DNA from: Comamonadaceae bacterium
Lineage (GTDB): Bacteria > Pseudomonadota > Gammaproteobacteria > Burkholderiales > Burkholderiaceae_C
Length of the DNA stretch: 64,000 bases
Reading direction: 5' to 3'
Assembly: GCA_947476285.1 (NCBI GenBank)
Contig: CANJPU010000012.1
Coordinates: 1-64,000 of the forward strand
A program made the translations under genes and the position numbers. The notes beneath the pieces are model-generated. The model saw only the letters and a program-made list of their open reading frames with translations. It did no database searches and had not been told where the DNA came from. Of this stretch, positions 1 to 64,000 are shown one piece after another; within the stretch, counting starts at the first letter, position 1, and every line of letters starts with the position of its first letter.

Positions 1-108
1 AATTTCTACAACCATACAAGATTGCACTCGACGCTGGGCTACGTCAGCCCGATGACGTTCGAGCAACGCTGGATCGCGGCCCAGCAGCAAGACAGGAAGT
101 CCGCATAA
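1..108 (+). CDS. IS3-family transposase OrfB, C-terminal fragment (5' end outside window)
   Basis: Frame 1 is open from the first base to TAA at 106-108 and encodes 35 residues. It contains the signature YNHTRLHSTLGYVSP followed by an F-E-x-x-W segment. This is the conserved end of the DDE (rve) integrase domain of IS3-family OrfB proteins, which join IS ends to target DNA. Only the tail is visible, so the IS subgroup and the intactness of the transposase cannot be judged. Confidence 0.85.
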   Translation, partial: NFYNHTRLHSTLGYVSPMTFEQRWIAAQQQDRKSA

Positions 109-147
109 TGGGCAGCCTATGGAGTGCGGTAAACAGGGGCAAGGTCA
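1..147 (+). mobile_element. 3' end of an IS3-family insertion sequence
   Basis: The window opens inside an insertion sequence. The reading frame at 1-108 is a transposase C-terminus, and the terminal sequence reads inward from 147 as TGACCTTGCCCC, which resembles IS3-family inverted repeats that begin TGACC/TGAAC. The response regulator coding sequence resumes at 148, so 147 is my estimate of the element boundary. The left end and any target duplication lie outside the window. Confidence 0.7.
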
Positions 148-442
148 GTTTGAAGGCGCGCCGGCACATCTCCACACTGCCATGGCCGGTGAGCATGATG
201 ACTGGTTGATCCACCGACTGTGCGATGAGCGTATCGAGCACCGACAGGCCACTGATGCCCGGCATGCGTACGTCCAGCACAATGGCACCGACGCCGTCGC
301 GATCAAACTCAGACAGAAAGGCCTGCGGATCGGCCCAGGTCTGCACGCGCAGGCCCACTGTGCCAATCAGCAAGGCAAGGCTCTGACGCACCGCTTCGTC
401 GTCGTCAATCAGGTGAATCAGCGGCGACAGCGGCTTGTTCAT
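148..442 (-). pseudogene. Response regulator (FixJ/DctR-like) truncated by IS insertion
   Basis: From ATG 442 the product begins MNKPLSPLIHLIDDDEAVRQ and has the receiver features: acidic triad IDDDE, phospho-acceptor region VLDVRMPGISG, and the Thr of MLTGHG. It runs about 98 residues to VEMCRRAFK and then enters insertion-sequence DNA at 147. The rest of the receiver, with its conserved Lys, and the expected LuxR-type HTH output domain are gone. ATG 442 overlaps the kinase stop codon (ATGA, 439-442), so the two genes were one operon. The partner kinase is intact but has lost its regulator here. Confidence 0.85.
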
Positions 443-1902
443 GCGGATGCCAAGGGCAAGGCCAGCCGCAGTTGCGCGCCGCGCGGTAAATGATGCGATG
501 CGCTGATGCCGCCACCCATGCCGCCCGCGAGGGATTCGCATAGGCTCAGGCCCAGGCCCAAGCCGCCTTCGCGTGTGCTGAAGAAAGGCTCGAAGATGCG
601 TTCGATCTCACCGGGCGCAAAACCCGATCCCGTGTCCGTGACTGTGAGCACACCCTGCGAACCCTCGGTGCCTATCGAGATGCGTAACTGCCGCTGGCTC
701 TCGGGCACGCGCTGCAAGGCCTGCAGTGCATTCATCAGGAGGTTGTGCACGATCTGCTCCAGTGCCACTGGCTCGGCCAGCACAGTCACCGGTGCGCCCT
801 GGTCCTGCACCAGCGGCTCTACTGCGCAGTGGCGGGCTTGCGGCTCCAGCAGGTACAAGGCATTGCGCGCGGCCTCTTGCAGCACCACTTTGTGTCGCCC
901 TGCCTCGGGATCGGCATCAGGGCCCTGCACCGTGCGGCGAAGGCGGCCAATGACGTCGGCGGCGCGGCGCGCCTGCTGGGCGGCATGCGCCATGGCCTCG
1001 CGTGCGCTGCCGAGTTCGGGCGGGTCTTCATCGAGCAGGCGCGAAGCCGCCTGCGTGTTGGCCAAGATGGCGGTGAGCGGCTGATTAAGCTCATGCGCCA
1101 TGCCGGCGGCCAATTCACCCATCGCGTTGAGCCGACCCACCTGACCCAGCCGCAGCAACTCTTCGGCTCGCCGACGCTGGTCGCGCTGGCGCTGCAAGGC
1201 ATAAAGCGCCGCCAGAAAGGCCGCCACCGCAAAGGCCCAGGCCAGCATCCAGAGCCAGGGCAACTCTGCCACGCCCACCCACCGCACGCCAACCACATCA
1301 AAGGGCTGGCTCTGCGCAGCAAGGTGCTTGTGAAAATCAAATTGCCAAGCGCCCGTGGCTGCTTGCCCCGCTTGCAACACGAAACTTTGGCCATCGTGGT
1401 CTAGCGTCACCCACACCGGGCTGGCCTGCGGCGCCATCGGCCACTCGGTCCAAGGCACCACAGCGCGCAAGTCCATCAGCATGGCAAAGCTGGCGGGCTC
1501 GGCGGCCAGCACCAGCCGATAGCGCCCGCGGGCGAAATCGACATCGGCCAACACCGCACGCTTGGCGCTGCGCGACTGAACTTGCGCCGCGCGCAGCTTG
1601 TCGTCATCCCACAGGCCGCCCGGATCGAGGCGTTGCACGCTGAGGATCTGAGGATAAAGCGCGGGCAGCCGCTGCTCAGCCGGCGCGCCATGATCGCCTG
1701 GCTGCAGCAGGGCCAGCGTGTCCAGCACCGCATCGTGCTGCACCACACGCTGACTCAACAAGCGGTGGACGATGCGCATGTCGGTTTCGAAGACCTCGCG
1801 CAGGTGCAGCAACTGCGCGCGCGAGATCAGCAAACCGCCTGCCGCAGCCAGCAGACACCACATCGCGATCCAGGGGACGAAGCTGCGCAACTGATGGAAC
1901 AT
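439..1902 (-). CDS. Membrane sensor histidine kinase (DctB/FixL-type two-component system)
   Basis: 487 aa. A transmembrane segment near residues 10-28 and a second near 214-236 flank a periplasmic sensor region without a recognisable domain. The cytoplasmic part has the H box MAHELNQPLTAIL (phospho-acceptor His270), N box around Asn391, G1 motif DTGSGF (423-428), F box FEPFF (437-441) and G2 motif GLGLGLSL (447-454), so it is a complete HisKA/HATPase_c kinase. The architecture resembles kinases that sense C4-dicarboxylates or other small acids, but the ligand is not predictable. Its cognate regulator overlaps the stop codon and is destroyed by an IS, so signalling is probably orphaned. Confidence 0.9.
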   Translation of the reverse strand: MFHQLRSFVPWIAMWCLLAAAGGLLISRAQLLHLREVFETDMRIVHRLLSQRVVQHDAVLDTLALLQPGDHGAPAEQRLPALYPQILSVQRLDPGGLWDDDKLRAAQVQSRSAKRAVLADVDFARGRYRLVLAAEPASFAMLMDLRAVVPWTEWPMAPQASPVWVTLDHDGQSFVLQAGQAATGAWQFDFHKHLAAQSQPFDVVGVRWVGVAELPWLWMLAWAFAVAAFLAALYALQRQRDQRRRAEELLRLGQVGRLNAMGELAAGMAHELNQPLTAILANTQAASRLLDEDPPELGSAREAMAHAAQQARRAADVIGRLRRTVQGPDADPEAGRHKVVLQEAARNALYLLEPQARHCAVEPLVQDQGAPVTVLAEPVALEQIVHNLLMNALQALQRVPESQRQLRISIGTEGSQGVLTVTDTGSGFAPGEIERIFEPFFSTREGGLGLGLSLCESLAGGMGGGISASHHLPRGAQLRLALPLASA

Positions 1903-1945
1903 GGGTTCTATTTTGCATGCAAGGCAGGACTTGCGTGACGTGCTG

Positions 1946-3982
1946 TCAAGGCCGCCCGAACAAACGACCCAGCAAATCCTTCACCAGATTCATCAGTGGG
2001 TCCTGCTCACCGGTGCCCTCACGCGGCTGGCGCTTGGGCCGCGGGATGTCAAACTCTGCATGCGAATCGATCCAGCGGTAACGCAAAGACTGCGCGAAGA
2101 AATCGCCGACCATCGGCAAGGCGCTGCGGGCGCCCTGGCCCCACTGGCCCATGGTGACACTGCTGTCGTTGAAACCCACCCAGGCGCCGGCCACCAGTTG
2201 CGGGTGCATCATGATGAACCAGCCGTCGGTGTTGCTCTGCGTGGTGCCGGTCTTGCCGGCCACATCGGCCTGTATGCCGTAGCGTGTGCGTATAGCTGCT
2301 CCGGTGCCCTCATCGACCACGCCGCGCATCACATCCACCAGCGTCAAGGCATTGGCGCGGGGGTAGACCTGCTCAGGCAAAACAGGAACAAACGTCTCCA
2401 GCACTTCGCCATCGCGCCTCTCGACCTGCGTCACCAGCACGGGCTCCAGATAGCGGCCCGCACTGGCGATGGTGCCGTAGGCGGTCACCATTTCCTTTAG
2501 GCTGACCGGGCTGGTGCCCAGCGCAAGCGAGGGCACCAGTTCCAGCTTGCTACTGCGCACGCCCATGCTCTGGGCCAGCGACGCCACGCGCGCGGGCCCG
2601 AGCTTTTGCATCAACTGGGCGGTGATGGTGTTCTTCGATTGCGCCAACCCCTCGCGCAGGCTCATGGAATTGCCGGTGGCCGGGATGGTGTCGGTGGGGG
2701 CCCAGACTTCACCGCCGCGTGAATGGTATGACACGACCTCGTCCACCAGTGTGTAGCCGGGATCAAAGCCCTGCATGAAGGCCGCGCCATAGACAAAGGG
2801 TTTGAAGGTCGAGCCGGGTTGCCTGCGCGCCTGCGCCACATGGTCGAATTGATCTTGCTCGAAATCACGGCTGCCCACCCAGGCTTTGACATGGCCATTG
2901 CGCGGATCAATCGCAAGGAACCCGGCCTGTAGCGGCTCGCGCGGCTGGCCGCGCTTGCGCTGCGCGTCGGCCATGGCCTGCAGGCTGGTAATCTGGCGCG
3001 CCACCGCCTGGTTGGCCGCCCTTTGCTGCCGGGCATTGATGGTGGTGCGCACCACGAGGCTATCTGCATAGATGTTGTAGCCTCTGCGGTCAGCCCATTC
3101 GATCAGCCACTTGCGCAGGTATTGCGCCACATGGGGCGCAATACCGGGTGGCTCGATCTGGCGCTCAAAATCAGTTACCAGCGGGCGTCTTTGAAGCCCC
3201 GCCAACTGGGCCGCATCGATCTTGCCGTGCCTGCTCATTTGGGCGAGCACGATGTTGCGCCGCTCAAGTGCCCGCTGGGGGTTGGTCACAGGGTTGTAGA
3301 TACTGTTGCCCTTGAGCATGCCGATCAGCGTGGCACTCTCCAGCACATCCAGGCGATCGGCGGACTTGTCGAAATAGGTGCGCGCCGCCATCTCGATTCC
3401 GAAGGCGTTGTACAAAAATGGCACGGTGTTGAGGTAGCTCTCAAGGATTTCATCCTTGGTGTAGACCGCCTCTATCTTCAAAGCGGTGATGGCCTCCTTG
3501 ACCTTGCGTGTGATCGTCACGGCTCGCCCGATTTCCTCGGGGTACATGTTGCGGGCCAGTTGCTGCGTGATGGTCGATCCACCCTGCCGCTTGCCTGTCA
3601 AGGTGTAGATCAAGGCCGCGCCGGTGCGGCGGATATCGATGCCGTGGTGCTGACGAAAGCGATGGTCTTCGGTGGCGATGAGCGCGTTGACCACATGGGG
3701 CGATATCTTGCCCAGCGACACCCATTGCCGATTGACGCGCTTGAATTGCGCCAAAACCACGCCATCAGCAGACATCAGCGCGGCCGGCACTTCAATCTTG
3801 GCCTTGCGCAGATCGCTCACGCTGGGCGTGAATGGCACGAGTGCCAGCACGAACAGCAGGGCAAAGGCCAGCGGCACCAGCGCGGCGCGCACCGGATGGC
3901 GTAGCACTGCACCCCACAGCCGCTGCAGATGTTCAGCGCCAAACCTGCCTACGGCAGACACACTGGCTTTGAAATCTGTCAT
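1946..3982 (-). CDS. Class A penicillin-binding protein (PBP1A-like)
   Basis: 678 aa bifunctional peptidoglycan synthase: glycosyltransferase and DD-transpeptidase facing the periplasm. One N-terminal membrane anchor lies near residues 32-52. The GT51 domain has the catalytic Glu105 in EDHRFRQHHGID and the GGSTITQQ motif (134-141). The transpeptidase has the active-site Ser391 in GSTFKPF, SKN at 449-451 and KTG at 577-579. Length is shorter than E. coli PBP1A (about 850 aa), consistent with a compact PBP1A/1C-like variant without large inserts. It ends 43 bp before the histidine kinase start, so the kinase may be read from the same transcript. Confidence 0.92.
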   Translation of the reverse strand: MTDFKASVSAVGRFGAEHLQRLWGAVLRHPVRAALVPLAFALLFVLALVPFTPSVSDLRKAKIEVPAALMSADGVVLAQFKRVNRQWVSLGKISPHVVNALIATEDHRFRQHHGIDIRRTGAALIYTLTGKRQGGSTITQQLARNMYPEEIGRAVTITRKVKEAITALKIEAVYTKDEILESYLNTVPFLYNAFGIEMAARTYFDKSADRLDVLESATLIGMLKGNSIYNPVTNPQRALERRNIVLAQMSRHGKIDAAQLAGLQRRPLVTDFERQIEPPGIAPHVAQYLRKWLIEWADRRGYNIYADSLVVRTTINARQQRAANQAVARQITSLQAMADAQRKRGQPREPLQAGFLAIDPRNGHVKAWVGSRDFEQDQFDHVAQARRQPGSTFKPFVYGAAFMQGFDPGYTLVDEVVSYHSRGGEVWAPTDTIPATGNSMSLREGLAQSKNTITAQLMQKLGPARVASLAQSMGVRSSKLELVPSLALGTSPVSLKEMVTAYGTIASAGRYLEPVLVTQVERRDGEVLETFVPVLPEQVYPRANALTLVDVMRGVVDEGTGAAIRTRYGIQADVAGKTGTTQSNTDGWFIMMHPQLVAGAWVGFNDSSVTMGQWGQGARSALPMVGDFFAQSLRYRWIDSHAEFDIPRPKRQPREGTGEQDPLMNLVKDLLGRLFGRP

Positions 3983-4060
3983 GCGCAGTACGCGAATTCA
4001 GTCAGGCATGCGCAAGAGGCTTGGGGACAAGTTGAACAAGTCCCCCCCCGTGGGGCGTGT

Positions 4061-4495
4061 TCAGCCTTGCAGCCGCTGCGCAACTTCGCGCTTGCCCATG
4101 CTGCGCAGAGCGGCAATCGCTTCGATTTGCTTGGCGCGCGGCCGCGTGTTGCCGCTCTCCCACTTGTAGATGGACAGTGCAGAGACGCCCAGCAGCTGAG
4201 CCAGACTGGCAGCGGACAAACCCAGGCGGCGGCGCTGCGCTGCCAGACTCTTGGCGCTGTAGCGGATCTTGATGCCCGACTCTGCCTCGGGCTGCGCTTG
4301 CACCGCGCCAGCCTTGGCCGACACTTTGCCCAGGCGTTTGATCTGCTGCTCGAGCGCCTGCGTGCGGCGTTTGAGATCAGCAATCTGCCCTCGGTACTGG
4401 GTGATGGACTTCTTGAGTGCCTGGGTTTCGCCGCGCAATTCCTTGCGCGCGACTCTTGAGATTTCCGCTTTAAGCAGCGATCCGATATTAGCCAT
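4061..4495 (-). CDS. XRE-family helix-turn-helix protein with N-terminal coiled coil
   Basis: 144 aa. Residues 1-60 are charged and heptad-like (ELRGETQALKKSITQ and after), suggesting a coiled coil. The C-terminal part is a Cro/C1-type HTH with the segment LAQLLGVSALSIYKWESGNTRPR, the Y/W-x-x-G-x-x-x-P pattern of this family. It is probably a DNA-binding regulator; the target is unknown. The combination of a coiled coil followed by a terminal XRE domain recurs in short proteobacterial regulators. It stands alone between a PBP gene and a YbhB gene, both on the same strand. Confidence 0.8.
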   Translation of the reverse strand: MANIGSLLKAEISRVARKELRGETQALKKSITQYRGQIADLKRRTQALEQQIKRLGKVSAKAGAVQAQPEAESGIKIRYSAKSLAAQRRRLGLSAASLAQLLGVSALSIYKWESGNTRPRAKQIEAIAALRSMGKREVAQRLQG

Positions 4496-4569
4496 TTAGA
4501 TAGTTTGACCTGTTGGCGGCTGATGGCTCCGGATTCTGTGCCGGTACTTGTCAGCCGCGTCCGTTAGGG

Positions 4570-4613
4570 GCTCCTGTGGGAGCATTCTAGCGCGGGGCAG
4601 ATGGACCTGCCCC
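4570..4613. terminator. Two adjacent hairpins downstream of ybhB-like gene (possible terminator)
   Basis: In the 139-bp gap between the XRE gene and the YbhB-family gene are two perfect inverted repeats: GCTCC-TGTG-GGAGC at 4570-4583 and GGGGCAG-ATGGAC-CTGCCCC at 4594-4613. They lie just past the YbhB stop on the minus strand. Neither is followed by a T tract, so they are not canonical intrinsic terminators. Confidence 0.35.
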
Positions 4614-4634
4614 TCAGAGCGACAAAGCGCCTTG

Positions 4635-5129
4635 TTATCGTTTGGCCAGACCCATGATGGTGGCCTTTGCCAATGTATTGAAATGTAGATAGAAGCCCAC
4701 CACCGCGGCTGAGGTGTCAGGGGTCACCGGCAGCGCATCCATGGACACCGCATGCACGGTAAACAAGTAGCGATGCGGATGATCACCTTGCGGTGGGCAG
4801 GGGCCACCGTAGCCGGGCTTGCCAAAATCGGTGCGTACTTCCATCGCACCAGCGGGCAACTTGGCCGCGTCAGTGCTGCCCGCACCCAGGGCCAGCTCAG
4901 TCACGGATGCCGGTATGTTGGCCACCACCCAGTGCCAGAACCCGCTGCCGGTGGGCGCATCGGGATCAAAGCAGATCACGGTGAAACTCTTGGTGCCAGC
5001 CGGTGCGTCAGACCATTTCAGATGCGGCGAACTATTGCCGCCACCACAACCAAAGCCGTAATCGGCGGAAAGATACTGTTCCTGTGGAAGGTAGTCCCCG
5101 TCCTTGAAACTATTGCTGACAATTTTCAT
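4635..5129 (-). CDS. YbhB/YbcL-family (PEBP-like) protein
   Basis: 164 aa from ATG 5129, chosen over an upstream ATG at 5159 because GGAGA sits 8 nt before it and the family begins at this point (MKIVSNSFKDGDYLP). Conserved features of bacterial phosphatidylethanolamine-binding-protein homologues are present: SPHLKWSDAP, the ligand-pocket D-P-D-A-P segment (CFDPDAPTGSGFWHWVV), and GYGGPCPPQGDHPHRY. No signal peptide, so it is cytoplasmic. The physiological role of bacterial members is poorly defined. It is separated by about 70 bp from the cytochrome gene upstream and is probably its own unit. Confidence 0.9.
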   Translation of the reverse strand: MKIVSNSFKDGDYLPQEQYLSADYGFGCGGGNSSPHLKWSDAPAGTKSFTVICFDPDAPTGSGFWHWVVANIPASVTELALGAGSTDAAKLPAGAMEVRTDFGKPGYGGPCPPQGDHPHRYLFTVHAVSMDALPVTPDTSAAVVGFYLHFNTLAKATIMGLAKR

Positions 5130-5200
5130 GGCGAATGTCTCCGTTGGATGTGACCCCATGGGGCCGGTGCTTGCGAGAGCAATATCGTAGTGGAATCAGC

Positions 5201-5512
5201 TCATGGTGTCTGCAATGACACCGCCCGAGGAAAATGGTAGATCGTCTCGTTCAGGTAACGGGCCACATCCTGCACATCCGAATCACTCCACGCCAATTTC
5301 GCCTCCCCCTGCCAGCGCCGCACCTGCAGAGTGAGCGTGTCCCAATCACGCGCGCGCTTGAGCGTGCGCCAATGCATCTGCTGCGTGTGGCATTCGATGC
5401 AGTGCGCGTCGTAGAGCAATTGCCCGCGCGAAGGCGCTTGCTGGGCCTGCGATGGCAAGGGTGTGGTGGCGAGTATCGCGAGCAGCATTGCGCCTGCAAG
5501 GTGTGTCTTCAT
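5201..5512 (-). CDS. Small periplasmic c-type cytochrome
   Basis: 103 aa from ATG 5512, which starts a clear Sec signal peptide (MKTHLAGAMLLAILATTPLP, cleavage after SQA). The mature part has one haem-binding motif CIECH (residues 38-42). The C-terminus has DVQDVARYLNETIY, typical of small diheme-associated or monohaem cytochromes; the distal Met ligand is not evident, so the haem may be His/His or open. It is likely an electron carrier or the c-subunit of a periplasmic oxidoreductase, but no oxidase gene is adjacent. A weak FNR-like dyad lies about 35-48 bp before the start. Confidence 0.85.
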   Translation of the reverse strand: MKTHLAGAMLLAILATTPLPSQAQQAPSRGQLLYDAHCIECHTQQMHWRTLKRARDWDTLTLQVRRWQGEAKLAWSDSDVQDVARYLNETIYHFPRAVSLQTP

Positions 5513-5546
5513 CGCTACATCATATGAAACCGATGATGCCTTCCGA

Positions 5547-5560
5547 TTGCGCTGGATCAA
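5547..5560. promoter_or_regulatory. Weak FNR-like dyad upstream of cytochrome c gene
   Basis: TTGCG-CTGG-ATCAA matches 8 of 10 positions of TTGAT-N4-ATCAA. A dyad centred here would place a class II start site at the start codon itself, which is awkward. I list it because several much better sites occur at 32.9-45.5 kb. Confidence 0.3.
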
Positions 5561-5610
5561 GTTCAACATGACAGCCTCTGCTAACCAGCAACATTGCGGC
5601 AAGCGCATGC

Positions 5611-6810
5611 TCAACTCTTCAGCGCCTGGCCCAACTTGGCCACACCTTCATTGATCTTTGCCACATCGGCGGTGGCGAAGCTCAGGCGCAGCGTGCTCAC
5701 ATCCGGATCGGTGGCAAAGAAAGGCGCGCCTGGCACAAAGGCCACGCCCTGTTCGATCGCTCTCTTGGCCAACTCGCTCGCGTCCTTGATGGCGCCGCCC
5801 GCGCCGGTGAGTCTGGCCCAGAAGAACAGGCCACCTTGCGGCTGGTTGAATTCGATCGCATCACCCAACTCGCGCCGCAGCGCAGCACCCATGGCAGCAG
5901 CCCTCTCGGCGTAGACCTTTCGCACATTGGCCAGCGTGGCCGGCATGCGGCCGGCCTTGAGGTACTGAGCCGCCGTGGCCTGGGCAAACGTGCTGGTATG
6001 GGCATCGCTGAATTGCTTGCACATGGTCGCCTTGGCCAGAAGCTCGGGCTGGGCAATCAGCCAGCCCACACGCAGACCGGGGCTGAGCACCTTGCTCATG
6101 CTGCCGCAGTGCGCGACCCACTCGCGCGCGCCGGGCTGCTGGGCACACAGGGCAAGAATGGACGGCGGTGGTTGCTCGCCGAAGTACAGATCGCCGTATG
6201 GATCATCTTCCACGATCAATGTCTGGGTGTTGACAGCCAGCTCCAGTACTCGCTTGCGGCGCTCCAGGCTGAGCATGGCACCACTGGGGTTGCCAAAAGT
6301 GGGGATCAGGTAGACGAACTTCGGCTTGTGCTGCGCAATCAGTTTTTCCAGCTCATCGGTCTTGACGCCATGCTCATCGACCGGCGCGCAGATCAGCTCG
6401 GCGCCATAAAGGCGAAAGCACTGAATGGTAGCCAGGAAGGTGGGGCCCTCCACGATGACCTTGTCACCAGGGCTGATCATGGTCTTGCCGATCAAGTCCA
6501 GCGCCTGCTGGCTGCCGGTGGTGACGATCAGGCCGTCCTGATTGACCGCCGCGCCCTTGGTGGCCATGAAGGCCGAGAGCTGCTCGCGCAGCGGCTCGTA
6601 GCCTTCGGTCGCACCATATTGCAGCGCGCCGCCGGGCTCATCGGTCAGCGCCTTGTCGACGGCTTGCTTGATGCCTGCCACATCAAACATGGCGGCATCC
6701 GGAAAGCCGCCAGCAAAGCTGATGATGCCGGGCTTGCCCAGCAGCTTGAACAGCTCGCGAATGGCGGAGGTTTCAACATTGTTGAGTCGGGTGGCGAATT
6801 GAAGAGGCAT
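5611..6810 (-). CDS. PLP-dependent class I/II aminotransferase (2-aminoadipate/LysN-like)
   Basis: 399 aa cytoplasmic fold-type I aminotransferase. It has the N-terminal segment ISFAGGFPDAAMFDV, QYGATEGYEPLREQL, TTGSQQALDL, the PLP-contacting TFGNPSG and EDDPYGDLYF motifs, and the Schiff-base Lys240 in GSMSKVLSPGLRVGW, near the end R-L-S-F. This pattern (SFAGG..P, QYG.T.G) matches the subgroup containing 2-aminoadipate, aromatic and multi-substrate aminotransferases. Substrate cannot be fixed from sequence. A promoter region of about 200 bp separates it from the divergent hipBA pair. Confidence 0.9.
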   Translation of the reverse strand: MPLQFATRLNNVETSAIRELFKLLGKPGIISFAGGFPDAAMFDVAGIKQAVDKALTDEPGGALQYGATEGYEPLREQLSAFMATKGAAVNQDGLIVTTGSQQALDLIGKTMISPGDKVIVEGPTFLATIQCFRLYGAELICAPVDEHGVKTDELEKLIAQHKPKFVYLIPTFGNPSGAMLSLERRKRVLELAVNTQTLIVEDDPYGDLYFGEQPPPSILALCAQQPGAREWVAHCGSMSKVLSPGLRVGWLIAQPELLAKATMCKQFSDAHTSTFAQATAAQYLKAGRMPATLANVRKVYAERAAAMGAALRRELGDAIEFNQPQGGLFFWARLTGAGGAIKDASELAKRAIEQGVAFVPGAPFFATDPDVSTLRLSFATADVAKINEGVAKLGQALKS

Positions 6811-6934
6811 GGTCGCGGGTCCGTAGGGATGGAAAGGGCTTGGCTGATTGAGCGGGCCAGGGCTTTATTTTGTCTGACATTGTCGCGCTTGCGGGTGGGG
6901 TACCTGAATAGAATCACGGGCACAAGCAGAAACA

Positions 6935-7000
6935 ACTTTTAAGGAGTATTTTGACTTAACTACATTTAAAGAGTAAAGTAGGAAAACCATCTTAAAGGAG
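6935..7000 (+). promoter_or_regulatory. AT-rich hipBA promoter with three operator-like repeats
   Basis: The sequence turns sharply AT-rich relative to its surroundings. Three similar blocks follow one another: CTTTTAAGGAGTATTTT (6936-6952), CATTTAAAGAGTA (6963-6975) and ATCTTAAAGGAGTTTTTT (6989-7006). The last also contains the ribosome binding site AAAGGAG six bases before the hipB ATG at 7007. HipB proteins normally repress their own operon through such repeats, so these are candidate operators; that is inference. Confidence 0.5.
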
Positions 7001-7006
7001 TTTTTT

Positions 7007-7258
7007 ATGTACAGCGTAGACACTCCACAACAGCTACGAACCATACTTCGGGCTTTGCGCCAGTCACGCGGACTGACCCAGACCCAGCTCGGCCAACGAC
7101 TGGGCGTCTCGCAAAAGCGCATTGCCCGCATCGAAGCCACGCCAGAGGTGACGGCATTTGACCAGATTGCCCGCATGGTCACGGCCATGGGATACCACCT
7201 CGTGATCGAGGCGCCACCGGCACATCGCGTGGCCGAACCGGATACCGCCACATGGTGA
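7007..7258 (+). CDS. hipB: HipB-like antitoxin (XRE family)
   Basis: 83 aa. Almost the whole protein is one XRE HTH domain: LRQSRGLTQTQLGQRLGVSQKRIARIE followed by the C-terminal segment TAFDQIARMVTAMGYHLVIEAPP, which matches the HipB pattern ending in a short beta strand. HipB proteins bind and neutralise the HipA kinase and repress the operon. It has a strong ribosome binding site (AAAGGAG, spacing 6) and ends in the stop codon region just before hipA, so the pair is translationally linked. Confidence 0.9.
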   Translation: MYSVDTPQQLRTILRALRQSRGLTQTQLGQRLGVSQKRIARIEATPEVTAFDQIARMVTAMGYHLVIEAPPAHRVAEPDTATW

Positions 7259-7284
7259 CCCACCGCCGCAGCCGAAATTCGCAG

Positions 7285-8607
7285 ATGACCACGTTGGGTG
7301 TTTGGACCAACGGGCAGCGCGTAGGAACATGGTCAGTAGAAGATGGTGACCATACGTTTCAATACCACCCCACCTGGGCTGGCTCGCCCGCAGCCCGACA
7401 GTTGTCGCTATCTTTGCCATTTACGCCGGCCAACATTCCCCATCGCGGCGATCGGGTTCGATACTTCTTTGACAACCTTCTGCCAGACAGCGACGCAATC
7501 CGCCGTCGCTTGGGCGATAAATTCGCAGCAGGCAGCACTGACACGTTCGACTTGCTGGCCGCTATCGGACGAGAGTGCGTGGGTGCCGTGCAACTGCTTC
7601 CCATTGGGACGGAGCCAGACGGATTCGATCGAATCGAATCCACCCCGTTAGACGATGCCGGTGTGGAACAGATCATCAACAATGCCGTCACTCCCGGCCG
7701 TGTTCTTGGACAAGATCACGAGGATGATTTTCGAATTTCCATTGCCGGTGCTCAGGAAAAGACAGCCCTGCTCTGGCGCAATGGCCGATGGCAACGGCCG
7801 CTGGGCGCCACCCCAACCACGCACATTTTCAAACTTCCACTGGGCTTGGTGGGCCATATGCGCGCGGACATGCACACCTCAGTGGAGAACGAATGGCTCT
7901 GCGCGCAGATTCTCGCAACGCTTGGCCTACCCATGGCTCAATGCGAGGTAGCCAGTTTTGGCCAGCGCAAGGTATTGATCGTGGAGCGCTTTGACCGCGC
8001 CTTGCAGTCGCGCGCCGACGGCACCCAGTGGCTGGCCCGCCTTCCTCAGGAAGATTTCTGCCAAGCTCTGGGCATTGCGGGCGATCGCAAGTATGAGTCC
8101 GACGGTGGTCCTGGCATTCGTGCAATTCTTCGCCAACTCGACACCAGCCGCTTGGCAGACGACGACAAGCTCACCTTCATCAAAGCCCAATTGATTTTCT
8201 GGGTCATGGCTGCGACCGATGGACATGCCAAGAATTTCTCAATCTTTCTTGAGCGGGGTGGCGGCTTCAGGTTAACGCCGCTATACGACGTGCTTTCCGC
8301 ATGGCCCATCATCGGCAACGGCCCCAACCAAATCAGCCCGCGCCGCGCCAAACTTGCCATGGCCTTGCGCAGCAAGAACACCCACTACCACTTGCACGAG
8401 ATCCACACCCGCCACTGGCAGGCACTGGCGCTGCAAAGCGGCGTGCCAGATGCCTTCGATCACATGGTGGCACTGGTGCTGATGGTGCCCGACGCGCTGG
8501 ATCGCGTGCGTGCGCTGCTGCCGCCGGGCTTTCCGCCACGGGTGTTCAGCGCGATACGCGCCGGCATGATCGCGCAGGCTGAGCGCTTTGTTGCAGAGCT
8601 TGCGTAG
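7285..8607 (+). CDS. hipA: HipA-family serine/threonine kinase toxin
   Basis: 440 aa from ATG 7285, preferred over ATG 7252 because E. coli HipA aligns from this point (TTLGVWTNGQRVG). The match to classical HipA is close along the full length: FFDNLLPDS, the P-loop-like segment RISIAGAQEKTALL with Ser152 equivalent to the autophosphorylated Ser150, THIFKLPLG, LRLPQED-like LARLPQEDFC, KYESDGGPGI, catalytic Asp312 in ATDGHAKNFS, and the metal-binding Asp335 in LYDVLSAWP. E. coli HipA phosphorylates glutamyl-tRNA synthetase and causes growth arrest. All key residues are present, so it is probably active. Confidence 0.93.
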   Translation: MTTLGVWTNGQRVGTWSVEDGDHTFQYHPTWAGSPAARQLSLSLPFTPANIPHRGDRVRYFFDNLLPDSDAIRRRLGDKFAAGSTDTFDLLAAIGRECVGAVQLLPIGTEPDGFDRIESTPLDDAGVEQIINNAVTPGRVLGQDHEDDFRISIAGAQEKTALLWRNGRWQRPLGATPTTHIFKLPLGLVGHMRADMHTSVENEWLCAQILATLGLPMAQCEVASFGQRKVLIVERFDRALQSRADGTQWLARLPQEDFCQALGIAGDRKYESDGGPGIRAILRQLDTSRLADDDKLTFIKAQLIFWVMAATDGHAKNFSIFLERGGGFRLTPLYDVLSAWPIIGNGPNQISPRRAKLAMALRSKNTHYHLHEIHTRHWQALALQSGVPDAFDHMVALVLMVPDALDRVRALLPPGFPPRVFSAIRAGMIAQAERFVAELA

Positions 8608-8611
8608 CCAA

Positions 8612-10234
8612 TCAATACCCCGCCGCCAGGCCATCGCGCCTTGAATCGGATGCCGCCACATAGCCTTCGCGCTTTGGGTCGCCCGCCCGGCAGATGAACT
8701 GCCCTGCGCCGAAGTCCTGGTAGTTGTCGTTGATCACGTCTACCTTGTGGCCACGCTCTGAGAGCGCTTGCAGCGTGGCCTTGTTCATCTGCTGCTCCAC
8801 ATTGATCTCCAGCCCTGAATTGAAGCGCCAGCGCGGCGCGTCGCAGGCAGCTTGGGGGTTTTGCTGGTAGTCCAGCATGCGTACCAGTGTTTGCATATGG
8901 CCCTGAGGCTGCATGTTGCCTCCCATGACACCAAAGCTCATGACAGGCTGACCGCCTTGCGTGAGAAAGCCCGGAATGATGGTGTGGAAAGGCCTCTTGC
9001 CGGGCGCCACCTGGTTGGGCCCCGGCTGCAGGCTGAAGCCGTGGCCGCGGTTTTGCAGGCTGACACCAAAGTGCGGCTCCACGCAACCCGACCCAAAGCC
9101 CATGTAATTGCTCTGGATGAAGCTGATCATCATGCCGTCTTCATCTGCCGCCGTCAGGTAGATGGTGCCGCCCTTGACCGGATTACCCGCACCAAAATCC
9201 TGTGCCCGCTTCATGTCAATTAGCTTGGCGCGACTGGCCAGATAGACATCGTCAAGCATCTGTGCGGGCGTCACCTCCATCGCGGCTGGCTCGGCCACAT
9301 AGCGATACACATCGGCAAATGCGAGCTTCATTGCCTCGATCTGCAAGTGCTGCGAATCGGCGCCATCCACTGGCAGGCCGGCCAAGTCGAATTTCTCAAG
9401 AATGCCCAGCGCCATCAGCGCCGCAATGCCCTGCCCGTTGGGCGGAATCTCATGCACCGTGTAGCCGCGATAGTCACGCGCAATTGGCTTGACCCACTCG
9501 GGTTTGAATGCCGCGAAATCGTGCGCGGTGATGCCACCGCCGTTCATGGCCGCGAATTGTTCGATGGCCTGGGCGATCTCGCCGCCATAGAGGGCACTGC
9601 CCTTGGTCTGCGCAATCGCGCGCAGCCCGCGCGCCGCAGCCTTGAACTGAAACAACTCGCCCACCTCAGGCGCACGCCCCCATGGCAGAAAGGATTCGGC
9701 AAAGCCGGGCATGTGTTGCAACTCAGGCGTGGCCGCCGCCCATTTTTGCTGCACCACCACCGGCATCAGGTAGCCGCGCTCGGCGATGTCGATGGCCGGC
9801 TCCAGCAAATCGGCAAAGGGCAGTTTGCCAAAGCGATCGCTCAACGCCACCCAGCCGGCCACCGCTCCTGGCACGGTCACAGAATCAAAGCCTCGCTTGG
9901 GCATCTTGCTGGCGTCGGGCCCGTACTTGCCCCGCAGGTGCTCGACGGTCCATGCCGCCGGCGCATGCCCCGATGAATTGAGCCCATGCAACTCCTTGCC
10001 GTCCCACAAGATCGCAAAGGCATCACTGCCCAGCCCATTGCTCACCGGCTCACAAATCATCATCGCAGCCGCCGCCGCAATGGCCGCGTCCACCGCATTG
10101 CCGCCCTTTTGCATCATCCGCAAGCCGGCCTGGGCCGCCAATGGATGTGAGGTGGAGACGATGTTGCGTGCGAACACCGGCAGGCGGGTGGTGGGATAGG
10201 GGTTTTGGAAATCGAATTTCATGATGGCAGTCAT
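8612..10234 (-). CDS. ggt: Gamma-glutamyltransferase family protein
   Basis: 540 aa from ATG 10234, chosen because GGGAGG precedes it by 9 nt; a second in-frame ATG is at 10222. It is an Ntn-hydrolase fold precursor: GGNAVDAAIAAAAAMMICEP and GLGSDAFAILWDG near the N-terminus, and the autocleavage/nucleophile Thr357 in KGGTIYLTAADEDG. The C-terminal small subunit has FHTIIPGF and MGGNMQPQGHMQ. No signal peptide is seen, unlike periplasmic E. coli Ggt, so it resembles the cytoplasmic Ggt-like enzymes that act on gamma-glutamyl amides or related substrates. Convergent with hipA, 4 bp apart; divergent from nth. Confidence 0.92.
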   Translation of the reverse strand: MTAIMKFDFQNPYPTTRLPVFARNIVSTSHPLAAQAGLRMMQKGGNAVDAAIAAAAAMMICEPVSNGLGSDAFAILWDGKELHGLNSSGHAPAAWTVEHLRGKYGPDASKMPKRGFDSVTVPGAVAGWVALSDRFGKLPFADLLEPAIDIAERGYLMPVVVQQKWAAATPELQHMPGFAESFLPWGRAPEVGELFQFKAAARGLRAIAQTKGSALYGGEIAQAIEQFAAMNGGGITAHDFAAFKPEWVKPIARDYRGYTVHEIPPNGQGIAALMALGILEKFDLAGLPVDGADSQHLQIEAMKLAFADVYRYVAEPAAMEVTPAQMLDDVYLASRAKLIDMKRAQDFGAGNPVKGGTIYLTAADEDGMMISFIQSNYMGFGSGCVEPHFGVSLQNRGHGFSLQPGPNQVAPGKRPFHTIIPGFLTQGGQPVMSFGVMGGNMQPQGHMQTLVRMLDYQQNPQAACDAPRWRFNSGLEINVEQQMNKATLQALSERGHKVDVINDNYQDFGAGQFICRAGDPKREGYVAASDSRRDGLAAGY

Positions 10235-10273
10235 TATGAATTGCCTCCCCCCTTGCCGCACAATCGCAGACTG

Positions 10274-10915
10274 ATGAAAAAAGACCTGATCGAACCCTTC
10301 TTCGCCACCCTGCGCGCGGCCAATCCACAGCCCACCACCGAGCTGGAGTTCACCACGCCCTTTGAGCTGCTCACCGCCGTGCTGCTCTCGGCCCAGGCCA
10401 CCGATGTCAGCGTGAACAAGGCCACGCGCAGGCTGTTCCCTGTGGCCAGCACGCCGCAAGCCATTCTCGACCTGGGCCTGGAAAAACTGGAAGGCTATAT
10501 CAAGACCATCGGCCTGTATCCCACCAAGGCGCGCAATCTGATGAAGACCTGCCGCATCCTGGTGGACCAATACGGAGGTGAGATACCCCGCACACGAGAG
10601 GCGCTCGAATCGCTGCCAGGTGTGGGCCGAAAGACAGCCAACGTGGTGCTGAACGTGGCCTTTGGGCACGAGACCATGGCGGTGGACACCCACATCTTTC
10701 GCGTGGCCAACCGCACCGGCCTGGCGCCGGGCAAGAACCCGCTGGAAGTAGAGCTGGCCCTGATGAAGCGCGTGCCCAGGCAGTATCTGGTGGATGCGCA
10801 CCATTGGCTGATTCTGCATGGGCGCTATGTGTGCGTGGCCCGCACGCCCCGCTGCTGGCAGTGCGCGGTAGAGCGCTATTGCGATTTCAAGCCCAAGACG
10901 CCGGCCCCTGGGTAA
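10274..10915 (+). CDS. nth: Endonuclease III (DNA glycosylase/AP lyase)
   Basis: 213 aa. Start at ATG 10274 aligns with E. coli Nth (about 211 aa). Helix-hairpin-helix LPGVGRKTANVVLN carries catalytic Lys120, and Asp138 lies in VDTHIFR. The 4Fe-4S cluster ligands are Cys187, Cys194, Cys197 and Cys203 (C-X6-C-X2-C-X5-C). It excises oxidised pyrimidines in base excision repair. Divergent from the gamma-glutamyltransferase with only about 40 bp between starts, and convergent with the phosphatase that follows. Confidence 0.97.
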   Translation: MKKDLIEPFFATLRAANPQPTTELEFTTPFELLTAVLLSAQATDVSVNKATRRLFPVASTPQAILDLGLEKLEGYIKTIGLYPTKARNLMKTCRILVDQYGGEIPRTREALESLPGVGRKTANVVLNVAFGHETMAVDTHIFRVANRTGLAPGKNPLEVELALMKRVPRQYLVDAHHWLILHGRYVCVARTPRCWQCAVERYCDFKPKTPAPG

Positions 10916-10918
10916 GCG

Positions 10919-12568
10919 TCAAGGGGCGGCGAAAGGCAACAAGCGCCCCTCGTTGGTTGAAGGTGCATTCACACCGAGCAGGCGAGCTATCGTTGGCGCA
11001 ATGTCCACCACCAGCACACGGCTGTCGATACGCCCGGGCTTCACCCAGCGCGGGCCCCACAGCATGATGGGCACATGGGTGTCGTATTCATGGGGTGAGC
11101 CATGGGTGGCCACATTGCGTGAACTCGTCCAGAACGGCTTGAACACAAACATCACGTCGCCCGACAATTCCTGGTGCCAGCTCCTGCGCATGGCTTCGAA
11201 AAACGGCGCGCCGCTGCGGCTGCCAGCCTGCAGCTCATGCCGCGTATAGGCCGCAGCCACCGAATCTTCTGCCTGCAACAAGCCGCGCGCTGCCTCGGCT
11301 ACCGCATCCAGCGCCAAACCATGGCGCGCCAGCAGATTTCGGTCTATCACCAGCGTGGAAGCCGATGTGAACGGCACCAGCCGCGCCACACCAAATCGCT
11401 GCTGCAGTTGCGCATTGACCCGCGCCAGCACCTGCCCGCCCGAGAAGCGCGGCGAGGCAATGCCTCTCTGCTCGCTGTATTGCGGCGCGGGCATGAAGCC
11501 GTGGTCCGAGCTGAGCACGGCGACGTAGTTGTTTGGTCCCACCTTGCGGTCCAGGTCCTGAAAGAAAGCCTGCAACTGCTTGTCGGTCTGCAGCAAATGG
11601 TCGTGAGACAAACGCGCCTCTGCACCCCACAGATGATTGACATAGTCATGGGCGGACAGGCTGATGGCCAGGATGTCAGGTGAATCGTCCTGGCCAAGCT
11701 GCTCTGCATCCAGGGCGGCGCGCGCAAAATCCAGGGCGAGCGCGTCGGCGAAAGGGCTGTGTAGCAGGCCTGCGTAAAACGCCGCATTGGGCGCATCGTC
11801 GCGCGGCGCCCCCATCATCATCGGCAGCTTGCCACCGCCCGGGCCGAACCAGGGCTGGTTGTCGGGCACGGAGCGGGCGTATGCGGCCTCTGGCAGCAGG
11901 GGCTTCCATTCGGCCTTGAAGTAGCGATCGGCCGGCCGGCGCGCATTGAACGCGTTGACCCATGCCGGATGCTCCTTCATGTAGTAACTGCTGGACGCGA
12001 ACTGCCCTGTGTCGCTCATGTACACGTAAGCCGTGCCGCGATGGCCCGCCAGCAAGATGGCGCCCCGATCCTTGCCCGAAATGGCGATCACCTTGGAGCC
12101 GGGGGAAGCACCGCGCAACACATCGCCCACGGCCTGCACTTTCAGATTGCGCGGGCTGGTGCCGTCCAGCGGTTTTGTCGGGTGACCGATGTAGCTGGCC
12201 GAGCTGTCACCCACGCAGTATTGGGGCTGCCCAGTGTCGCGGTCTCGCCATTCGTTGCCAATGATGCCGCTGCGATTGGCGTAGGCGCCGGTGAGCATGG
12301 CCGCATGACCGCTGGCGGTGACGGTGAGGGCATGGCCATGGTGCGCCTGCGAAAACCAGGCGCCCCGGTCCAGAAAGCGCGCCAGCCCATCTGGCTGCAA
12401 CTGATCGCGATAGGCCAAAGCTTGCCATTGCGGCAGACCATCCAGCACCAGCATCACCACCAGGCGGGGCCTGCCTTGGGCCGCAAACAATGCTTGCGAA
12501 CCCAGCACGCCCGCAAGCAAGGCGACAATCGCCAGCGCAAACTGAAGCAGCCGTTTGTTCATGCGCAA
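10919..12568 (-). CDS. Periplasmic alkaline phosphatase-superfamily protein (PafA-like)
   Basis: 549 aa with a signal peptide (KRLLQFALAIVALLAGVLGSQALFA). Features of the alkaline phosphatase/nucleotide pyrophosphatase superfamily: first metal site VLDGL (Asp43), a Thr nucleophile in the T-V-T-A-S-G-H segment at 82-88, SAHDYVNH, SSDHGF, and the C-terminal metal motif HGSPHEYDTHVP. The Thr nucleophile and order of motifs point to PafA-type phosphomonoesterases rather than PhoA (Ser). It would release phosphate from organic esters in the periplasm. No Pho box could be assigned in the 114-bp upstream gap, which instead holds an 18-bp palindrome. Confidence 0.82.
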   Translation of the reverse strand: MRMNKRLLQFALAIVALLAGVLGSQALFAAQGRPRLVVMLVLDGLPQWQALAYRDQLQPDGLARFLDRGAWFSQAHHGHALTVTASGHAAMLTGAYANRSGIIGNEWRDRDTGQPQYCVGDSSASYIGHPTKPLDGTSPRNLKVQAVGDVLRGASPGSKVIAISGKDRGAILLAGHRGTAYVYMSDTGQFASSSYYMKEHPAWVNAFNARRPADRYFKAEWKPLLPEAAYARSVPDNQPWFGPGGGKLPMMMGAPRDDAPNAAFYAGLLHSPFADALALDFARAALDAEQLGQDDSPDILAISLSAHDYVNHLWGAEARLSHDHLLQTDKQLQAFFQDLDRKVGPNNYVAVLSSDHGFMPAPQYSEQRGIASPRFSGGQVLARVNAQLQQRFGVARLVPFTSASTLVIDRNLLARHGLALDAVAEAARGLLQAEDSVAAAYTRHELQAGSRSGAPFFEAMRRSWHQELSGDVMFVFKPFWTSSRNVATHGSPHEYDTHVPIMLWGPRWVKPGRIDSRVLVVDIAPTIARLLGVNAPSTNEGRLLPFAAP

Positions 12569-12611
12569 TTGTCGAACCCGTCAGCCCCGCAGCCCACTTG
12601 CGCGGGCAAAA

Positions 12612-12629
12612 GCTGCTTGATCAAGCAGC
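12612..12629. repeat. 18-bp perfect palindrome
   Basis: GCTGCTTGA-TCAAGCAGC is a perfect dyad in the gap between the universal stress gene stop (12683) and the phosphatase start (12568). It lies 44 bp before the phosphatase start codon. It could be an operator for the phosphatase or a transcript-end hairpin for usp; with no loop and no T tract, an operator fits better. Confidence 0.45.
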
Positions 12630-12682
12630 AGCCGGCATCGAGCGAATGCATCGCCCGCTTGCAGCTCAAGCCAGTTGCTCGT

Positions 12683-13120
12683 TCATGAAGTGATCACGAT
12701 CAGCACGCTGCACGGCGCATGCTCGATCAGCGCGCCAGAGATGGAGCCGCGCCACCAACGTGCGGCCCAGCCGTCCAGATGCTTGTGGCCCACGATGATG
12801 AGGTCTGATTTGACCTTGCGCGCGAACTTGGTGATCTCGTCGATCGCCTCGCCCACCACCACCTCGCCCCGTGCGGTAAAGCCCATCTTGGCCAGGCGCT
12901 GCACACCGTCGTCCATCACTGCCTGGTGCTTCTTTCGCTCGCGCTCTTCGAGTTCCATGTCATAGACGCCGCCCTCCAGGCCCACGAAGCTCATGGCAGA
13001 GGGCATGACAGCGATCAGGTAAAGCTCTGCCTGCCCCCATTGCGCCAGCTCGCCGCAATCGAGCAAGGCCTTTTGCCCGGCGTCGGAGCCGTCGTAAGCC
13101 AACAGAATTCGCTTGTACAT
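12683..13120 (-). CDS. Universal stress protein (UspA family)
   Basis: 145 aa from ATG 13120 (GGGAG 7 nt upstream). N-terminal MYKRILLAYDGSDAGQKAL is the standard Usp beta1-loop with Asp, and the ATP-binding type motif is GHKHLDGWAARWWRGSISGALIEHAPCSVLIV, i.e. the G-2x-G-9x-G(S/T)-like signature in a slightly altered form. It probably binds ATP and acts in stress survival. Single gene; downstream palindrome at 12612-12629 and upstream neighbour btuD ends about 80 bp away. No FNR-like box was found upstream, in contrast to genes of the 33-46 kb island. Confidence 0.88.
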   Translation of the reverse strand: MYKRILLAYDGSDAGQKALLDCGELAQWGQAELYLIAVMPSAMSFVGLEGGVYDMELEERERKKHQAVMDDGVQRLAKMGFTARGEVVVGEAIDEITKFARKVKSDLIIVGHKHLDGWAARWWRGSISGALIEHAPCSVLIVITS

Positions 13121-13201
13121 AAAAAGCTCCCGGGAGTCGATTCGGCGCAAGCATAGACGCATCCTCGCGCTTTGTCATGTGAGGCAGCACCATTATTTTG
13201 G

Positions 13202-14008
13202 CTACCCCTTATCAGGCTCATCCAATGCCGATGCCAGTTGCGGCAGAGCGACCCATTGCCCGGCCAGCGAGTGCACCCGCAGACGATGCTGAAAAACCTG
13301 TTCCAGTGCGCGGTGCGTGGCTTCGTTGCCACAGTCGCCTTGCGCCATGACCGTTCCGGCCTGCATCACCACCATTTCATCGGCATGCAGGGCCATGGTG
13401 ATCTCATGCAGCACGCACAGCGCGGTACCGCCCTGGCGCACGTGCTGGCGCACGATGCGAAGCCAGTCGGCCTGATGGGGCGGATCCAGGTTGGCCAGAG
13501 GCTCATCCATGATCAGCACAGGTGCCTGCACTGCGAGCGCCCGTGCCAGCAACACACGCTGGCGCTCGCCCCCTGACAGGCTGCCCAGCGGCCGGCCACG
13601 CCAGTCCCAGCATTGGGTTTCGCGCATGGCCGACTCCACCGCCGCCTGATCGCCAGCGCTGGGGCTACCCAGCCACGACTGATGTGGAAGACGCCCGAGC
13701 ATGACCACATCGTGCGCGAGCAGATCTTGCGCCCCGCCTTCGCTCTGCCCCAGCCAAGCGAGCGAACGCGCACGCCCGCGAGAGTCCCATTCAGTTGCGT
13801 CCCGACCCAGTATCCGCACCCGGCCTTCGTAGGGCAGCAATTGGGCCAGGGCCTTTAGCAAGCTTGTCTTGCCCGCACCGTTGGGCCCGACAATGGCGGT
13901 CCAGCGGCCTGATGGCACCGACAAATCCACACCGTGCAGCACTTCGACGCCACCCAGCCGCACCCGCAGGCCCTGGGCCTGTAGTGCAACGCCGGCGCCC
14001 CCGCTCAC
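13202..14008 (-). CDS. btuD: Cobalamin/iron-siderophore ABC transporter ATP-binding protein
   Basis: 268 aa starting at GTG 14008, which overlaps the btuC stop codon (14005-14007). The open frame extends much further upstream but only as a shadow of btuC. Walker A GPNGAGKT (41-48), signature LSGGERQ (144-150), Walker B VLIMDEP (164-170) and the switch His in LHEITMA are all present. As last gene of the riboswitch-controlled operon with a FecCD permease and cobalamin-binding proteins, it should energise vitamin B12 import. Confidence 0.92.
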   Translation of the reverse strand: MSGGAGVALQAQGLRVRLGGVEVLHGVDLSVPSGRWTAIVGPNGAGKTSLLKALAQLLPYEGRVRILGRDATEWDSRGRARSLAWLGQSEGGAQDLLAHDVVMLGRLPHQSWLGSPSAGDQAAVESAMRETQCWDWRGRPLGSLSGGERQRVLLARALAVQAPVLIMDEPLANLDPPHQADWLRIVRQHVRQGGTALCVLHEITMALHADEMVVMQAGTVMAQGDCGNEATHRALEQVFQHRLRVHSLAGQWVALPQLASALDEPDKG

Positions 14009-15003
14009 AAGGGCCTCCGGTGCATCAGCCACAGAAGGTACCCTCCGCCCAGCACCGCGGTGAGCACGCCCACCGGCAGCTCCTGTGGGGCCAACATCCA
14101 GCGCGCCAGCACATCCGCAGCCAGCAGCAATGTGCCGCCCGTCATGGCCGAGAGCGGTAGCAGCCAGCGATGTGTGGGCTTGACAGCCGCGCGCACCAGA
14201 TGCGGCGCAACCAGGCCGATGAAGGCAATCAAACCCACCTGAGCCACCGCAGCGCCGGTGGCCAGCGCCATCACACCGATCAGCACCACACGCACCGGCG
14301 TCAAGGCCACGCCCAAGCTGGCGGCGGTGGTCTCGCCCAATGACATGGCGTCCAGCGCGCGGCTCAAGACAAGGCCCGCCGCCAGGCTGGGCACCAGCAC
14401 CGCAGCCAGCAGCCACGCGCTGGTGCCGCCCAAGAATCCTGTGGTGCCCAGCAAAAAGGACTGCATGGCCGGAATGATGTCGGGCTCGCGGTACATCACC
14501 AGAGATGCGAATGCGCCAAACACCATGCCCACCACCACCCCGGCCAGCAGCAAGCGCAGCGTGTGCTGCACGCCCCGCGCCAGGCCGAGCGTCACGATCA
14601 CCGCCAGCACAGCGCCCGCGAAACCCGCACCGGTCAGCCCTATGCGTGCCATCCAGCCCGAAGCCTCCACCGGCGATACACCGATGAGCACCAGCAGCAA
14701 GGCCACGCCCAAGGCGGCGCCGGTGGCACTGCCCAGTAAATACGGGTCGGCCAAGGGATTGCGAAACAGGCCTTGCGCCACAGCACCGGCCAGACCGAGC
14801 AAACCGCCCGCGAGCCAGGCGCCCAGCGTTCGCGGAATGCGGATGTCCCACAAGATGGCCGATGCCGTATCGCCCGGCGCGCCCCACAAAGGCTCCCAAC
14901 CCATGCTGCCCACCGCCGTGCCCAGGACGCACAGCGCAGCGCCCAGCGCCAGCAACAACAGGCTCATGGCCAGCGGTGATGCGCTGGAGCGCGCTGGGCT
15001 CAT
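14005..15003 (-). CDS. btuC: FecCD-family ABC permease (cobalamin uptake)
   Basis: 332 aa from ATG 15003, which overlaps the btuF stop by ATGA; a longer frame starts at 15036 but lies inside btuF. It is very hydrophobic with about ten membrane segments and family motifs: WDIRIPRTLGAWLAGGLLGLAG, GLFRNPLADPYLLGSATGAALG, LLLAGVVVGMVFGA, IAFIGLVAPHLVR and LPVGVLTAVLGG. These are typical of BtuC/FhuB/FecD permeases. Cobalamin is inferred from the riboswitch and partner genes, not from the permease itself. Confidence 0.92.
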   Translation of the reverse strand: MSPARSSASPLAMSLLLLALGAALCVLGTAVGSMGWEPLWGAPGDTASAILWDIRIPRTLGAWLAGGLLGLAGAVAQGLFRNPLADPYLLGSATGAALGVALLLVLIGVSPVEASGWMARIGLTGAGFAGAVLAVIVTLGLARGVQHTLRLLLAGVVVGMVFGAFASLVMYREPDIIPAMQSFLLGTTGFLGGTSAWLLAAVLVPSLAAGLVLSRALDAMSLGETTAASLGVALTPVRVVLIGVMALATGAAVAQVGLIAFIGLVAPHLVRAAVKPTHRWLLPLSAMTGGTLLLAADVLARWMLAPQELPVGVLTAVLGGGYLLWLMHRRPL

Positions 15004-15881
15004 GGAGCGCCCCCGCGCAAGGGCACGCGCAGGCACTGGGCCATGGCACGCGCGGCCTCGCCCAGGCGTGGGCCCGGCCGGGTGACCACATCGCTGCGCT
15101 GCGCATCAAGTGCGCAGACCCTGCCCTCGCGAATGGCTGTGATGCGCTGCCAGCCCGGCCGATCACGCAGCGCACGCGCATTGTTGTCCGCGATCATGAT
15201 GACCTGCGGATCGGCACGCACCACAAACTCCGGGTTGAGCTTGGGAACGCTGCCAAGCGATCCGGGGACGATGTTGACCAGGCCCATGCGGGTCATCAAC
15301 TCGCCAATGTGCGAGATCTCGCTGGCCGCATAGGGGCCGCTGCTGACTTCGAAATACACGCGTGTGCCGCGCGCCTGCGGCCCCAGCGTGTGGGCTGCTG
15401 CATCAATGCTCGCCTGAACGCGGCCCCACAGCGCCTGCGCACCTGGCACACCCAGCACCTGCCCGAGCTTTAGCAAAGTGCGGTGCACATCCTCCAGTGT
15501 TTTCATGTCCAGGGCGAAGACCTTCACTCCAAGCGCTTCCAGGCGCTGCAAGGCACGCGACGAGGATGCAAGCAAGACCAGATCGGGCTTTAGGCCGATG
15601 ATGCGTTCGATGTTGGCGTCATCCACACCGCCGATGTGCGGCAGCCGGGCAATCTGCGCCGGCCAGTTGGAGTAATTGTCCACCGCCACCAGACGCTCGC
15701 AAGCGCCCAACTCGCACACGCTTTCAGTCACAGACGGCAGCAGGCTCACCACACGCTGTGGGGGCGCGGGAAACAACACGGCAACGCCGCGATCGTCAAG
15801 CACCTGCAAAGCCTGCGCGCCAGTTGACAAGACCGCCAGCCACAGCAGCAGGCAGCGGCCAAGCAGGCGCATCTCACGCAT
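15000..15881 (-). CDS. btuF: Periplasmic cobalamin-binding protein (BtuF-like)
   Basis: 293 aa with an N-terminal signal peptide (RLLGRCLLLWLAVLSTGAQAL). ATG 15881 or 15872 could be used. Periplasmic-binding-protein class III features: RVVSLLPSVTESVCELGACERLVAVDNYSNWP, GVDDANIERIIGLKPDLVL, and a long central helix at about residues 128-150. This S-L-x-P-S-x-T-E segment is characteristic of BtuF. It delivers B12 to BtuCD. It overlaps the preceding binding-protein gene by 8 bp and the following permease by 4 bp. Confidence 0.9.
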   Translation of the reverse strand: MREMRLLGRCLLLWLAVLSTGAQALQVLDDRGVAVLFPAPPQRVVSLLPSVTESVCELGACERLVAVDNYSNWPAQIARLPHIGGVDDANIERIIGLKPDLVLLASSSRALQRLEALGVKVFALDMKTLEDVHRTLLKLGQVLGVPGAQALWGRVQASIDAAAHTLGPQARGTRVYFEVSSGPYAASEISHIGELMTRMGLVNIVPGSLGSVPKLNPEFVVRADPQVIMIADNNARALRDRPGWQRITAIREGRVCALDAQRSDVVTRPGPRLGEAARAMAQCLRVPLRGGAP

Positions 15882-16680
15882 GCGTCAGGCTCCATTTCAT
15901 GATGATGCGGTGCAGTTGCTCGACACCATCGGTGAGCGCGGCCGGGCCGGGCTGCAAAATGTCTGCTGATTTGATCTCGAACAATTGCCCATCGCGCACT
16001 GCGGCCACATCTTGCCAGCCGGGACGGGCGGCGACTTTCTCCGCGCGAAACTTCTTGCCGCACCAGGAACCAATGATGATGTCCGGGTTGCGCCGCACAA
16101 TCTCGCTGCCATCGGCGATGATGCGCTCGCGCCCCATCGGCTCAGTTGCCAGCTCGGGAAAACAATCGTCGCCGCCGGCCATTTCAATCAGCTCTGACAC
16201 CCAGCGTATTGCACTGATGTGCGGCTCGTCCCACTCCTCGAAATAGACGCGCGGACGCCGGGGCAAGGCCCGACCGCGCAAGTCGATCCGGGCCAGCCGA
16301 TTGCGCATGGTATGCATGATCTCCAGCGCGCGCGATGCCTGCCCGATCATGCCGGCCACTTGGTACATCATGGAGAAAATCTCATCCACGCTGCGCTGGT
16401 TGAACACCGTGACCTGCACACCCTTGCGGATCAACTCGGCCGCAATGTCGGCCTGCAAATCCGAGAAGCCAAACACACAATCGGGCTGCAGAGCCAGGAT
16501 CTTGTCGATCTTGGCCGACAAGAAGGCGCTGACCCTGGGCTTTTCTTCACGTGCGCGGCGCGGGCGCACGGTGTAGCCGGAAATTCCCACGATGCGCGCC
16601 TCCTGCCCCAGCATGTAAAGCCATTCGGTTGTCTCCTCGGTCAGGCAGACGATGCGGTGGGGGCCGGGTCCGAATGGCAT
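15874..16680 (-). CDS. Second cobalamin-binding-type protein lacking a signal peptide
   Basis: 268 aa, a class III substrate-binding fold like BtuF: IVCLTEETTEWLYMLGQEARIVGISGYTVRP, FLSAKIDKILALQPDCVFGFSDLQADIAAELI, FNQRSVDEIFSMM, YFEEWDEPHISAIRWVSELIEMAGG and GRPGW-like ARPGWQDVAAVRDGQ. It starts directly with the mature-type sequence (MPFGPGPHRIVCL), and I see no signal peptide or upstream in-frame extension with one. It therefore may be cytoplasmic, unlike BtuF encoded right after it. Such proteins occur in other proteobacterial B12 loci; their role (trafficking, sensing) is unclear to me. Confidence 0.8.
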   Translation of the reverse strand: MPFGPGPHRIVCLTEETTEWLYMLGQEARIVGISGYTVRPRRAREEKPRVSAFLSAKIDKILALQPDCVFGFSDLQADIAAELIRKGVQVTVFNQRSVDEIFSMMYQVAGMIGQASRALEIMHTMRNRLARIDLRGRALPRRPRVYFEEWDEPHISAIRWVSELIEMAGGDDCFPELATEPMGRERIIADGSEIVRRNPDIIIGSWCGKKFRAEKVAARPGWQDVAAVRDGQLFEIKSADILQPGPAALTDGVEQLHRIIMKWSLTHA

Positions 16681-16713
16681 GGTGTCAACTCCTTATAGAC
16701 GAATGGAATCTCT

Positions 16714-18663
16714 TCAGAACTTCACGCGCGCTGCCGCGGTGAATGTGCGCCCCGCCTCAGGGTAGATCGCGCCAGTCACGCCGGCAGCACAGGCGAAGGC
16801 CTGCGTGTAGTGCTTCTTGTCCATCAGATTGCCCACCCCCAGTGACAGTTCCACTTGCCTCCATTGGTAAGCGTAGCGCACATCCGCAGTGCTGTAGGCC
16901 GGCATGGAGCAGGCGTTGTTGAAGTCAGGATGTTGCGTGGATACCCAGTTCACGCCGCCGCTGATGCGATGCGCGCCGGCGGGCGTCCAGTCAGCTCGCA
17001 GCGACACGCTGCGCGCTGGCACCAGGGGAACCTTGCGCCCCGCATAAGTGCCCGAGCGGAAGATTGAATCGCGCACGCTCGCGTTCATGCGCAAAGCCAA
17101 CGCGGAGTTGATCGCATGCGACGCATCGAGCTCCAGTCCCTGCCTGCGAGTCGGATCAAAATTGACGTTGGCGCCCGGAAATCCGAAGGGGCCCGCCGCA
17201 CTCGGATCGAAACCAATCTCGTTGTCGATCATGCTGCGGTACAGGCGCGCCTCCACGCGCGATGCCATGCCCGCCCAGCGCAGGCCCAGCTCTACATCGC
17301 GCGAGGTCTGCGGCTTGAGCGTCGCGCCAGGCGAGGTGTAGTTGAACTCATCCACGCTGGCCAGCCGAAAGCTGCTGCCGATGCGGCCAAATGCAGTCAG
17401 CCCCGAGGCCACCGGATGGCTCACACCCAACTCCCAAGCCTTGATGCGATCGGCCAGGCCGGACGCGGCGGAGGTATTGCTCTTGACAATGCGCTCGCTG
17501 CGCAGGCCGGCGCTCAATCGCGTGCCACCTGCCAGAGTGATGTCGTCCTTGAGATACCAGGCGCGCGAAGTCTGGCTGGCGGTGGAGCCGAAAGCGCCCA
17601 GCACTTCGCGCGTCCAGCTTGCGTAGTCGGTGCCGATGGCAAGCAGGTTTTTCGCGCCCGCAAGGCTTGACTCGTTGTGTGCGCGCAGCGAATAGTTGTT
17701 CGACTCGGTGTCGTAGTCATACACAAAACCGCTGTTGAGACTGCGCAAGCGCTTCTCGCGCCGGCCCGCATCGCCAGCAAGTTGCCAATTGCCAAGCTGC
17801 GCCTGCGCGAACACACTGGAGCGCTCGGAGCGGATGCTGGCTTTGTCGCCCGGCGTGGTGGTCTGGCGCGGATTGGCCGCGTACTGCGCTGCCGTCAGAC
17901 TGCCGGGCAAACCAGTGTCCAACGAGTCGGTGGCCATGCGCCCGCCCAGCCGCAGCCAGTCGTTGGACCATTGGCCGATGACCGATGTGGCGTCCGTGGT
18001 GGAGCGGAAATTGTCGCGAAAATTGTCGCTATCGCGCTTCTGGCCCGAAGCGTCCAGAGAAAAACCGCCCGCTGCCACTGTGGCGTTGGCCCGCAGTTCA
18101 CGCAGGCCATTGCTGCCGGCGCCGGCATACACCGATGCGCTGTTGCGCCGCTCCTTGCCCAGCCCCGCTTTGGTGGTGATGATGATGACCCCGCCAGTGG
18201 CACCCTCGCCATAGATGACCGAGCCGCTGCCGCGCAAGACCTCGATGCGCTCGACCGATTCGATTGGAATGCCAGACAGGCGCGTGCCGCTCAAATCGGC
18301 CTCGCTCACGCGCAGGCCATCCACGATCACCACCTGGTTGTTGTCTGCGGTGGAGCCAAAGCCCCGCAGGTCCAGGCTGTATTCACCCCCGCCGAAAAAA
18401 TCTTGACGGCCCACCACGCCCAGCACCCGCATCAGGGCTTCGTTGATGGTGGTGGCGCCAGAGTCGACAATCTCCTGCGCGGTGACGACGCTCACCCCCA
18501 CTGGCAGCGATTGGGCGGGCTCGGCAAAACGAGTGGCGCTGACCACCGTCTCTTTGAGGGCCGGAGCCTGGGCAAAAGCACCAGGAGCGAAAGCGAACGG
18601 AAACGCGGCGGCCAGCTCCACGTGCAGCATGGCTGCGCGCGATGGAAAACGAGAATAAATCAT
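16714..18663 (-). CDS. btuB: TonB-dependent outer membrane cobalamin receptor
   Basis: 649 aa from ATG 18663; signal peptide ends at FAPGAFAQA. The plug domain starts near LKETVVSATRFAEPAQSLPVGVSVVTAQEI and contains NQVVIVDGLRVSEADLSGTRLSGIPIESVERIEVLRGSGSVIYGEGATGGVI in the family order. The barrel ends in the C-terminal aromatic residue (AARVKF), needed for BAM insertion. Specificity for cobalamin is inferred from the cobalamin riboswitch located in its leader and from the downstream btu genes. First gene of the operon; 33 bp precede the next gene. Confidence 0.9.
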   Translation of the reverse strand: MIYSRFPSRAAMLHVELAAAFPFAFAPGAFAQAPALKETVVSATRFAEPAQSLPVGVSVVTAQEIVDSGATTINEALMRVLGVVGRQDFFGGGEYSLDLRGFGSTADNNQVVIVDGLRVSEADLSGTRLSGIPIESVERIEVLRGSGSVIYGEGATGGVIIITTKAGLGKERRNSASVYAGAGSNGLRELRANATVAAGGFSLDASGQKRDSDNFRDNFRSTTDATSVIGQWSNDWLRLGGRMATDSLDTGLPGSLTAAQYAANPRQTTTPGDKASIRSERSSVFAQAQLGNWQLAGDAGRREKRLRSLNSGFVYDYDTESNNYSLRAHNESSLAGAKNLLAIGTDYASWTREVLGAFGSTASQTSRAWYLKDDITLAGGTRLSAGLRSERIVKSNTSAASGLADRIKAWELGVSHPVASGLTAFGRIGSSFRLASVDEFNYTSPGATLKPQTSRDVELGLRWAGMASRVEARLYRSMIDNEIGFDPSAAGPFGFPGANVNFDPTRRQGLELDASHAINSALALRMNASVRDSIFRSGTYAGRKVPLVPARSVSLRADWTPAGAHRISGGVNWVSTQHPDFNNACSMPAYSTADVRYAYQWRQVELSLGVGNLMDKKHYTQAFACAAGVTGAIYPEAGRTFTAAARVKF

Positions 18664-18756
18664 GGATGAAACGAACCTGCGAATAACCCGGACCGGCTTC
18701 CCCGCCAGTACAGTGGGCGTAAACGGCCGCGCAGCCCGAAGGCAACGCAACCACGT

Positions 18757-18985
18757 TGTTGGCCGGTATCCGGGCTTGCGGGTCAACTTGTGTCACCTTC
18801 CCAGGCGCGCTGTTCAGACGCGCCCAGTGGTTCAATCGACAAAAGCCAAATCTCCCGAGAGGGAAACTCGAAACCGCTTACCGTTGCGGGGGCAGCGCAG
18901 GTTAGTCAAATCGTTTTGTAACGGCCCGACGCCCTGCTTCCCGTTGAACTGCGGCATGCGAACCACACCGCGAGCACCAACGGGA
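18757..18985 (-). promoter_or_regulatory. Cobalamin riboswitch in the btuB leader
   Basis: On the minus strand the leader has the conserved blocks in the right order: GGTGCTCGCGGTGTG and GGGAAGCAGGG-like P2/P3 region (about 18985-18935), GCTGCCCCCGCAACGGTAAG (18878-18897), CCACTGGGCG (18821-18830), CCTGGGAAGGTGACA (about 18791-18805), and the B12-box type end CCGGATACCGGCC (18760-18772). It lies 94 bp before the btuB ATG. AdoCbl binding would shut off the uptake operon. Boundaries are approximate. Confidence 0.93.
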
Positions 18986-19021
18986 TCATTTTACGGTTGA
19001 ACCCAGCCACAAAACAATACA

Positions 19022-19246
19022 ATGCTTTCTGCTATGCCCAGCGCCCCCCAAATCGATCAGGTCGCCGAGCGCATCGAGCGGCTGCTCGTGCGCTACGAAG
19101 AATTGCAGCGCACCAACGCGCTGCTCGCCCAGCAGGTCGAGACACTCACCCAAGAACGCGAATCCCTTAGGTCGCGTCTGTCAGCGGCGCGTTCGCGCGT
19201 CGACGCACTGCTCGAACGCATCCCCGAATTCAAAAACGCCGCATGA
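19022..19246 (+). CDS. ZapB-like coiled-coil protein (TIGR02449 type)
   Basis: 74 aa, almost entirely one coiled coil: AERIERLLVRYEELQRTNALLAQQVETLTQERESLRSRLSAARSRVDALLERIP. In betaproteobacteria this small family sits directly before zapA and is thought to work like ZapB in Z-ring organisation. An alternative start is ATG 19034. Its stop overlaps the zapA start (ATGA, 19243-19246), so translation is coupled. Confidence 0.87.
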   Translation: MLSAMPSAPQIDQVAERIERLLVRYEELQRTNALLAQQVETLTQERESLRSRLSAARSRVDALLERIPEFKNAA

Positions 19247-19608
19247 CCGTGATGAAGCAGCTTGAAGTCCAGATCATGGGGCAGAGCTATCTGCTGGCCT
19301 GCCCCGAAGGTGGCGAGCAGCGCCTGCTAGAAGCCGTCCTGCGGGTGGACACTGCCATGTGCAAAATTCGCGATGCAGGCAAAGTCAAGGCGCGCGACCG
19401 CATCGCGGTGCTGGCCGCCCTCAACCTCGCCTTCGACCCTGCCAGCCGACCAAGCGGCGACAATCTGAATGCGCCCCTGGTGGCCTCGGACCTACCGGTC
19501 CAGGGCAAGAAGCTCTCGAACGGTGCCGACCCTCAAGATGATGCCCGCTTAAGCGCACTGCTGGCACGCCTTGACCAGGCCTTGGGCGAAGACGGCCGAC
19601 TGCTCTGA
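19243..19608 (+). CDS. zapA: Cell division protein ZapA
   Basis: 121 aa. The N-terminal half has the ZapA pattern KQLEVQIMGQSYLLACPEGGEQRLLEAVLRVDTAMCKIRDAGKVKARDRIAVLAALNLA. The C-terminal part is a variable helical tail ending LSALLARLDQALGEDGRLL. ZapA binds FtsZ and bundles protofilaments at mid-cell. It is followed by the 6S RNA gene, the usual neighbour in proteobacteria, which supports both calls. Confidence 0.93.
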   Translation: MTVMKQLEVQIMGQSYLLACPEGGEQRLLEAVLRVDTAMCKIRDAGKVKARDRIAVLAALNLAFDPASRPSGDNLNAPLVASDLPVQGKKLSNGADPQDDARLSALLARLDQALGEDGRLL

Positions 19609-19730
19609 CACCGAAGGCGCCTGTGCGGGGGCGCAGCAGCGCAAGCGGGCTCACTGTCAAGAGAATCAACAGAAATATTTTTTCGCAAGTTGTGGCGTCC
19701 GCATGTCACCCACATACCATTTAGCGCGCC

Positions 19731-19736
19731 TACAAT
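19731..19736 (+). promoter_or_regulatory. -10 element of the 6S RNA promoter
   Basis: TACAAT lies 6 bp upstream of the predicted 6S 5' end (about 19742). The -35 region (about 19708-19713) is a poor match to consensus. Confidence 0.55.
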
Positions 19737-19741
19737 GCAAT

Positions 19742-19917
19742 CGTCTGCGGTGCATGCTGGGCTTTATATTTCCTTGAACCAATGCTCTTAGAGCCCGGGC
19801 TTGGAACATCGCTTGGTGAGCGTGATCGTCTCGCGTCAGATGAACCCAACGCCAAGTTGACCTCGCCCACCTGAACCCCGGTTCAGGATGCCGGTCCGGT
19901 GGCACCTGCAGACACCT
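19742..19917 (+). ncRNA. ssrS: 6S RNA
   Basis: A region of about 175 nt just after zapA. Its ends pair: GTCTGCGGTGC at 19743-19753 with GCACCTGCAGAC at 19902-19913, then TTTT. Internal parts resemble 6S RNAs: GAGCCCGGGCTTGG, GCTTGGTGAGCGTGATCG and CACCTGAACCCCGGTTCAGG, the last like the E. coli segment with CCTTGAACCAAGGGTTCAAGG. 6S RNA traps sigma70 RNA polymerase in stationary phase by mimicking an open promoter. Position after zapA is the typical synteny. Ends are estimates. Confidence 0.88.
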
Positions 19918-19921
19918 TTTC

Positions 19922-20737
19922 ATGCCCATCCCCATCACCCTGATCATCGAACTCGCCCTGCTGGGCACAGGCACCGGCTTTCTGGCCGGCCTGCTGGGCA
20001 TAGGCGGGGGCATGCTGATGGTGCCCTTCGTCACCCTCATCCTGTCGGCTCAGGGCGTTGCGCCCGGCCTGGCAGTCAAGATGGCCATCGCCACCTCCAT
20101 GGCCACCATCATCTTCACCTCCATCGCCAGCGTGCGTGCGCACCACAAGCGCGGCGCGGTGCGCTGGGACATCGTGCGCCGCCTTGCGCCCGGCATTGTC
20201 ATCGGCAGCATCATCGCCAGCCTGGGGGTGTTCGCTCTGCTCAAGGGCGCCTGGCTCGCGCTCATCTTCGGCGTGTTCGTCAGCTTTTCAGCAACCCAGA
20301 TGTTCCTGGACAAAAAGCCCAAGCCCACCCGCCAGATGCCCGGCACCGCTGGTCAACTCGCAGCAGGCGGCACCATCGGTTTCATCTCGGGCCTGGTGGG
20401 TGCTGGCGGCGGCTTCATCAGCGTGCCATTCATGAGCTGGTGCAACGTGGCCATGCACAACGCAGTGGCCACATCGGCCGCGCTGGGCTTTCCAATTGCG
20501 CTCAGCAACGTGCTGGGTTACATCATCAGTGGGCAGTCAGTGCCCGATCTGCCACCCGCCTCGTTCGGCTACATCTGGCTGCCCGGCCTGGTGGTCATCG
20601 CCACCTGCAGCTTCCTGACCGCACCTCTGGGGGCACGCGCCGCGCACGCGCTGCCTGTGGCCAAACTCAAGCGCATATTCGCCAGCATTTTGTATGTGCT
20701 GGCGGCGTATATGTTCTACAAGGGCTTGGCTGGGTGA
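19922..20737 (+). CDS. TauE/SafE-family membrane transporter
   Basis: 271 aa, about eight transmembrane segments, with two related halves: GTGTGFLAGLLGIGGGMLMVP near the N-terminus and AAGGTIGFISGLVGAGGGFISVPF in the middle. This G-x-x-x-G-x-GGG-x-x-x-P duplication defines TauE/SafE (sulfite/sulfoacetate export and related anions). Substrate not predictable. The ATG is only a few bases after the predicted 6S RNA 3' end, so readthrough of the 6S terminator or processing could couple them. Confidence 0.9.
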   Translation: MPIPITLIIELALLGTGTGFLAGLLGIGGGMLMVPFVTLILSAQGVAPGLAVKMAIATSMATIIFTSIASVRAHHKRGAVRWDIVRRLAPGIVIGSIIASLGVFALLKGAWLALIFGVFVSFSATQMFLDKKPKPTRQMPGTAGQLAAGGTIGFISGLVGAGGGFISVPFMSWCNVAMHNAVATSAALGFPIALSNVLGYIISGQSVPDLPPASFGYIWLPGLVVIATCSFLTAPLGARAAHALPVAKLKRIFASILYVLAAYMFYKGLAG

Positions 20738-20817
20738 TGGGTTGGGGGAATGGAGACGGCGCGGGACACTTTGCCATTGTCGCGGGGTGATTCACAGTTG
20801 ACCGAAAAACAAACAAT

Positions 20818-20858
20818 CAATAGAATAACTTTTAAATCGCTTAATTATCATTCTATTG
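20818..20858. promoter_or_regulatory. Inverted repeat overlapping the start of the second hip operon
   Basis: CAATAGAAT (20818-20826) and ATTCTATTG (20850-20858) form a perfect 9-bp inverted repeat in an AT-rich stretch. The right arm abuts the ATG at 20859. The placement suits an autoregulatory operator bound by the XRE protein encoded next; that role is inferred. Confidence 0.55.
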
Positions 20859-21215
20859 ATGTCAAGAAGCTCCTCTGCCATGCTCGGCGCGCCGCCTCAG
20901 GCCTTGCGCGCGCTGATTGACCTGGGGCAACGCCTGCGCGCGCACCGCGTGGCGCGCGGGCTCATGGCAGCCGACATGGCCCAGCGCCTGCTGTGTTCAC
21001 CGGCCACCTACCGCGCGCTGGAGACGGGACGGCCGGGCACCAGCATCGGCATACTGGCGCACGCGCTGTGGCTCCTGGGCCAGCTCGATTCGCTCGGTCA
21101 AACCGCACCCATGGACACTGCGCTGGCGGCCAGCCTGAGCGCGGGCCGGCGGGTGCGCCGCAGCGCGGGCAAGGTGGCCGCAGGTACCATCGGGCAGCAC
21201 GAGCGTGACTTCTGA
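20859..21215 (+). CDS. HipB-like XRE antitoxin (second hip module)
   Basis: 118 aa from ATG 20859. An XRE HTH occupies about residues 20-75: LGQRLRAHRVARGLMAADMAQRLLCSPATYRALETGRPGTSIGILAHALWLLGQLDSL. This is the variant that accompanies the shorter HipA proteins: the turn is degenerate, and a basic tail RRVRRSAGKVAAG follows. Its last 11 bases overlap the hipA-like gene start, so translation is coupled. Probably represses the operon and neutralises the kinase-like toxin. Confidence 0.8.
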   Translation: MSRSSSAMLGAPPQALRALIDLGQRLRAHRVARGLMAADMAQRLLCSPATYRALETGRPGTSIGILAHALWLLGQLDSLGQTAPMDTALAASLSAGRRVRRSAGKVAAGTIGQHERDF

Positions 21216-22449
21216 ACGCCAACTCTTTGTAGGCCTGGCCCGGCGCAGCCAGGGCGCGGTGCAAGCGGCCGGGCTGCTCAAGCTGGTGCGCCAGGGCGTG
21301 GTGGAGTCGGGCGAGTTCGCCTACGGCCTTCAGTATCTGCGGCAAGCTGGCGCCCTGCCCCTGAACCCCGCTCATCTGCCGCTGCAAGAGCGCGTGTTCG
21401 TGCTGCCGCCGACTCGGCTGCGCGATGGCGGCGCGCTGCCCCTGACCCTGCGCGACGCCCTGCCCGACACCTGGGGCCGGCGCGTGCTCGAAGCCGCCCA
21501 TGGCAGACATCTTGACGACGTGGACGTGCTGCTGCTGACCAACGAGGACCGGGTGGGCGCCATGGTGTTTGGCGAGCAATTGCCCTTGCACTGCGGCCCC
21601 GCGGCCCAGGCCGTGCACGATCTCGAGGACCTGGCGCATGCCGCCGCGCAGCTGGAGTCAGGCCGCCCGCTCAGTCGCGCGCTGCAGCGTCTGCTGGCGG
21701 GCGGCGGTAGCCTGGGCGGTTTGCGCCCCAAGGCCAGCTTTGTCCACGACGGACACAGGCACATCGCCAAATTCGAGGCCCGTGGCGACGATCACGACGT
21801 GCAGGCGCTGGAGGCTGCCACGCTGGGTCTGGCCCGGCTGTGCGGCATTGAGGTGCCGCATCACTTCCTGCAGCCACTGCGGCGTGCCAACGCCTTGGTG
21901 CTGCAGCGCTTCGACCGGCAAGGTGACTTGGCTGACGAGACGCGCCTGCACTACCTTTCAGCCAGTGCCATTCTCGACGTGCGCTACGAGAGCAGCGAGG
22001 GCAGTTACGTGGAACTGGCCCAGGCAGTGCGCCAGTTCTGCAGCGAGCCCAGGCACGCGCTCGATCAGCTGTACCGTCGCATGGTGTTCAATCTGCTGGT
22101 GGACAACAGCGATGACCACGTCAAAAACCATGGCCTGCTGCAAACTGCGCAAGGCCGCTGGCAACTGGCGCCGGCCTTCGATCTGGTCATGCAATTGAGC
22201 AACCTGGGCTACCAGGCGCTGCCGCTCATGCCCGGCCGCCTGGAATCCAGCCTGACCCTGGCGCGTGCATCGGCGGCGCAATTCGGTTTGTCAGCGGTGC
22301 GCGCGAACGCCCTGATCGAGGAGTTGGCCGACACCGTGCACACCCAAGCCGCGATCATGCTCGACGGGTATGGTGTACAGGCAGACCTGCGCCGCCGCGT
22401 GCAGGCCTGCCTTGACAAGCAAGCCCAGGTGATAGGCCTGTGGCCCTAA
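21205..22449 (+). CDS. HipA-family kinase toxin (second, divergent subfamily)
   Basis: 414 aa from GTG 21205, inside the antitoxin 3' end. HipA features: FAYGLQYL and LPLTLRDALPDTWGRRVLE (N-subdomain), GSLGGLRPKASF in place of the SGAQEK loop, HIAKFEARGDDHDV, LVLQRFDR, and the catalytic Asp in VDNSDDHVKNHGLL followed by LAPAFDLVM. This differs strongly from the HipA at 7.3 kb and belongs to the group annotated as type II HipA-family toxins with GG-x-x-PK loops. Target unknown. It ends against an enoyl-CoA hydratase remnant on the other strand. Confidence 0.85.
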   Translation: MTSERQLFVGLARRSQGAVQAAGLLKLVRQGVVESGEFAYGLQYLRQAGALPLNPAHLPLQERVFVLPPTRLRDGGALPLTLRDALPDTWGRRVLEAAHGRHLDDVDVLLLTNEDRVGAMVFGEQLPLHCGPAAQAVHDLEDLAHAAAQLESGRPLSRALQRLLAGGGSLGGLRPKASFVHDGHRHIAKFEARGDDHDVQALEAATLGLARLCGIEVPHHFLQPLRRANALVLQRFDRQGDLADETRLHYLSASAILDVRYESSEGSYVELAQAVRQFCSEPRHALDQLYRRMVFNLLVDNSDDHVKNHGLLQTAQGRWQLAPAFDLVMQLSNLGYQALPLMPGRLESSLTLARASAAQFGLSAVRANALIEELADTVHTQAAIMLDGYGVQADLRRRVQACLDKQAQVIGLWP

Positions 22450-22812
22450 CGCCCCTGCCACACCGGCCCGCGCTTCTCGGCAAACGCCTTCACGCCTTCG
22501 CGAAAATCCGCGCTGCCATAGCTGCGCTCGATCAGGTCCTGCGCGTCGGGCAGGTCGTGCAGCAGCAGGCGGCGCAAGGCTTCCTTGGTCACGGCCTGCG
22601 TCACCGGGGCCAGCGACGCCAGGTGCTCACACAATTGAGTCGCGGCCGCGTCCAGCGCATCGGCGGGCAGCACCTGGGCCAGAAATCCACAGGCCAGCGC
22701 CTCATCCGCGCCAGATTGGCCATGGACAGGCAGTTGCCCAGTGTTTTGGCGATGGGCACGCCCAGCCGTGCAGCAGGCGTCGCGATGCGGATGTCGCAGG
22801 TCGAGGCGGCCA
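22446..22812 (-). pseudogene. Enoyl-CoA hydratase/isomerase remnant
   Basis: Two crotonase fragments lie in different frames. CDIRIATPAARLGVPIAK and the following TLGNCLSMANLAR are encoded from about 22799 to 22716. The C-terminal part ADEALACGFLAQVLPADALD through FREGVKAFAEKRGPVW is encoded to 22446 in another frame. About 20 codons that normally join them are deleted, and roughly the first 90 residues are absent. The gene is clearly dead. It is squeezed between the second hipA (overlapping tails) and the aminotransferase, suggesting that insertion or rearrangement destroyed it. Confidence 0.8.
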
Positions 22813-22867
22813 ATCACATTGCAAAGCAGTTGCCACAACCTCTGGTTGTTCGCGCAATTCAAAAATA

Positions 22868-24097
22868 TCAAGCGGCCTTTTGCACCGGCATGCGTGCAGG
22901 GTGCGAAGCAAAGAAATCCATAGCGGCCTGCACGCCCGAGCCGGCGAGCTTCACGCCCGAGAGCTTGAGCCCCATCTCGCAGCCGGCCAGAGCCGCCATC
23001 AAGGTGAGGTCATTGCAGTCGCCCAGATGGCCGATGCGAAACATGCGGCCCTTGAGCTTGCCCAGGCCGGTGCCAAGCGAGCAGTCAAAGCGTTCATAGA
23101 CCACGCGGCGCACCGCGTCGGCGTCCACACCCTCGGGCATCATCACGCCGGTCAGCACAGGTGAATAGACCGCCGGGTCGGCGCACTGAATTTCAAGACC
23201 CAAGGCACGCACTGCCGCACGCACGCCCTCGCCCCAGCGCTCATGCCGCGCAAACACGGCTGGCAAACCGCCGTGTTCGGGTGCCAACAACATGTCGCAG
23301 GCCTCGGCCAGGCCGTACAGCAGATTGGTGCTGGGTGTATAGGGCCAGTAGCCGCTGCGGTTCATCTCGATGATTTCGTCCCAGGCCCAAAAGGCCTTGG
23401 GCAGCTTCGCGCTCTTGCTGCACTCAATGGCCTTGGGCGAAAGCGCATTGAAGCTGATGCCAGGGGGCAGCATCAAGCCCTTTTGCGAGCCGCTGATGGT
23501 GACATCAACGCCCCACTCGTCATGCTTGTACTGGGCCGACGCCAGCCCCGAGATGCTGTCCACCATCAGCAAGGCGGGATGCTTGGCCGCATCGATGGCG
23601 CTGCGCACTGCGGCAATGTTGCTGGTGACGCCGGTGGAGGTTTCGTTGTGCACCACGCACACGGCCTTGATCGCGTGCTGCGTATCAGCCTTCAAGCGCT
23701 CTTCGATCATCCCGGCCTGCACGCCGCGCCGCCAGCCCTCTACGCCGGGCAGACCCAGAAACTCAGTCTTCAAGCCAAGCCGCGTGGCCATCTTGTTCCA
23801 CAGGCTGGCAAAGTGACCCGTCTCGTACATCAGCACCTGGTCGCCCGGGCTGAGCACGTTGCACAGCGCGGCCTCCCACGCGCCGGTGCCCGAGGCCGGA
23901 TAGATGATCACCGGATGGCGGGTCTGAAAGATTTGCGCAATGCCCTGCAACACCCGAAGCCCCATCGCGCCGAACTCCGGCCCCCGGTGATCAATGGTGG
24001 GCAGGCTCATCGCCCGCAAGATGCGATCGGGCACCGGCGAGGGGCCCGGAATCTGCAGAAAATGCCGGCCGGTGGGGTGAAAGTCAAGCGTGAGCAT
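22868..24097 (-). CDS. Class V aminotransferase, alanine/serine-glyoxylate type
   Basis: 409 aa from ATG 24097, where family homology begins (LDFHPTGRHFLQIPGPSPVP). Motifs: IPGPSPVPDRILRAM, DHRGPEFG, IYPASGTGAWEAAL, VCVVHNETSTGV, MVDSISGLAS and the PLP Lys in TISGSQKGLMLPPG. These identify the alanine:glyoxylate / serine:glyoxylate / ureidoglycine:glyoxylate aminotransferase family. It is divergent from a GntR regulator and an FAD/Fe-S dehydrogenase; the three likely form one regulon for a glyoxylate-generating or 2-hydroxyacid pathway. Exact amino donor is not decided by sequence. Confidence 0.9.
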   Translation of the reverse strand: MLTLDFHPTGRHFLQIPGPSPVPDRILRAMSLPTIDHRGPEFGAMGLRVLQGIAQIFQTRHPVIIYPASGTGAWEAALCNVLSPGDQVLMYETGHFASLWNKMATRLGLKTEFLGLPGVEGWRRGVQAGMIEERLKADTQHAIKAVCVVHNETSTGVTSNIAAVRSAIDAAKHPALLMVDSISGLASAQYKHDEWGVDVTISGSQKGLMLPPGISFNALSPKAIECSKSAKLPKAFWAWDEIIEMNRSGYWPYTPSTNLLYGLAEACDMLLAPEHGGLPAVFARHERWGEGVRAAVRALGLEIQCADPAVYSPVLTGVMMPEGVDADAVRRVVYERFDCSLGTGLGKLKGRMFRIGHLGDCNDLTLMAALAGCEMGLKLSGVKLAGSGVQAAMDFFASHPARMPVQKAA

Positions 24098-24129
24098 AAG
24101 GGGGCCCTGAGATGCGACGGCTGCCATTT

Positions 24130-24207
24130 TTTGCATACAAAATTCAAATGTCAAGCAAATCTCGTAGGCCTTAGGGGAATTGACTGCCTACTTTTTTGCA
24201 TACAAAA
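24130..24207. promoter_or_regulatory. Paired GntR operator-like sites in divergent promoter
   Basis: The 14-mer TTTTGCATACAAAA occurs twice, at 24130-24143 and 24194-24207. The two copies share an 18-base core and are exactly 64 bp apart, about six helical turns. Each has palindromic arms TTTTG/CAAAA. They lie between the aminotransferase (minus) and gntR (plus) starts, the place expected for a FadR-type GntR dimer acting on both genes, possibly with looping. Confidence 0.7.
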
Positions 24208-24214
24208 TCCACAG

Positions 24215-24910
24215 ATGTCCACTGAAATCATCGCCATTCCTCGCACAAACCTGCATGAGCAGGTGGCCAATCGCCTGCGCCAGATGCTGGTCGAAGGCCG
24301 CATCGCACCTGGAGCCAAGCTCAACGAGCGCGAGTTGTGCGAAGTGCTCGACGTCTCGCGCACGCCGCTGCGCGAGGCAATCAAGATGCTGGCGGCCGAG
24401 GGCCTGGTGGAGTTGCTGCCCAACCGCGGCGCCATCGCAGTCGAGCTGAAAAAGGACGACATTGCCCACACCTTCGAAGTCATGGCCGCACTGGAGGCCA
24501 TGTCTGGCGAGCTGGCCGCCCAGCGCATCACCGATGCCGAGCTGGCCGAGATCCGCGCCACGCACTTCGAGATGATGGCCGCCTACACCCGACGCGATCT
24601 GTCCAGCTATTACCGCCTCAACGCCGCCATCCACCGCGCCATCAACGCCGCCGCCAAGAACCCCGTGCTCAGCGCCACCTACGAGCGCACCAACGCGCGT
24701 CTGCAGGCGCTGCGCTTTCGCTCCAACCAGGATGAAGAAAAGTGGAAGTCAGCCGTGCGCGAACATGAGCAGATGATCGAAGCCCTGGCGGCGCGCGATG
24801 GCGCCGCGATGCGCGCGGTGCTCACCTCGCATCTGAGAAACAAGCTCAGCGTGGTGATGGAGCAGCTCCATGGCGCCTTGCCAACCAAGAAACCGGGCGG
24901 CACGCGATGA
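24215..24910 (+). CDS. GntR-family regulator with FCD domain (FadR subfamily)
   Basis: 231 aa from ATG 24215; a longer open frame upstream is only a shadow of the aminotransferase. Winged-helix domain at about residues 8-75 with ERELCEVLDVSRTPLREAIKMLAAEGLVELLPNRGAIAV. The C-terminal all-helical FCD ligand domain has the metal-binding type residues in YYRLNAAIHRAI and HEQMIEALAARD. It likely senses a small organic acid and controls the divergent genes through the two TTTTGCATACAAAA sites. Its stop overlaps the next gene by ATGA. Confidence 0.93.
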   Translation: MSTEIIAIPRTNLHEQVANRLRQMLVEGRIAPGAKLNERELCEVLDVSRTPLREAIKMLAAEGLVELLPNRGAIAVELKKDDIAHTFEVMAALEAMSGELAAQRITDAELAEIRATHFEMMAAYTRRDLSSYYRLNAAIHRAINAAAKNPVLSATYERTNARLQALRFRSNQDEEKWKSAVREHEQMIEALAARDGAAMRAVLTSHLRNKLSVVMEQLHGALPTKKPGGTR

Positions 24911-27900
24911 ACGCACCCTTGCCTATCAAGATCACCCGCGAGAACACCGCCCAGGCCTATGAGCGCGTGTCGCAGGCCGGCAATGAAGTTGCAGGGCTGC
25001 TGGCATCGCGTCTGGCCTCGCAAACCCGAGGCGAGGTGCTTTTCTCCACAGCCGATCGCGGCCGCTACGCCACCGACGCCTCTATCTACCAGGTGATGCC
25101 CGTGGGCGTGTTCCTGCCGCGCGATGCGGATGATGTGAAGCTCGCATTGGACATCTGCCGCGATCTGCAGGTGCCCATCATCGCGCGCGGCGGCGGCACC
25201 AGCCAGTGCGGGCAGACCGTGGGCGTCGGTTTGGTGATCGATTGCGCCAAGCACCTGCGAAACATCATCGAAGTCAATCCGCAGGCGCGCACCGCGCAGG
25301 TAGAACCGGGCATTGTTCTCGATCATCTCAACCTCGCCCTCAAGCCGCACGGCCTGTGGTACCCGGTCGATGTATCCACCAGTGCCCAGGCCACATTGGG
25401 CGGCATGGCGGGCAACAACTCCTGCGGCAGCCGCAGCATCGCCTACGGCAACATGGTGCACAACGTGCTGGGCATGCAAGCCTGGACCAGCGATGGCGCG
25501 ATGCACGACTTCGGCCGATTCGAAGACAGCACCGGCCGCGCCCGCGAAATTGGCCAGCAAGTACAAGCACTGGCCGCCACTCTGGCACCAGAGATCGATC
25601 AGCACTGGCCCAAGGTGCTGCGCAGGGTAGGCGGCTACAACCTGGACATCTTTCGCAATCAGAGCGAGCGGCCCTACACCCAAGACGGCTCGGTCAACCT
25701 GGCCCACCTGCTGGTGGGCAGCGAAGGCACGCTGGCCTTGACCCGGTCGCTCACCTTGCGCTTGTCGCCCTTGCCGCGGGCCAAGGTGCTGGGTGTGGTC
25801 AACTTTCCCACCTTCTACAAGTCAATGGACAGCGCCCAGCACATTGTCAAGCTGGGAGACGATGGCACGCTCACAGCGGTCGAGCTGGTCGACCGCACCA
25901 TGATCGAATTGGCCCTGCAAAACCCGGCCTTTGCACCGGTGATTCGCACCGCCGTCATCGGCCGTCCCGATGCAGTGCTGTTGGTGGAATTCAGTGGCGA
26001 CGACAAGGCCGCACCGGTGCGCAAGCTCGATGCGTTGGTGGAGCTGATGGGTGATCTGGGCCTGCCCGGCTCGGTCGTGCGCATGGAAGAAGACGCCGCC
26101 CAAAAATCCTTGTGGGAAGTGCGCAAGGCCGGCCTGAACATCATGATGAGCCTGAAGGGCGACGGCAAGCCGGTGAGCTTCATTGAAGACTGCGCCGTGC
26201 CGCTGCAACACCTGGCTGAATACACCGACGCTCTCACGCAAGTGTTTCGCAAGCACGGCAGCAAGGGCACCTGGTACGCCCATGCGTCAGTGGGCACGCT
26301 GCATGTGCGCCCCATTCTGGACATGCGAACCGATGGCGCGCCCAAGATGCGCGCCATCGCCGAAGAAGCCAGCGCCCTGGTGCGCAAGTACAAGGGCGCC
26401 TACAGCGGTGAACACGGCGACGGCCTGTGCCGTGGTGAGTGGATACGCTGGCAGTTCGGCCCCGCCATCACGCAAGCACTGGGCGAGATCAAGACCTTGT
26501 TCGACCCCGCTGGCCTGCTGTGCCCGCAGCGCATCATCGACCCGCCACGCATGGACGACACGCGGCTGATGCGCTTTGCGCCGGGCTACAAGGTCATCCC
26601 ACTTCGCACCGCGCTGGACTGGAGCGCCTGGAATGTACAAAACGACCCGGTCACCGAGCGCATCAGCGCGCCAGGCAGCGGCGGTGACCCTGCGCAAGGC
26701 CTGGCCAAGGCGGTGGAGATGTGCAACAACAACGGCCACTGCCGCAAGTTCGATGCGGGCACCATGTGCCCGAGCTATCGGGTCACCCGCGATGAGAAAC
26801 ACCTCACGCGCGGGCGGGCCAACACACTGCGGCTGGCCATGTCAGGGCAACTTGGCCCGTCGCAAGACGACGCCATGCAAGCCGTGAAGGAATCGCTGGA
26901 CCTGTGCGTGAGCTGCAAGGGCTGCAAGCGCGACTGCCCCACCGGCGTGGACATGGCCAAGATGAAGGTGGAATTTTTGCACCACTACAAAGCCAGATAC
27001 GGCCGCACGCTGCGCGACAAGCTGGTGGCGCGCCTGCCCGATTACGCGCACCTGGCCAGCCGCTTTGCCTGGCTGCTCAATCTGCGCAACCGCATCGCGC
27101 TGCTGGCCCGGCTGGGCGAGAAGATGCTGGGCATCTCGGCGCGGCGCAGCCTGCCGGCCTGGCAGTCTCATCACTTCTTCAAGCATGCGCCGCGCACCGC
27201 CACTGCGCAGGAAGTGATGGCCGCCGATCGCCCGGTGGTCTTGTTCGTCGACACCTTCAATGGCTTTTTCGAATCAGAAAACGCCACCGCCGCGCTCAAG
27301 CTACTGCAGGCCGCCGACTACACGGTGCACCTGGCGGAAAAACTTTTGCCCGATGGCAAGCACCTGTGCTGCGGCCGCACTTATCTCTCCAGCGGCATGG
27401 TCGATGAGGCCCGCGCCAAGGCGCATGAACTCGTCACCGCACTGCTGCCCTTCGCCGACAAAGGCATTCCCATCGTCGGCCTGGAGCCCTCATGCCTGCT
27501 GACCCTGCGCGATGAAACCCTGGCCATGGGCCTGGGTAAATCGGCCGTCACGATATCGCAGCAGGCCTTGCTGCTGGAAGAATTTCTGGCACGCGAAGCG
27601 CAGGCCGGTCGGCTCGATGCGCTCAAGGAGAAACTGCGCCCGCTAGACAAACGTGTGCTGCTGCACGGCCACTGCCACCAGAAGGCCTTCGCCGCGGTGA
27701 CACCCATTGTCGAAGTGCTCAAGCTCATCCCCGGCGTGCAGCCTGAGTTGATAGAGAGCAGTTGCTGCGGCATGGCCGGCAGCTTCGGCTACGAGACCGA
27801 ACACCATGATGTGTCCATGCAGATGGCCGAACTAAACCTGCTGCCCGCCCTGCGCCAAGCCCCCGACGCCATCATCGTGGCCGACGGCACCAGCTGCCGC

Positions 27901-27975
27901 CATCAGATTCACGACGGGACGCAACGCACGGCTGTGCATGCGGCGGTGTTGTTGGCGGGGCAGTTGAGGGGCTGA
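24907..27975 (+). CDS. FAD- and Fe-S-binding oxidoreductase (GlcD-GlcF fusion, YdiJ/D-2-hydroxyacid dehydrogenase type)
   Basis: 1022 aa. The N-terminal VAO-type FAD domain has PIIARGGGTSQCGQTVG (about 90-106) and GGMAGNNSCGSRSIAYGNM. An FAD-oxidase C-terminal domain follows (GSEGTLALTRSLTLRL, and GEHGDGLCRGEW). Then comes a Fe-S module with CNNNGHCRKFDAGTMCPSY and CVSCKGCKRDCPTGVDM (about 666-680), and a CCG region (CCGRTYLSSGM, LHGHCHQKAF, SSCCGMAGSFGYE). This corresponds to GlcD, GlcF and the cysteine-rich domain in one chain, as in YdiJ and Dld-II enzymes that oxidise D-2-hydroxyacids to 2-oxoacids. Co-translated with gntR. Confidence 0.9.
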   Translation: MNAPLPIKITRENTAQAYERVSQAGNEVAGLLASRLASQTRGEVLFSTADRGRYATDASIYQVMPVGVFLPRDADDVKLALDICRDLQVPIIARGGGTSQCGQTVGVGLVIDCAKHLRNIIEVNPQARTAQVEPGIVLDHLNLALKPHGLWYPVDVSTSAQATLGGMAGNNSCGSRSIAYGNMVHNVLGMQAWTSDGAMHDFGRFEDSTGRAREIGQQVQALAATLAPEIDQHWPKVLRRVGGYNLDIFRNQSERPYTQDGSVNLAHLLVGSEGTLALTRSLTLRLSPLPRAKVLGVVNFPTFYKSMDSAQHIVKLGDDGTLTAVELVDRTMIELALQNPAFAPVIRTAVIGRPDAVLLVEFSGDDKAAPVRKLDALVELMGDLGLPGSVVRMEEDAAQKSLWEVRKAGLNIMMSLKGDGKPVSFIEDCAVPLQHLAEYTDALTQVFRKHGSKGTWYAHASVGTLHVRPILDMRTDGAPKMRAIAEEASALVRKYKGAYSGEHGDGLCRGEWIRWQFGPAITQALGEIKTLFDPAGLLCPQRIIDPPRMDDTRLMRFAPGYKVIPLRTALDWSAWNVQNDPVTERISAPGSGGDPAQGLAKAVEMCNNNGHCRKFDAGTMCPSYRVTRDEKHLTRGRANTLRLAMSGQLGPSQDDAMQAVKESLDLCVSCKGCKRDCPTGVDMAKMKVEFLHHYKARYGRTLRDKLVARLPDYAHLASRFAWLLNLRNRIALLARLGEKMLGISARRSLPAWQSHHFFKHAPRTATAQEVMAADRPVVLFVDTFNGFFESENATAALKLLQAADYTVHLAEKLLPDGKHLCCGRTYLSSGMVDEARAKAHELVTALLPFADKGIPIVGLEPSCLLTLRDETLAMGLGKSAVTISQQALLLEEFLAREAQAGRLDALKEKLRPLDKRVLLHGHCHQKAFAAVTPIVEVLKLIPGVQPELIESSCCGMAGSFGYETEHHDVSMQMAELNLLPALRQAPDAIIVADGTSCRHQIHDGTQRTAVHAAVLLAGQLRG

Positions 27976-28006
27976 ACCGGTCAGGCGTGTGCATGTCGGC
28001 AGTAAA

Positions 28007-28049
28007 TAGAACTGTCCGGTTTGGTAGCAAGTAGATTGTCCGCTTTTTG
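28007..28049 (+). repeat. Imperfect direct repeats resembling an IS end
   Basis: TAGAACTGTCCGGTTTG (28007-28023) and TAGATTGTCCGCTTTTTG (28032-28049) are two similar short repeats in the 180-bp gap before the AbiE genes. TGTCCGC-type repeats occur at ends of some insertion sequences. No transposase is present, so this could be a relic at the edge of the accessory patch. Confidence 0.3.
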
Positions 28050-28155
28050 TCGATCTGGATTGCGCCGTGCTGGAGAGCTATGAAGCCACCGCCCGGACCT
28101 GATTGAAATTCGCATCACTTGAATAAAAGTCATGCGGATATTAAACTAACCCCTC

Positions 28156-28755
28156 ATGAACCAATCTGACCACATCCTCGAACTGGCCCGGCACCGGCGC
28201 GTGCTGCGGGCGGCGGATGTGCGCGAGCACGGCTGGTCACCGCAGCTTCTGATCCGGCTGCACCAGGCCGGCAAGCTGCAACGGTTCGCTCGAGGCCTGT
28301 ACGGACTGCCCGACGCTGAAGTCACCGAGCACCAGACGCTGATCGAGGTCTGCCAGCGTGTGCCCAAGGCCGTGCTGTGCCTGCTGAGCGCGCTGCAATT
28401 CCATGAGATCGGCACGCAACTGCCGCACGAAGTGTGGATCGCGCTGCCCGAGGCGACACAGACCCCGGCGCTGAGCTACCCCCTGCTTCGCATCACGCGC
28501 CTGCGCGGTGCCGCGTACAACGACGGTATCCAGACCGTGACCGACCACGGCGCGCCCATCCGCGTGTACAGCGCCGCCAAGACGGTGACCGACTGCTTCA
28601 AGTTCCGCAACAAGATCGGCCTGGACGTAGCTCTGGAGGCCCTAAAGGATGCTTGGCGCAGCCGCAAGGTCACCATGACCGAGCTGAGCCACTTCGCCAA
28701 GATCAACCGCGTAGAACGTGTCATGCAGCCCTACCTAGAAGCGGTGACGCAATGA
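28156..28755 (+). CDS. AbiEi-type antitoxin (type IV toxin-antitoxin)
   Basis: 199 aa. The N-terminal winged-helix begins ILELARHRRVLRAADVREHGWSPQLLIRLHQAGKLQRFARGLYGLP, the usual AbiEi start, followed by VLCLLSALQFHEIGTQLPHEVWIALP and the C-terminal domain with IRVYSAAKTVTDCFKFRNKIGLDVALEALKD. AbiEi represses the operon by binding inverted repeats and opposes the AbiEii nucleotidyltransferase. The stop overlaps the toxin start (ATGA at 28752-28755). Confidence 0.9.
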   Translation: MNQSDHILELARHRRVLRAADVREHGWSPQLLIRLHQAGKLQRFARGLYGLPDAEVTEHQTLIEVCQRVPKAVLCLLSALQFHEIGTQLPHEVWIALPEATQTPALSYPLLRITRLRGAAYNDGIQTVTDHGAPIRVYSAAKTVTDCFKFRNKIGLDVALEALKDAWRSRKVTMTELSHFAKINRVERVMQPYLEAVTQ

Positions 28756-29654
28756 CCGGAAACCTCTGCGCATCCATCCTGGCTCGACTTCTGACCCTCG
28801 CCAAACAGCGCGGCGACGACTACAGCCTGCTGCTGAACCGCTTTGCGCTGGAACGCCTGCTGGCCCGTGTCAGCACGTCCCCACATGCCGACCGGTTCCT
28901 GCTCAAGGGCGCGCTGCTCTTTGCACTCTGGTACGACACCCCGCACCGGCCAACAAGGGACGCTGACCTGCTGGGCTTCGGCCCCGACGATGAGGCAAAC
29001 CTGATCGCCACTTTCTGCGAGGTTGCCACCATGGACCTCGGCGACGGCATCGTGTTTGACCCCGACTCCGTGAAGGCCGATGCCATTCGCGAGGACAACA
29101 CCTACGGCGGCACCCGCATCACGCTGGTGGCACGCATTGGCTCCGCACGCTGCGCGCTTCAGATCGACGTGGGATTCGGTGATGCCGTGACGCCGGGGCC
29201 ACAGACTGTGGTCTATCCCACATTACTGGGCGACTTCCCGGCTCCAACGCTGCGGGTTTATCCGGTCTACACCGTGATCGCCGAGAAGTACCAGGCAATG
29301 GTGATGCTGGGGCAGGCGAACAGCCGCATGAAGGACTTCTTCGACCTCGCGGTGATTGCACGGCGCACGGAACTGGACGGTGCCACGCTGGCCGCAGCCA
29401 TCGCCGCCACCTTTGCCCGACGCCAGACCGCCCTGCCCACCGAACAGCCCTTGGCACTGACCAAGCAGTTCAGCGAAGACGCAGCCAAGCTGCGCCAGTG
29501 GCAGGCCTTCCTGAACAAGAACCGCATCGAAGCCGCCAGCCTGGGTGACACCGTGACGCTGCTGGATGACCTGCTGTGGCAACCGACGGTCGTGGCAGCC
29601 TCCAGCAATCAGGCGACAGCCACATGGCGCCCTGAAGCCCTGCGATGGGTCTAG
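28752..29654 (+). CDS. AbiEii/AbiGii-type nucleotidyltransferase toxin
   Basis: 300 aa from ATG 28752; longer upstream frames are shadows of the antitoxin. The nucleotidyltransferase core has FLLKGALLFALWYDT and RPTRDADLLGF, which supplies the G-(A/S)-L...T-x-D-x-D catalytic signature, then LQIDVGFGDAVTP and the downstream YTVIAEKYQAMVMLG and SRMKDFFDLAVIA. Related AbiEii/MenT toxins transfer nucleotides to tRNA or other targets and give abortive phage infection. Intact pair with AbiEi. Confidence 0.9.
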   Translation: MTGNLCASILARLLTLAKQRGDDYSLLLNRFALERLLARVSTSPHADRFLLKGALLFALWYDTPHRPTRDADLLGFGPDDEANLIATFCEVATMDLGDGIVFDPDSVKADAIREDNTYGGTRITLVARIGSARCALQIDVGFGDAVTPGPQTVVYPTLLGDFPAPTLRVYPVYTVIAEKYQAMVMLGQANSRMKDFFDLAVIARRTELDGATLAAAIAATFARRQTALPTEQPLALTKQFSEDAAKLRQWQAFLNKNRIEAASLGDTVTLLDDLLWQPTVVAASSNQATATWRPEALRWV

Positions 29655-29843
29655 TGTAGTGTTTCACGCTACGGCTTCGGGCTGCATCAAAGCAGCGACG
29701 GAATCTTCCGTTTCTCGACCGGCCGGATGTACCGTGCCAGCACGGCATATCGGTCTTCGAGAACCGAAGCAGCACCTCTGCATGTGCCTCGTGGAAAGGA
29801 CCAGCCCTTGATGCTACGCTCAACTTCACTCGCCGCAATTGAG

Positions 29844-30206
29844 TCAGGCATGTGCAAGCTCCAGCTCGACCCTGACGTCACCCATGGTGGAAGCAACGTT
29901 CACCAGTGCATCAAGGGAGAACCTGGAAATACGGCCGTTAATCAAGTCATTGATGCGTGGCTGCGTGACGCCGCAGTGCTCGGCCGCTGCTGCCTGAGTC
30001 CATCCCTTTTCCTTGATGGCATCGTTGATCTGGTGAGCGAGCTGGGCGCGTGCGCGCAGATTTGCTGATTCTTGAGGCGTATCGGCCAGCGCATCGAACA
30101 CGCTGGCAAACCTTTGCCTTCTGTCGCCAGGCTTGACCTTGACAACCGCCTTGACAGGTGCCGCCTTTTTCGTCGCCTTGGCTTTCTGGGAAAGCAGAGT
30201 CTTCAT
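29844..30206 (-). CDS. HigA-like XRE antitoxin (partner of a decayed toxin)
   Basis: 120 aa from ATG 30206. A basic low-complexity N-terminus (KAKATKKAAPVKAVVKVKP) precedes ALADTPQESANLRARAQLAHQINDAIKEKGWTQAAAAEHCGVTQPRINDLINGRISRFSLDALVNVASTMG, the HTH that typically accompanies Gp49-like HigB toxins. The start overlaps the stop of the toxin remnant (CCATGA). With the toxin truncated, this is probably an orphan antitoxin that might still regulate or cross-neutralise other systems. Confidence 0.85.
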   Translation of the reverse strand: MKTLLSQKAKATKKAAPVKAVVKVKPGDRRQRFASVFDALADTPQESANLRARAQLAHQINDAIKEKGWTQAAAAEHCGVTQPRINDLINGRISRFSLDALVNVASTMGDVRVELELAHA

Positions 30207-30337
30207 GGAGTGCCTTTCTGCTGCTCGCCCACTTGCACCTTGTGTAGTTGGTAGCCACAATCTTCACGCACCGCCTTGGGAAAGTCGCGCAGGTCTTTGA
30301 GTGACCCGCCGAGGAACTCAATGGGTCTGGCGGTGAC
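30203..30337 (-). pseudogene. Truncated Gp49-like/HigB toxin
   Basis: Reading from about 30337 the frame gives VTARPIEFLGGSLKDL and RDFPKAVREDCGYQLHKVQVGEQ, the start of phage-derived Gp49-like toxins, but then goes straight to QKGTP-stop at 30203. Family members are about 110 aa; the catalytic C-terminal two thirds, usually with R-x-x-Y/F-x-V-I-Y, is missing. No ATG or GTG is in frame at the expected start (GTC there). The toxin is non-functional. Confidence 0.75.
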
Positions 30338-30448
30338 ATGAATAGGCGGTGTGGATCACGGCATCAGTGAAATTATATCCAAACCAGTATTATTCTCAAA
30401 TGAACTTCAATCCGATGTTCATGAATGGGAAGCCCATCAGGAGCAAAC

Positions 30449-31060
30449 ATGGAAAGCACTCCGCTCTACCACGATGGCATGCGCCAACTTCAGGACGCCC
30501 GCGAGACCCGCCCGCTTGCCGACCGCCTGCAGCAGGTGACGGTGCGCAGCGAATTCACCGACGAAGACCGTGCCTTCATCCAGGCCAGCGCCATGGTGTT
30601 CGTGGCCACGGCCGATGCGCAGGGGCAACCTGACTGCTCGTACAAGGGCGGGCTGCCCGGCTTCGTGCGGGTACTGGACGAGCGGACGCTTGCGTTTCCA
30701 GATTACGACGGCAATGGCATGTACAGAAGCTGGGGCAACGTGCTGGTCAATCCGCAGGTCGGTCTGCTATTCATGGACTTCGAGCGCGCCAAGCGAATCC
30801 GGGTGAACGGGCGTGCGCAGGTGGCGCAAGACGACCCGTTGCTGCAAGAGTTTCCCGGTGCCGTGCTGATCATCCGCGTCACCGCCACCCACATCTTCCC
30901 CAACTGCCCGCGCTACCTGCACAAGATGGCGCTGGTCGAGCACTCGGTCTATGCACCCCGGCCCGACTACACGCCGCCCGTGCCGGCCTGGAAGACCTTC
31001 GACGCGTTCCGAGATTCGCTGCCTGGGAGAGATCGGGATCAGGGCGACAGCCGCGATTGA
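30449..31060 (+). CDS. Pyridoxamine 5'-phosphate oxidase-family flavoprotein
   Basis: 203 aa from ATG 30449 with AGGAG 5 nt upstream. A split-barrel FMN-binding fold is indicated by FIQASAMVFVATADAQGQPDCSYKGGLPGFVRVLD, LAFPDYDGNGMYRSWGNVLVNPQVGLLFMDFERAKRIRVNGRA and ATHIFPNCPRYLHKM. This corresponds to the group of PPOX-related proteins about 200 aa long with unknown substrates, not to PdxH. It is surrounded by toxin-antitoxin genes and probably belongs to the accessory patch. Confidence 0.85.
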   Translation: MESTPLYHDGMRQLQDARETRPLADRLQQVTVRSEFTDEDRAFIQASAMVFVATADAQGQPDCSYKGGLPGFVRVLDERTLAFPDYDGNGMYRSWGNVLVNPQVGLLFMDFERAKRIRVNGRAQVAQDDPLLQEFPGAVLIIRVTATHIFPNCPRYLHKMALVEHSVYAPRPDYTPPVPAWKTFDAFRDSLPGRDRDQGDSRD

Positions 31061-31153
31061 TCCGCTCAGCGTGGCTTTGACGGCTGGGCCATCAGTTCAG
31101 CCGCCGTGCGGCAGATCAATCCTGATCGAAAATAAGTCTCTCATTTTTGACAT

Positions 31154-31170
31154 TATTCAAAATATGAATA
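31154..31170. promoter_or_regulatory. Operator-like dyad before the XRE/AbiEii pair
   Basis: TATTCA-AAATA-TGAATA is a perfect 6-bp-arm inverted repeat in AT-rich DNA directly before the XRE gene. It overlaps the first possible ATG (31164), which argues for translation from ATG 31185 and for autoregulation by the XRE protein. Confidence 0.5.
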
Positions 31171-31184
31171 GAATGAGAAACACT

Positions 31185-31685
31185 ATGCCCACGCCCGCTC
31201 CACTCACTCCCGCCGCCGTCGCAGAACGGTTGGGTGCGATCGGCCTACGCATCCGGCAGCATCGGCGGGAGCTGCGCATCACAGCCAGCAATGCGGCCGC
31301 AGCAGCCGGCATGTCGCGCGTGACCTTGCATCGCATCGAGCACGGCGAGCCATCGGTCACCATGGGCGCCTACCTCAACGCCATGAGCGCGCTGGGGCTG
31401 GAGTTCGACATCCATCAGCCTCTTGCCGCGCCCACGCATGCGCAGCTTGCGACACAAGCAAAGGCAGGCACGAGCTTGCCCGCAGCAATCGACTTGGCCG
31501 ACTATCCGCAACTGAGGCGATTGGCCTGGCACCTGCCGGGCGCAACCCAGGTCACGCCGCGTGAGGCCTTGGGCCTGTATGAGCGCAACTGGCGTCACCT
31601 GGACCGCGAAGCGATGGATTCCCACGAAGAGGCCTTGCTCGACCAATTGGTGCATAAGCTGGGCGGAGGACACCTGCTTGTTTGA
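31185..31685 (+). CDS. XRE-family antitoxin/regulator
   Basis: 166 aa from ATG 31185 (ATG 31164 and 31173 also in frame). The HTH is IGLRIRQHRRELRITASNAAAAAGMSRVTLHRIEHGEPSVTMGAYLNAMSALGLEFDI. The C-terminal half has a segment PQLRRLAWHLPGATQVTPREALGLYERNWRHLD, a region often seen in antitoxins preceding nucleotidyltransferase toxins of the AbiEii type. The stop codon lies 5 bases beyond the TTG start of the next gene, so the pair is translationally coupled. Confidence 0.8.
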   Translation: MPTPAPLTPAAVAERLGAIGLRIRQHRRELRITASNAAAAAGMSRVTLHRIEHGEPSVTMGAYLNAMSALGLEFDIHQPLAAPTHAQLATQAKAGTSLPAAIDLADYPQLRRLAWHLPGATQVTPREALGLYERNWRHLDREAMDSHEEALLDQLVHKLGGGHLLV

Positions 31686-32406
31686 ACGCGTTCATCACCA
31701 GCGCATAGCCCGAGTGCTGCAGGCCCTGGATGCGCCCGGATTTCTGGCCAGGCACTGCCTCTTCGGGGGCGGCACCGCCATGGCGCTGCGCTACGGCGAA
31801 TACCGCGAATCAGTGGACATCGATTTCCTCGTCTCTGATCTGGCTGGCTACCGCGAACTGCGCCAGCTACTCACAGGGACACGAGGTCTGCACGCCATGG
31901 CAAGCGATCCGAGCGCCTTCAAGCTGGCGCGAGAAGTGCGCGCTGATCAATACGGCATTCGCACATTGCTCTTGGTCGATGAAGCGGCGATTAAATTCGA
32001 GATCATTCTGGAAGCACGGATCCAACTGGAGCCGCCGCGCGACCAAGATCGCATCTGCGGCGTGGCGACAATCACGCCGCTGGACATGGCCACCAGCAAA
32101 CTGCTTGCCAACTCAGACCGCTGGGCTGATGACAGCGTGTTCAGCCGCGACCTGATCGATCTGGCCATGATGCAACCTCGGGGCAAGCTGCTGCAGGCTG
32201 CCTTGCAAAAGGCCAGCCTGGCCTACGGCGCCAGCGTCCAGACCGACCTGGCCCGCGCCATTGAAGTCCTGACCCGGCGCGAAGGACATCTGGAGCGCTG
32301 CATGCAGGCCATGCGCATGACGCTGCCCAAGGCCCTGCTGTGGCAGCGCATCAAGGCCTTGACGGCGCGCCGGACCTCGGCAACACCTGCGGCGGCAACC
32401 AAGTAG
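31678..32406 (+). CDS. AbiEii/AbiGii-like nucleotidyltransferase toxin with TTG start
   Basis: 242 aa. TTG 31678 is chosen because GGAGGA stands 7 nt upstream and the usual N-terminus begins here (LFERVHHQRIARVLQAL). The catalytic signature is FGGGTAMALRYGEYRESVDIDFLV (G-G-G-T...S-V-D-I-D), followed by ALREVRADQYGIR-like sequence, IKFEIILEARI, ITPLDMATSKLLANSDRW and SRDLIDLAMM. It is a compact member of the nucleotidyltransferase toxin family, paired with an XRE protein instead of AbiEi. All predicted catalytic acids are present. Confidence 0.85.
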   Translation: MFERVHHQRIARVLQALDAPGFLARHCLFGGGTAMALRYGEYRESVDIDFLVSDLAGYRELRQLLTGTRGLHAMASDPSAFKLAREVRADQYGIRTLLLVDEAAIKFEIILEARIQLEPPRDQDRICGVATITPLDMATSKLLANSDRWADDSVFSRDLIDLAMMQPRGKLLQAALQKASLAYGASVQTDLARAIEVLTRREGHLERCMQAMRMTLPKALLWQRIKALTARRTSATPAAATK

Positions 32407-32426
32407 TCCGCGCACAATACAAACCC

Positions 32427-32876
32427 ATGGCAGTCCCCACCATCCGATCCGCTCTCCCCGCCGATGAAGCCACCTGGCGCAAGCTGTGGCGCGGCTATTG
32501 CGATTTCTACGGAGTCACGATCAGCGACGAGATCACCGCGCGCACCTGGAAGCGCATCCTCGATCCCGATTCCGCCGTGCTGTGCATGGTGGCGCAAGTC
32601 GACGACCAGGTGCATGGCTTTGCCAATTGCGTGGTGCATGAAAACACCTGGGAATCGCAGCCGGTGTGCTACCTGGAAGACCTGTTTGTCTCGCCCTCCG
32701 CGCGCGGACATGGGCTTGGCACGGCGCTCATCGAGTGGCTGCGCAATGCGATGCGGGCCGAGGGCTGGGCGCGGCTGTACTGGGTGACGCGCGGCGATGA
32801 CCAAAACTCACGCAGACTGTATGACCGCTTCGCGCAAGCCGACGGCTTCGTGCGCTATGTCATCCGGCAAAAATAG
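32427..32876 (+). CDS. GNAT-family N-acetyltransferase
   Basis: 149 aa from ATG 32427. N-terminus IRSALPADEATWRKLWRGYCDFYG, and the acetyl-CoA motif VCYLEDLFVSPSARGHGLGTALIEWL with R-G-x-G-x-G/A, followed by ARLYWVTRGDDQNSRRLYDRFA. This is the common diamine/small-molecule-type GNAT with N-x-x-(A/R)-x-x-x-Y motif. Substrate unknown. It follows the toxin gene by 20 bp and precedes the FNR box at 32909; it may form the boundary between the accessory patch and the low-oxygen island. Confidence 0.88.
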   Translation: MAVPTIRSALPADEATWRKLWRGYCDFYGVTISDEITARTWKRILDPDSAVLCMVAQVDDQVHGFANCVVHENTWESQPVCYLEDLFVSPSARGHGLGTALIEWLRNAMRAEGWARLYWVTRGDDQNSRRLYDRFAQADGFVRYVIRQK

Positions 32877-32908
32877 TGCACGAGGCGATCTGCGCCGAGA
32901 TGCCAGTC

Positions 32909-32922
32909 TTGATCCACATCAA
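32909..32922. promoter_or_regulatory. FNR/ANR box, perfect consensus
   Basis: TTGAT-CCAC-ATCAA matches all ten half-site bases. Its centre is about 40 bp before the metallo-hydrolase start codon, so a class II start site would fall at or near the ATG, implying a very short leader. Confidence 0.8.
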
Positions 32923-32955
32923 GCACCACTCACACCACGCTTCATAGACTGACCC

Positions 32956-34314
32956 ATGCAACTTCAGTTTCTCGGCGCCACCGATACGGTGACCGGCTCC
33001 AAGTACCTCGTGCGCGAGGGCGGCTCCACCGTCATGGTCGATTGCGGGCTGTTCCAGGGCTACAAGCAACTGCGGCTGCGCAACTGGGAGCCGCTGCCGG
33101 TGCCGCCGGCCTCCATCGATGCGGTGATACTCACCCACGCGCACATCGACCACAGCGGCTATGTGCCGCTGCTCGCACGCAATGGCTATGGCGGCCCTGT
33201 ATATTGCACGCCCGCCACCCTAGACTTGTGCCGCATTCTGCTGCCCGACTGCGGCCACCTGCTTGAAGAAGAGGCCGAGTACCTCAACCGCAACCGCCTG
33301 ACCAAGCATTCGCCCGCCCTGCCCTTGTACACACGGCAAGATGCACTGCATTGCCTCAAGCAGTTCAAGCCGATCGCCCAGGGCCGCACATGGCAAGCAG
33401 CCGCCGGCCTGAGTGCACAGATGCAGCCCTCAGGCCACATGCCCGGATCATCCTTCGTGCGCCTGGACAACGGCCAGCGCTCCATCGTCTTTTCCGGCGA
33501 CATAGGCCGCCCAGCCGACCTGGTGCTCAAGCCGCCTGTGCGCATCGAAAGCGCCGACTACCTGGTGGTCGAATCCACCTATGGCGACCGCCTGCATCAA
33601 CAAAACGATCCGCTGCAAAAATTGGCTGAGGTGATCAACCGCACGGCTGCGCGCGGCGGCGTGATTCTCATCCCCGCATTCGCCGTGGGCCGTGCGCAGG
33701 CCCTGCTCTATTACATCCATCAGCTTGTCGCCAAGGGCATGATCGGGCGGATGCCGGTCTACCTCAACAGCCCCATGGCCGCCAGCGCAACACAGGTGTA
33801 CAAGCACCACCTGAAAGACTTGCGCCTGACAGCGGCCGAGTGCGATGCCATGACGCGCGATGTGCAGGTGGTGGTCACGCCAGAGGAATCGCGCGTGCTC
33901 AACACTCGGCATGGTCCGATGATCATCATCGCGGCCAGCGGCATGGCCACCGGCGGGCGCGTGGTGCACCACCTCAAGGCCTTCGCGCCCGACAAGCGCA
34001 ACACGATTCTCTTTGCCGGCTATCAGGCGGGCGGCACCCGAGGCGGCAAGATCGTGGCCGGCGCCGCCACAGTGCGCATCCACGGTGAGGATGTGCCCGT
34101 GCGCGCCGAGGTGGCATCGCTTGACAGCCTGTCCGCGCATGCCGACGCAGCAGAGATCATCGACTGGATGCGTGGCTTTAGATCATCACCACGCCAGACC
34201 TTCATCACACACGGCGAACCAAGCGCCGCAGATGCGATGCGCCAGCGAATCGAGCGTGACTTGAAATGGAATTGCAAGTTGCCCTACTACCTGCAGAACG
34301 TCGATCTGCCCTGA
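32956..34314 (+). CDS. Beta-CASP metallo-beta-lactamase protein (RNA-processing nuclease-like)
   Basis: 452 aa. MBL motif HAHIDHSG (His61, His63, Asp65, His66), later His in PSGHMPGSS, Asp in FSGDIGRP, then beta-CASP motifs: VVESTYGDR, IPAFAVGRAQALLYYI, SPMA, ASGMATGGRVVHHL and SLDSLSAHADAAEIIDWM with THGEPSAA at the end. This matches the CPSF73-like/Ysh1-type bacterial family, which includes RNA endo/5' exonucleases. A perfect FNR box precedes it, so a role in low-oxygen RNA turnover is a reasonable inference. Confidence 0.9.
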   Translation: MQLQFLGATDTVTGSKYLVREGGSTVMVDCGLFQGYKQLRLRNWEPLPVPPASIDAVILTHAHIDHSGYVPLLARNGYGGPVYCTPATLDLCRILLPDCGHLLEEEAEYLNRNRLTKHSPALPLYTRQDALHCLKQFKPIAQGRTWQAAAGLSAQMQPSGHMPGSSFVRLDNGQRSIVFSGDIGRPADLVLKPPVRIESADYLVVESTYGDRLHQQNDPLQKLAEVINRTAARGGVILIPAFAVGRAQALLYYIHQLVAKGMIGRMPVYLNSPMAASATQVYKHHLKDLRLTAAECDAMTRDVQVVVTPEESRVLNTRHGPMIIIAASGMATGGRVVHHLKAFAPDKRNTILFAGYQAGGTRGGKIVAGAATVRIHGEDVPVRAEVASLDSLSAHADAAEIIDWMRGFRSSPRQTFITHGEPSAADAMRQRIERDLKWNCKLPYYLQNVDLP

Positions 34315-34342
34315 GGGATCGCCCCCTGCGCAAAGCGCTTGC

Positions 34343-34356
34343 TTGATCTTGCTCAA
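34343..34356. promoter_or_regulatory. FNR/ANR box before PHB synthase gene
   Basis: TTGAT-CTTG-CTCAA, 9 of 10 matches. Centre about 64 bp before the ATG at 34414, which allows a class II promoter with start site near 34391. Confidence 0.7.
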
Positions 34357-34413
34357 GCGGCCACTTCTCGCGCGCAGCGATGATGGGGCGTTGCCCAGCA
34401 CGGCCCCGAAATC

Positions 34414-36165
34414 ATGACCACCGCCATGTCCCCATCGCAGCCGCATGCGCCGATGCCCATGGACTTGCCGCTCAAGCTCGGCCTGGCTCGCCTGGCGCAC
34501 GGCATCTCGCCCACCTCGGTGGCATTGGCCTACGCCGACTGGTTCACCCATCTCATGGTCTCGCCCTCGCGGCAGGCCGATCTGGCCGCCAGTGCGCTGC
34601 GCAAGACGCTGTTGTGGCAACAATACGCGGCGCATGCTTGGCATGGCGACTGCCGCTCGTGCGTTGAGCCCCTACCGCAAGACAAACGCTTTTCTCCGCC
34701 CGAGTGGCGCCAGCCCCCCTTCAGTGCGATGTCGCAGGCATTTCTGTTGCAGGAGCAGTGGTGGGCGCAGGCCATGAGCGGGGTGCGCGGCGTATCGCAG
34801 CACAACGAAGACGTGGCCGCCTTCACCATGCGTCAGTGGCTGGACATCTGGTCGCCTTCGAATTTCGTGGCGACCAATCCGCAAGTGATCAAGCAGACGC
34901 TGGCCACCGGGGGCAGCAATCTCGCCAGCGGATTTGCCAACTGGGCTCGCGATGCGATGGCGGTGCAAAGCGATGGCAAGCCACGCGGCATAGAGCCTTT
35001 CGCACCGGGCAAGGGTGTGGCGCTCACACCGGGCAAGGTGGTGCTGCGTAACCGGTTGATCGAGTTGATCCAGTACGAGCCCGCCACCGCCAAGGTGCAC
35101 ACGCAACCGGTGCTGATCGTGCCCTCGTGGATCATGAAATATTACGTGCTGGACCTCACGCCAGAGGATTCGCTGGTGCGCTATCTGGTCGAACAGGGTC
35201 ACACCGTCTTCATGGTGTCCTGGAAAAATCCTGGCAGCCAGGACCGAGAGCTTGGCATGGACGACTACCTCGATCTGGGCGTCATGCAAGCCGTGGATGC
35301 AGTGCGCGCCCGCTGCCCCGGTGCAGGCATTCATGCGGCCGGATACTGCCTGGGCGGCACCTTGCTGGCCATGGGTGCGGCGGCGCTGGCGCAGCAGCCG
35401 CGCAATCCCCTCAAGACCGTGACGCTGCTGGCCGGGCAGGTTGATTTTCATGACCCAGGCGAACTGGGGCTGTTCATCGACGAGAGTCAGATCAGCTTTC
35501 TGGAAGACCTGATGGCCGAGCGCGGCTACCTGGACGGCCGGCAGATGGCGGGCGCTTTTCAGTTGATCAACTCCAAGGACTTGGTGTGGTCCAAGCTCGT
35601 GCACGAATACCTGATGGGCGCACAGACACCCATGACGGCCCTGCGCGCCTGGAACGCGGACGCAACGCGTCTGCCCGCCCGCATGCACAGCGAGTACCTG
35701 CGCCGGCTGTATCTGCACAATGATCTGGCCGAAGGGCGCTATCCATTCCGGGGTCGGCACATCTCACTCGATCGCATCAAGCAGCCGATGTTTGTCGTGG
35801 CAACCGAGCGCGACCACGTGTCGCCATGGCAATCGGTCTACAAGATTGCGCGCTATGTGCACAGCGCCGTCACATTCGTGCTGACCACTGGCGGCCACAA
35901 CGTGGGCATTGTCAATCCACCCTCTGGCGCGTCCGCTCATCCGCAGGCGGCGTATCGGCATGCTACCCATGCCGCCAGCAAGGCGCCGTCCGATCCGCAG
36001 CAGTGGTACGACACCGCGCCAAGCACCTCGGGCTCGTGGTGGCCAGCCTGGCACCGCTGGCTGGACGAACATTCAAGCGGCAAGGTGCCGGCCCGGCCGG
36101 TGAAGGGCTTGCTCGACAACGGAAAAGTGGTGCCCGCTCCGGGCACCTATGTGCACCAGCAATGA
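34414..36165 (+). CDS. phaC: Poly(3-hydroxyalkanoate) synthase
   Basis: 583 aa, class I-size. N-terminal domain (about 1-200) includes WARDAMAVQSDGKPRGIEPFAPGKGVALTPGKVV; the alpha/beta-hydrolase core has VLIVPSWIMKYYVLDLTPEDSLVRYLVEQGHTVFMVSWKNP, the lipase-box Cys312 in GYCLGG, catalytic Asp in ATERDHVSP and His in TTGGHNVGIV. It polymerises 3-hydroxyacyl-CoA into carbon-storage granules. The convergent downstream phasin gene and the upstream FNR box suggest PHB synthesis as an electron sink when oxygen is limiting. Confidence 0.93.
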   Translation: MTTAMSPSQPHAPMPMDLPLKLGLARLAHGISPTSVALAYADWFTHLMVSPSRQADLAASALRKTLLWQQYAAHAWHGDCRSCVEPLPQDKRFSPPEWRQPPFSAMSQAFLLQEQWWAQAMSGVRGVSQHNEDVAAFTMRQWLDIWSPSNFVATNPQVIKQTLATGGSNLASGFANWARDAMAVQSDGKPRGIEPFAPGKGVALTPGKVVLRNRLIELIQYEPATAKVHTQPVLIVPSWIMKYYVLDLTPEDSLVRYLVEQGHTVFMVSWKNPGSQDRELGMDDYLDLGVMQAVDAVRARCPGAGIHAAGYCLGGTLLAMGAAALAQQPRNPLKTVTLLAGQVDFHDPGELGLFIDESQISFLEDLMAERGYLDGRQMAGAFQLINSKDLVWSKLVHEYLMGAQTPMTALRAWNADATRLPARMHSEYLRRLYLHNDLAEGRYPFRGRHISLDRIKQPMFVVATERDHVSPWQSVYKIARYVHSAVTFVLTTGGHNVGIVNPPSGASAHPQAAYRHATHAASKAPSDPQQWYDTAPSTSGSWWPAWHRWLDEHSSGKVPARPVKGLLDNGKVVPAPGTYVHQQ

Positions 36166-36168
36166 CAG

Positions 36169-36633
36169 CTACGCCGCCTGCGCCTTGCGCGGAAAGAGCT
36201 CTTTCAAGCCCGGCACCATGTCAAGCGTCTCCATCACAGACATATTGTGAAGCGCGGTCTCGCTGTCCACCATGTGCGTGGCGCAGCCCATCATCTCGGT
36301 CTGCATCTCCATCGCGGCTGAGCTCAGTTGTTGCCAGTATTGGGTGGCGCCTTGCAGATCGCCCTGCATCAAGATGGACTGCACCTCCAGCAAGTCGGTC
36401 GGTTTGACTGAGCCCTGCAGCTTGTGCGCAGCCGATTCGTGCCGCACCAACGCCTGGTGAGCCGCCTCCTGCTGGACCTTGCGGATCTCTTCGAAGCCGC
36501 GAAACATCGCGCACGACGCCTGGGCTGCCACCGCGAGTTGCTGGCGGCTCAGATCGGCCAGATAGTTCAACGGCGCAAGCGCATCGCCCGGCACAGTGGC
36601 CGTCACCGCAGTCTTTTGTGTCTTGGCACTCAT
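36169..36633 (-). CDS. Phasin-family PHB granule protein
   Basis: 154 aa, helical, without signal peptide. Phasin-like region: NYLADLSRQQLAVAAQASCAMFRGFEEIRKVQQEAAHQALVRHESAAHKL and TDLLEVQSILMQGDLQGATQYWQQLSSAAMEMQTEMM. Phasins coat PHB granules and control their size. It is convergent with phaC (3 bp apart) and its ATG overlaps the stop of the DksA-like gene upstream (36630-36633), so both come from the promoter containing the FNR box at 37101. Confidence 0.85.
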   Translation of the reverse strand: MSAKTQKTAVTATVPGDALAPLNYLADLSRQQLAVAAQASCAMFRGFEEIRKVQQEAAHQALVRHESAAHKLQGSVKPTDLLEVQSILMQGDLQGATQYWQQLSSAAMEMQTEMMGCATHMVDSETALHNMSVMETLDMVPGLKELFPRKAQAA

Positions 36634-37049
36634 GAGAACCTTCCTTTCGTACCATGAGCTGTCGAGCGCCTGGCCAGTAGCGGGCGCTCATGCTCGTGAA
36701 TGGACTGGCATCCGGTGCAGAACGCTGAAGCAGGCATGGCCATTAGCCGGCGCAGATCGATCGGTTCGCCACAGTCAAGACACATGCCGTAGCTCTGGTC
36801 ATTGATTCGCCGACGCGCGGCGAGCACTTGCTCCAGCTCATGCACCGCGTGGTCGGCCTGCGCCTCATCGACCACCGCCTGGGTCTCGCACACCGCGATG
36901 TCCTTGAAGTCTTGCACTTCATGCTCGCGCGCCTGCGGGGCCTGGCTGATCACCTCACCCGTGTCGTGAAGAATCGCCCGCAGCCGTGCTTCACGTTCCA
37001 CGAGCATGTTAGCGAAACGAGGGGCCAGGGAGTGTTTGTATGTGTCCAT
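36630..37049 (-). CDS. DksA/TraR-type C4 zinc-finger protein
   Basis: 139 aa. An N-terminal helical coiled-coil-like part (LVEREARLRAILHDTGEVISQ ... AVHELEQVLAARRRIND) precedes the zinc finger CLDCGEPIDLRRLMAMPASAFCTGC, i.e. C-X2-C-X17-C-X2-C. DksA-family proteins bind the RNA polymerase secondary channel. The acidic D-x-x-D-A tip residues of DksA are not evident, so its mode may differ. First gene of a two-gene operon with the phasin; FNR box at 37101-37114 lies about 58 bp upstream. Confidence 0.88.
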   Translation of the reverse strand: MDTYKHSLAPRFANMLVEREARLRAILHDTGEVISQAPQAREHEVQDFKDIAVCETQAVVDEAQADHAVHELEQVLAARRRINDQSYGMCLDCGEPIDLRRLMAMPASAFCTGCQSIHEHERPLLARRSTAHGTKGRFS

Positions 37050-37100
37050 GAAATCCTCTTGGTGATTGATTCATTCTCCAGATGGCGATGGCCGCTGTCC

Positions 37101-37114
37101 TTGATCTGGAACAA
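37101..37114. promoter_or_regulatory. FNR/ANR box in divergent promoter (dksA-like / acyl-CoA synthetase)
   Basis: TTGAT-CTGG-AACAA, 9 of 10 matches. Centre at 37107.5 is about 58 bp from the minus-strand ATG (37049) and 75 bp from the plus-strand ATG (37182), good spacing for class II activation in either direction. Confidence 0.65.
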
Positions 37115-37181
37115 TGATGCGAGGTGGGCTCGCGCTAACCTCCGCGCAGTGGCGGGCTCTGCGCCCGTTGGGAATTTGCAA

Positions 37182-39860
37182 ATGAGCATACGCAACCTGG
37201 AAGCCCTGCTAGCCCCAGCCTCAGTGGCCATCATCGGCGTGCCCGAGCGGTCCGACAGCCTGGGCATGGTGGTCGCGCGCAATCTTCTCGCAGGCGGCTT
37301 CAAGGGGCCGATATGGCTGGTCGACCATCACAAGGGCAGCGTGCTGGGCCAAGCCACCTTCGCCGACGTGGCGTCGCTACCGCAGGCGCCTGACCTGGCG
37401 CTCATCTGCACGCCCGCGCCTTCCGTGCCCGGCCTGATCGAAGCCCTGGGGCGCAAGGGCACGCGCGCAGCCTGCGTGCTCAGTGCCGGCATGCGCCAGA
37501 CAAACGGCACTGTCTCGCTGGAGCAGGCCATGCTGGACGCTGCACGCCCTTACCTCTTGCGCATCCTGGGCCCCAACTGCCTGGGCCTGCTGGTGCCTGG
37601 CATTGGGCTGAACGCGAGCTTTGCACCAGGCAATGCGCTGGCGGGCAAGCTGGCCTTCATCACCCAGTCGGGCGCGCTGGCCACCGCCATGCTCGACTGG
37701 GCCAGCAGCCGGGGCATCGGCTTCTCGCATTTTCTCTCGGTGGGCGACACTGCCGACGTCGATTTCGGTGATCTGCTGGATTACCTGGCCAGCGATCCGA
37801 ACACACGCGCGATCCTGATGTACATGGAGTCGGTGAAAGCATCTCGCAAGTTCATGTCCGCTGCCCGCGCGGCCGCACGCAACAAGCCGGTCATCGTGGT
37901 CAAGGCCGGTCGCGCGCCATCGGGCGCGAAGGCGGCCGCCTCGCACACCGGCGCGATGGCGGGTTCAGACGCGGTGTTCGATGCTGCGGTGCGCCGTGCG
38001 GGCATGCTGCGGGTGGACACGCTCGAATCGCTGTTCGATGCAGCCGAGACACTGTCTTGCCTCAAGCCCTGGCGCGGCGAGCGCCTGGCGGTGCTCACCA
38101 ACGGCGGCGGCGCAGGCGTGCTGGCTGCCGACGCGCTGGCGCAAGGCGGCGGCGTTCAGGCCGAGCTCAGCACCCAAACACTGGCCGCGCTGGACGGCTG
38201 CCTGCCCACAACCTGGCCGCGCAGCAATCCGGTGGACATCATCGGCGATGCGCCCGTGGCCCGCTATCGCGACGCCCTGCAAATTCTGCTGGCGGCACCA
38301 GAAGTGGATGGTGTGCTCTTCATGCACGCACCCACCGCCATCGTGCGCAGCGCTGACATCGCCGATGCCTGCCTGCCCCTGATGGCCAAGGCCGACAAAC
38401 CGGTACTGGCCTGCTGGCTGGGCGGCGCCGCAGTGGAACAGGCACGCCAGTCCTGCCGCACCGCTGGCGTGGCCAGCTATGACACACCTGAGCGGGCCAT
38501 TGCCGGCTGGCTGCAACGCGCCACCTATGCCCACAACCAGGAAGCCTTGCTGCAGTTGCCCTCAGGCAGCATGCCGGACTTCCGGCCCGACCTGGCGCGA
38601 GCCCGGGCCCTGATGGAACACGCCGCCAAAGAAGGCCATGAGTGGCTCGATGAAGAGCAAGCCAAGAATGTGTTGAAAGCCTACGGCATTCCGGTGGTGG
38701 AGACCCGAAGGGTGCGCGATGCGCAAGAGGCAGTGGACGCAGCCGAGTTGATCGGCTACCCGGTGGCACTCAAGATCGTCTCGCCCCAGATCGTGCACAA
38801 GTCCGACGTGGGCGGCGTGGCGCTGGGGCTGACCAGCGCCGAGGAAGTGCGTGGCGCCGCAGTGCGCATGCGCCAGCGGGTGGCACACGCTCAGCCCCAG
38901 GCCCATGTGGCCGGCTTCACGGTGCAGGCCATGGCGCATCGCGCCGGAGCGCACGAGCTGATCGTGGGCGTGGCCAGCGACCCAATGTTCGGCCCGGTGG
39001 TGCTGTTCGGCGAAGGCGGCACTGCGGTGGAGCTGCGCAAGGACCGGGCGGTGGCCTTGCCGCCACTGAACGAAACGCTGGCGGCCGGCCTGATCGCACA
39101 GACCCATGTTGCGTCGCTCCTGGCCGGCTACCGAGGCCATCCTGCAGTGGACCAGCAAGCATTAATCGGCACCATCCTGAAGGTCTCGCAACTGGCCTGC
39201 GACTTGCCGGAGCTGGCCGAACTGGACATCAACCCCTTGCTGGCCGATGCGCAGGGCGTGCTGGCGCTCGATGCCCGTATCCGTCTGCGCCAGCCCAAAC
39301 CCGGCGAGCCCAGTCGCCTGGCGGTGCGGCCCTACCCCACGCGGCTCGAAGAGATGCTGAACATCTCAGGCCAGGACTTGCAGGTGCGCCCCATACGCCC
39401 CGAAGACGGCACACGGCTGGCCGACTTCTATGCCGATGCATCACCGGCCGACATGCGGCTGCGCTTCTTCATGGTGCGGCGCGAGGTGTCGCACTCGGAA
39501 CTGGCGCGCTATTGCCAAATCGACTACGAGCGCGAAATGACCTTCATCGCGATGGCGCCACCTGTGCAGGGCCAGCCGCAGGCCATGGTGGGCGAGGTGC
39601 GGGCGATTTGCGATCCAGACAACGTCGAAGCGGAGTTCGCGCTGCAAGTGGCAACCGCCTGGCAAGGCCGGGGCCTGGGCCGCGCCCTTCTGGACAAGAT
39701 GCTGCGCTACCTGCGCGAGCGCGGCACCAGCGAAGTGACGGGCCAATGCCTCGTGGAGAACAAGGGCATGGCCGCGATCGCCAGACACGCTGGCTTCGAG
39801 ATGAGCCCGGGTCCGGCGTCCGACACGGTGTCGATGCGGCTGCGTCTACTCAAAGCTTAA
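37182..39860 (+). CDS. ADP-forming acyl-CoA synthetase fused to a GNAT acetyltransferase
   Basis: 892 aa. Order: CoA-binding domain (IRNLEALLAPASVAIIGVPE), succinyl-CoA-ligase-like domain (GPNCLGLL, TQSGALATAMLDWAS), with the phospho-His255 in SHTGAMAGSD; ATP-grasp domain (about 490-710; GYPVALKIVSPQIVHKSDVGGV and ELDINPLL); and a C-terminal GNAT (about 720-892; GRGLGRALLDKMLRYLRERG). The layout equals the protein lysine acetyltransferase Pat/YfiQ, but in enterobacterial Pat the His is lost. Here it is present, so the synthetase half may really make ATP from acetyl-CoA. FNR box upstream. Confidence 0.9.
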   Translation: MSIRNLEALLAPASVAIIGVPERSDSLGMVVARNLLAGGFKGPIWLVDHHKGSVLGQATFADVASLPQAPDLALICTPAPSVPGLIEALGRKGTRAACVLSAGMRQTNGTVSLEQAMLDAARPYLLRILGPNCLGLLVPGIGLNASFAPGNALAGKLAFITQSGALATAMLDWASSRGIGFSHFLSVGDTADVDFGDLLDYLASDPNTRAILMYMESVKASRKFMSAARAAARNKPVIVVKAGRAPSGAKAAASHTGAMAGSDAVFDAAVRRAGMLRVDTLESLFDAAETLSCLKPWRGERLAVLTNGGGAGVLAADALAQGGGVQAELSTQTLAALDGCLPTTWPRSNPVDIIGDAPVARYRDALQILLAAPEVDGVLFMHAPTAIVRSADIADACLPLMAKADKPVLACWLGGAAVEQARQSCRTAGVASYDTPERAIAGWLQRATYAHNQEALLQLPSGSMPDFRPDLARARALMEHAAKEGHEWLDEEQAKNVLKAYGIPVVETRRVRDAQEAVDAAELIGYPVALKIVSPQIVHKSDVGGVALGLTSAEEVRGAAVRMRQRVAHAQPQAHVAGFTVQAMAHRAGAHELIVGVASDPMFGPVVLFGEGGTAVELRKDRAVALPPLNETLAAGLIAQTHVASLLAGYRGHPAVDQQALIGTILKVSQLACDLPELAELDINPLLADAQGVLALDARIRLRQPKPGEPSRLAVRPYPTRLEEMLNISGQDLQVRPIRPEDGTRLADFYADASPADMRLRFFMVRREVSHSELARYCQIDYEREMTFIAMAPPVQGQPQAMVGEVRAICDPDNVEAEFALQVATAWQGRGLGRALLDKMLRYLRERGTSEVTGQCLVENKGMAAIARHAGFEMSPGPASDTVSMRLRLLKA

Positions 39861-39910
39861 GCGCCGATCCTGAGGCCCGGCCAGACCTCATGCGGGGCAA
39901 CGGGCGCGCC

Positions 39911-40675
39911 TCACACGCCCGGCTGCTGATTCACCAACCGGCGCAGTGCCGGCGTGTCCAGTATGCGTACATGGCGCTGCTTGACCTCGACGATGCCCTC
40001 ATCGGCAAAGTGCGAGAAGGTGCGGCTCACAGTCTCCAGCTTCAGGCCCAGGTAGCTGCCGATCTCCTCGCGGGTCATGCGCAGCACCAGCTCGGAGCTT
40101 GAAAAACCCCGCGAATGCAGCCGCTGCACCAAATTCAGCAGGAATGCGGCCAACCGCTCTTCGGCCCGCATGCTGCCCAGCAGCAGCATCACCCCGTGAT
40201 CGCGCACGATCTCGCGGCTCATGATGCGGTGCACATGGTGTTGCAAGGCATTGACCTCGCGCGAGAGCTCGCCGATGCGCTCGAACGGCATGACGCAAAC
40301 TTCTGCATCTTCCAGGGCCACCGCATCACAGGTGTGCCGGTCATTGACAATGCCGTCCAGCCCGATGATCTCGCCCGCCATCTGAAAACCCGTCACCTGG
40401 TCGCGGCCGTCTTCAGCGGTGACGCAGGTCTTGAAAAAGCCGGTACGAATGGCATAGAGCGAACCGAAAGGCTCGCCGTTTCGAAACAAGGCCGTGCCCC
40501 GCTTGATTTTGCGGCGGGTGGCCACCACTTCGTCGATCTTGGCGAGTTCCTCGGGGCTCAGGCCCACCGGCATGCACAACTCGCGCAGATTGCAGCTGGA
40601 GCAAGCCACCTTCATCGAATGGCCGTCAAAAGGGTGCACGCCCGCCGGGATCAGATTCACGGTCTGGTTGATCAC
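39911..40675 (-). CDS. fnr: FNR/ANR-type oxygen-sensing regulator
   Basis: 254 aa from GTG 40675 (AGAGGA 5-6 nt upstream); a longer frame to 40756 would cover the FNR box and is rejected. N-terminal cluster ligands Cys25, Cys28, Cys34 (CSSCNLRELC) plus Cys127 (EDAEVC) can hold the oxygen-labile 4Fe-4S cluster. The cAMP-binding-like barrel is followed by an HTH with EIGSYLGLKLETVSRTFS; E-x-x-S-R is the contact set for TTGAT. It is divergent from hemN over a perfect FNR box, so it is probably autoregulated. Confidence 0.95.
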   Translation of the reverse strand: MINQTVNLIPAGVHPFDGHSMKVACSSCNLRELCMPVGLSPEELAKIDEVVATRRKIKRGTALFRNGEPFGSLYAIRTGFFKTCVTAEDGRDQVTGFQMAGEIIGLDGIVNDRHTCDAVALEDAEVCVMPFERIGELSREVNALQHHVHRIMSREIVRDHGVMLLLGSMRAEERLAAFLLNLVQRLHSRGFSSSELVLRMTREEIGSYLGLKLETVSRTFSHFADEGIVEVKQRHVRILDTPALRRLVNQQPGV

Positions 40676-40742
40676 TGGATTCCTCTGAGTTACTTCGAGC
40701 CCCCGTCGCACCCAAATTGTCCGGCCGCGCGGCCCGAGTAGC

Positions 40743-40756
40743 TTGATCCAGATCAA
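40743..40756. promoter_or_regulatory. FNR/ANR box, perfect consensus, between fnr and hemN
   Basis: TTGAT-CCAG-ATCAA matches all ten positions. From its centre (40749.5) a class II start would be near 40791 for hemN (ATG 40811) and near 40708 for fnr (GTG 40675), suitable for both directions. Confidence 0.88.
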
Positions 40757-40810
40757 ACCGGAGCCTGTCGGGAAGCGGCAAAGTTGAGCTTACCCAACAG
40801 AGCCTTACAA

Positions 40811-42193
40811 ATGACCCTCGTTACGCCCGAACTCCTGCGACGCTTTGACGTTTCCGGGCCTCGGTACACGTCATATCCGACCGCCGACCGGTTTGTGGAG
40901 GCGTTCACTGCTACCGACTATGCCCAGGCCCTGTCCCAGCGCCGAGCCGGCCCATCGGCCCTGGCGATGCCGCTGTCGTTATATGTACACATCCCGTTTT
41001 GCGAGTCGCTTTGCTATTACTGCGCCTGCAACAAGATCATCACCCGGCACCACAATCGCGCCGCCACTTACCTGCGCTATCTCGGCCGCGAAATCGATCT
41101 GCACACGGCCCAGCTAGGCCTGGGCCAGGCGGTGACGCAGTTGCACCTGGGCGGGGGCACCCCCACCTTCATGTCTGACGACGAACTGCGTGAATTGATG
41201 GCCATGCTGCGCCGCAGTTTCGCCATGGCGCCAGGGGGCGAGTATTCGGTGGAGGTCGATCCCCGCACGGTGGACGCGCAACGCCTGCGCACCCTGGCCG
41301 ATCTGGGCTTCAACCGCATCAGCTTCGGCGTGCAGGATTTCGATGCCGATGTCCAAAAGGCAGTGCATCGCATCCAGCCTTTTGAATCGGTGCGCGACTT
41401 GATGATCAGTGCCCGCGAGGTCGGTTTCGACTCCATCAACGTCGACTTGATCTATGGCCTGCCGCGCCAGACGCCAGAGTCATTTGACCGCACGCTGGCG
41501 CAGGTCAATGAGCTGCGGCCTGACCGCATCGCGCTCTATGCCTATGCCCACCTGCCCGAGCGCTTCAAGCCGCAGCGGCGCATTCTCTCGGCCGACCTGC
41601 CGGGTGCGGCCTCCAAAGTGGCCATGCTCTCTCGCTCGCTGGCATCCTTCATGGAAGCAGGCTATGTCTATGTGGGCATGGACCACTTTGCATTGCCCAA
41701 CGACGCGCTGGCCGTGGCCAAGCGCCAGGGCCGGCTGCATCGCAACTTCCAGGGCTACAGCACACAGCCCGACTGCGACCTGATCGGCCTGGGCGTGTCT
41801 GCCATCGGTCGTGTTGGCGCCACCTACAGCCAGAACGCCAAAACCATGGACGAGTACTGCGATCTGCTGGACCATGGCCGCCTGCCGGTGACGCGCGGGC
41901 TGGCCCTGAACCGCGACGATCTTGCACGGCGCGCGGTCATCATGGCGCTGATGTGCCAGGGCCAGTTGCTGTACGAATCAATCGAGCTGGCCTGGCTGAT
42001 CGACTTCAAGGAATACTTCGCCGCTGAACTCGAAGCGCTGAAAGATCTGCAGGAAAAAGGCCTGGTCACGCTGGACGAAACCGGCATTCAGGTCACCACC
42101 ACCGGCTGGTATTTTGTTCGCGCCGTGGCCATGGTGTTCGACCGCTACTTGCAGGCCGACCGCAACCGGGCCAAGTTCTCCCGCATCATCTGA
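40811..42193 (+). CDS. hemN: Oxygen-independent coproporphyrinogen III oxidase
   Basis: 460 aa from ATG 40811. PRYTSYPTADRF at the N-terminus is the HemN-specific start, and the radical SAM cluster motif YVHIPFCESLCYYCACNK supplies Cys64, Cys68 and Cys71 plus the extra Cys. LHLGGGTPTF and VEVDPRTVD follow, with the HemN C-terminal domain at about 360-455. It decarboxylates coproporphyrinogen III without oxygen, giving haem under anoxia. Known FNR target in many proteobacteria, in line with the adjacent perfect box. Confidence 0.95.
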   Translation: MTLVTPELLRRFDVSGPRYTSYPTADRFVEAFTATDYAQALSQRRAGPSALAMPLSLYVHIPFCESLCYYCACNKIITRHHNRAATYLRYLGREIDLHTAQLGLGQAVTQLHLGGGTPTFMSDDELRELMAMLRRSFAMAPGGEYSVEVDPRTVDAQRLRTLADLGFNRISFGVQDFDADVQKAVHRIQPFESVRDLMISAREVGFDSINVDLIYGLPRQTPESFDRTLAQVNELRPDRIALYAYAHLPERFKPQRRILSADLPGAASKVAMLSRSLASFMEAGYVYVGMDHFALPNDALAVAKRQGRLHRNFQGYSTQPDCDLIGLGVSAIGRVGATYSQNAKTMDEYCDLLDHGRLPVTRGLALNRDDLARRAVIMALMCQGQLLYESIELAWLIDFKEYFAAELEALKDLQEKGLVTLDETGIQVTTTGWYFVRAVAMVFDRYLQADRNRAKFSRII

Positions 42194-42272
42194 CGCCGTG
42201 CCGAAAAAATCCGTTCGCGTTGAGCCTGTCGAAACGCCCTCTCGCACGCGGAGCGTTTCCTAGGCCCGCGGC

Positions 42273-42950
42273 ATGTCCTTCGCCCTCGCCTTTTCCGCTC
42301 TCCTGATGGGCCTGGTTGGCGGCCCGCATTGTGTCGCCATGTGTGGCGCCGCATGCGGCGGCCTCTCGCGCCTGGGCAGTTCACCCGCGCGATCCATGTG
42401 GCTGTTCCAGGCCGGCCGGCTCGCCGGCTACAGTGCAGCGGGCGCTGCCGCGGCCTGGGCCGTGGAAAGCTTTGCCTGGCTGTCTTCGGGCAGCGCGGCG
42501 CTGCGTCCGATGTGGACGCTGTTTCACCTGGCCGTGCTGGCCTGGGGCCTGATGCTGGTGGCACAAGCGCGCCAGCCCATGTGGGTCAGTGCCACTGGCC
42601 GCGGCATCTGGCAGCGCGTGCGGCCGATGGCATCCGCACGCGGCGGCTTGTTCACCACCGGCGCGCTATGGGCCTTCATGCCCTGCGGGCTCTTGTACTC
42701 CGCGCTGCTGGTCTCCTCTCTCTCGGGCGGCCTCCTCGCCGGCGCTGCTTCGATGGCCTTGTTCGCCCTGGGCAGCGGCCTCTCCCTGGCACTGGCCCCG
42801 CGCTTGCTGGCGCGGCTGCAACAGGCCGGCAACAAGGTCGGACAGGACTGGGGCACACGGGCGGCAGGTGGCCTGTTGGTGCTGGCCGCGTTGTGGGCTT
42901 TGTGGATGGACATGGCGCATCGGATTGCGGTGTGGTGCGGGTTGGTGTAG
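42273..42950 (+). CDS. DsbD_2/TauE-like membrane protein (cytochrome oxidase locus type)
   Basis: 225 aa, six or so membrane segments. It starts ALLMGLVGGPHCVAMCGAACGGLSR, with the GPHCxxMCG motif typical of the UreH/DsbD_2-type proteins found near cbb3 oxidase, fnr and hemN genes, then FQAGRLAGYSAAGA and GALWAFMPCGLLYSALLVSSLSGG. The paired Cys residues within the membrane suggest metal (copper) or redox transfer. Follows hemN by about 80 bp on the same strand, and may be cotranscribed. Confidence 0.85.
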   Translation: MSFALAFSALLMGLVGGPHCVAMCGAACGGLSRLGSSPARSMWLFQAGRLAGYSAAGAAAAWAVESFAWLSSGSAALRPMWTLFHLAVLAWGLMLVAQARQPMWVSATGRGIWQRVRPMASARGGLFTTGALWAFMPCGLLYSALLVSSLSGGLLAGAASMALFALGSGLSLALAPRLLARLQQAGNKVGQDWGTRAAGGLLVLAALWALWMDMAHRIAVWCGLV

Positions 42951-42957
42951 CCCCCCA

Positions 42958-42971
42958 TTGAGACAGATCAA
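42958..42971. promoter_or_regulatory. FNR-like dyad between convergent genes
   Basis: TTGAG-ACAG-ATCAA, 9 of 10 matches, just past the stop of the membrane protein gene. Both flanking genes point towards it, so it has no obvious target. It may be chance or drive an unannotated RNA. Confidence 0.35.
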
Positions 42972-43048
42972 GCACGAGAAAGATCTCATCGATACGCATT
43001 GGCCTGGATGCCCTGGCAGCCCAGCTCGCAGACCCAGCGCATGCTGCC

Positions 43049-43489
43049 TCACTGCACCAGCTCGTGGGCGATCCTTCGTTCAATTTCCGCCAGACCCACC
43101 GCAGTCAGGTCCACATCGTGGGTGCTGGTCAGCAGCTTTGCAGTGGAGCTGCCCAATGCAGCTTTGAGATCGCCCATGAACTGGCTGGGTGAAAACATCG
43201 CCAGCGAACGGTAGCGGCCCTGCCGGGCCTGCTGCTCCAGGTAGTCTGCGATCTCACGGGCAAAGCGATCGTGCTCTTTTTGCTTTGCGTCGGTGCGAGG
43301 CTCGTAGGCGACGCCACCGAAGCTGCCGTCGGATCTCTCCTGCCCTGCTCGGTCGTCCCCCAGCTCACTGGCCTTCAGGCGGTTCTGAGGGTGATCGAAA
43401 CTCGTCAACACCACCATCGGCTCACCGACGTCCTGCTGCAGAAGTCGGGCGCGCGAAGCGCTGGCGATCAGTATCCAGTTGGGTTTCAT
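43049..43489 (-). CDS. Host-attachment-family protein
   Basis: 146 aa from ATG 43489 (AAGGA 6 nt upstream). The N-terminus NWILIASASRARLLQQD, central RLKASELGDDRAGQ, and C-terminal FAREIADYLEQQARQGRYRSLAMFSPSQFMGDLKAAL with I-x-H-D/L-V-Q-like end match the family named for a plant-attachment protein of Agrobacterium. The fold is related to eRF1/Rpf-like or archaeal Pelota-like domains and the true function is unknown. The FNR box at 43562-43575 lies 73 bp upstream. Confidence 0.83.
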   Translation of the reverse strand: MKPNWILIASASRARLLQQDVGEPMVVLTSFDHPQNRLKASELGDDRAGQERSDGSFGGVAYEPRTDAKQKEHDRFAREIADYLEQQARQGRYRSLAMFSPSQFMGDLKAALGSSTAKLLTSTHDVDLTAVGLAEIERRIAHELVQ

Positions 43490-43561
43490 GGTCATCCTTT
43501 CCAAAAGGCACCACTCGGCGCCGCATTGGCTCCAATATAGATAGCCGGCGCACGCAGCTTG

Positions 43562-43575
43562 TTGACCGGCATCAA
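43562..43575. promoter_or_regulatory. FNR/ANR box in divergent promoter (host-attachment / alanine dehydrogenase)
   Basis: TTGAC-CGGC-ATCAA, 9 of 10 matches. Centre 43568.5 is 80 bp from the minus-strand ATG and 106 bp from the plus-strand ATG. Confidence 0.65.
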
Positions 43576-43674
43576 CTGCCGGGTCGATCACTGTCCAACA
43601 ATGCTGTGCATGAACAAGCTTTGTCAAAATGCATGCGAAGGCGCACTCAAAAACGACGTGGGAGGATATGCATC

Positions 43675-44787
43675 ATGAAAATCGGCGTTCCAAAGGAAAT
43701 CAAGAACAGCGAATACCGCGCTGGCCTCACGCCGTCCAGCGTGCGCGAACTCAAGTCGCATGGGCACGATGTGCTCGTCGAGTCCGGCCTGGGCCACGCC
43801 ATCGGCTTGGAAGACGATCAATACGCCGCCTCTGGCGCGCGCATTGCCGCCACCGCACAGGAAGTCTTCGGCGAGGCCGATCTCATCGTCAAAGTCAAGG
43901 AGCCCCAGCCCAGCGAGTACCACCTCTTGCGCAAGGGGCAGATGCTGTTCACCTATCTGCACCTCGCACCCGACCCACATCAGACCGCAGCCCTGATCGC
44001 ATCGCAAGCAGTGTGCATCGCCTACGAGACCGTGACGCAGGAAGGCGGCGGCTTGCCCCTGCTGATGCCCATGAGCGAAGTGGCCGGACGCATGTCCATC
44101 CAGGCCGGCGCCACGCATCTGCAGATGTCTTACGGCGGCATGGGCATGCTGCTGGGTGGCGTGCCCGGCGTCGCCCCGGCCCATGTGGTCATCCTGGGCG
44201 CCGGCGTGGTGGGAACCCATGCGATGCAGATGGCGGTGGGCGCAGGCGCGCGCGTGACGGTGTTGGACAAGAACCTGGACCGGCTGCGCCAACTCGATCT
44301 GATTTACGGCAACCGCATCTGCACCCAGCACTCCCGCGGGCATGCGGTGGAGCGGGCAGTGCTCTCGGCCGACCTGGTGATCGGCGCGGTGCTGGTGCCA
44401 GGCGGCGCGGCGCCCAAGCTGGTGACACGCGAGATGGTCTCGCGCATGCGGCGCGGCGCGGTGATGGTCGATGTGGCCATCGATCAGGGCGGATGTTTCG
44501 AGACTTCACACCCCACGACGCATGAGGCACCCACCTTCATGGTGGACGGCGTGGTCCACTACTGCGTGGCCAACATGCCTGGCGGCGTGGCCCGCACATC
44601 GACATTCGCCCTGAACAACGCCACCTTGCCGCGCATCATCGCGCTGGCCGACAAGGGCTGGAAGAAGGCCATGGCCGACGATGCACACCTCAGGGCGGGC
44701 CTCAATGTGTGTCTGGGAGAAGTCAGCTGCGAGCCGGTGGCCCGCGCACTGGGTTACCCGTGGCGCGATCCGGCAAGCTTGTTATAA
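43675..44787 (+). CDS. ald: Alanine dehydrogenase
   Basis: 370 aa from ATG 43675 with GGAGGA 8 nt upstream. Motifs: [55 protein letters not shown], the Rossmann loop [15 protein letters not shown], and [28 protein letters not shown]-dependent reductive amination of pyruvate to alanine (or reverse). Alanine formation can re-oxidise NADH under low oxygen, fitting the FNR box upstream. The gene end overlaps the convergent CBS gene by 6 bp. Confidence 0.95.
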
Positions 44788-45285
44788 AAGGCCTCGCAAA
44801 GCCCTGGGCAAGAAGACCTGCACGTCCCCCGAAAACTGAGTCGCACGCTGCGCGCTTTCCCGGGCCATGCCGCTCCGAAGGGCCGCAGCCAAACCGCCGA
44901 TTTCGTCGGCGATCGCATCCAGCAAGTCGTCGGCCGACACAATGCCCAGCAACCGGTCGTCTCCGTCGGTGACCAGCAGGCGGCGCACACCGTCCTTGGT
45001 CATCGCCGCGACCGCGTCGCGAATGCTCGCGGTGCCCGCAACGGCCACCAGTTTGGCGCTGGCAAATTCACCCACGCGCACGCTGGCAATGTCCAGGTCA
45101 CGGGTCAGGGCTTCGATGACCAGATCGCGGTCGGTCACCACGCCCACGACGTTGGCGGGCTGCTTGTCATCGGTGACCACCAGTGCCCCCACATGGTTCT
45201 CGCGCATGCTGATCGCAGCCTCCTTCAGGCTTGCAGTGCCACTGATGGTGACGATCACGCGCTGACAGATGCCTGAGACGTTCAT
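44782..45285 (-). CDS. CBS-domain protein
   Basis: 167 aa from ATG 45285 (AAGG about 6 nt upstream). Two CBS domains: SLKEAAISMRENHVGALVVTDDKQPANVVGVVTDRDLVIEAL (about 17-60) and SIRDAVAAMTKDGVRRLLVTDGDDRLLGIVSADDLLDAI (about 83-122), then a short helical tail. Such pairs bind adenine nucleotides and sense energy state; this protein has no attached effector domain. It is divergent, across a 330-bp gap with an FNR-type box, from the nucleoside phosphorylase gene. Confidence 0.88.
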   Translation of the reverse strand: MNVSGICQRVIVTISGTASLKEAAISMRENHVGALVVTDDKQPANVVGVVTDRDLVIEALTRDLDIASVRVGEFASAKLVAVAGTASIRDAVAAMTKDGVRRLLVTDGDDRLLGIVSADDLLDAIADEIGGLAAALRSGMARESAQRATQFSGDVQVFLPRALRGLL

Positions 45286-45340
45286 GATGACCTTCCAGAC
45301 AGTCGAAGCAGAGACGGGGAAAAAGGCCGCCGCAAACCGA

Positions 45341-45358
45341 GCTTCGCGCGAGCGAAGC
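45341..45358. repeat. Hairpin with GCGA tetraloop in long CBS leader
   Basis: GCTTCGC-GCGA-GCGAAGC is a perfect 7-bp stem in the 330-bp intergenic stretch 45286-45618. On the minus strand it lies in what would be the CBS gene leader. Apart from this hairpin and the FNR-type box at 45510, I see no gene or other element in the stretch. Confidence 0.4.
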
Positions 45359-45509
45359 CGCCTGCATAGCGGGCGACGACCGCGACGCAGCACGTCACGG
45401 CAAGACGGATCGAGGGGATTACGACCCAATACCGTCGCCCTATCCGCATCGGTGGCATAACCCGGCTACGGCAGCTAAGGTCACTCTATGACTTCCAATG
45501 CGCGATGCC

Positions 45510-45523
45510 ATGATCCAGATCAA
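45510..45523. promoter_or_regulatory. FNR/ANR box between CBS and phosphorylase genes
   Basis: ATGAT-CCAG-ATCAA, 9 of 10 matches (first T replaced). Centre is about 102 bp before the phosphorylase ATG (45619) and 231 bp before the CBS ATG. Confidence 0.6.
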
Positions 45524-45618
45524 GCTTTCTGTCGCTGCGCGGCGGGTCAAGCGATCAAACTCAGGTGTGCTCAGACTGCTCCCTCAGAGTTCCCAACACG
45601 TGGCAAACTGATGCATCC

Positions 45619-47157
45619 ATGCAAGACGCCCGATCAAGTGCACAGACAGCGCCAGCAGCCAACCGGCTTCGCTTGCGACGGCTGGGCATAGACACCTACC
45701 AGGAGCCGGTGCTCTACCTGCACCGCGATTGCCTGGTGTGCCACAGTGAGGGCTTCGAGGCCCAGTCTCGGGTGGAGATCGATCTGAACGGCCGCACTGT
45801 GGTGGCCACGCTCAATGTGGTGAGTGGTGATTTTCTCTCGCCGCTGGAGGCTGGGCTCTCTGAGGCCGCGTGGCGGTTGCTGCGTGCCGCTGAGGGCGAC
45901 GTGGCCATCTTGCATCATCCGGCGCCGCTGGAGTCGCTGGGCCATGTGCGGGCCAAGGTTTACGGCAGGCGCCTGACCGCCGCTGCTTTCGACGCGATCA
46001 TCGCCGACGTGGCGGCCGGCCGCTATTCCGACCTGCAGCTTGCGGCCTTCGTGACGGCCTGCGCCGGTGACGGACTCAACCCTGACGAGACGGTCGCGCT
46101 GACCCGCGCCATGGTGAAGGTGGGCGAACGCATGAGTTGGGGCCCCGGCCTGGTGATGGACAAACACTGCGTGGGCGGTCTGCCGGGCAACCGCACCACG
46201 ATGATCATCGTGCCTGTGGTGGCGGCCTGCGGACTGCGCATGCCCAAGACCTCGTCGCGCGCCATCACCTCGCCTGCCGGCACAGCCGACACCATGGAGA
46301 CACTTGCGCCGGTGGATCTGGACGTGCCCCAGATCAAGCGCGTGGTGGAGCGCTGCGGCGGCTGCGTCGTCTGGGGCGGTGCGGTGCGCCTCTCGCCAGC
46401 GGACGACGTGCTCATTCGGGTGGAGCGGCCGCTGGACTTGGATAGCCAGGGCCAGTTGGTTGCGTCGGTACTGTCCAAGAAAGCCGCAGCCGGCTCGACC
46501 CATGTGCTGATCGACATGCCGGTGGGTCCGACCGCCAAGGTGCGCAGCGCGCAGGCTGCGGCCATCCTGCAGCATCAGCTTGAACATGTGGGCCAGGCGA
46601 TGGGCCTGCATGTGCGGGTGGCACTGACCGATGGTCTGGCGCCGGTGGGGCGAGGCATAGGCCCGGCGCTGGAAGCACGCGACGTGCTCTCTGTGCTGCG
46701 GCGCGAGGCGCATGCACCGGCCGATCTGGCATTGCGCTCCTTGGAGCTGGCCGGCATGGTGCTGGAGCTGGGCAATGTGGCGGCACCAGGCGAAGGCATG
46801 GCCATGGCACAAGGCGCACTTGACGACGGCAGCGCCTGGACCAAGTTCCAGGAAATCTGCGAAGCACAAGGCGGCATGCGCGAGCCACCGATCGCGCCGT
46901 GCCGGCACGAGATCATCGCAACGCGAAGCGGCTCGGTCACCGCCATCGACAACCGCCGGCTCGCTCGCATCGCCAAGCTGGCCGGCGCACCCAAGACGCC
47001 CAGCGCCGGCATCGATCTGCATGTGCAAAACGGCGAATTCGTTGAGCGCGGTCAGCCACTGTTCACATTGCACGCCGGCTCACCCGGTGCGCTGGCCTAT
47101 GCAGTTGAATATGCGCAGTCGCAGAGTGACACCGTGCATGTGATTGAGGACGCCTGA
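45619..47157 (+). CDS. Thymidine phosphorylase-family protein related to archaeal AMP phosphorylase
   Basis: 512 aa from ATG 45619. N-terminal domain about 90 residues (LRRLGIDTYQEPVLYLHRDCLVCHSEGFEAQSRVEI), then a nucleoside-phosphorylase fold: YSDLQLAAFVTACAGDGLNPDETVALTRAMVKVGERM, VMDKHCVGGLPGNRTTMIIVPVVAACGL, KTSSRAITSPAGTADTMETLAPVDL, and GRGIGPALEARDVL. The extra N-terminal domain and length distinguish it from E. coli DeoA (about 440 aa) and match the family containing AMP phosphorylase. It may release ribose 1,5-bisphosphate or deoxyribose 1-phosphate; the substrate is uncertain. Confidence 0.85.
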   Translation: MQDARSSAQTAPAANRLRLRRLGIDTYQEPVLYLHRDCLVCHSEGFEAQSRVEIDLNGRTVVATLNVVSGDFLSPLEAGLSEAAWRLLRAAEGDVAILHHPAPLESLGHVRAKVYGRRLTAAAFDAIIADVAAGRYSDLQLAAFVTACAGDGLNPDETVALTRAMVKVGERMSWGPGLVMDKHCVGGLPGNRTTMIIVPVVAACGLRMPKTSSRAITSPAGTADTMETLAPVDLDVPQIKRVVERCGGCVVWGGAVRLSPADDVLIRVERPLDLDSQGQLVASVLSKKAAAGSTHVLIDMPVGPTAKVRSAQAAAILQHQLEHVGQAMGLHVRVALTDGLAPVGRGIGPALEARDVLSVLRREAHAPADLALRSLELAGMVLELGNVAAPGEGMAMAQGALDDGSAWTKFQEICEAQGGMREPPIAPCRHEIIATRSGSVTAIDNRRLARIAKLAGAPKTPSAGIDLHVQNGEFVERGQPLFTLHAGSPGALAYAVEYAQSQSDTVHVIEDA

Positions 47158-47250
47158 CTCACCACAGGCTTGCCATGAGGCGAAACCTGCAACATCCATC
47201 TGCTGTCACAATGGACCCAAGCGCACCGCATTACCCGGCACAAAACCAAA

Positions 47251-47748
47251 ATGATAGTCACCTCCACCCACAGACGATTCATGGCCTATCTGCTGCTGGT
47301 ATTGGCGCTGGCCGGCGGCGCGGTGCGCCACTGGACTGACAAGGGCACCATTGCGCATGACCTGGGCACCCTGCTGCTGGTGCTGTGGCTGCCCATCATC
47401 GGCACCGTGGTGGGTTTTGTCATCAACAAGACCCGCAAGATGATGAAGGCTTCCAAGGATTTCCCGCAGGGAGCAGCCTTCGCACCTCAGTTGCTGGTGC
47501 GCCTTGAGGGGACGGTGACCGCCAGCATGGACACGCTGGAGCGCGTGACGCTGGTGCTTGACAAGGAAGGTTTCAGCGCGCGCACGCGCATCGCACCCCC
47601 ACAGGCCAGGCAAGGGCCAACCACGCTGGAGTTGGAATTTCTACGGCCACAATTGGCGCTGCCGCGATTCCCCAAGAACACCTGCTTCGATATTCTGGTT
47701 CAGGGCCAAGTAGTGGCCCAGGGCCGGGTGCTTGGGGTGCTGAGCTGA
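47251..47748 (+). CDS. Small membrane protein of unknown function
   Basis: 165 aa. Two predicted transmembrane helices near residues 10-26 and 41-60 (AYLLLVLALAGGAVRHW; LGTLLLVLWLPIIGTVVGFVI), then a soluble domain of about 100 residues (QLLVRLEGTVTASMDTLERVTLVLDKEGFSARTRI). I do not recognise the family. ATG 47281 is an alternative start. It follows the phosphorylase by 93 bp on the same strand and is convergent with cbpM. Confidence 0.7.
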   Translation: MIVTSTHRRFMAYLLLVLALAGGAVRHWTDKGTIAHDLGTLLLVLWLPIIGTVVGFVINKTRKMMKASKDFPQGAAFAPQLLVRLEGTVTASMDTLERVTLVLDKEGFSARTRIAPPQARQGPTTLELEFLRPQLALPRFPKNTCFDILVQGQVVAQGRVLGVLS

Positions 47749-47764
47749 GCCTGTTGATGAATTT

Positions 47765-48094
47765 TCATTGCGAGCCATGCCCAGGCACATGGGCTCGAAA
47801 CGTCCGCAGCTCCCGTTCCAATTCCTCAATCCGCCCCAGATAGCCCAGCACCGTCGCCAGCGCGAACAGATCCAGATCGAAGTCGCGCCGCAGCTTGCCC
47901 ACTGTACGCATCGACGTGACACAGGCAGCACTGAAAATCACTTGCGACTCACCCGCCTGCAACGGAGATAGCGCACCGTATTCAATCAACTCCTGCAGCT
48001 CGTCGGCACTGAGGCCGCACGCCTGCGACAACTCCATCACCGTGACGGTCTCCCGCGCATCCAGCCAGGCCAGCTCAACACCTTGCGTGCTCAT
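47765..48094 (-). CDS. cbpM: Chaperone modulator CbpM
   Basis: 109 aa. MerR-like N-terminal HTH fold (VTVMELSQACGLSADELQELIEYGALSPLQ) followed by VTSMRTVGKLRRDFDLDLFALATVLGYLGRIEELERELRTF. This matches CbpM, which inhibits the co-chaperone CbpA. Its ATG overlaps the cbpA stop (48091-48094), the standard cbpAM arrangement. Confidence 0.9.
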   Translation of the reverse strand: MSTQGVELAWLDARETVTVMELSQACGLSADELQELIEYGALSPLQAGESQVIFSAACVTSMRTVGKLRRDFDLDLFALATVLGYLGRIEELERELRTFRAHVPGHGSQ

Positions 48095-49008
48095 GGTGCG
48101 TTCTCCTTGGCAGGCACCACGCGCGGGTTGAACCGCGAGACGCTGCCCAGTTCCTTGAACAATTCCCGCTCGCGCTCGCTGAGCGTGGCAGGCACATCGA
48201 TGAGGACATGGGCGTACAAATCGCCATGCCCGCCTCGGCCATCGGCCATGCCGCGCTCGCGCATGCGCAGTTTGCGACCCGAGCGCGTACCCGCTGGCAC
48301 GACCAGCAGCACCGCCCCTTCCAGGGTGCTGACCTCGATCTGCACGCCCAGAGCAGCCTCCCAGGGGGCCAGCAGCAGATCAAAATGCAGGTCATGTCCA
48401 TCGGGCCGGAACACCGCATGCGGCGCGATGGTGATGTGCAGATAGATGTCGCCATCAGCACCGCCGTTGCGGCCCTTGCCGCCTTTGCCACGCAGGCGCA
48501 GCTTCTGGCCCTCGGTGACGCCGGGCGGCACCGTCACCTCCAGCGTGCGACCGCCACCCGCGTCGGCGAGTTCCAGCGTGACTTGCCTACCGCGGTTGGC
48601 GTCTTCCAGGCTGATGCGCACCTGCGTCTCGAAGTCGCGCCCTTGCATGGGCACTGGGCCGTGGCCGGCGCCAGGCCTTCTTGCGCGCCCCAAGGACGCC
48701 AGCAAGTCTGACAAATCGATATCTTCAAATGACTCGGCACCCGTTGGGTGCTGATGCGTCCACTGCGGTGGCGGTGCGAATTCCTCGCCCGCCGGCCGGC
48801 GGCCCAATTCATCGTAGGCGGCGCGCTTGTCCGGGTCTTTCAAGGTGGCATAGGCTTCGCCGATTTCCTTGAAGCGTGCCTCGGTGCCGGCCGACTTGGA
48901 CATGTCGGGATGGTGCTGGCGCGCGAGCTTGCGGTAGGCCTTCTTGATCTGATCGAGGTCCGCATCCCGGGCGATTCCCAGCGTGGCGTAGTAGTCCTTG
49001 TATTTCAT
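48091..49008 (-). CDS. cbpA: DnaJ-family co-chaperone CbpA
   Basis: 305 aa. J domain at 1-70 with HPD (33-35) in YRKLARQHHPDMSKSAGTEARFKEIGEAYATLKDPDKR. A linker and then two beta-rich C-terminal domains without zinc finger (FETQVRISLEDANRGRQVTLEL; TVPPGVTEGQKLRLRGKGGKG; VFRPDGHDLHFDLLLAPWEAALG). This is the CbpA/type-II DnaJ layout. Works with DnaK; activity restrained by CbpM encoded next. Gene order after the Fnr2 gene on the same strand suggests a common transcript. Confidence 0.93.
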   Translation of the reverse strand: MKYKDYYATLGIARDADLDQIKKAYRKLARQHHPDMSKSAGTEARFKEIGEAYATLKDPDKRAAYDELGRRPAGEEFAPPPQWTHQHPTGAESFEDIDLSDLLASLGRARRPGAGHGPVPMQGRDFETQVRISLEDANRGRQVTLELADAGGGRTLEVTVPPGVTEGQKLRLRGKGGKGRNGGADGDIYLHITIAPHAVFRPDGHDLHFDLLLAPWEAALGVQIEVSTLEGAVLLVVPAGTRSGRKLRMRERGMADGRGGHGDLYAHVLIDVPATLSERERELFKELGSVSRFNPRVVPAKENAP

Positions 49009-49038
49009 GACTCAGCGCCAGTGATGCAGCACTGTGCT

Positions 49039-49827
49039 TCAGTGAACTCGGACATTGAACCGGTGCTTGAGGGCCTCCATGTCCACGATGCGCACATGCC
49101 GCTTGTCCACTTCCAGAATGCCAAGCTGCTGGAATGCAGAGAACGTGCGGCTGACGGTCTCGAGCTTCATGCCAAGGTAGCTGCCGATTTCGGCGCGGCT
49201 CATGCGAAGGTGAAATTCCCGATCAGAGTAGCCACGCGCAGCGTAGCGCTGCGACAGATTGAGCAGGAACGCGGCCAGCCTTTCTTCGGCGTTCATGCTG
49301 CCCAGCAACATCATCAGGCTGTGCTCACGCGTGATCTCCCTGCTCATCAGCCGGGTGATGACATGCTGCATGCTGCTGGCACCCGCAGCCAAGTCGCTCA
49401 GGTGGGCAAACGGGATGGCGCATATCTCGCTGTCTTCCAGCGCCATGGTGGCGCTGGCGTGTGCGCCCTGCGCCACGCCGTCAAGGCCCACCAGTTCGCC
49501 TGCAATGTAGAAGCCGCTGACTTGCTCGCGTCCGTCCTGCAGCATCAAGCTGGACTTGAGCGTGCCGGCGCGCACCGCATAGATGAACTGAAAGCGATCG
49601 CCTTCGCGATAAAGCGTCTGACCGGCCTTGACCTTGCGCCGTGCGAACTTGAGCGTATCAAGGCGGTCCATGTCGCTGCCACTCATGCCACAGGGCAGGC
49701 ACAGGTCGCGCAGATGGCAACTGGAGCACTGCGTCTTGACCGGCGCAACGGGCGACGCGGACAGACCGCGATGCACCACCTGGACGGTGGTGACAACAGG
49801 CGGAACGCTTGCGATGGCGGTGGGCAT
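49039..49827 (-). CDS. Second FNR/ANR-type regulator
   Basis: 262 aa. It has a longer N-terminal extension (about 33 residues) before CSSCHLRDLC (Cys34, Cys37, Cys43) and a distal Cys136 in EDSEIC, so a 4Fe-4S cluster is possible. HTH EIGSYLGMKLETVSRTFS has the same E-x-x-S-R readout residues as the fnr product at 40 kb. Two FNR paralogues with the same DNA-contact residues 9 kb apart suggest graded or competing control of the same boxes. Its own upstream region shows no FNR-like dyad. Confidence 0.92.
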   Translation of the reverse strand: MPTAIASVPPVVTTVQVVHRGLSASPVAPVKTQCSSCHLRDLCLPCGMSGSDMDRLDTLKFARRKVKAGQTLYREGDRFQFIYAVRAGTLKSSLMLQDGREQVSGFYIAGELVGLDGVAQGAHASATMALEDSEICAIPFAHLSDLAAGASSMQHVITRLMSREITREHSLMMLLGSMNAEERLAAFLLNLSQRYAARGYSDREFHLRMSRAEIGSYLGMKLETVSRTFSAFQQLGILEVDKRHVRIVDMEALKHRFNVRVH

Positions 49828-49853
49828 GAATATCTCCTGTGGGTTCTTTGAAA

Positions 49854-50243
49854 TCAGTGAAGCGGGTGCTTGGATGCGTTGGTGACGGCCAGCACGAGCT
49901 GGTCAAATTCGGAGTTTTTGTCCAGGAACAGGCAGGCGCCTTCGCGAAGGTAGCGCTTGCGATAGGCCGGGCCAGAGTTGTTGCTGAACACCACAAATTC
50001 GATCTCGGGCGCGGCCCGTCGAATGGCGCGCAGCACTTGCAGGCCGGTACCGCCTTCGAGCTGCACATCGAGCACCACCACATCCGGATGGCTGGCCAAA
50101 ATGCCGTCGATGGAGGCCTGCGGTGTTTGCGCCTGGCCCACCACCCGCATGTCCCCGGCATCCAGCATGGCTGCGACGCGCTCGCGAATCATCAGCGAAT
50201 CATCGACTAGAAAAACCTTCACGGGAAAGGAGCTTGGGGACAT
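49854..50243 (-). CDS. Single-domain response regulator (receiver only)
   Basis: 129 aa. FLVDDSLMIRERVAAMLD gives acidic residues Asp14/15, VVVLDVQLEGGTGLQVLR the phospho-Asp59, VVFSNNS the Ser/Thr switch, and LFLDKNSEFDQL the Lys109. No output domain, CheY/Spo0F-like. It lies directly upstream of the second FNR-type gene on the same strand (26 bp), so they are likely cotranscribed. No kinase gene is adjacent; the intact kinase at 0.4-1.9 kb has lost its partner but is 48 kb away. Confidence 0.9.
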   Translation of the reverse strand: MSPSSFPVKVFLVDDSLMIRERVAAMLDAGDMRVVGQAQTPQASIDGILASHPDVVVLDVQLEGGTGLQVLRAIRRAAPEIEFVVFSNNSGPAYRKRYLREGACLFLDKNSEFDQLVLAVTNASKHPLH

Positions 50244-50373
50244 GCATTGACTGTGCGCGCAATCGGGCGGGCAAGGTATCGGCGCCGGCTGAATCAGACC
50301 GTCAGTGCAATCCGGTTTTGTGGCGAGGATTGTCTGATCCGCCCTAGGAATCGGCTGAGGCCGGGGGCGCGGA

Positions 50374-51459
50374 TCAGCCCCGCTCGCCCTTCAGAATATT
50401 GAGCGCCCTGGCCGACACGTTCTGGTAATCGGTGCCCGCTGCAGTGCGCCCTGGCACCGCATCGACGCCATGGCGGCCGCCTTCGTTCTGATAGATCATC
50501 ATCTCGGGCAGCACCGGCCTTCGATCGCGCGCTGCCTGCAGCCACATGCGCAGCGCCATACGCCACTGGCTGGGATCACCCTGGTTTTGGAACGCCGAAC
50601 GCGAGTGATACATCGTCCAGTTGTTCAGAATGATTGCCTCGCCCGGCGACATCCGAAAACTGATCTGCTGCGCCGCTGCCACATCACGCACCCTATCGAG
50701 CGCCTCCAGCTCCTTGGCGCTGAGTTCGCGGCCAAGCTCTGCCATGCCGGCGATGGCATGGTTGCGCAAATAGGTCGTGCTGATGTGGCCGTCCACCTTG
50801 CAGAACACCGGCACCGGGTAAGGCGACACGCCAGGCTGGTCATTGGGCTGTTCGCCACGCCGGTGATAGGGAAAGCCGCGATACAAAATCGGCAGCAAGT
50901 CAGGGCGCGTGGCCTGTATTTCCTGGTGCACGGCAATCGCGCTGGCCAGATGATTCTCACCGCCTTGGGCCGCATCACGCACGCACATCAGGCACATCAC
51001 CTCGCACATGTCGGTGTGCATGGCCAGCTCCTGGCTGGCCTTGGAGCCGCGTGAGCTTTGGTCGGCGGCAGAGGGCTTTTCCTCCTGTATGCGCACCAGC
51101 GTCTGGCCGAAGGCGTATTGCGATAGCGCCGCGCCCAGATGCATTCCCACAATCCAGAACATGCGCTCGACGTCATCGTCGCTATAACCGGCAACTGGCA
51201 TCCCACGCAGCAGCACCACGCCGCGGCCCAACTGCACCTCGCACAAAATGCCGGCAAGGTCTGCGTCCAGATCGGGATGGGAACAATGCGCTCGGGTGAT
51301 TGCATCGCGCGCAATCTGTCGGGTGCGTTCCAGGATTTCCACCAGAGCGCGCCGATGCCGATCTTCAAGCGCGAAAGCAAATTGATCGACCGATTGCAGC
51401 TCACTGCCGACCCAGGCCATGGGGTCTTCGATCTGTTCGGGGTGAACGTTTGCAATCAT
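50374..51459 (-). CDS. TauD/TfdA-family Fe(II)/2-oxoglutarate dioxygenase
   Basis: 361 aa from ATG 51459, which overlaps the permease stop (ATGA); a start at 51480 is possible but would overlap more. Fe ligands in AMHTDMCEVM (H-x-D) and the distal His in NWTMYHSRSAF; the 2-oxoglutarate-binding Arg is in WRMALRMWL. Family members hydroxylate taurine, 2,4-D or related acids. As last gene of an ABC uptake operon of the nitrate/sulfonate/taurine type, it probably acts on the imported compound. Confidence 0.88.
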   Translation of the reverse strand: MIANVHPEQIEDPMAWVGSELQSVDQFAFALEDRHRRALVEILERTRQIARDAITRAHCSHPDLDADLAGILCEVQLGRGVVLLRGMPVAGYSDDDVERMFWIVGMHLGAALSQYAFGQTLVRIQEEKPSAADQSSRGSKASQELAMHTDMCEVMCLMCVRDAAQGGENHLASAIAVHQEIQATRPDLLPILYRGFPYHRRGEQPNDQPGVSPYPVPVFCKVDGHISTTYLRNHAIAGMAELGRELSAKELEALDRVRDVAAAQQISFRMSPGEAIILNNWTMYHSRSAFQNQGDPSQWRMALRMWLQAARDRRPVLPEMMIYQNEGGRHGVDAVPGRTAAGTDYQNVSARALNILKGERG

Positions 51460-52322
51460 GACTTGCCGGCGCTCTGCCATGCCAGCACATGGTTCTCAAC
51501 CACTCGCAGGATGACCGACAGCACGCCACTTGCCATGACAAGCATGATCACCCCTGCGAACACGCCACTGGTGTTGAGATCCGCACTGGCCGTGCTGATG
51601 AGAAAGCCTATGCCCTTGGTGGCCGCGAGAAACTCACCCACCACCGCACCGATCAGCGAATTGGGCAGAGCGATCTTCACGCCAGACAAAATCCAGACGG
51701 TGGACGAAGGCAAGCCGATTTTGATCATGGCCTGCCAGCGGTTCGCGCCCAGCACGCGGCTGATGGCGATCAACTCCTGATCGACCTGGCGCACACCCTG
51801 GAAGGTGGTGAAGAACACCAGGAAGAAAACCACCAGCGCCGCCAGCGCCACCTTGGTGGCCAGACCGATGCCAAAGAAGATCACAAACAAGGGGCCGAGC
51901 GCGATCTTGGGCACCGAATAAAACATCAGCACAAATGGCTCCAGCAGTTTGCCGCACAAGCGAACCCAGCCCAGGATGAAGCCCAGGCTTGCACCCGCGA
52001 CGGTGCCGATCGCAAAGCCCGACATGGCCTCGGTCATGGTCACCTGAAGGCCGATCCACAACACGCCTTGCTCTGACCATGTCTGCAGTTGCTTAGCCAC
52101 CAGCAGCGGTGAACTGGTGTAGAAGACCAGATCTTTGATGCTGCCCACCAACTGCCACAGCCCAAGAAAGGCCACGGCCAGCAACACCTGCGCGATCGGC
52201 AGCCAGGTGCTTTCGGCAGTCACCCACCAGGACTCACGCCTGGGCTGGTACACAGGGGGTCGCGCCTCGCCCGTCGTGGCCGCCGCATAAGCGCCTGGCG
52301 CAGCGTTTTGCTCTGCGTTCAC
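51456..52322 (-). CDS. ABC transporter permease (TauC/SsuC/NitT type)
   Basis: 288 aa. About six membrane segments and the EAA loop region as GVRQVDQELIAISRVLGANRWQAMIKIGLPSSTVWILSGVKIALPNSLIGAVVGEFLAATKGIGFLI, typical of nitrate/sulfonate/bicarbonate importers. Overlaps the ATPase gene by 4 bp upstream and the dioxygenase by ATGA downstream. Imports a small anionic organic compound across the inner membrane; identity unknown. Confidence 0.92.
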   Translation of the reverse strand: MNAEQNAAPGAYAAATTGEARPPVYQPRRESWWVTAESTWLPIAQVLLAVAFLGLWQLVGSIKDLVFYTSSPLLVAKQLQTWSEQGVLWIGLQVTMTEAMSGFAIGTVAGASLGFILGWVRLCGKLLEPFVLMFYSVPKIALGPLFVIFFGIGLATKVALAALVVFFLVFFTTFQGVRQVDQELIAISRVLGANRWQAMIKIGLPSSTVWILSGVKIALPNSLIGAVVGEFLAATKGIGFLISTASADLNTSGVFAGVIMLVMASGVLSVILRVVENHVLAWQSAGKS

Positions 52323-53107
52323 GCGTGGGTCTCCTCGTCGCTCTTGATCAGCGACCAGAGCTTGGCCAGGTAGTGTTGAAACTCAGGCGCGGTCTGTATC
52401 GAGACCGCGTCTCGAAAGACCGACTTGTCCATCTCGATCGGAACTTCGGCCTTGATGGTGCCGGGCCTGCCGCTCATGACGATCACCCGCTCAGCCAACA
52501 CCACGGCCTCACCCAGATCATGCGTGACAAAAACCATGGTGCTGCCGGTGTCGCGCCACAGGCGCAGCACATCGGTGTGCATGGTCGTGCGTAGCTGCGC
52601 ATCCAGGCTGCCGAAGGGCTCGTCCATCAGATAGACATCGGGCTTGTAGACCAAGGTGCGGGCAATGCCCACGCGCTTGCGCATGCCGCCGGAGAGTTGG
52701 CTGATGTATTTTTTCTCGAAGCCAGACAAACCCACCTGCTCGATGACCTCTGCCACCCGCCGGTCCGCGTCGCGCTGCTGGCCCCTGACTTCCAGCGGAA
52801 AGCGGATGTTGTCTTCGACCGTGCGCCAGGGCAGCAGCAGGTCTTTCTGGGTGACAAAGCCAACGCGCTGATTGGGGCCGTTGACTTCGTTGCCCATGTA
52901 GCGAACATAGCCATCGGTGGCAAGCACTATGCCCGCCACAATGGACAGCAGCGTCGATTTACCGCAGCCGCTGGGGCCCACGATGGCGACGAATTCGCCT
53001 TGGCGGATGCTCAAGGAAATATGGTTGAGCGCGCGAACATTTCCAAAGCTCTTGCCGACGTTCACGTACTCAATGGCGGGCACGTTCACCGCTGCGGTTG
53101 CGGGCAT
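52319..53107 (-). CDS. ABC transporter ATP-binding protein (TauB/SsuB type)
   Basis: 262 aa. Walker A GPSGCGKST, Q-loop GFVTQKDLLLPWRTVEDN, signature LSGGMRKRVGIARTL, Walker B VYLMDEPFGSLD, and switch His in VFVTHDLGEA. The L-L-P-W-x-T-V segment after the Q-loop is characteristic of the nitrate/taurine/sulfonate family. Second gene in the SBP-ATPase-permease-dioxygenase operon. Confidence 0.94.
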   Translation of the reverse strand: MPATAAVNVPAIEYVNVGKSFGNVRALNHISLSIRQGEFVAIVGPSGCGKSTLLSIVAGIVLATDGYVRYMGNEVNGPNQRVGFVTQKDLLLPWRTVEDNIRFPLEVRGQQRDADRRVAEVIEQVGLSGFEKKYISQLSGGMRKRVGIARTLVYKPDVYLMDEPFGSLDAQLRTTMHTDVLRLWRDTGSTMVFVTHDLGEAVVLAERVIVMSGRPGTIKAEVPIEMDKSVFRDAVSIQTAPEFQHYLAKLWSLIKSDEETHA

Positions 53108-53140
53108 GCAGTCTTTCTTTTCGATGAGCCGATGCTGGCT

Positions 53141-54166
53141 TCAACGCGGTAGGCTTGCCTGGGCTGCTTTCACGACGTCGGCAAGAAGCATGCTGTCCGG
53201 ATTCAATGCCTTGACCTGCACAGCAAAGGCGCCGGTTGCGTTATTCTGGGTGCGCTTGACGGCCGCAGCAGTGGGAACCGGTGTGAGAAAAGCCTGATAG
53301 TTTCGGTCCCACACCAGATTGAACAGCGCATCGTCAAGGTTGGCAAAACGGCCCCGGATGGCCTTGGCTGCGCCTGCTGGATTGGTCTTGACGAAATTGG
53401 AAGCCGCAAGATACGCGCGTATCACGCGCTCGACCACCTCGCGGTTGGCCGCGTAGTACGGGGCGGGCACTGAGAGCGGCACGACGAAATCATCGGCCTC
53501 GGTACCGGGAAACTCGCCCCTGGGCCCGTCCACCCACAGCACGCCAGCGCCCTGCGCCACTGCACGCTCGGCAAAGGGCGAGGAGACGATGATGCCATCG
53601 ACATGGCCGGTGGCTAGAGCCGCCACCATGCCGTCGTTGGCCACATAGGTGACGGTCACGTTGACGCCCGCAACCTCGGCGGCCTGCTTGACCATCACGG
53701 TGAAGGTGCTGCTCTGAGACGGGCTCGCGATAGTGGCGCCCTTCAGTGCCTTCAGGCGGTCCATCACGGACGCGTTGGCCGGCAACTTGGCGGCAGCCGC
53801 CAGCTTCTTGGTCACCACCAGATAGCCGGGCAGGCCGCTGTACAGGCGCAGCGGCACGTAGACCATTTTCCCCTGCGCGGTGGCATTGAGGGTGGAGTCC
53901 AGACTGCCAGTGGCCAGCTCGACGCTGCCCGACAGCGCCGCCTGAATCGCGCCAGCACCACTGCGCGCATCCAGCAGCGTCACATCCAGGCGCTCACGCT
54001 TGAAGAACCCGCCTTCCTGCGCGATAAATGACAAGCCTTGCCCAATGCTGAAACTCGACAAAGCAATCGTCAGCTTGGTGTCTTGCGCCATCGCAGTGGC
54101 GCTGGCCATCACGCAGGCCGCAGTGGCAATCCATCTGGGCATGTTCTTGAAAATCCAGGAGCTCAT
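53141..54166 (-). CDS. Periplasmic substrate-binding protein (NMT1/SsuA-like)
   Basis: 341 aa from ATG 54166 (GAGG 7 nt upstream), with signal peptide ending ASATAMA. The mature protein has the type 2 periplasmic binding fold: TKLTIALSSFSIGQGLSFIAQEGGFFKRERLDVTLLDARSGAGAIQAALSGSVELATGS, then LKGATIASPSQSSTFTVMV and DGMVAALATGHVDGIIVSSPFAERAV. It matches the NMT1/THI5-like family that binds sulfonates, nitrate or thiamine precursors. First gene of the operon and divergent from the hydroxyacid dehydrogenase. Confidence 0.9.
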   Translation of the reverse strand: MSSWIFKNMPRWIATAACVMASATAMAQDTKLTIALSSFSIGQGLSFIAQEGGFFKRERLDVTLLDARSGAGAIQAALSGSVELATGSLDSTLNATAQGKMVYVPLRLYSGLPGYLVVTKKLAAAAKLPANASVMDRLKALKGATIASPSQSSTFTVMVKQAAEVAGVNVTVTYVANDGMVAALATGHVDGIIVSSPFAERAVAQGAGVLWVDGPRGEFPGTEADDFVVPLSVPAPYYAANREVVERVIRAYLAASNFVKTNPAGAAKAIRGRFANLDDALFNLVWDRNYQAFLTPVPTAAAVKRTQNNATGAFAVQVKALNPDSMLLADVVKAAQASLPR

Positions 54167-54342
54167 TGGAATCCTCAATTTGGTTTGGCAGCAGGAAGGC
54201 CGTCTTGGCAATTGAACTGCTGTGAATAAGGCAATCAACACGGCCGCAATGACACGCACGCCTTGGCCGCTTCTACAATAGCACGTCGTACTGTTTTACT
54301 CAATGCCTCAGGTGCGGTTTATCGCCCGTCATCGGTCTGCCT

Positions 54343-55377
54343 ATGAACTCAAGCAAAACGCCCCGCCCTCGCATCTTCATCACCTGCATGCCCAGCGCAT
54401 ACGATCGGCTCATCGGGCCGCGCGGCACGGCGGTGCTGGAGAGTTTCGCGACCGTTGATCGCAACATGCAAGAGCGCCTGCTCAGCGATGAGGAAATGCT
54501 GCAGCGCACTGCACAAGCCGACGGCATCATTGTCGGCTGGCCCGGACAAAGCAACGCACTATCGAAAACCCTGATCGACGCAGCCGGGTCGCTTCGCATC
54601 GTGGGCCAGCTCGGTCAGTCGATCAAGCAGATCGATACCGACGCAGTGTTCGCACGTGGGCTTGCGCTGGTCAACTCACCCAGCGCATTCGCCAACGCCG
54701 TGGCCGAGTTCACCCTGGCCATGATGCTGGGCGCGCGCCACCGCCTGCCTGCACACGACCGCGCCATGCGCATGGGCACCGAAGCCTGGGGCATCAAGAA
54801 CGCGTCCATCCTCGGGCGCGAGCTGTGCGGCGCCACCGTGGGCCTGATCGGATTGGGATGGATTGGCAAGAGAGTGGCGCACCTACTGGCACCTTTCCAG
54901 GTGGAGTTACTGGTGCACGACCCTTACGCGGCCATGGGCCCGGACACGCCCGCAGGCGTTCGCTTCACCTCGCTGGATGAGTTGCTAACCTGCTGCGACA
55001 TCGTCTCAGTGCATGCAGCGCTGACCCAGACCACCACCCACATGATCGGGCGAGTTCAACTTGAGCAGATGAAGATGGACGCCCTGCTGGTCAATACCGC
55101 ACGTGGCGGCCTGGTGCATGAAGAAGCCTTGATCGACAAGCTGCAGCGCTGCCCCGCGTTCATGGCCGCGCTGGATGTGTTTGCGAGCGAACCGCTCGCG
55201 CCTGATTCGCCTCTGCGCACCATGGACAATGTGCTGCTCTCGTCCCACCGCTCCGGCCACACGGTGCAGGCATATGAAGGCATGGGCACCCAGGTGATTG
55301 AAGATTTTCAGCGTTTCTTTGCAGGGCAAGCGCTGCGGTACCGCGTCACTGCGGCCCAGTTGAGCGCGCTGAAATGA
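54343..55377 (+). CDS. D-2-hydroxyacid dehydrogenase (NAD-dependent)
   Basis: 344 aa. Rossmann loop GLGWIGKR (170-177), catalytic Arg254 in NTARGGLV, Glu283 in ASEPL and His302 in SSHRSG. The usual T-P-H is S-S-H here, but the acid-base His is kept. Cytoplasmic; reduces 2-oxoacids or oxidises D-2-hydroxyacids (SerA/LdhA superfamily). It stands divergent to the ABC uptake operon and convergent to iclR, the stop codons adjoining (55377/55378). Confidence 0.9.
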   Translation: MNSSKTPRPRIFITCMPSAYDRLIGPRGTAVLESFATVDRNMQERLLSDEEMLQRTAQADGIIVGWPGQSNALSKTLIDAAGSLRIVGQLGQSIKQIDTDAVFARGLALVNSPSAFANAVAEFTLAMMLGARHRLPAHDRAMRMGTEAWGIKNASILGRELCGATVGLIGLGWIGKRVAHLLAPFQVELLVHDPYAAMGPDTPAGVRFTSLDELLTCCDIVSVHAALTQTTTHMIGRVQLEQMKMDALLVNTARGGLVHEEALIDKLQRCPAFMAALDVFASEPLAPDSPLRTMDNVLLSSHRSGHTVQAYEGMGTQVIEDFQRFFAGQALRYRVTAAQLSALK

Positions 55378-56130
55378 TCAGTCGGTCGCCGCATCAAACC
55401 GGGACACATCGCCGCCCAGCCGCTCGGTGAGCGCGCGGGCTGCATCGCGCACTTGTCGCTCAAGCCGCTTTGTCATCGGGCCGATGAGTCGGTGCTCAGG
55501 CCCGGTGAGCACGATCACGCCGATGCACGGCCCCTTGCCTGAGGCGAAGATCGGCGACGCCACGCCAGTCATGCCCACTGCGTTCTGGCCGGTGGTGGTC
55601 TCTACCAGGCGCAGGCGGATGTTGCGAAACTTGCCCGCCTTGCCCGAGAACGTGTCGAACACATTGCTGGTCGCCCCCTTGCCCAGCGGCACCATGTCGC
55701 CGGGCGAGCCGTGGTCGCGAATGGCCATGGGGGAATCGACCCGGTAGAGCGTGATGCGATGATCGCCCTGGCGAATCATGTAGGACGCGCTTTCACGCGT
55801 CTGCTCGACCAGGGCACGCAGCACCGGCATCACCACATCCTCGGGTTGCACCGCGTTCTGGAACATATTGGCCAGGCGCAGCGGCTTGGAGCCGAGCTGA
55901 AATCCGCCGCCTTCGGTGCGCACCACATAGCCCTGTTGCTCCAGCGTGCCCAGGATGCGCACGATGGTGCTCTTGTACAAACCAGTGCGCGCGGCCAGAT
56001 CGGCCAGCGACAAAGTGGGCGGGCCGGGCAAGAAGGCGTCGAGCAGCGACAACGCGCGCTGTACGGAGGCAACCGGCTTGTCGCCCTCGCCCTCATCGTC
56101 TTCGAGCTCGATGTCTTTGCGGCGCGCCAC
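55378..56130 (-). CDS. IclR-family transcriptional regulator
   Basis: 250 aa. Winged helix at about residues 20-80 (SVQRALSLLDAFLPGPPTLSLADLAARTGLYKSTIVRILGTLEQQGYV), then an effector domain with SASYMIRQGDHRITLYRVDSP, VASPIFASGKGPCIGVIVLTG. It is the last gene in the minus-strand operon, 98 bp after capA, and probably controls it and the neighbouring uptake genes according to a small aromatic or carboxylic acid. Its operator is not identified. Confidence 0.92.
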   Translation of the reverse strand: MARRKDIELEDDEGEGDKPVASVQRALSLLDAFLPGPPTLSLADLAARTGLYKSTIVRILGTLEQQGYVVRTEGGGFQLGSKPLRLANMFQNAVQPEDVVMPVLRALVEQTRESASYMIRQGDHRITLYRVDSPMAIRDHGSPGDMVPLGKGATSNVFDTFSGKAGKFRNIRLRLVETTTGQNAVGMTGVASPIFASGKGPCIGVIVLTGPEHRLIGPMTKRLERQVRDAARALTERLGGDVSRFDAATD

Positions 56131-56228
56131 TATGACCGGCCTGCTTGGTTGGCAATGGCAGCGATGCCCAGCGCACGGTTCATGATGCTCATCCCTTGTC
56201 CTTGTCGAACTTCATTCTACAAGCGGCA

Positions 56229-57362
56229 TCACGCCTTCGAATGCAAAAACACCTCCGTGCCCTCTTCGTTCCAGACATACTTGACGTTCAGCCCTTCGGA
56301 TTCGGAGATGGACGCCATGTAGTCATGCACCTCGTCGCCCCTGGCCTGGCCCCGGCGGTAGATCATGGGCTCAGCCTGCGGGTTGATGTGGCAGGGCACA
56401 TAGGAGACGCTGGTGATTTCACCCTTGGCTGAAATGCGCGCCTTCACGATCATGGTGGTCAGGCCATCCGGATGAAAGGCGTGCGTGGGGTAAGGCAGCG
56501 GTGTGACCTTGTAGTGTTTTTTCACCAGGCCCTTCATCTTGGTGGTGCCGCGGTATTTCTCCGGCCCTGCGCCCTGCTCGAAAGCGAAATTGCCCAGCGA
56601 ATAGAAAATGACTTTGCCTTTGTAGACCTCAGCACCTTTGAGCATGTGCGGATGGCCGCCCAGAATCAGGTCGGCGCCCGCATCCACCGCCGCCCGCCCG
56701 ACTTCGTAGCAGTAGTCGGGAATGACGCGCGGAATGTAGTGCTGGCCCCAGTGGTAGGACACCACGCACACATCGCATTGCTTTGCCAGCGCCGCAATGT
56801 CCGCTTTCATTGCCTCCAGGTCTTCCTTGCGCGCCATGGAGATGATCTGCGGCGGTGTGGCGGGCTGGTAGTCCCACTTGTCATACACAGTCCAGATGCG
56901 CACCGGTGCATTGCCGGGCATGTCGTCAGTGGCTTCGTAGCCATCAGGGCCGGTGCAGTTGTAGGCAAGAAAGCCCACCTTCACGCCCTTGCGATCGACG
57001 ATCACAGGCTTGCGCGCTTCGGCAATATTGCGCCCGGCCCCCACGGGTGCAATGCCCGCGGCCTTGAGGCGCTCAATGGAATCGAGCAAGGCGGCTGCGC
57101 CCCAGTCCATGGTGTGATTGTTCGACAGTGACACCACATCGAAGCCAATCTCGGTGTAGGCCTCGATGTTGCGCGGATGGGTGAAGGTCGCATGGTGCGG
57201 ATCGGGATGCCCACCCTCAGCGAACATCTGCTCGGAGTTGGTGAACCGGATATCGGCCGACCGAATTTCCGCAGCCACATGCTGCATCAAGCCCGTGGGC
57301 GGCACGCGGTCGATGTGAATGTCGCCCACGGCGGCCAGGGTCAATGTATCTGCTTCTGACAT
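56229..57362 (-). CDS. CapA-family protein (calcineurin-like phosphoesterase fold)
   Basis: 377 aa without signal peptide. Motifs of PGA_cap proteins: LAAVGDIHIDRVPP (metal Asp/His), IRFTNSEQMFAEGG, FDVVSLSNNHTMDWGAAALLDSIERLKAAGIAPVGAGRNIAEARKPVIVDRKGVKVGFLAYN, CVVSYHWGQHYIP, ILGGHPHMLKGAEVYKGKVIFYSLGNFAFEQ. CapA is classically tied to poly-gamma-glutamate export, but cytoplasmic members in catabolic clusters occur and their substrate is unknown. Located 45 bp after the selenoprotein gene in the same operon. Confidence 0.88.
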   Translation of the reverse strand: MSEADTLTLAAVGDIHIDRVPPTGLMQHVAAEIRSADIRFTNSEQMFAEGGHPDPHHATFTHPRNIEAYTEIGFDVVSLSNNHTMDWGAAALLDSIERLKAAGIAPVGAGRNIAEARKPVIVDRKGVKVGFLAYNCTGPDGYEATDDMPGNAPVRIWTVYDKWDYQPATPPQIISMARKEDLEAMKADIAALAKQCDVCVVSYHWGQHYIPRVIPDYCYEVGRAAVDAGADLILGGHPHMLKGAEVYKGKVIFYSLGNFAFEQGAGPEKYRGTTKMKGLVKKHYKVTPLPYPTHAFHPDGLTTMIVKARISAKGEITSVSYVPCHINPQAEPMIYRRGQARGDEVHDYMASISESEGLNVKYVWNEEGTEVFLHSKA

Positions 57363-57407
57363 ATGAAAACGATGCTCCTCAGTTATTTGTGGTGGCGCGC
57401 TCGCCGC

Positions 57408-57947
57408 TCAAACCCGCTCCACGCTGGCGTGCGCCGCCTTCAACAAGGCGAGCGTGTCGGCGCCTGCCCTGATCGCCATGCGATCGACGTCGGCCTCCGG
57501 CACACCGGCCAGCGGATGGGGCACCGCGATCATTCGCAAGTTGGGCAGGCCTTGCTGTTTCGCGATCATCTTGCCCAGTGACTCATAGGTGTCGGTCACG
57601 AACAGAATGGTCGGTATGCCCTGCTTCTCAAGCTGTATGGCGTCATGGACACTCCACGACGTGCAGCTACCTCAGTCGCCTGAGCCGATCAGCACCAGAT
57701 CGCAGGTTTCGGTCAGGCCCACAATGGCTTGGAGCGTGGCCGGAATGTTCACATACGATTTCTGGAACACAGCGCCCACCCGGGCTGCGACCCTGGCCAC
57801 CAGTTCATTGCGCACGCCTGCTAGCAAGCGGCCTGCGTTGTCCTTGCGGTTGTCCAGAATGCCCACGCTCATGCCAGCGGTCTTGCGCATCGGCGCCAGC
57901 GACACACCAGCATGCGCGATATCTCCATCAGGTCTCACGATCAACAT
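57408..57947 (-). CDS. Predicted UGSC-motif selenoprotein (in-frame UGA as selenocysteine)
   Basis: 179 aa if the TGA at 57672-57674 is read as selenocysteine (residue 92). From ATG 57947 (AAAGGG 8 nt upstream) the product runs to DLVLIGSGD, then TGA-GGT-AGC-TGC, that is U-G-S-C, and continues in the same frame as TSWSVHDAIQLEKQGIPTILFVTDTYESLGKM to ASVERV-stop. The downstream 87 codons keep coding character and an alpha/beta layout. The motif is the one after which the bacterial UGSC (seleno)protein family is named, as far as I recall. U-x-x-C is a redox-active arrangement like C-x-x-C. A SECIS-like hairpin follows the UGA. Function unknown; the operon suggests thiol/CoA-linked catabolism. 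Confidence 0.85.
57641..57661 (-). promoter_or_regulatory. SECIS-like hairpin after the in-frame UGA
   Basis: Minus-strand RNA: 9-bp stem CGUCGUGGA / UCCAUGACG (eight Watson-Crick pairs, one G-U) closed by loop GUG. The loop starts 20 nt after the UGA, and its first base is G. Bacterial SECIS elements need an apical loop with an early G about 16-37 nt after the UGA, so this fits. Confidence 0.75.
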
Positions 57948-57973
57948 AGGTCTGCCCTTTCAAGGTTTTCAAA

Positions 57974-59044
57974 CTACTCCACCAGCACCGAAGCCGACCG
58001 GCATCCACCATTGGTCGGCGCCCAGGACGACTGCCGGCCCGGGCCACCCACTACCAGCAAATTGAATCGCTCTGGCTCGATCACGATAGGGAGCTGAGCG
58101 TTCGGGTTGGTGCCCTGCATCCAGATCGGCCAGTCGTGCATGCCCCACATCGGGCCGCGCATGTGCGCACCCAGGGTGATGCGCGCGTGTTCATACAGAA
58201 AACGCAGCGTGTCCTTGCGATCAAAGCCGCCGCTGGAGATCACTTGTGCGTGTTCGGGGCAGATGAACAGCCACACCTCTGGCGTGATCATGGTGTGCGG
58301 GTTGTTCGCCCCGATGTTGGCGATGGTGGCGCTGATGTTCTCAAGCACATAAGGCGCAGTCTCGCCCACATGCTCGTTGATGTTGTGCGGCGCTTCGGCG
58401 GGGCCAACAGTCACCACGTTTTGCTGGGCATCGAAGCCGCGCGCCTGCGCCAGCGAGCCCCAGGGGTTTTGTTCTTCGTTCTCAGCGATGCAGTAGGTGT
58501 ACTTGCCCGGTGTTCCCTGCGTGGCATGGTCGCCCACGCCGGGGCGGGCACCACCGACATTGAGCATCACCAGACGCAGCGCGCGCCCGATGGTGGCATT
58601 GGCGCGGTTGCCCGGACCGAATGCACCGGAGCTGCAGTTCATCTTGAGCTCATGGCGGATCGGGCCATTGACCACCACCAGCGCGGCGGCCGGATGCGTG
58701 GTGGGCTGCAGCGCGGCCAGGTTCACCTGCGGCATGGTCGCAGCCTTGACCGCGGCGATCACCACGCGCATGTATTGCGGCCTGCACCCAGCCATCACCG
58801 CATTGGCTGCGATGACTTCCACCGTGGCATTGCCCCGGCGCACCGGCACCACACCGATGACTTCATGCGGATCGCGCCCCGACGCCTCCACGAATCGCTT
58901 CACTCGATCAGGCGTTGGCGGCACCACCGGCAGGCCATCGCCCCACAGGCGCTCTTCAATCATCTCCCATGTCGATTCATAGGAATCGTCGGGCAGCTCC
59001 ACGAGATGGGGTGCCGGGGTTTGCGCGCCTTGGGTGTCGCTCAT
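57974..59044 (-). CDS. Conserved protein of unknown function, partner of the UGSC protein
   Basis: 356 aa, soluble, no signal peptide. Distinct segments: ERLWGDGLPVVPPTPDRV, VIGVVPVRRGNATVEVIAANAVMAGCRPQY, TTHPAAALVVVNGPI, GAFGPGNRANATIGRALRLVMLNVGG, GKYTYCIAENEEQNPWG, and NNPHTMITPEVWLFICPEHA. These look like family-wide motifs and I recall similar proteins of unknown function in metagenomic proteobacteria, but I cannot assign a fold. The ATG overlaps the acyl-CoA synthetase stop (59041-59044), and the UGSC gene begins 26 bp later, which argues for a shared function. Confidence 0.75.
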   Translation of the reverse strand: MSDTQGAQTPAPHLVELPDDSYESTWEMIEERLWGDGLPVVPPTPDRVKRFVEASGRDPHEVIGVVPVRRGNATVEVIAANAVMAGCRPQYMRVVIAAVKAATMPQVNLAALQPTTHPAAALVVVNGPIRHELKMNCSSGAFGPGNRANATIGRALRLVMLNVGGARPGVGDHATQGTPGKYTYCIAENEEQNPWGSLAQARGFDAQQNVVTVGPAEAPHNINEHVGETAPYVLENISATIANIGANNPHTMITPEVWLFICPEHAQVISSGGFDRKDTLRFLYEHARITLGAHMRGPMWGMHDWPIWMQGTNPNAQLPIVIEPERFNLLVVGGPGRQSSWAPTNGGCRSASVLVE

Positions 59045-61263
59045 GTCGGATGTGCTCCACGGGTGCTGATCATCACGTCCAGTGCCTCGATCTCGCGGCC
59101 ACGCACGCGCAGCGGGTTGACTTCCAGTGCCTCCAGATTTGCGCCCAGGCTTTGTGCGGCCGACACGATGGACAGCACCGCCTGGGCCAACTGATCGGCA
59201 TCGGCAGATTCGAAACCACGCGCGCCAAACAGCACCGGCGCGCCCTTGAGTTCGCTGAGCATGCCCTTGACCTGCGCATGGCTCACCGGCAGCACGCGAA
59301 TGCTTGCATCCTTGAGTACCTCGACCCAGGTGCCGCCCATGGCCACGGTGAGGATGTTGCCAAAGAGTGGATCAGCAGTCACGCCAACCAAGAGCTCGGT
59401 TGCTGGCGCACGCATGGGAGAAATCAGCACGCCCCGCACCTGCGCATGGGGCGCGCGGCTGGCCGCCGCATCGCACACTGCGCGGTAGGCCGCGCCGGCA
59501 TCAGAGGGCGCCACGTTCAGGTGGACGCCGCCAATGTCGGTCTTGTGCGCGATTTCGGCTGCGCAGATTTTCACCGCCAGCGCCGGGCCATGCTGCGCCG
59601 CTGCAGCGATGGCCTCTTGCTCTGATCTCACCAGGCTGGACGGCACCACCGGCACGCCGTGCTGCGCCAGCAATTCACGGCCCAGGTCCTCTGGCCAGTT
59701 GCCGCTGATGGCTTGCACACCCGCCTGCGCCACGGCGCGCGGCTGCTCTGCCTGCGCGCTCTCGCGGGCGTGCTCATCGCGGCTTTGCACCCAGCCGCAG
59801 GCATGCTTGATGGCCACCAGCGCCAGATCGACACCGGCCAGCAGATGAATGCCGCTGCCCATGAGCATGGCCCGCTGTTCGGGCGCCACATCCAGGCAGG
59901 TGCTGGATGCGAGGAACACCGGCACCGGCGCATCGGCAACAATCTGACCGAGGATCTCTAGCCGCCTGTCGATGGGCACCAGCACCGCCGGGCTCGCGCT
60001 CGCCGTCTGCGGCGCCGGTGTGGCGGCTGGCCGGGTGGCCAGGAATGAGGCGTTCATCAGCGAGAACATGAAGTCAAAGCCCGCGTCCTGCGCGGCGATC
60101 TCCATGAGATCGTCCTCCGCCTTGGTGGGGCGCTTTCTCGCCACCGAGTTGCCGGCACCTGTGACATCGAGCGGATTGACCAGCGTGGCATAAGGCGGCA
60201 GCAGCTCTTTCATGCGCCGCACGGTTTCATCGCCAAAGGGCGGCAACTCAAGGCGATAGTCTTGCGCCCTGTCGGCGATCACGCTACAGCCGCCGCCAGA
60301 GGAAGTAACCACACCCATGCGCCGGCCCTTGGGCAAGCGCGGGCTGTAGCCAAACAGCCCAGCGGTGACCAGAAGTTCCTCAATGCTGTGCACCCGCACC
60401 ACGCCGGTCTGGCGCATGGCTGCGTCCACCACCGCATCATCGGTGGCCAGCGCGCCGGTGTGGGCCAGGCCCGCGCGGCTACCGGCGGCACTGCGGCCGG
60501 TCTTCATCGCCACGATCGGCTTGCCGATGGTCAGTGCGCGGCGGGCCAGCTCCATGAATCGCACTGGCTCGCGCAGTGACTCCAAAAACAGCGCGATGCA
60601 CTTGGTGTCTTCGTCCTCCAGCAGGTACTCCACGATGTCCATGGTGGAGACCACTGCGGCATTGCCAACCGACACCCAAAGGCTGGTGCCAATCGCATGG
60701 GCCTGGGCAAATTCAAACGCGGCGCGCGTCATGGAGCCGCTCTCGAACACACCGGCTACCGGCCCCGCCAGCAAGGGCGGCGACACCGCCACCGCCCAAG
60801 GAACCGCATTGGCACGCACATTGGCAAAGCCAGTGGTGTTGGGCCCGAGCAAGGTAATGCCAAGGTGCCGCGCTGTCTGCGCCAATTCATCCTGGCGGTT
60901 GCGCCCTGAGTCGCCCGCCTCGGCAAAGCCCGATGCCAATGCCACCGCGTAGCGGATGCCGGCTGCGGCCACGTCGGGCAAGATGCCGGCCACGGTGGAG
61001 GCCGGCGTCATGATGAAGGCCAGATCGATCGGACCTTCGATCTCGCGCAGGCTGGGCACAGCGGCGTGGCCGAACACAGTGGCTCGGTTCGGATTGACCG
61101 GCACGATGCGAATCGCGCCCTGCCCAGGCAGCGCCACGCTGTTGAACAGCCAACGCGCCCAGCTTGATGACTCACTGGCGCCGATCACCGCAATCGAGCG
61201 CGGCGAGAACAAGGCCTTCAGACTGGCCGGCGCAATTCGGGTGGTGGTGGTGGTGGCTGTCAT
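59041..61263 (-). CDS. NDP-forming acyl-CoA synthetase (fused alpha and beta parts)
   Basis: 740 aa. CoA-binding Rossmann domain (FSPRSIAVIGASESSSWARWLFNS), succinyl-CoA-ligase-like domain with GPNTTGF and FESGSMTRAAFEFAQ, phospho-His268 in GLAHTGALATDD, then a C-terminal ATP-grasp domain (GPALAVKICAAEIAHKTDIGGVHLNV; LEVNPL). No GNAT domain, unlike the paralogue at 37 kb. It interconverts acyl-CoA, phosphate and NDP with acid, CoA and NTP. It likely activates or recycles the acid handled by this operon. ATGA overlap with the next gene; its own start overlaps the stop of the upstream crotonase. Confidence 0.9.
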   Translation of the reverse strand: MTATTTTTRIAPASLKALFSPRSIAVIGASESSSWARWLFNSVALPGQGAIRIVPVNPNRATVFGHAAVPSLREIEGPIDLAFIMTPASTVAGILPDVAAAGIRYAVALASGFAEAGDSGRNRQDELAQTARHLGITLLGPNTTGFANVRANAVPWAVAVSPPLLAGPVAGVFESGSMTRAAFEFAQAHAIGTSLWVSVGNAAVVSTMDIVEYLLEDEDTKCIALFLESLREPVRFMELARRALTIGKPIVAMKTGRSAAGSRAGLAHTGALATDDAVVDAAMRQTGVVRVHSIEELLVTAGLFGYSPRLPKGRRMGVVTSSGGGCSVIADRAQDYRLELPPFGDETVRRMKELLPPYATLVNPLDVTGAGNSVARKRPTKAEDDLMEIAAQDAGFDFMFSLMNASFLATRPAATPAPQTASASPAVLVPIDRRLEILGQIVADAPVPVFLASSTCLDVAPEQRAMLMGSGIHLLAGVDLALVAIKHACGWVQSRDEHARESAQAEQPRAVAQAGVQAISGNWPEDLGRELLAQHGVPVVPSSLVRSEQEAIAAAAQHGPALAVKICAAEIAHKTDIGGVHLNVAPSDAGAAYRAVCDAAASRAPHAQVRGVLISPMRAPATELLVGVTADPLFGNILTVAMGGTWVEVLKDASIRVLPVSHAQVKGMLSELKGAPVLFGARGFESADADQLAQAVLSIVSAAQSLGANLEALEVNPLRVRGREIEALDVMISTRGAHPT

Positions 61264-62165
61264 GATGCGTCGCGCTCATGTGTCCAATCGGCGAAATCGG
61301 CAGCGGCGTCCCGCAGCACCTGATGAGGATCGCCATCGCGCAGCGCCCGAAGAAAGTTGAACTCGCCGGGTCTGAAGTGCACATTGCTCGCCATCGCGCC
61401 CATCATGGTGGCGATGGCAAAGCCTGTTCCCACATGCAGTTTCTCAAGAGCCGCCATGGCCACGTATTTTTCCGCCGCTATGCCATCGCGCACCATGGGC
61501 GCGATGATGGACGCAAACTCAACCGCCTTGTCGTCCAGCGCATCGGGCGCGACCACTTCGTCGATCAGGCCATACCCGAGGGCCTGCGCGGCGGTCCATT
61601 GCGCGCCGCAGTAGACAAACTCTTTCGCCCGCTTGAGGCCCACCGCATTAATCAAGAGACTCAAGTCGCCGTCGACGCCAATTTGCCGCCAGCGCGGATT
61701 GGCAAACAAGGCGTCGTGCGAGGCCACCGACAGATCGCAGCACAACGCAAGATAGAAACCCGGCCCATGACACAAGCCGCGTGCCGCCAAAATGGTGACC
61801 TTGGAGCAGCGCACCACCCGCGAATACAAGCCCCGGCTGCCCCAGAAGTATTTGTCATGCGCGCGAAACCGAGCGCGCAGGCTGGGCAATCGGCCCGGCT
61901 CGTCGCCATCGGTGGGGGCGTACAGATCAGCCGCCTGCGCCAGATGCAGCCCGGCACACAGGTCGGGACCCTGCGCGCGGATGATGATGGACTTGATCCT
62001 GTGGTCGTCTTCCAGCGCGCTGAGGTGTTCGCAAAAGCGGTCGATCATTGGCACTGTCATCGCGTTGCGATAGCCGGGCCGGCGCAGCTCGATCACCCCG
62101 TACTGGCCTTCCAGGTTGAGCGAGCAGCTCACCAGCTCATTATCTTGACTGTGATCGCTGCTCAT
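61260..62165 (-). CDS. Enoyl-CoA hydratase/isomerase-family protein
   Basis: 301 aa crotonase fold. Typical blocks are VIELRRPGYRNAMTVPMIDRFCEHLSALEDDHRIKSIIIRAQGPDLCAGLHL, with a CoA-pocket A/C-A-G-x-x-L, ILAARGLCHGPGFYLALCCDLSVASHDALFANPRWRQIGVDGD and AQALGYGLIDEVV. The two catalytic Glu of classical crotonase are not obvious, so it may be a hydrolase- or isomerase-type member. Overlaps neighbours by 4 bp on both sides. Confidence 0.85.
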   Translation of the reverse strand: MSSDHSQDNELVSCSLNLEGQYGVIELRRPGYRNAMTVPMIDRFCEHLSALEDDHRIKSIIIRAQGPDLCAGLHLAQAADLYAPTDGDEPGRLPSLRARFRAHDKYFWGSRGLYSRVVRCSKVTILAARGLCHGPGFYLALCCDLSVASHDALFANPRWRQIGVDGDLSLLINAVGLKRAKEFVYCGAQWTAAQALGYGLIDEVVAPDALDDKAVEFASIIAPMVRDGIAAEKYVAMAALEKLHVGTGFAIATMMGAMASNVHFRPGEFNFLRALRDGDPHQVLRDAAADFADWTHERDAS

Positions 62166-62854
62166 TTCATCCCCAACTGAGTTGGCACCTGCATGCCTGC
62201 GCCAAAAAATCCGGCCAGATCAAAATCTTGCCCCACGCCCATCGCGTCCAGGTTGGCATTGACATTCATCTTGGACACCGTGATGGCGTCCAAGGGCATT
62301 TGCGCGGCACGCTCTGCCAGCTCCATGGCGCGCGCATGCACCTGGTCATTTGGCACCGCCAAGTTGACCAGACCCATCTCTTCTGCTTCTCGCACCGTCA
62401 GTGGCTCGGCGCTGAGCAGCCATGCCTTGGCACGGTCCAGCCGCATGGTCAGCGCGGCCATCATGAAGTTGGCCGAGGGCACCACATCAAAGGGCGAAGG
62501 CATGTTCGACGCGATGTCGGCCACCGTGATGTCAGCGTAAAGGCCGATCAACGCGCCCATGGGCCCGATCGGCCCATGCAACTGCGCGATCACCGGCTTT
62601 CTGCAAAACACCATGGTCTGGTAGAGGCCGGCCGGCCCGAGGTAAGTGCCGAGCGGGCTGCTTGGCGGCACGGGCTGCGCCGATGTGGCTGACGGCAACA
62701 CCTGCAAGACAATGACTTTGACCGAATCGTCCGCGGCCAGGCGCAGCAGCTCGTTGCACAAGTGCTCGCCAGCGGCCCTGTTCTGCAAGGCCAGCAGCTC
62801 GGCGTTCTCGATGGTGATGATGGCGACGGGTGAGGTGGGGGATGGGGTGTTCAT
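62162..62854 (-). CDS. Enoyl-CoA hydratase/isomerase-family protein (short)
   Basis: 230 aa, shorter than the usual 255-300 aa. VAIITIENAELLALQNRAAGEHLCNELLRLAADDSVKVIVLQVLPSAT marks the crotonase start, CRKPVIAQLHGPIGPMGALIGLYADITVADIASNMPSPFDVVPSANFMMAALTMRL the central part and REAEEMGLVNLAVPNDQVHARAMELAERAA the end. The normal A-G-A-D-L oxyanion segment is replaced by SSPLGTYLG, so catalytic competence is doubtful. Possibly a partner subunit of a neighbouring crotonase. Confidence 0.8.
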   Translation of the reverse strand: MNTPSPTSPVAIITIENAELLALQNRAAGEHLCNELLRLAADDSVKVIVLQVLPSATSAQPVPPSSPLGTYLGPAGLYQTMVFCRKPVIAQLHGPIGPMGALIGLYADITVADIASNMPSPFDVVPSANFMMAALTMRLDRAKAWLLSAEPLTVREAEEMGLVNLAVPNDQVHARAMELAERAAQMPLDAITVSKMNVNANLDAMGVGQDFDLAGFFGAGMQVPTQLGMK

Positions 62855-62863
62855 GAATTGCGC

Positions 62864-63757
62864 TCAAACATCATGGTGAGACTTACCCCGCTGGCGCTCT
62901 TCTTGTTGCAACGCTGCCTTGATGCCGCCGGTGCGAGCGGTCTTGAAGAAGTTGTGTTCGTCCGCGCCTCTGCGAATGAAATGCGAAGACAAGAGGCCGC
63001 TGATCACCGGCACGTTGGAAGCCAGCAGAGATTCGCCAACGCGAATACGCGCCTTCAGGTAGGTGAGCAAACCGCTGGGCCGGGCCGCGATGCCCGCAGC
63101 CATGTCCTGCACATGCTCGGACAGCTTTTCCCTGGGCACAATGCTGTGCGCCATGCCAAAGCGGCGCGCCGCCTGCGCATCGATTGGACGGCCGGTGTAG
63201 CCGATCAGGCGCGCGGCCTTGGTTCCCAAAATGCGATTGAGGTGAATGCTGGCCGTGGCGCCGGCCGGGCCCATGAAGCTCGCCTCCAATGCGCCGAAAC
63301 GCGCGTCTTCACTCACCACGATGAAATCGCAGCGCGAGGCCAGCAAGAAATACGACGCGGCCGCGCAATAGCCTTGCACCTGGGCGATGGTCACCTTGGC
63401 GCAGCGGTTGATCGCCTGGCCAAAGCCGGCACGCCCCCATGACAACTGGCTGTGATAGAGGTAGGCGTGGGTGAGGGTGAAGCGCTTGGTCTTGCCGCGC
63501 TGGCCCCAGTCTTCGTCGAGCTGCGCGCCGCTGGAAAAAGACGAGCCCACCGATTCAAAAATGATCACCCGCACATCGTCATCGGCTTCAAGCTGATGAA
63601 TCAACTCGGTCATGCGGTCGCGCATGGGCACCGTGAGGGCGTTGCGCTTGTCGTCGCGGTTCAGGATGATGCGGCCAAAGCCCCGCGCCCGATCGATTTC
63701 ACACAAGACTTGATGCTGCGCGGCCGCTATGTTCTCTGGCGATCCGTAATGGGTCAT
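62864..63757 (-). CDS. Enoyl-CoA hydratase/isomerase-family protein
   Basis: 297 aa. FGRIILNRDDKRNALTVPMRDRMTELIHQLEADDDVRVIIFESVGSSFSSGAQLDEDWGQ gives the standard N-terminal crotonase domain with oxyanion-hole S-S-G-A-Q-L, then VTIAQVQGYCAAASYFLLASRCDFIVVSEDARFGALEASFMGPAGA and IDAQAARRFGMAHSIVP. The first structural gene after the CoA-transferase in the operon (35 bp between). Three different crotonases in a row imply several CoA-thioester steps. Confidence 0.87.
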   Translation of the reverse strand: MTHYGSPENIAAAQHQVLCEIDRARGFGRIILNRDDKRNALTVPMRDRMTELIHQLEADDDVRVIIFESVGSSFSSGAQLDEDWGQRGKTKRFTLTHAYLYHSQLSWGRAGFGQAINRCAKVTIAQVQGYCAAASYFLLASRCDFIVVSEDARFGALEASFMGPAGATASIHLNRILGTKAARLIGYTGRPIDAQAARRFGMAHSIVPREKLSEHVQDMAAGIAARPSGLLTYLKARIRVGESLLASNVPVISGLLSSHFIRRGADEHNFFKTARTGGIKAALQQEERQRGKSHHDV

Positions 63758-63792
63758 GCGTGACCTCGCTTCAGATTTGTGGGTGTGCTCAT

Positions 63793-64000
63793 TCAGACTA
63801 TTCCTTCGCCGCGCATGCGGTCCAACTCTTCTTTGCCAATGCCCAGTGTGCCCAGCACCTGCGCCGTGTGTTCGCCCAAAGCCGGCGCACCCAAGGCATG
63901 GGTAGGCCGCTCGCCATTGATTTCAAAAGGTGCGCGCAACATGCGAATAGGGCCGGCATTGGATGGCACATCATTGGCGATCAGCGAGGGTTGCAGATCA
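63793..64000 (-). CDS. CaiB/BaiF-type CoA-transferase, C-terminal part (gene continues outside window)
   Basis: The frame reads LIANDVPSNAGPIRMLRAPFEINGERPTHALGAPALGEHTAQVLGTLGIGKEELDRMRGEGIV-stop. The pattern R-x-x-R-x-P-F, then P-x-L-G-E-H-T-x-x-V-L, is the conserved end of class III CoA-transferases such as formyl-CoA or carnitine CoA-transferases. It would load CoA onto a carboxylic acid from another acyl-CoA. Only about 68 residues are inside the window. Confidence 0.88.
   Translation of the reverse strand, partial: DLQPSLIANDVPSNAGPIRMLRAPFEINGERPTHALGAPALGEHTAQVLGTLGIGKEELDRMRGEGIV

Follow-up and report, generated by a model that had tools for sequence, protein, structure and literature searches.

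A very probable UGSC-family selenoprotein with a constant partner protein and likely distant kinship to the selenocysteine domain of GrdB and PrdB

The UGSC family has been named since 2008 and is treated, in the UGSC passages of the GOS survey, as a major selenoprotein family with 255 proteins (PMC2398784). Passages of another study assign it 8.2% of selenoprotein genes (PMC9402790), and the parts of these two sources that concern the family place it among the commonest selenoproteins of aquatic metagenomes. A 2026 review, where it turns to UGSC, lists it among selenoproteins with functions largely uncharacterized (PMC13188914), and corresponding passages of the survey and the review call it Trx-like (PMC2398784, PMC13188914). 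The survey passages also describe UGSC fused to a conserved domain, 'Unknown_1' (PMC2398784); likewise, UGSC is fused to another conserved domain in three copies of the genome studied here, the domain being the companion protein described below. Published UGSC passages in the open literature name no partner gene, bar the 'Unknown_1' fusion (PMC2398784), and draw no link to PrdB or GrdB, for which passages of two sources also give a UxxC motif (PMC1088965, PMC13188914).

The present gene lies in a 64,000-nucleotide stretch of DNA from a Comamonadaceae bacterium, called the window, which corresponds to contig C12 of a 4.89 Mb assembly in 117 contigs (completeness 94.9, contamination 1.3). Its main features are as follows.

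57408..57947, minus strand: UGSC-family selenoprotein gene, 179 aa, Sec92 and Cys95; ATG at 57947, stop TGA at 57408-57410
57672..57674, minus strand: in-frame TGA, almost certainly read as Sec92; TGA occupies the same site in other genomic copies
57641..57661, minus strand: SECIS-like hairpin CGTCGTGGA-GTG-TCCATGACG, beginning 10 bases past the TGA; covarying stem, conserved AGT in the loop

Two open segments (57672-57947 and 57408-57671) share one minus-strand frame and are separated solely by the TGA, which is followed by GGT AGC TGC; read-through gives a 179-aa product, M...GSGD-U-GSC-TSW...ERV. A sequence-only reading had described this arrangement, with its U-G-S-C motif and a normal stop at the end, and the layout was reproduced here. 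Its further claim of coding sequence on both sides of the TGA agrees with the match of the Pfam UGSC family PF24696 to residues 3-169 of the 179 (150.7 bits, E 5.6e-44, against a gathering cut-off of 25 bits). The product scores 122.9 bits (E 1.1e-35) with NCBIfam NF041046, 'UGSC family (seleno)protein', and misses the cut-off of 125 bits by 2.1, so it is placed in the Pfam family. The gene is very probably an ordinary addition to the already named UGSC family, which it resembles in the extent of the match, in U-G-S-C and in having Sec with Cys homologues; it differs in falling 2 bits below the NCBIfam cut-off and in sharing its genome with 10 other Sec copies.

An alignment of 53 UGSC members has Sec or Cys at position 92 in 52 rows and Cys at position 95 in 49, and none of the 53 stops at GSGD, an ending that the sequence-only reading had proposed to look for. 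This conservation suggests that Sec92 and Cys95 may form a redox pair. In three other loci (L083, L085 and L089) the TGA is kept and Ser replaces Cys at position 95, giving U-G-S-S variants.

The genome encodes a complete selenocysteine system: selA (567.2 bits), selB (407.5 bits), selD (427 bits) and selC, the tRNA-Sec (74 bits), all score above their cut-offs, and ARAGORN concurs on selC with anticodon tca. These are the four genes that the sequence-only reading had suggested seeking. Within the genus, selB is above cut-off in 4 of 31 genomes, the source genome counted. Between selB and tRNA-Sec on contig C95 lies a gene (L008, 1487-2401, minus strand) that by reading is thioredoxin-reductase-like, with a CADC motif, and its product is a possible electron donor for selenoproteins.

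PF24696 matches 12 proteins of the genome, and exactly one in-frame TGA is present in 11 of the 12. Besides the window gene, 10 other copies have TGA at the aligned position, and G-[S/A/T]-C follows in 11/11 Sec copies. The twelfth copy is a fusion protein without the UGSC motif; it is one of the three genomic copies in which the UGSC-family sequence is joined to the companion. Chance does not account for the open frame across the TGA, because PF24696 matches both sides and the TGA recurs in the 10 other copies. A second selenoprotein candidate, PrdB-like, was found on contig C27 of the genome (L139, about 1258 to 2463, plus strand); it has an in-frame TGA ('...LLSPV-U-PLC-TRAV...'), comes to 401 aa on read-through and may form a hairpin just beyond that TGA (-12.8 kcal/mol).

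The window RNA 3' of the TGA folds as CGUCGUGGA-GUG-UCCAUGACG with a z-score of -2.1 (51 bases); six own-genome copies were folded, of which three had z below -2 and three between -0.4 and -1.3. Codon choice was compared in 87 Sec copies (11 from the source genome, 76 from public loci), reduced to 86 by dropping one with Ns. The loop codon, seven after the TGA, is AGT in 63/63 copies with Ser, TGT in 11/11 with Cys and GGT in 2/2 with Gly, the remaining ten having Val, Ala or Thr; across the scored genes of the genome, 217 of 3118 Ser codons are AGT and 67 of 571 Cys codons are TGT. A second rule ties codons +6 and +8 in the 72 copies that have AGT, TGT or GGT in the loop and Trp or Cys at +6: where +6 is TGG, the +8 codon ends in C (61/61), and where it is TGC, the +8 codon ends in G (11/11). 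Both codon rules hold across phyla, with counts that are inflated, as is the covariation count, by sequence relatedness.

The nine-pair stem shows 26 doubly changed cells compared with 6.5 in shuffles, and 0 of 500 shuffles were as high; this count uses 78 copies, of which 76 are distinct, after eight with a different loop or register were set aside. Pairing stands at 86.8% and falls to 52% or less when the partner strand is slid; of the 76 rows, 40 break the outermost pair and 23 the pair inside it. When synonymous codons were drawn with the protein fixed, 1.3% of those made for the window gene, and fewer than 5% for 8 of the 11 own copies, gave an equally stable hairpin, the other three (5.1, 8.1 and 33.5%) not being special. 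In the five Cys copies of this type the loop codon is AGC, TGC, ACG or GTC, and 3 of 7 Cys copies tested retain a stem of about equal stability. The hairpin matches none of the curated Rfam families.

Taken together, the sel genes, the Cys and Sec homologues, the SECIS-like hairpin and the 10 other TGA copies back the earlier proposal that this UGA is recoded, and TGA 57672-57674 is almost certainly translated as selenocysteine in a UGSC-family protein. That the TGA might be a real stop, created by nonsense mutation or sequencing error and leaving a 91-aa fragment, has in its favour that a mechanically called ORF stops at residue 91, the truncation that the sequence-only reading had expected of gene callers. 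Such a stop is scarcely credible given the same-place TGA in the 10 other copies and in 69 of 75 public UGSC loci (from the best 80 of at least 578), the covarying hairpin and the complete Sec system. The selenoprotein interpretation is supported; what the sequence-only reading overlooked was the family name, the presence of 11 such genes, the constant 356-aa partner and the relation to GrdB and PrdB.

The gene neighbourhood, including this partner, is listed below.

57974..59044, minus strand: companion protein, 356 aa, 'DGLPVVPPT...NAVMAGC...RANATIGRA' family; identified as partner by pairing counts, no Pfam or NCBIfam match
59041..61263, minus strand: NDP-forming acyl-CoA synthetase-like protein, 740 aa, overlapping the companion gene by 4 bases
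61260..62165, minus strand: enoyl-CoA hydratase/isomerase (crotonase) family protein
62162..62854, minus strand: crotonase family protein
62864..63757, minus strand: crotonase family protein
56229..57362, minus strand: CapA/PGA_cap (PF09587) family protein, directly downstream of the UGSC gene
55378..56130, minus strand: IclR-type regulator
54343..55377, plus strand: D-2-hydroxyacid dehydrogenase
51456..54259, minus strand: ABC importer with NMT1/SsuA-type binding protein (tested), ATPase and permease (both named from reading)

The companion gave no match to Pfam or NCBIfam at E 0.001; its 48 aligned relatives reached at best E 0.018 and 0.072 in the same libraries, to unrelated names, and its profile found nothing among PDB sequences at E 10. 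Cys87 is kept in 48/48 aligned rows. There are 12 companion copies in the genome, and every one of them has one of the 12 UGSC copies next to it or fused to it (12/12). Searching the genome collection for the partner by itself yielded at least 578 confirmed stretches, and the best 80 of these, used as loci, come from Chloroflexota, Rokuibacteriota, Pseudomonadota, Actinomycetota, Nitrospinota, haloarchaea and others. In 75 of these best 80 of at least 578 the partner has a UGSC gene nearby; four of the five loci without one are contig ends (L056, L059, L061, L103), the fifth being L087. The sequence-only reading had proposed to check whether homologues have Cys at position 92, and the 75 partner-selected loci (from the best 80 of at least 578) comprise 69 with Sec, 5 with Cys only and 1 with neither (L069).

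The reciprocal selection gives the same pairing: at loci chosen by UGSC in other genomes and above cut-off, the partner is beside or fused in 13/13, including L149, where a Cys copy is split between frames. A fourteenth UGSC hit (L042), weak and below cut-off, is without the partner. In some copies UGSC and companion are fused in one chain; five genomes from the family to which the window belongs carry Cys fusions with CSTC, and the two haloarchaeal loci have Cys instead of Sec. These counts support the 356-aa companion as the constant partner of UGSC proteins, and the two very likely form a two-protein system.

Several partner loci have peculiarities of their own. At L027 (7350-8786, minus strand) the companion has an extra N-terminal stretch with CPTC, thioredoxin-like by reading, which is a possible built-in reductant. 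Tandem companion genes lie beside a single UGSC gene at L092 (three matches), L097, L117, L127 and L088. Contigs titled 'Bordetella parapertussis' (L085, L111, L121) and 'Methanobacteriaceae archaeon' (L081) also carry these genes, under labels that may be binning or naming errors.

The sequence-only reading placed the gene in a CoA-thioester operon, and the window does have the acyl-CoA synthetase-like gene and three crotonase-family genes on the same strand, upstream behind the companion. The IclR-type regulator at 55378..56130 probably acts locally. Just downstream of the ABC importer, 50374-51480 (minus strand) encodes a 368-aa protein, a TauD/TfdA-type dioxygenase by reading. Relatives of the window CoA ligase, regulator, binding protein and permease are near 0 of the best 80 of at least 578 partner loci, those of the three crotonases near 0, 4 and 7 of the same 80, and for the ATPase, which belongs to a common family, the figure is 10. 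The conserved unit is the UGSC/companion pair and not the operon, because the window's other neighbours rarely recur at public loci. CapA (PGA_cap) genes adjoin two genomic UGSC pairs (56229-57362, and L031 at 5246-6373) and are near only 1 of the best 80 of at least 578 partner loci.

Elsewhere in the genome, the own copies are surrounded by genes that read as CoA transferases, acyl-CoA dehydrogenases and importers of the Bug or TRAP kind. A Bug-type binding protein is encoded close to 9 of 11 own loci and close to 22 of the best 80 of at least 578 public loci, as counted at UGSC and partner loci, and family III CoA transferases are near 14 of the same best 80, as counted at partner loci.

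A relationship to the selenoproteins of glycine and proline reduction emerges from profile comparison. When 53 UGSC members were scanned against NCBIfam, the top families after UGSC were TIGR01917 GrdB (27 members, best 1.2e-5), GrdF (12), TIGR01918 (12), GrdH (11) and PrdB (9, best 4.3e-5). The window protein itself gives E 0.0014 with PrdB, over residues 80-167, and E 0.016 with TIGR01917; because it misses the curated cut-offs by far (14.1 vs 602.2 bits for TIGR01917, 18.1 vs 300 for TIGR04483), it is not filed as a GrdB or PrdB member. In the Pfam scans PF07355 (GRDB) gave no hit at E 0.001, and none for the window protein at E 10.

The UGSC alignment was also compared, by hhalign, with a PrdB-like set of seven PF07355 relatives from other genomes (best 7.8e-27 to PrdB). 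The match has E 2e-4 and probability 47% and superposes Sec92/Cys95 on CPVC, together with an 'LE..GI.T' helix and a final '(H/F)PL'. A rerun gave E 3e-4, probability 40% and a score of 32.96, equalled by 0 of 200 column shuffles; as controls, the companion gave E 0.35 and reversed columns E 0.18. Among decoys from at most 78 neighbour clusters, the top eight of which were UGSC pieces, the best unrelated score was 26.97 against 32.96. Adding the PrdB-like Sec protein of L139 to the set brought E to 4.9e-5 and probability to 68%. UGSC thus resembles GrdB, GrdF, GrdH and PrdB in having UxxC at the same alignment position, in the helix and '(H/F)PL' elements and in sub-threshold profile matches, and on this sequence evidence it probably shares ancestry with the Sec domain of GrdB/PrdB. 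It differs from them in that the match spans only a part of the models, the setting consists of CoA and importer genes, and the partner matches no known subunit. For the pyruvoyl partner subunit, PF09338, no match was found in the genome, although control genomes gave none either, and the companion does not match it.

The structure model of UGSC is a five-stranded Rossmann-like alpha/beta fold (pLDDT 95), and the PDB structure lists for it (50 rows per list) name common alpha/beta folds and no thioredoxin among the matches listed. Between 48 and 52 of the 53 rows keep each of N33, K63, U92, F121 (which is Tyr in the window protein) and H144, and each of these falls one to three residues past one of the five modelled strands, a placement suggesting that they line the rim of an active site. 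In the 11 own copies, P6, Sec92, G93 and Cys95 are kept in 11, K63 in 5 and H144 in 3. UGSC looks distantly related to the GrdB/PrdB Sec domain and is probably not thioredoxin-like, as it is called in print.

The overall proposal, to which a probability of roughly 55% is given, is that UGSC and companion constitute a two-protein reductase of GrdB/PrdB type. The two proteins would act as one enzyme, UGSC being a small stand-alone relative of the Sec domain in protein B of glycine, betaine, sarcosine and D-proline reductases. The pyruvoyl subunit of glycine and proline reductases is GrdE or PrdA, and the companion would stand in for it, holding and orienting the substrate. The reaction that we infer for UGSC by analogy would begin with attack of Sec92 on a substrate carbon and departure of the substituent; Cys95 would then resolve the selenide to a Se-S bond, from which a thioredoxin-type reductase would regenerate the pair. 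Reductive cleavage of substituted carboxylates in this manner falls slightly short of even odds; one paper links a GrdB-like operon to C-F cleavage of fluoroacetate (PMC10838667). Substrates may be small organic acids imported through Bug, TRAP or ABC systems, products may go to CoA ligases or transferases and crotonases, and the 12 divergent genomic pairs may be isoenzymes for different substrates. More tentative still, and leaning towards doubtful, is the full form of the idea: that UGSC and the TDGLP companion are an unrecognised two-protein selenoenzyme class derived from GrdB/PrdB, in which a new partner replaced the pyruvoyl subunit, acting in free-living bacteria and, in a Cys form, in archaea to cleave substituents from many different organic acids, and collected here as 11 Sec isoenzymes.

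UGSC might instead be a thioredoxin-like thiol-disulfide oxidoreductase or peroxidase that uses UxxC as a redox motif, with the companion as its dedicated substrate protein. UxxC is common to many redox selenoproteins and the literature assumes this role; nevertheless it is the unlikely reading, as the model is Rossmann-like with five strands, no thioredoxin is named among the structure matches listed, sequence kinship points to GrdB/PrdB, and twelve divergent copies among catabolic genes seem unlike housekeeping redox repair. It is quite improbable that the pair handles metals or organometals with Sec as a ligand, as a relative of the SAO system. The binding protein of the downstream importer weakly matches SaoX, and some selenoproteins are thought to bind metals, according to passages of the 2026 review (PMC13188914). 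However, the SaoX match of 34.2 bits compares with a cut-off of 300 and with 68.8 bits for SsuA, and other copies adjoin Bug binding proteins and CoA enzymes.

The constant partner, the probable distant kinship to GrdB/PrdB and the 11-fold Sec set go beyond the UGSC family as already known. Ordinary ORF calling splits UGSC genes in two, and the partner is without a model in Pfam and NCBIfam; partner gene and GrdB/PrdB kinship now make UGSC function a testable question, which could show selenium chemistry of the glycine/proline-reductase type beyond amino-acid fermenters.

The 11 Sec copies in one genome far exceed the level of a 2016 survey, whose Table 3 gives 33 UGSC selenoproteins in 26 organisms (PMC5029168). 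Among other genomes, a UGSC match occurs in 8 of 298 drawn from the family (7 above cut-off) and in 4 of 397 drawn from the phylum, every such genome having one or two; the draws overlap, and at most 8 to 11 candidates were scored per genome. On a partner tree of 102 the 12 own copies of the partner need 10 changes, at least 7 of them forced (bootstrap rough), so the 12 appear to be old or acquired lineages and not the product of a recent burst.
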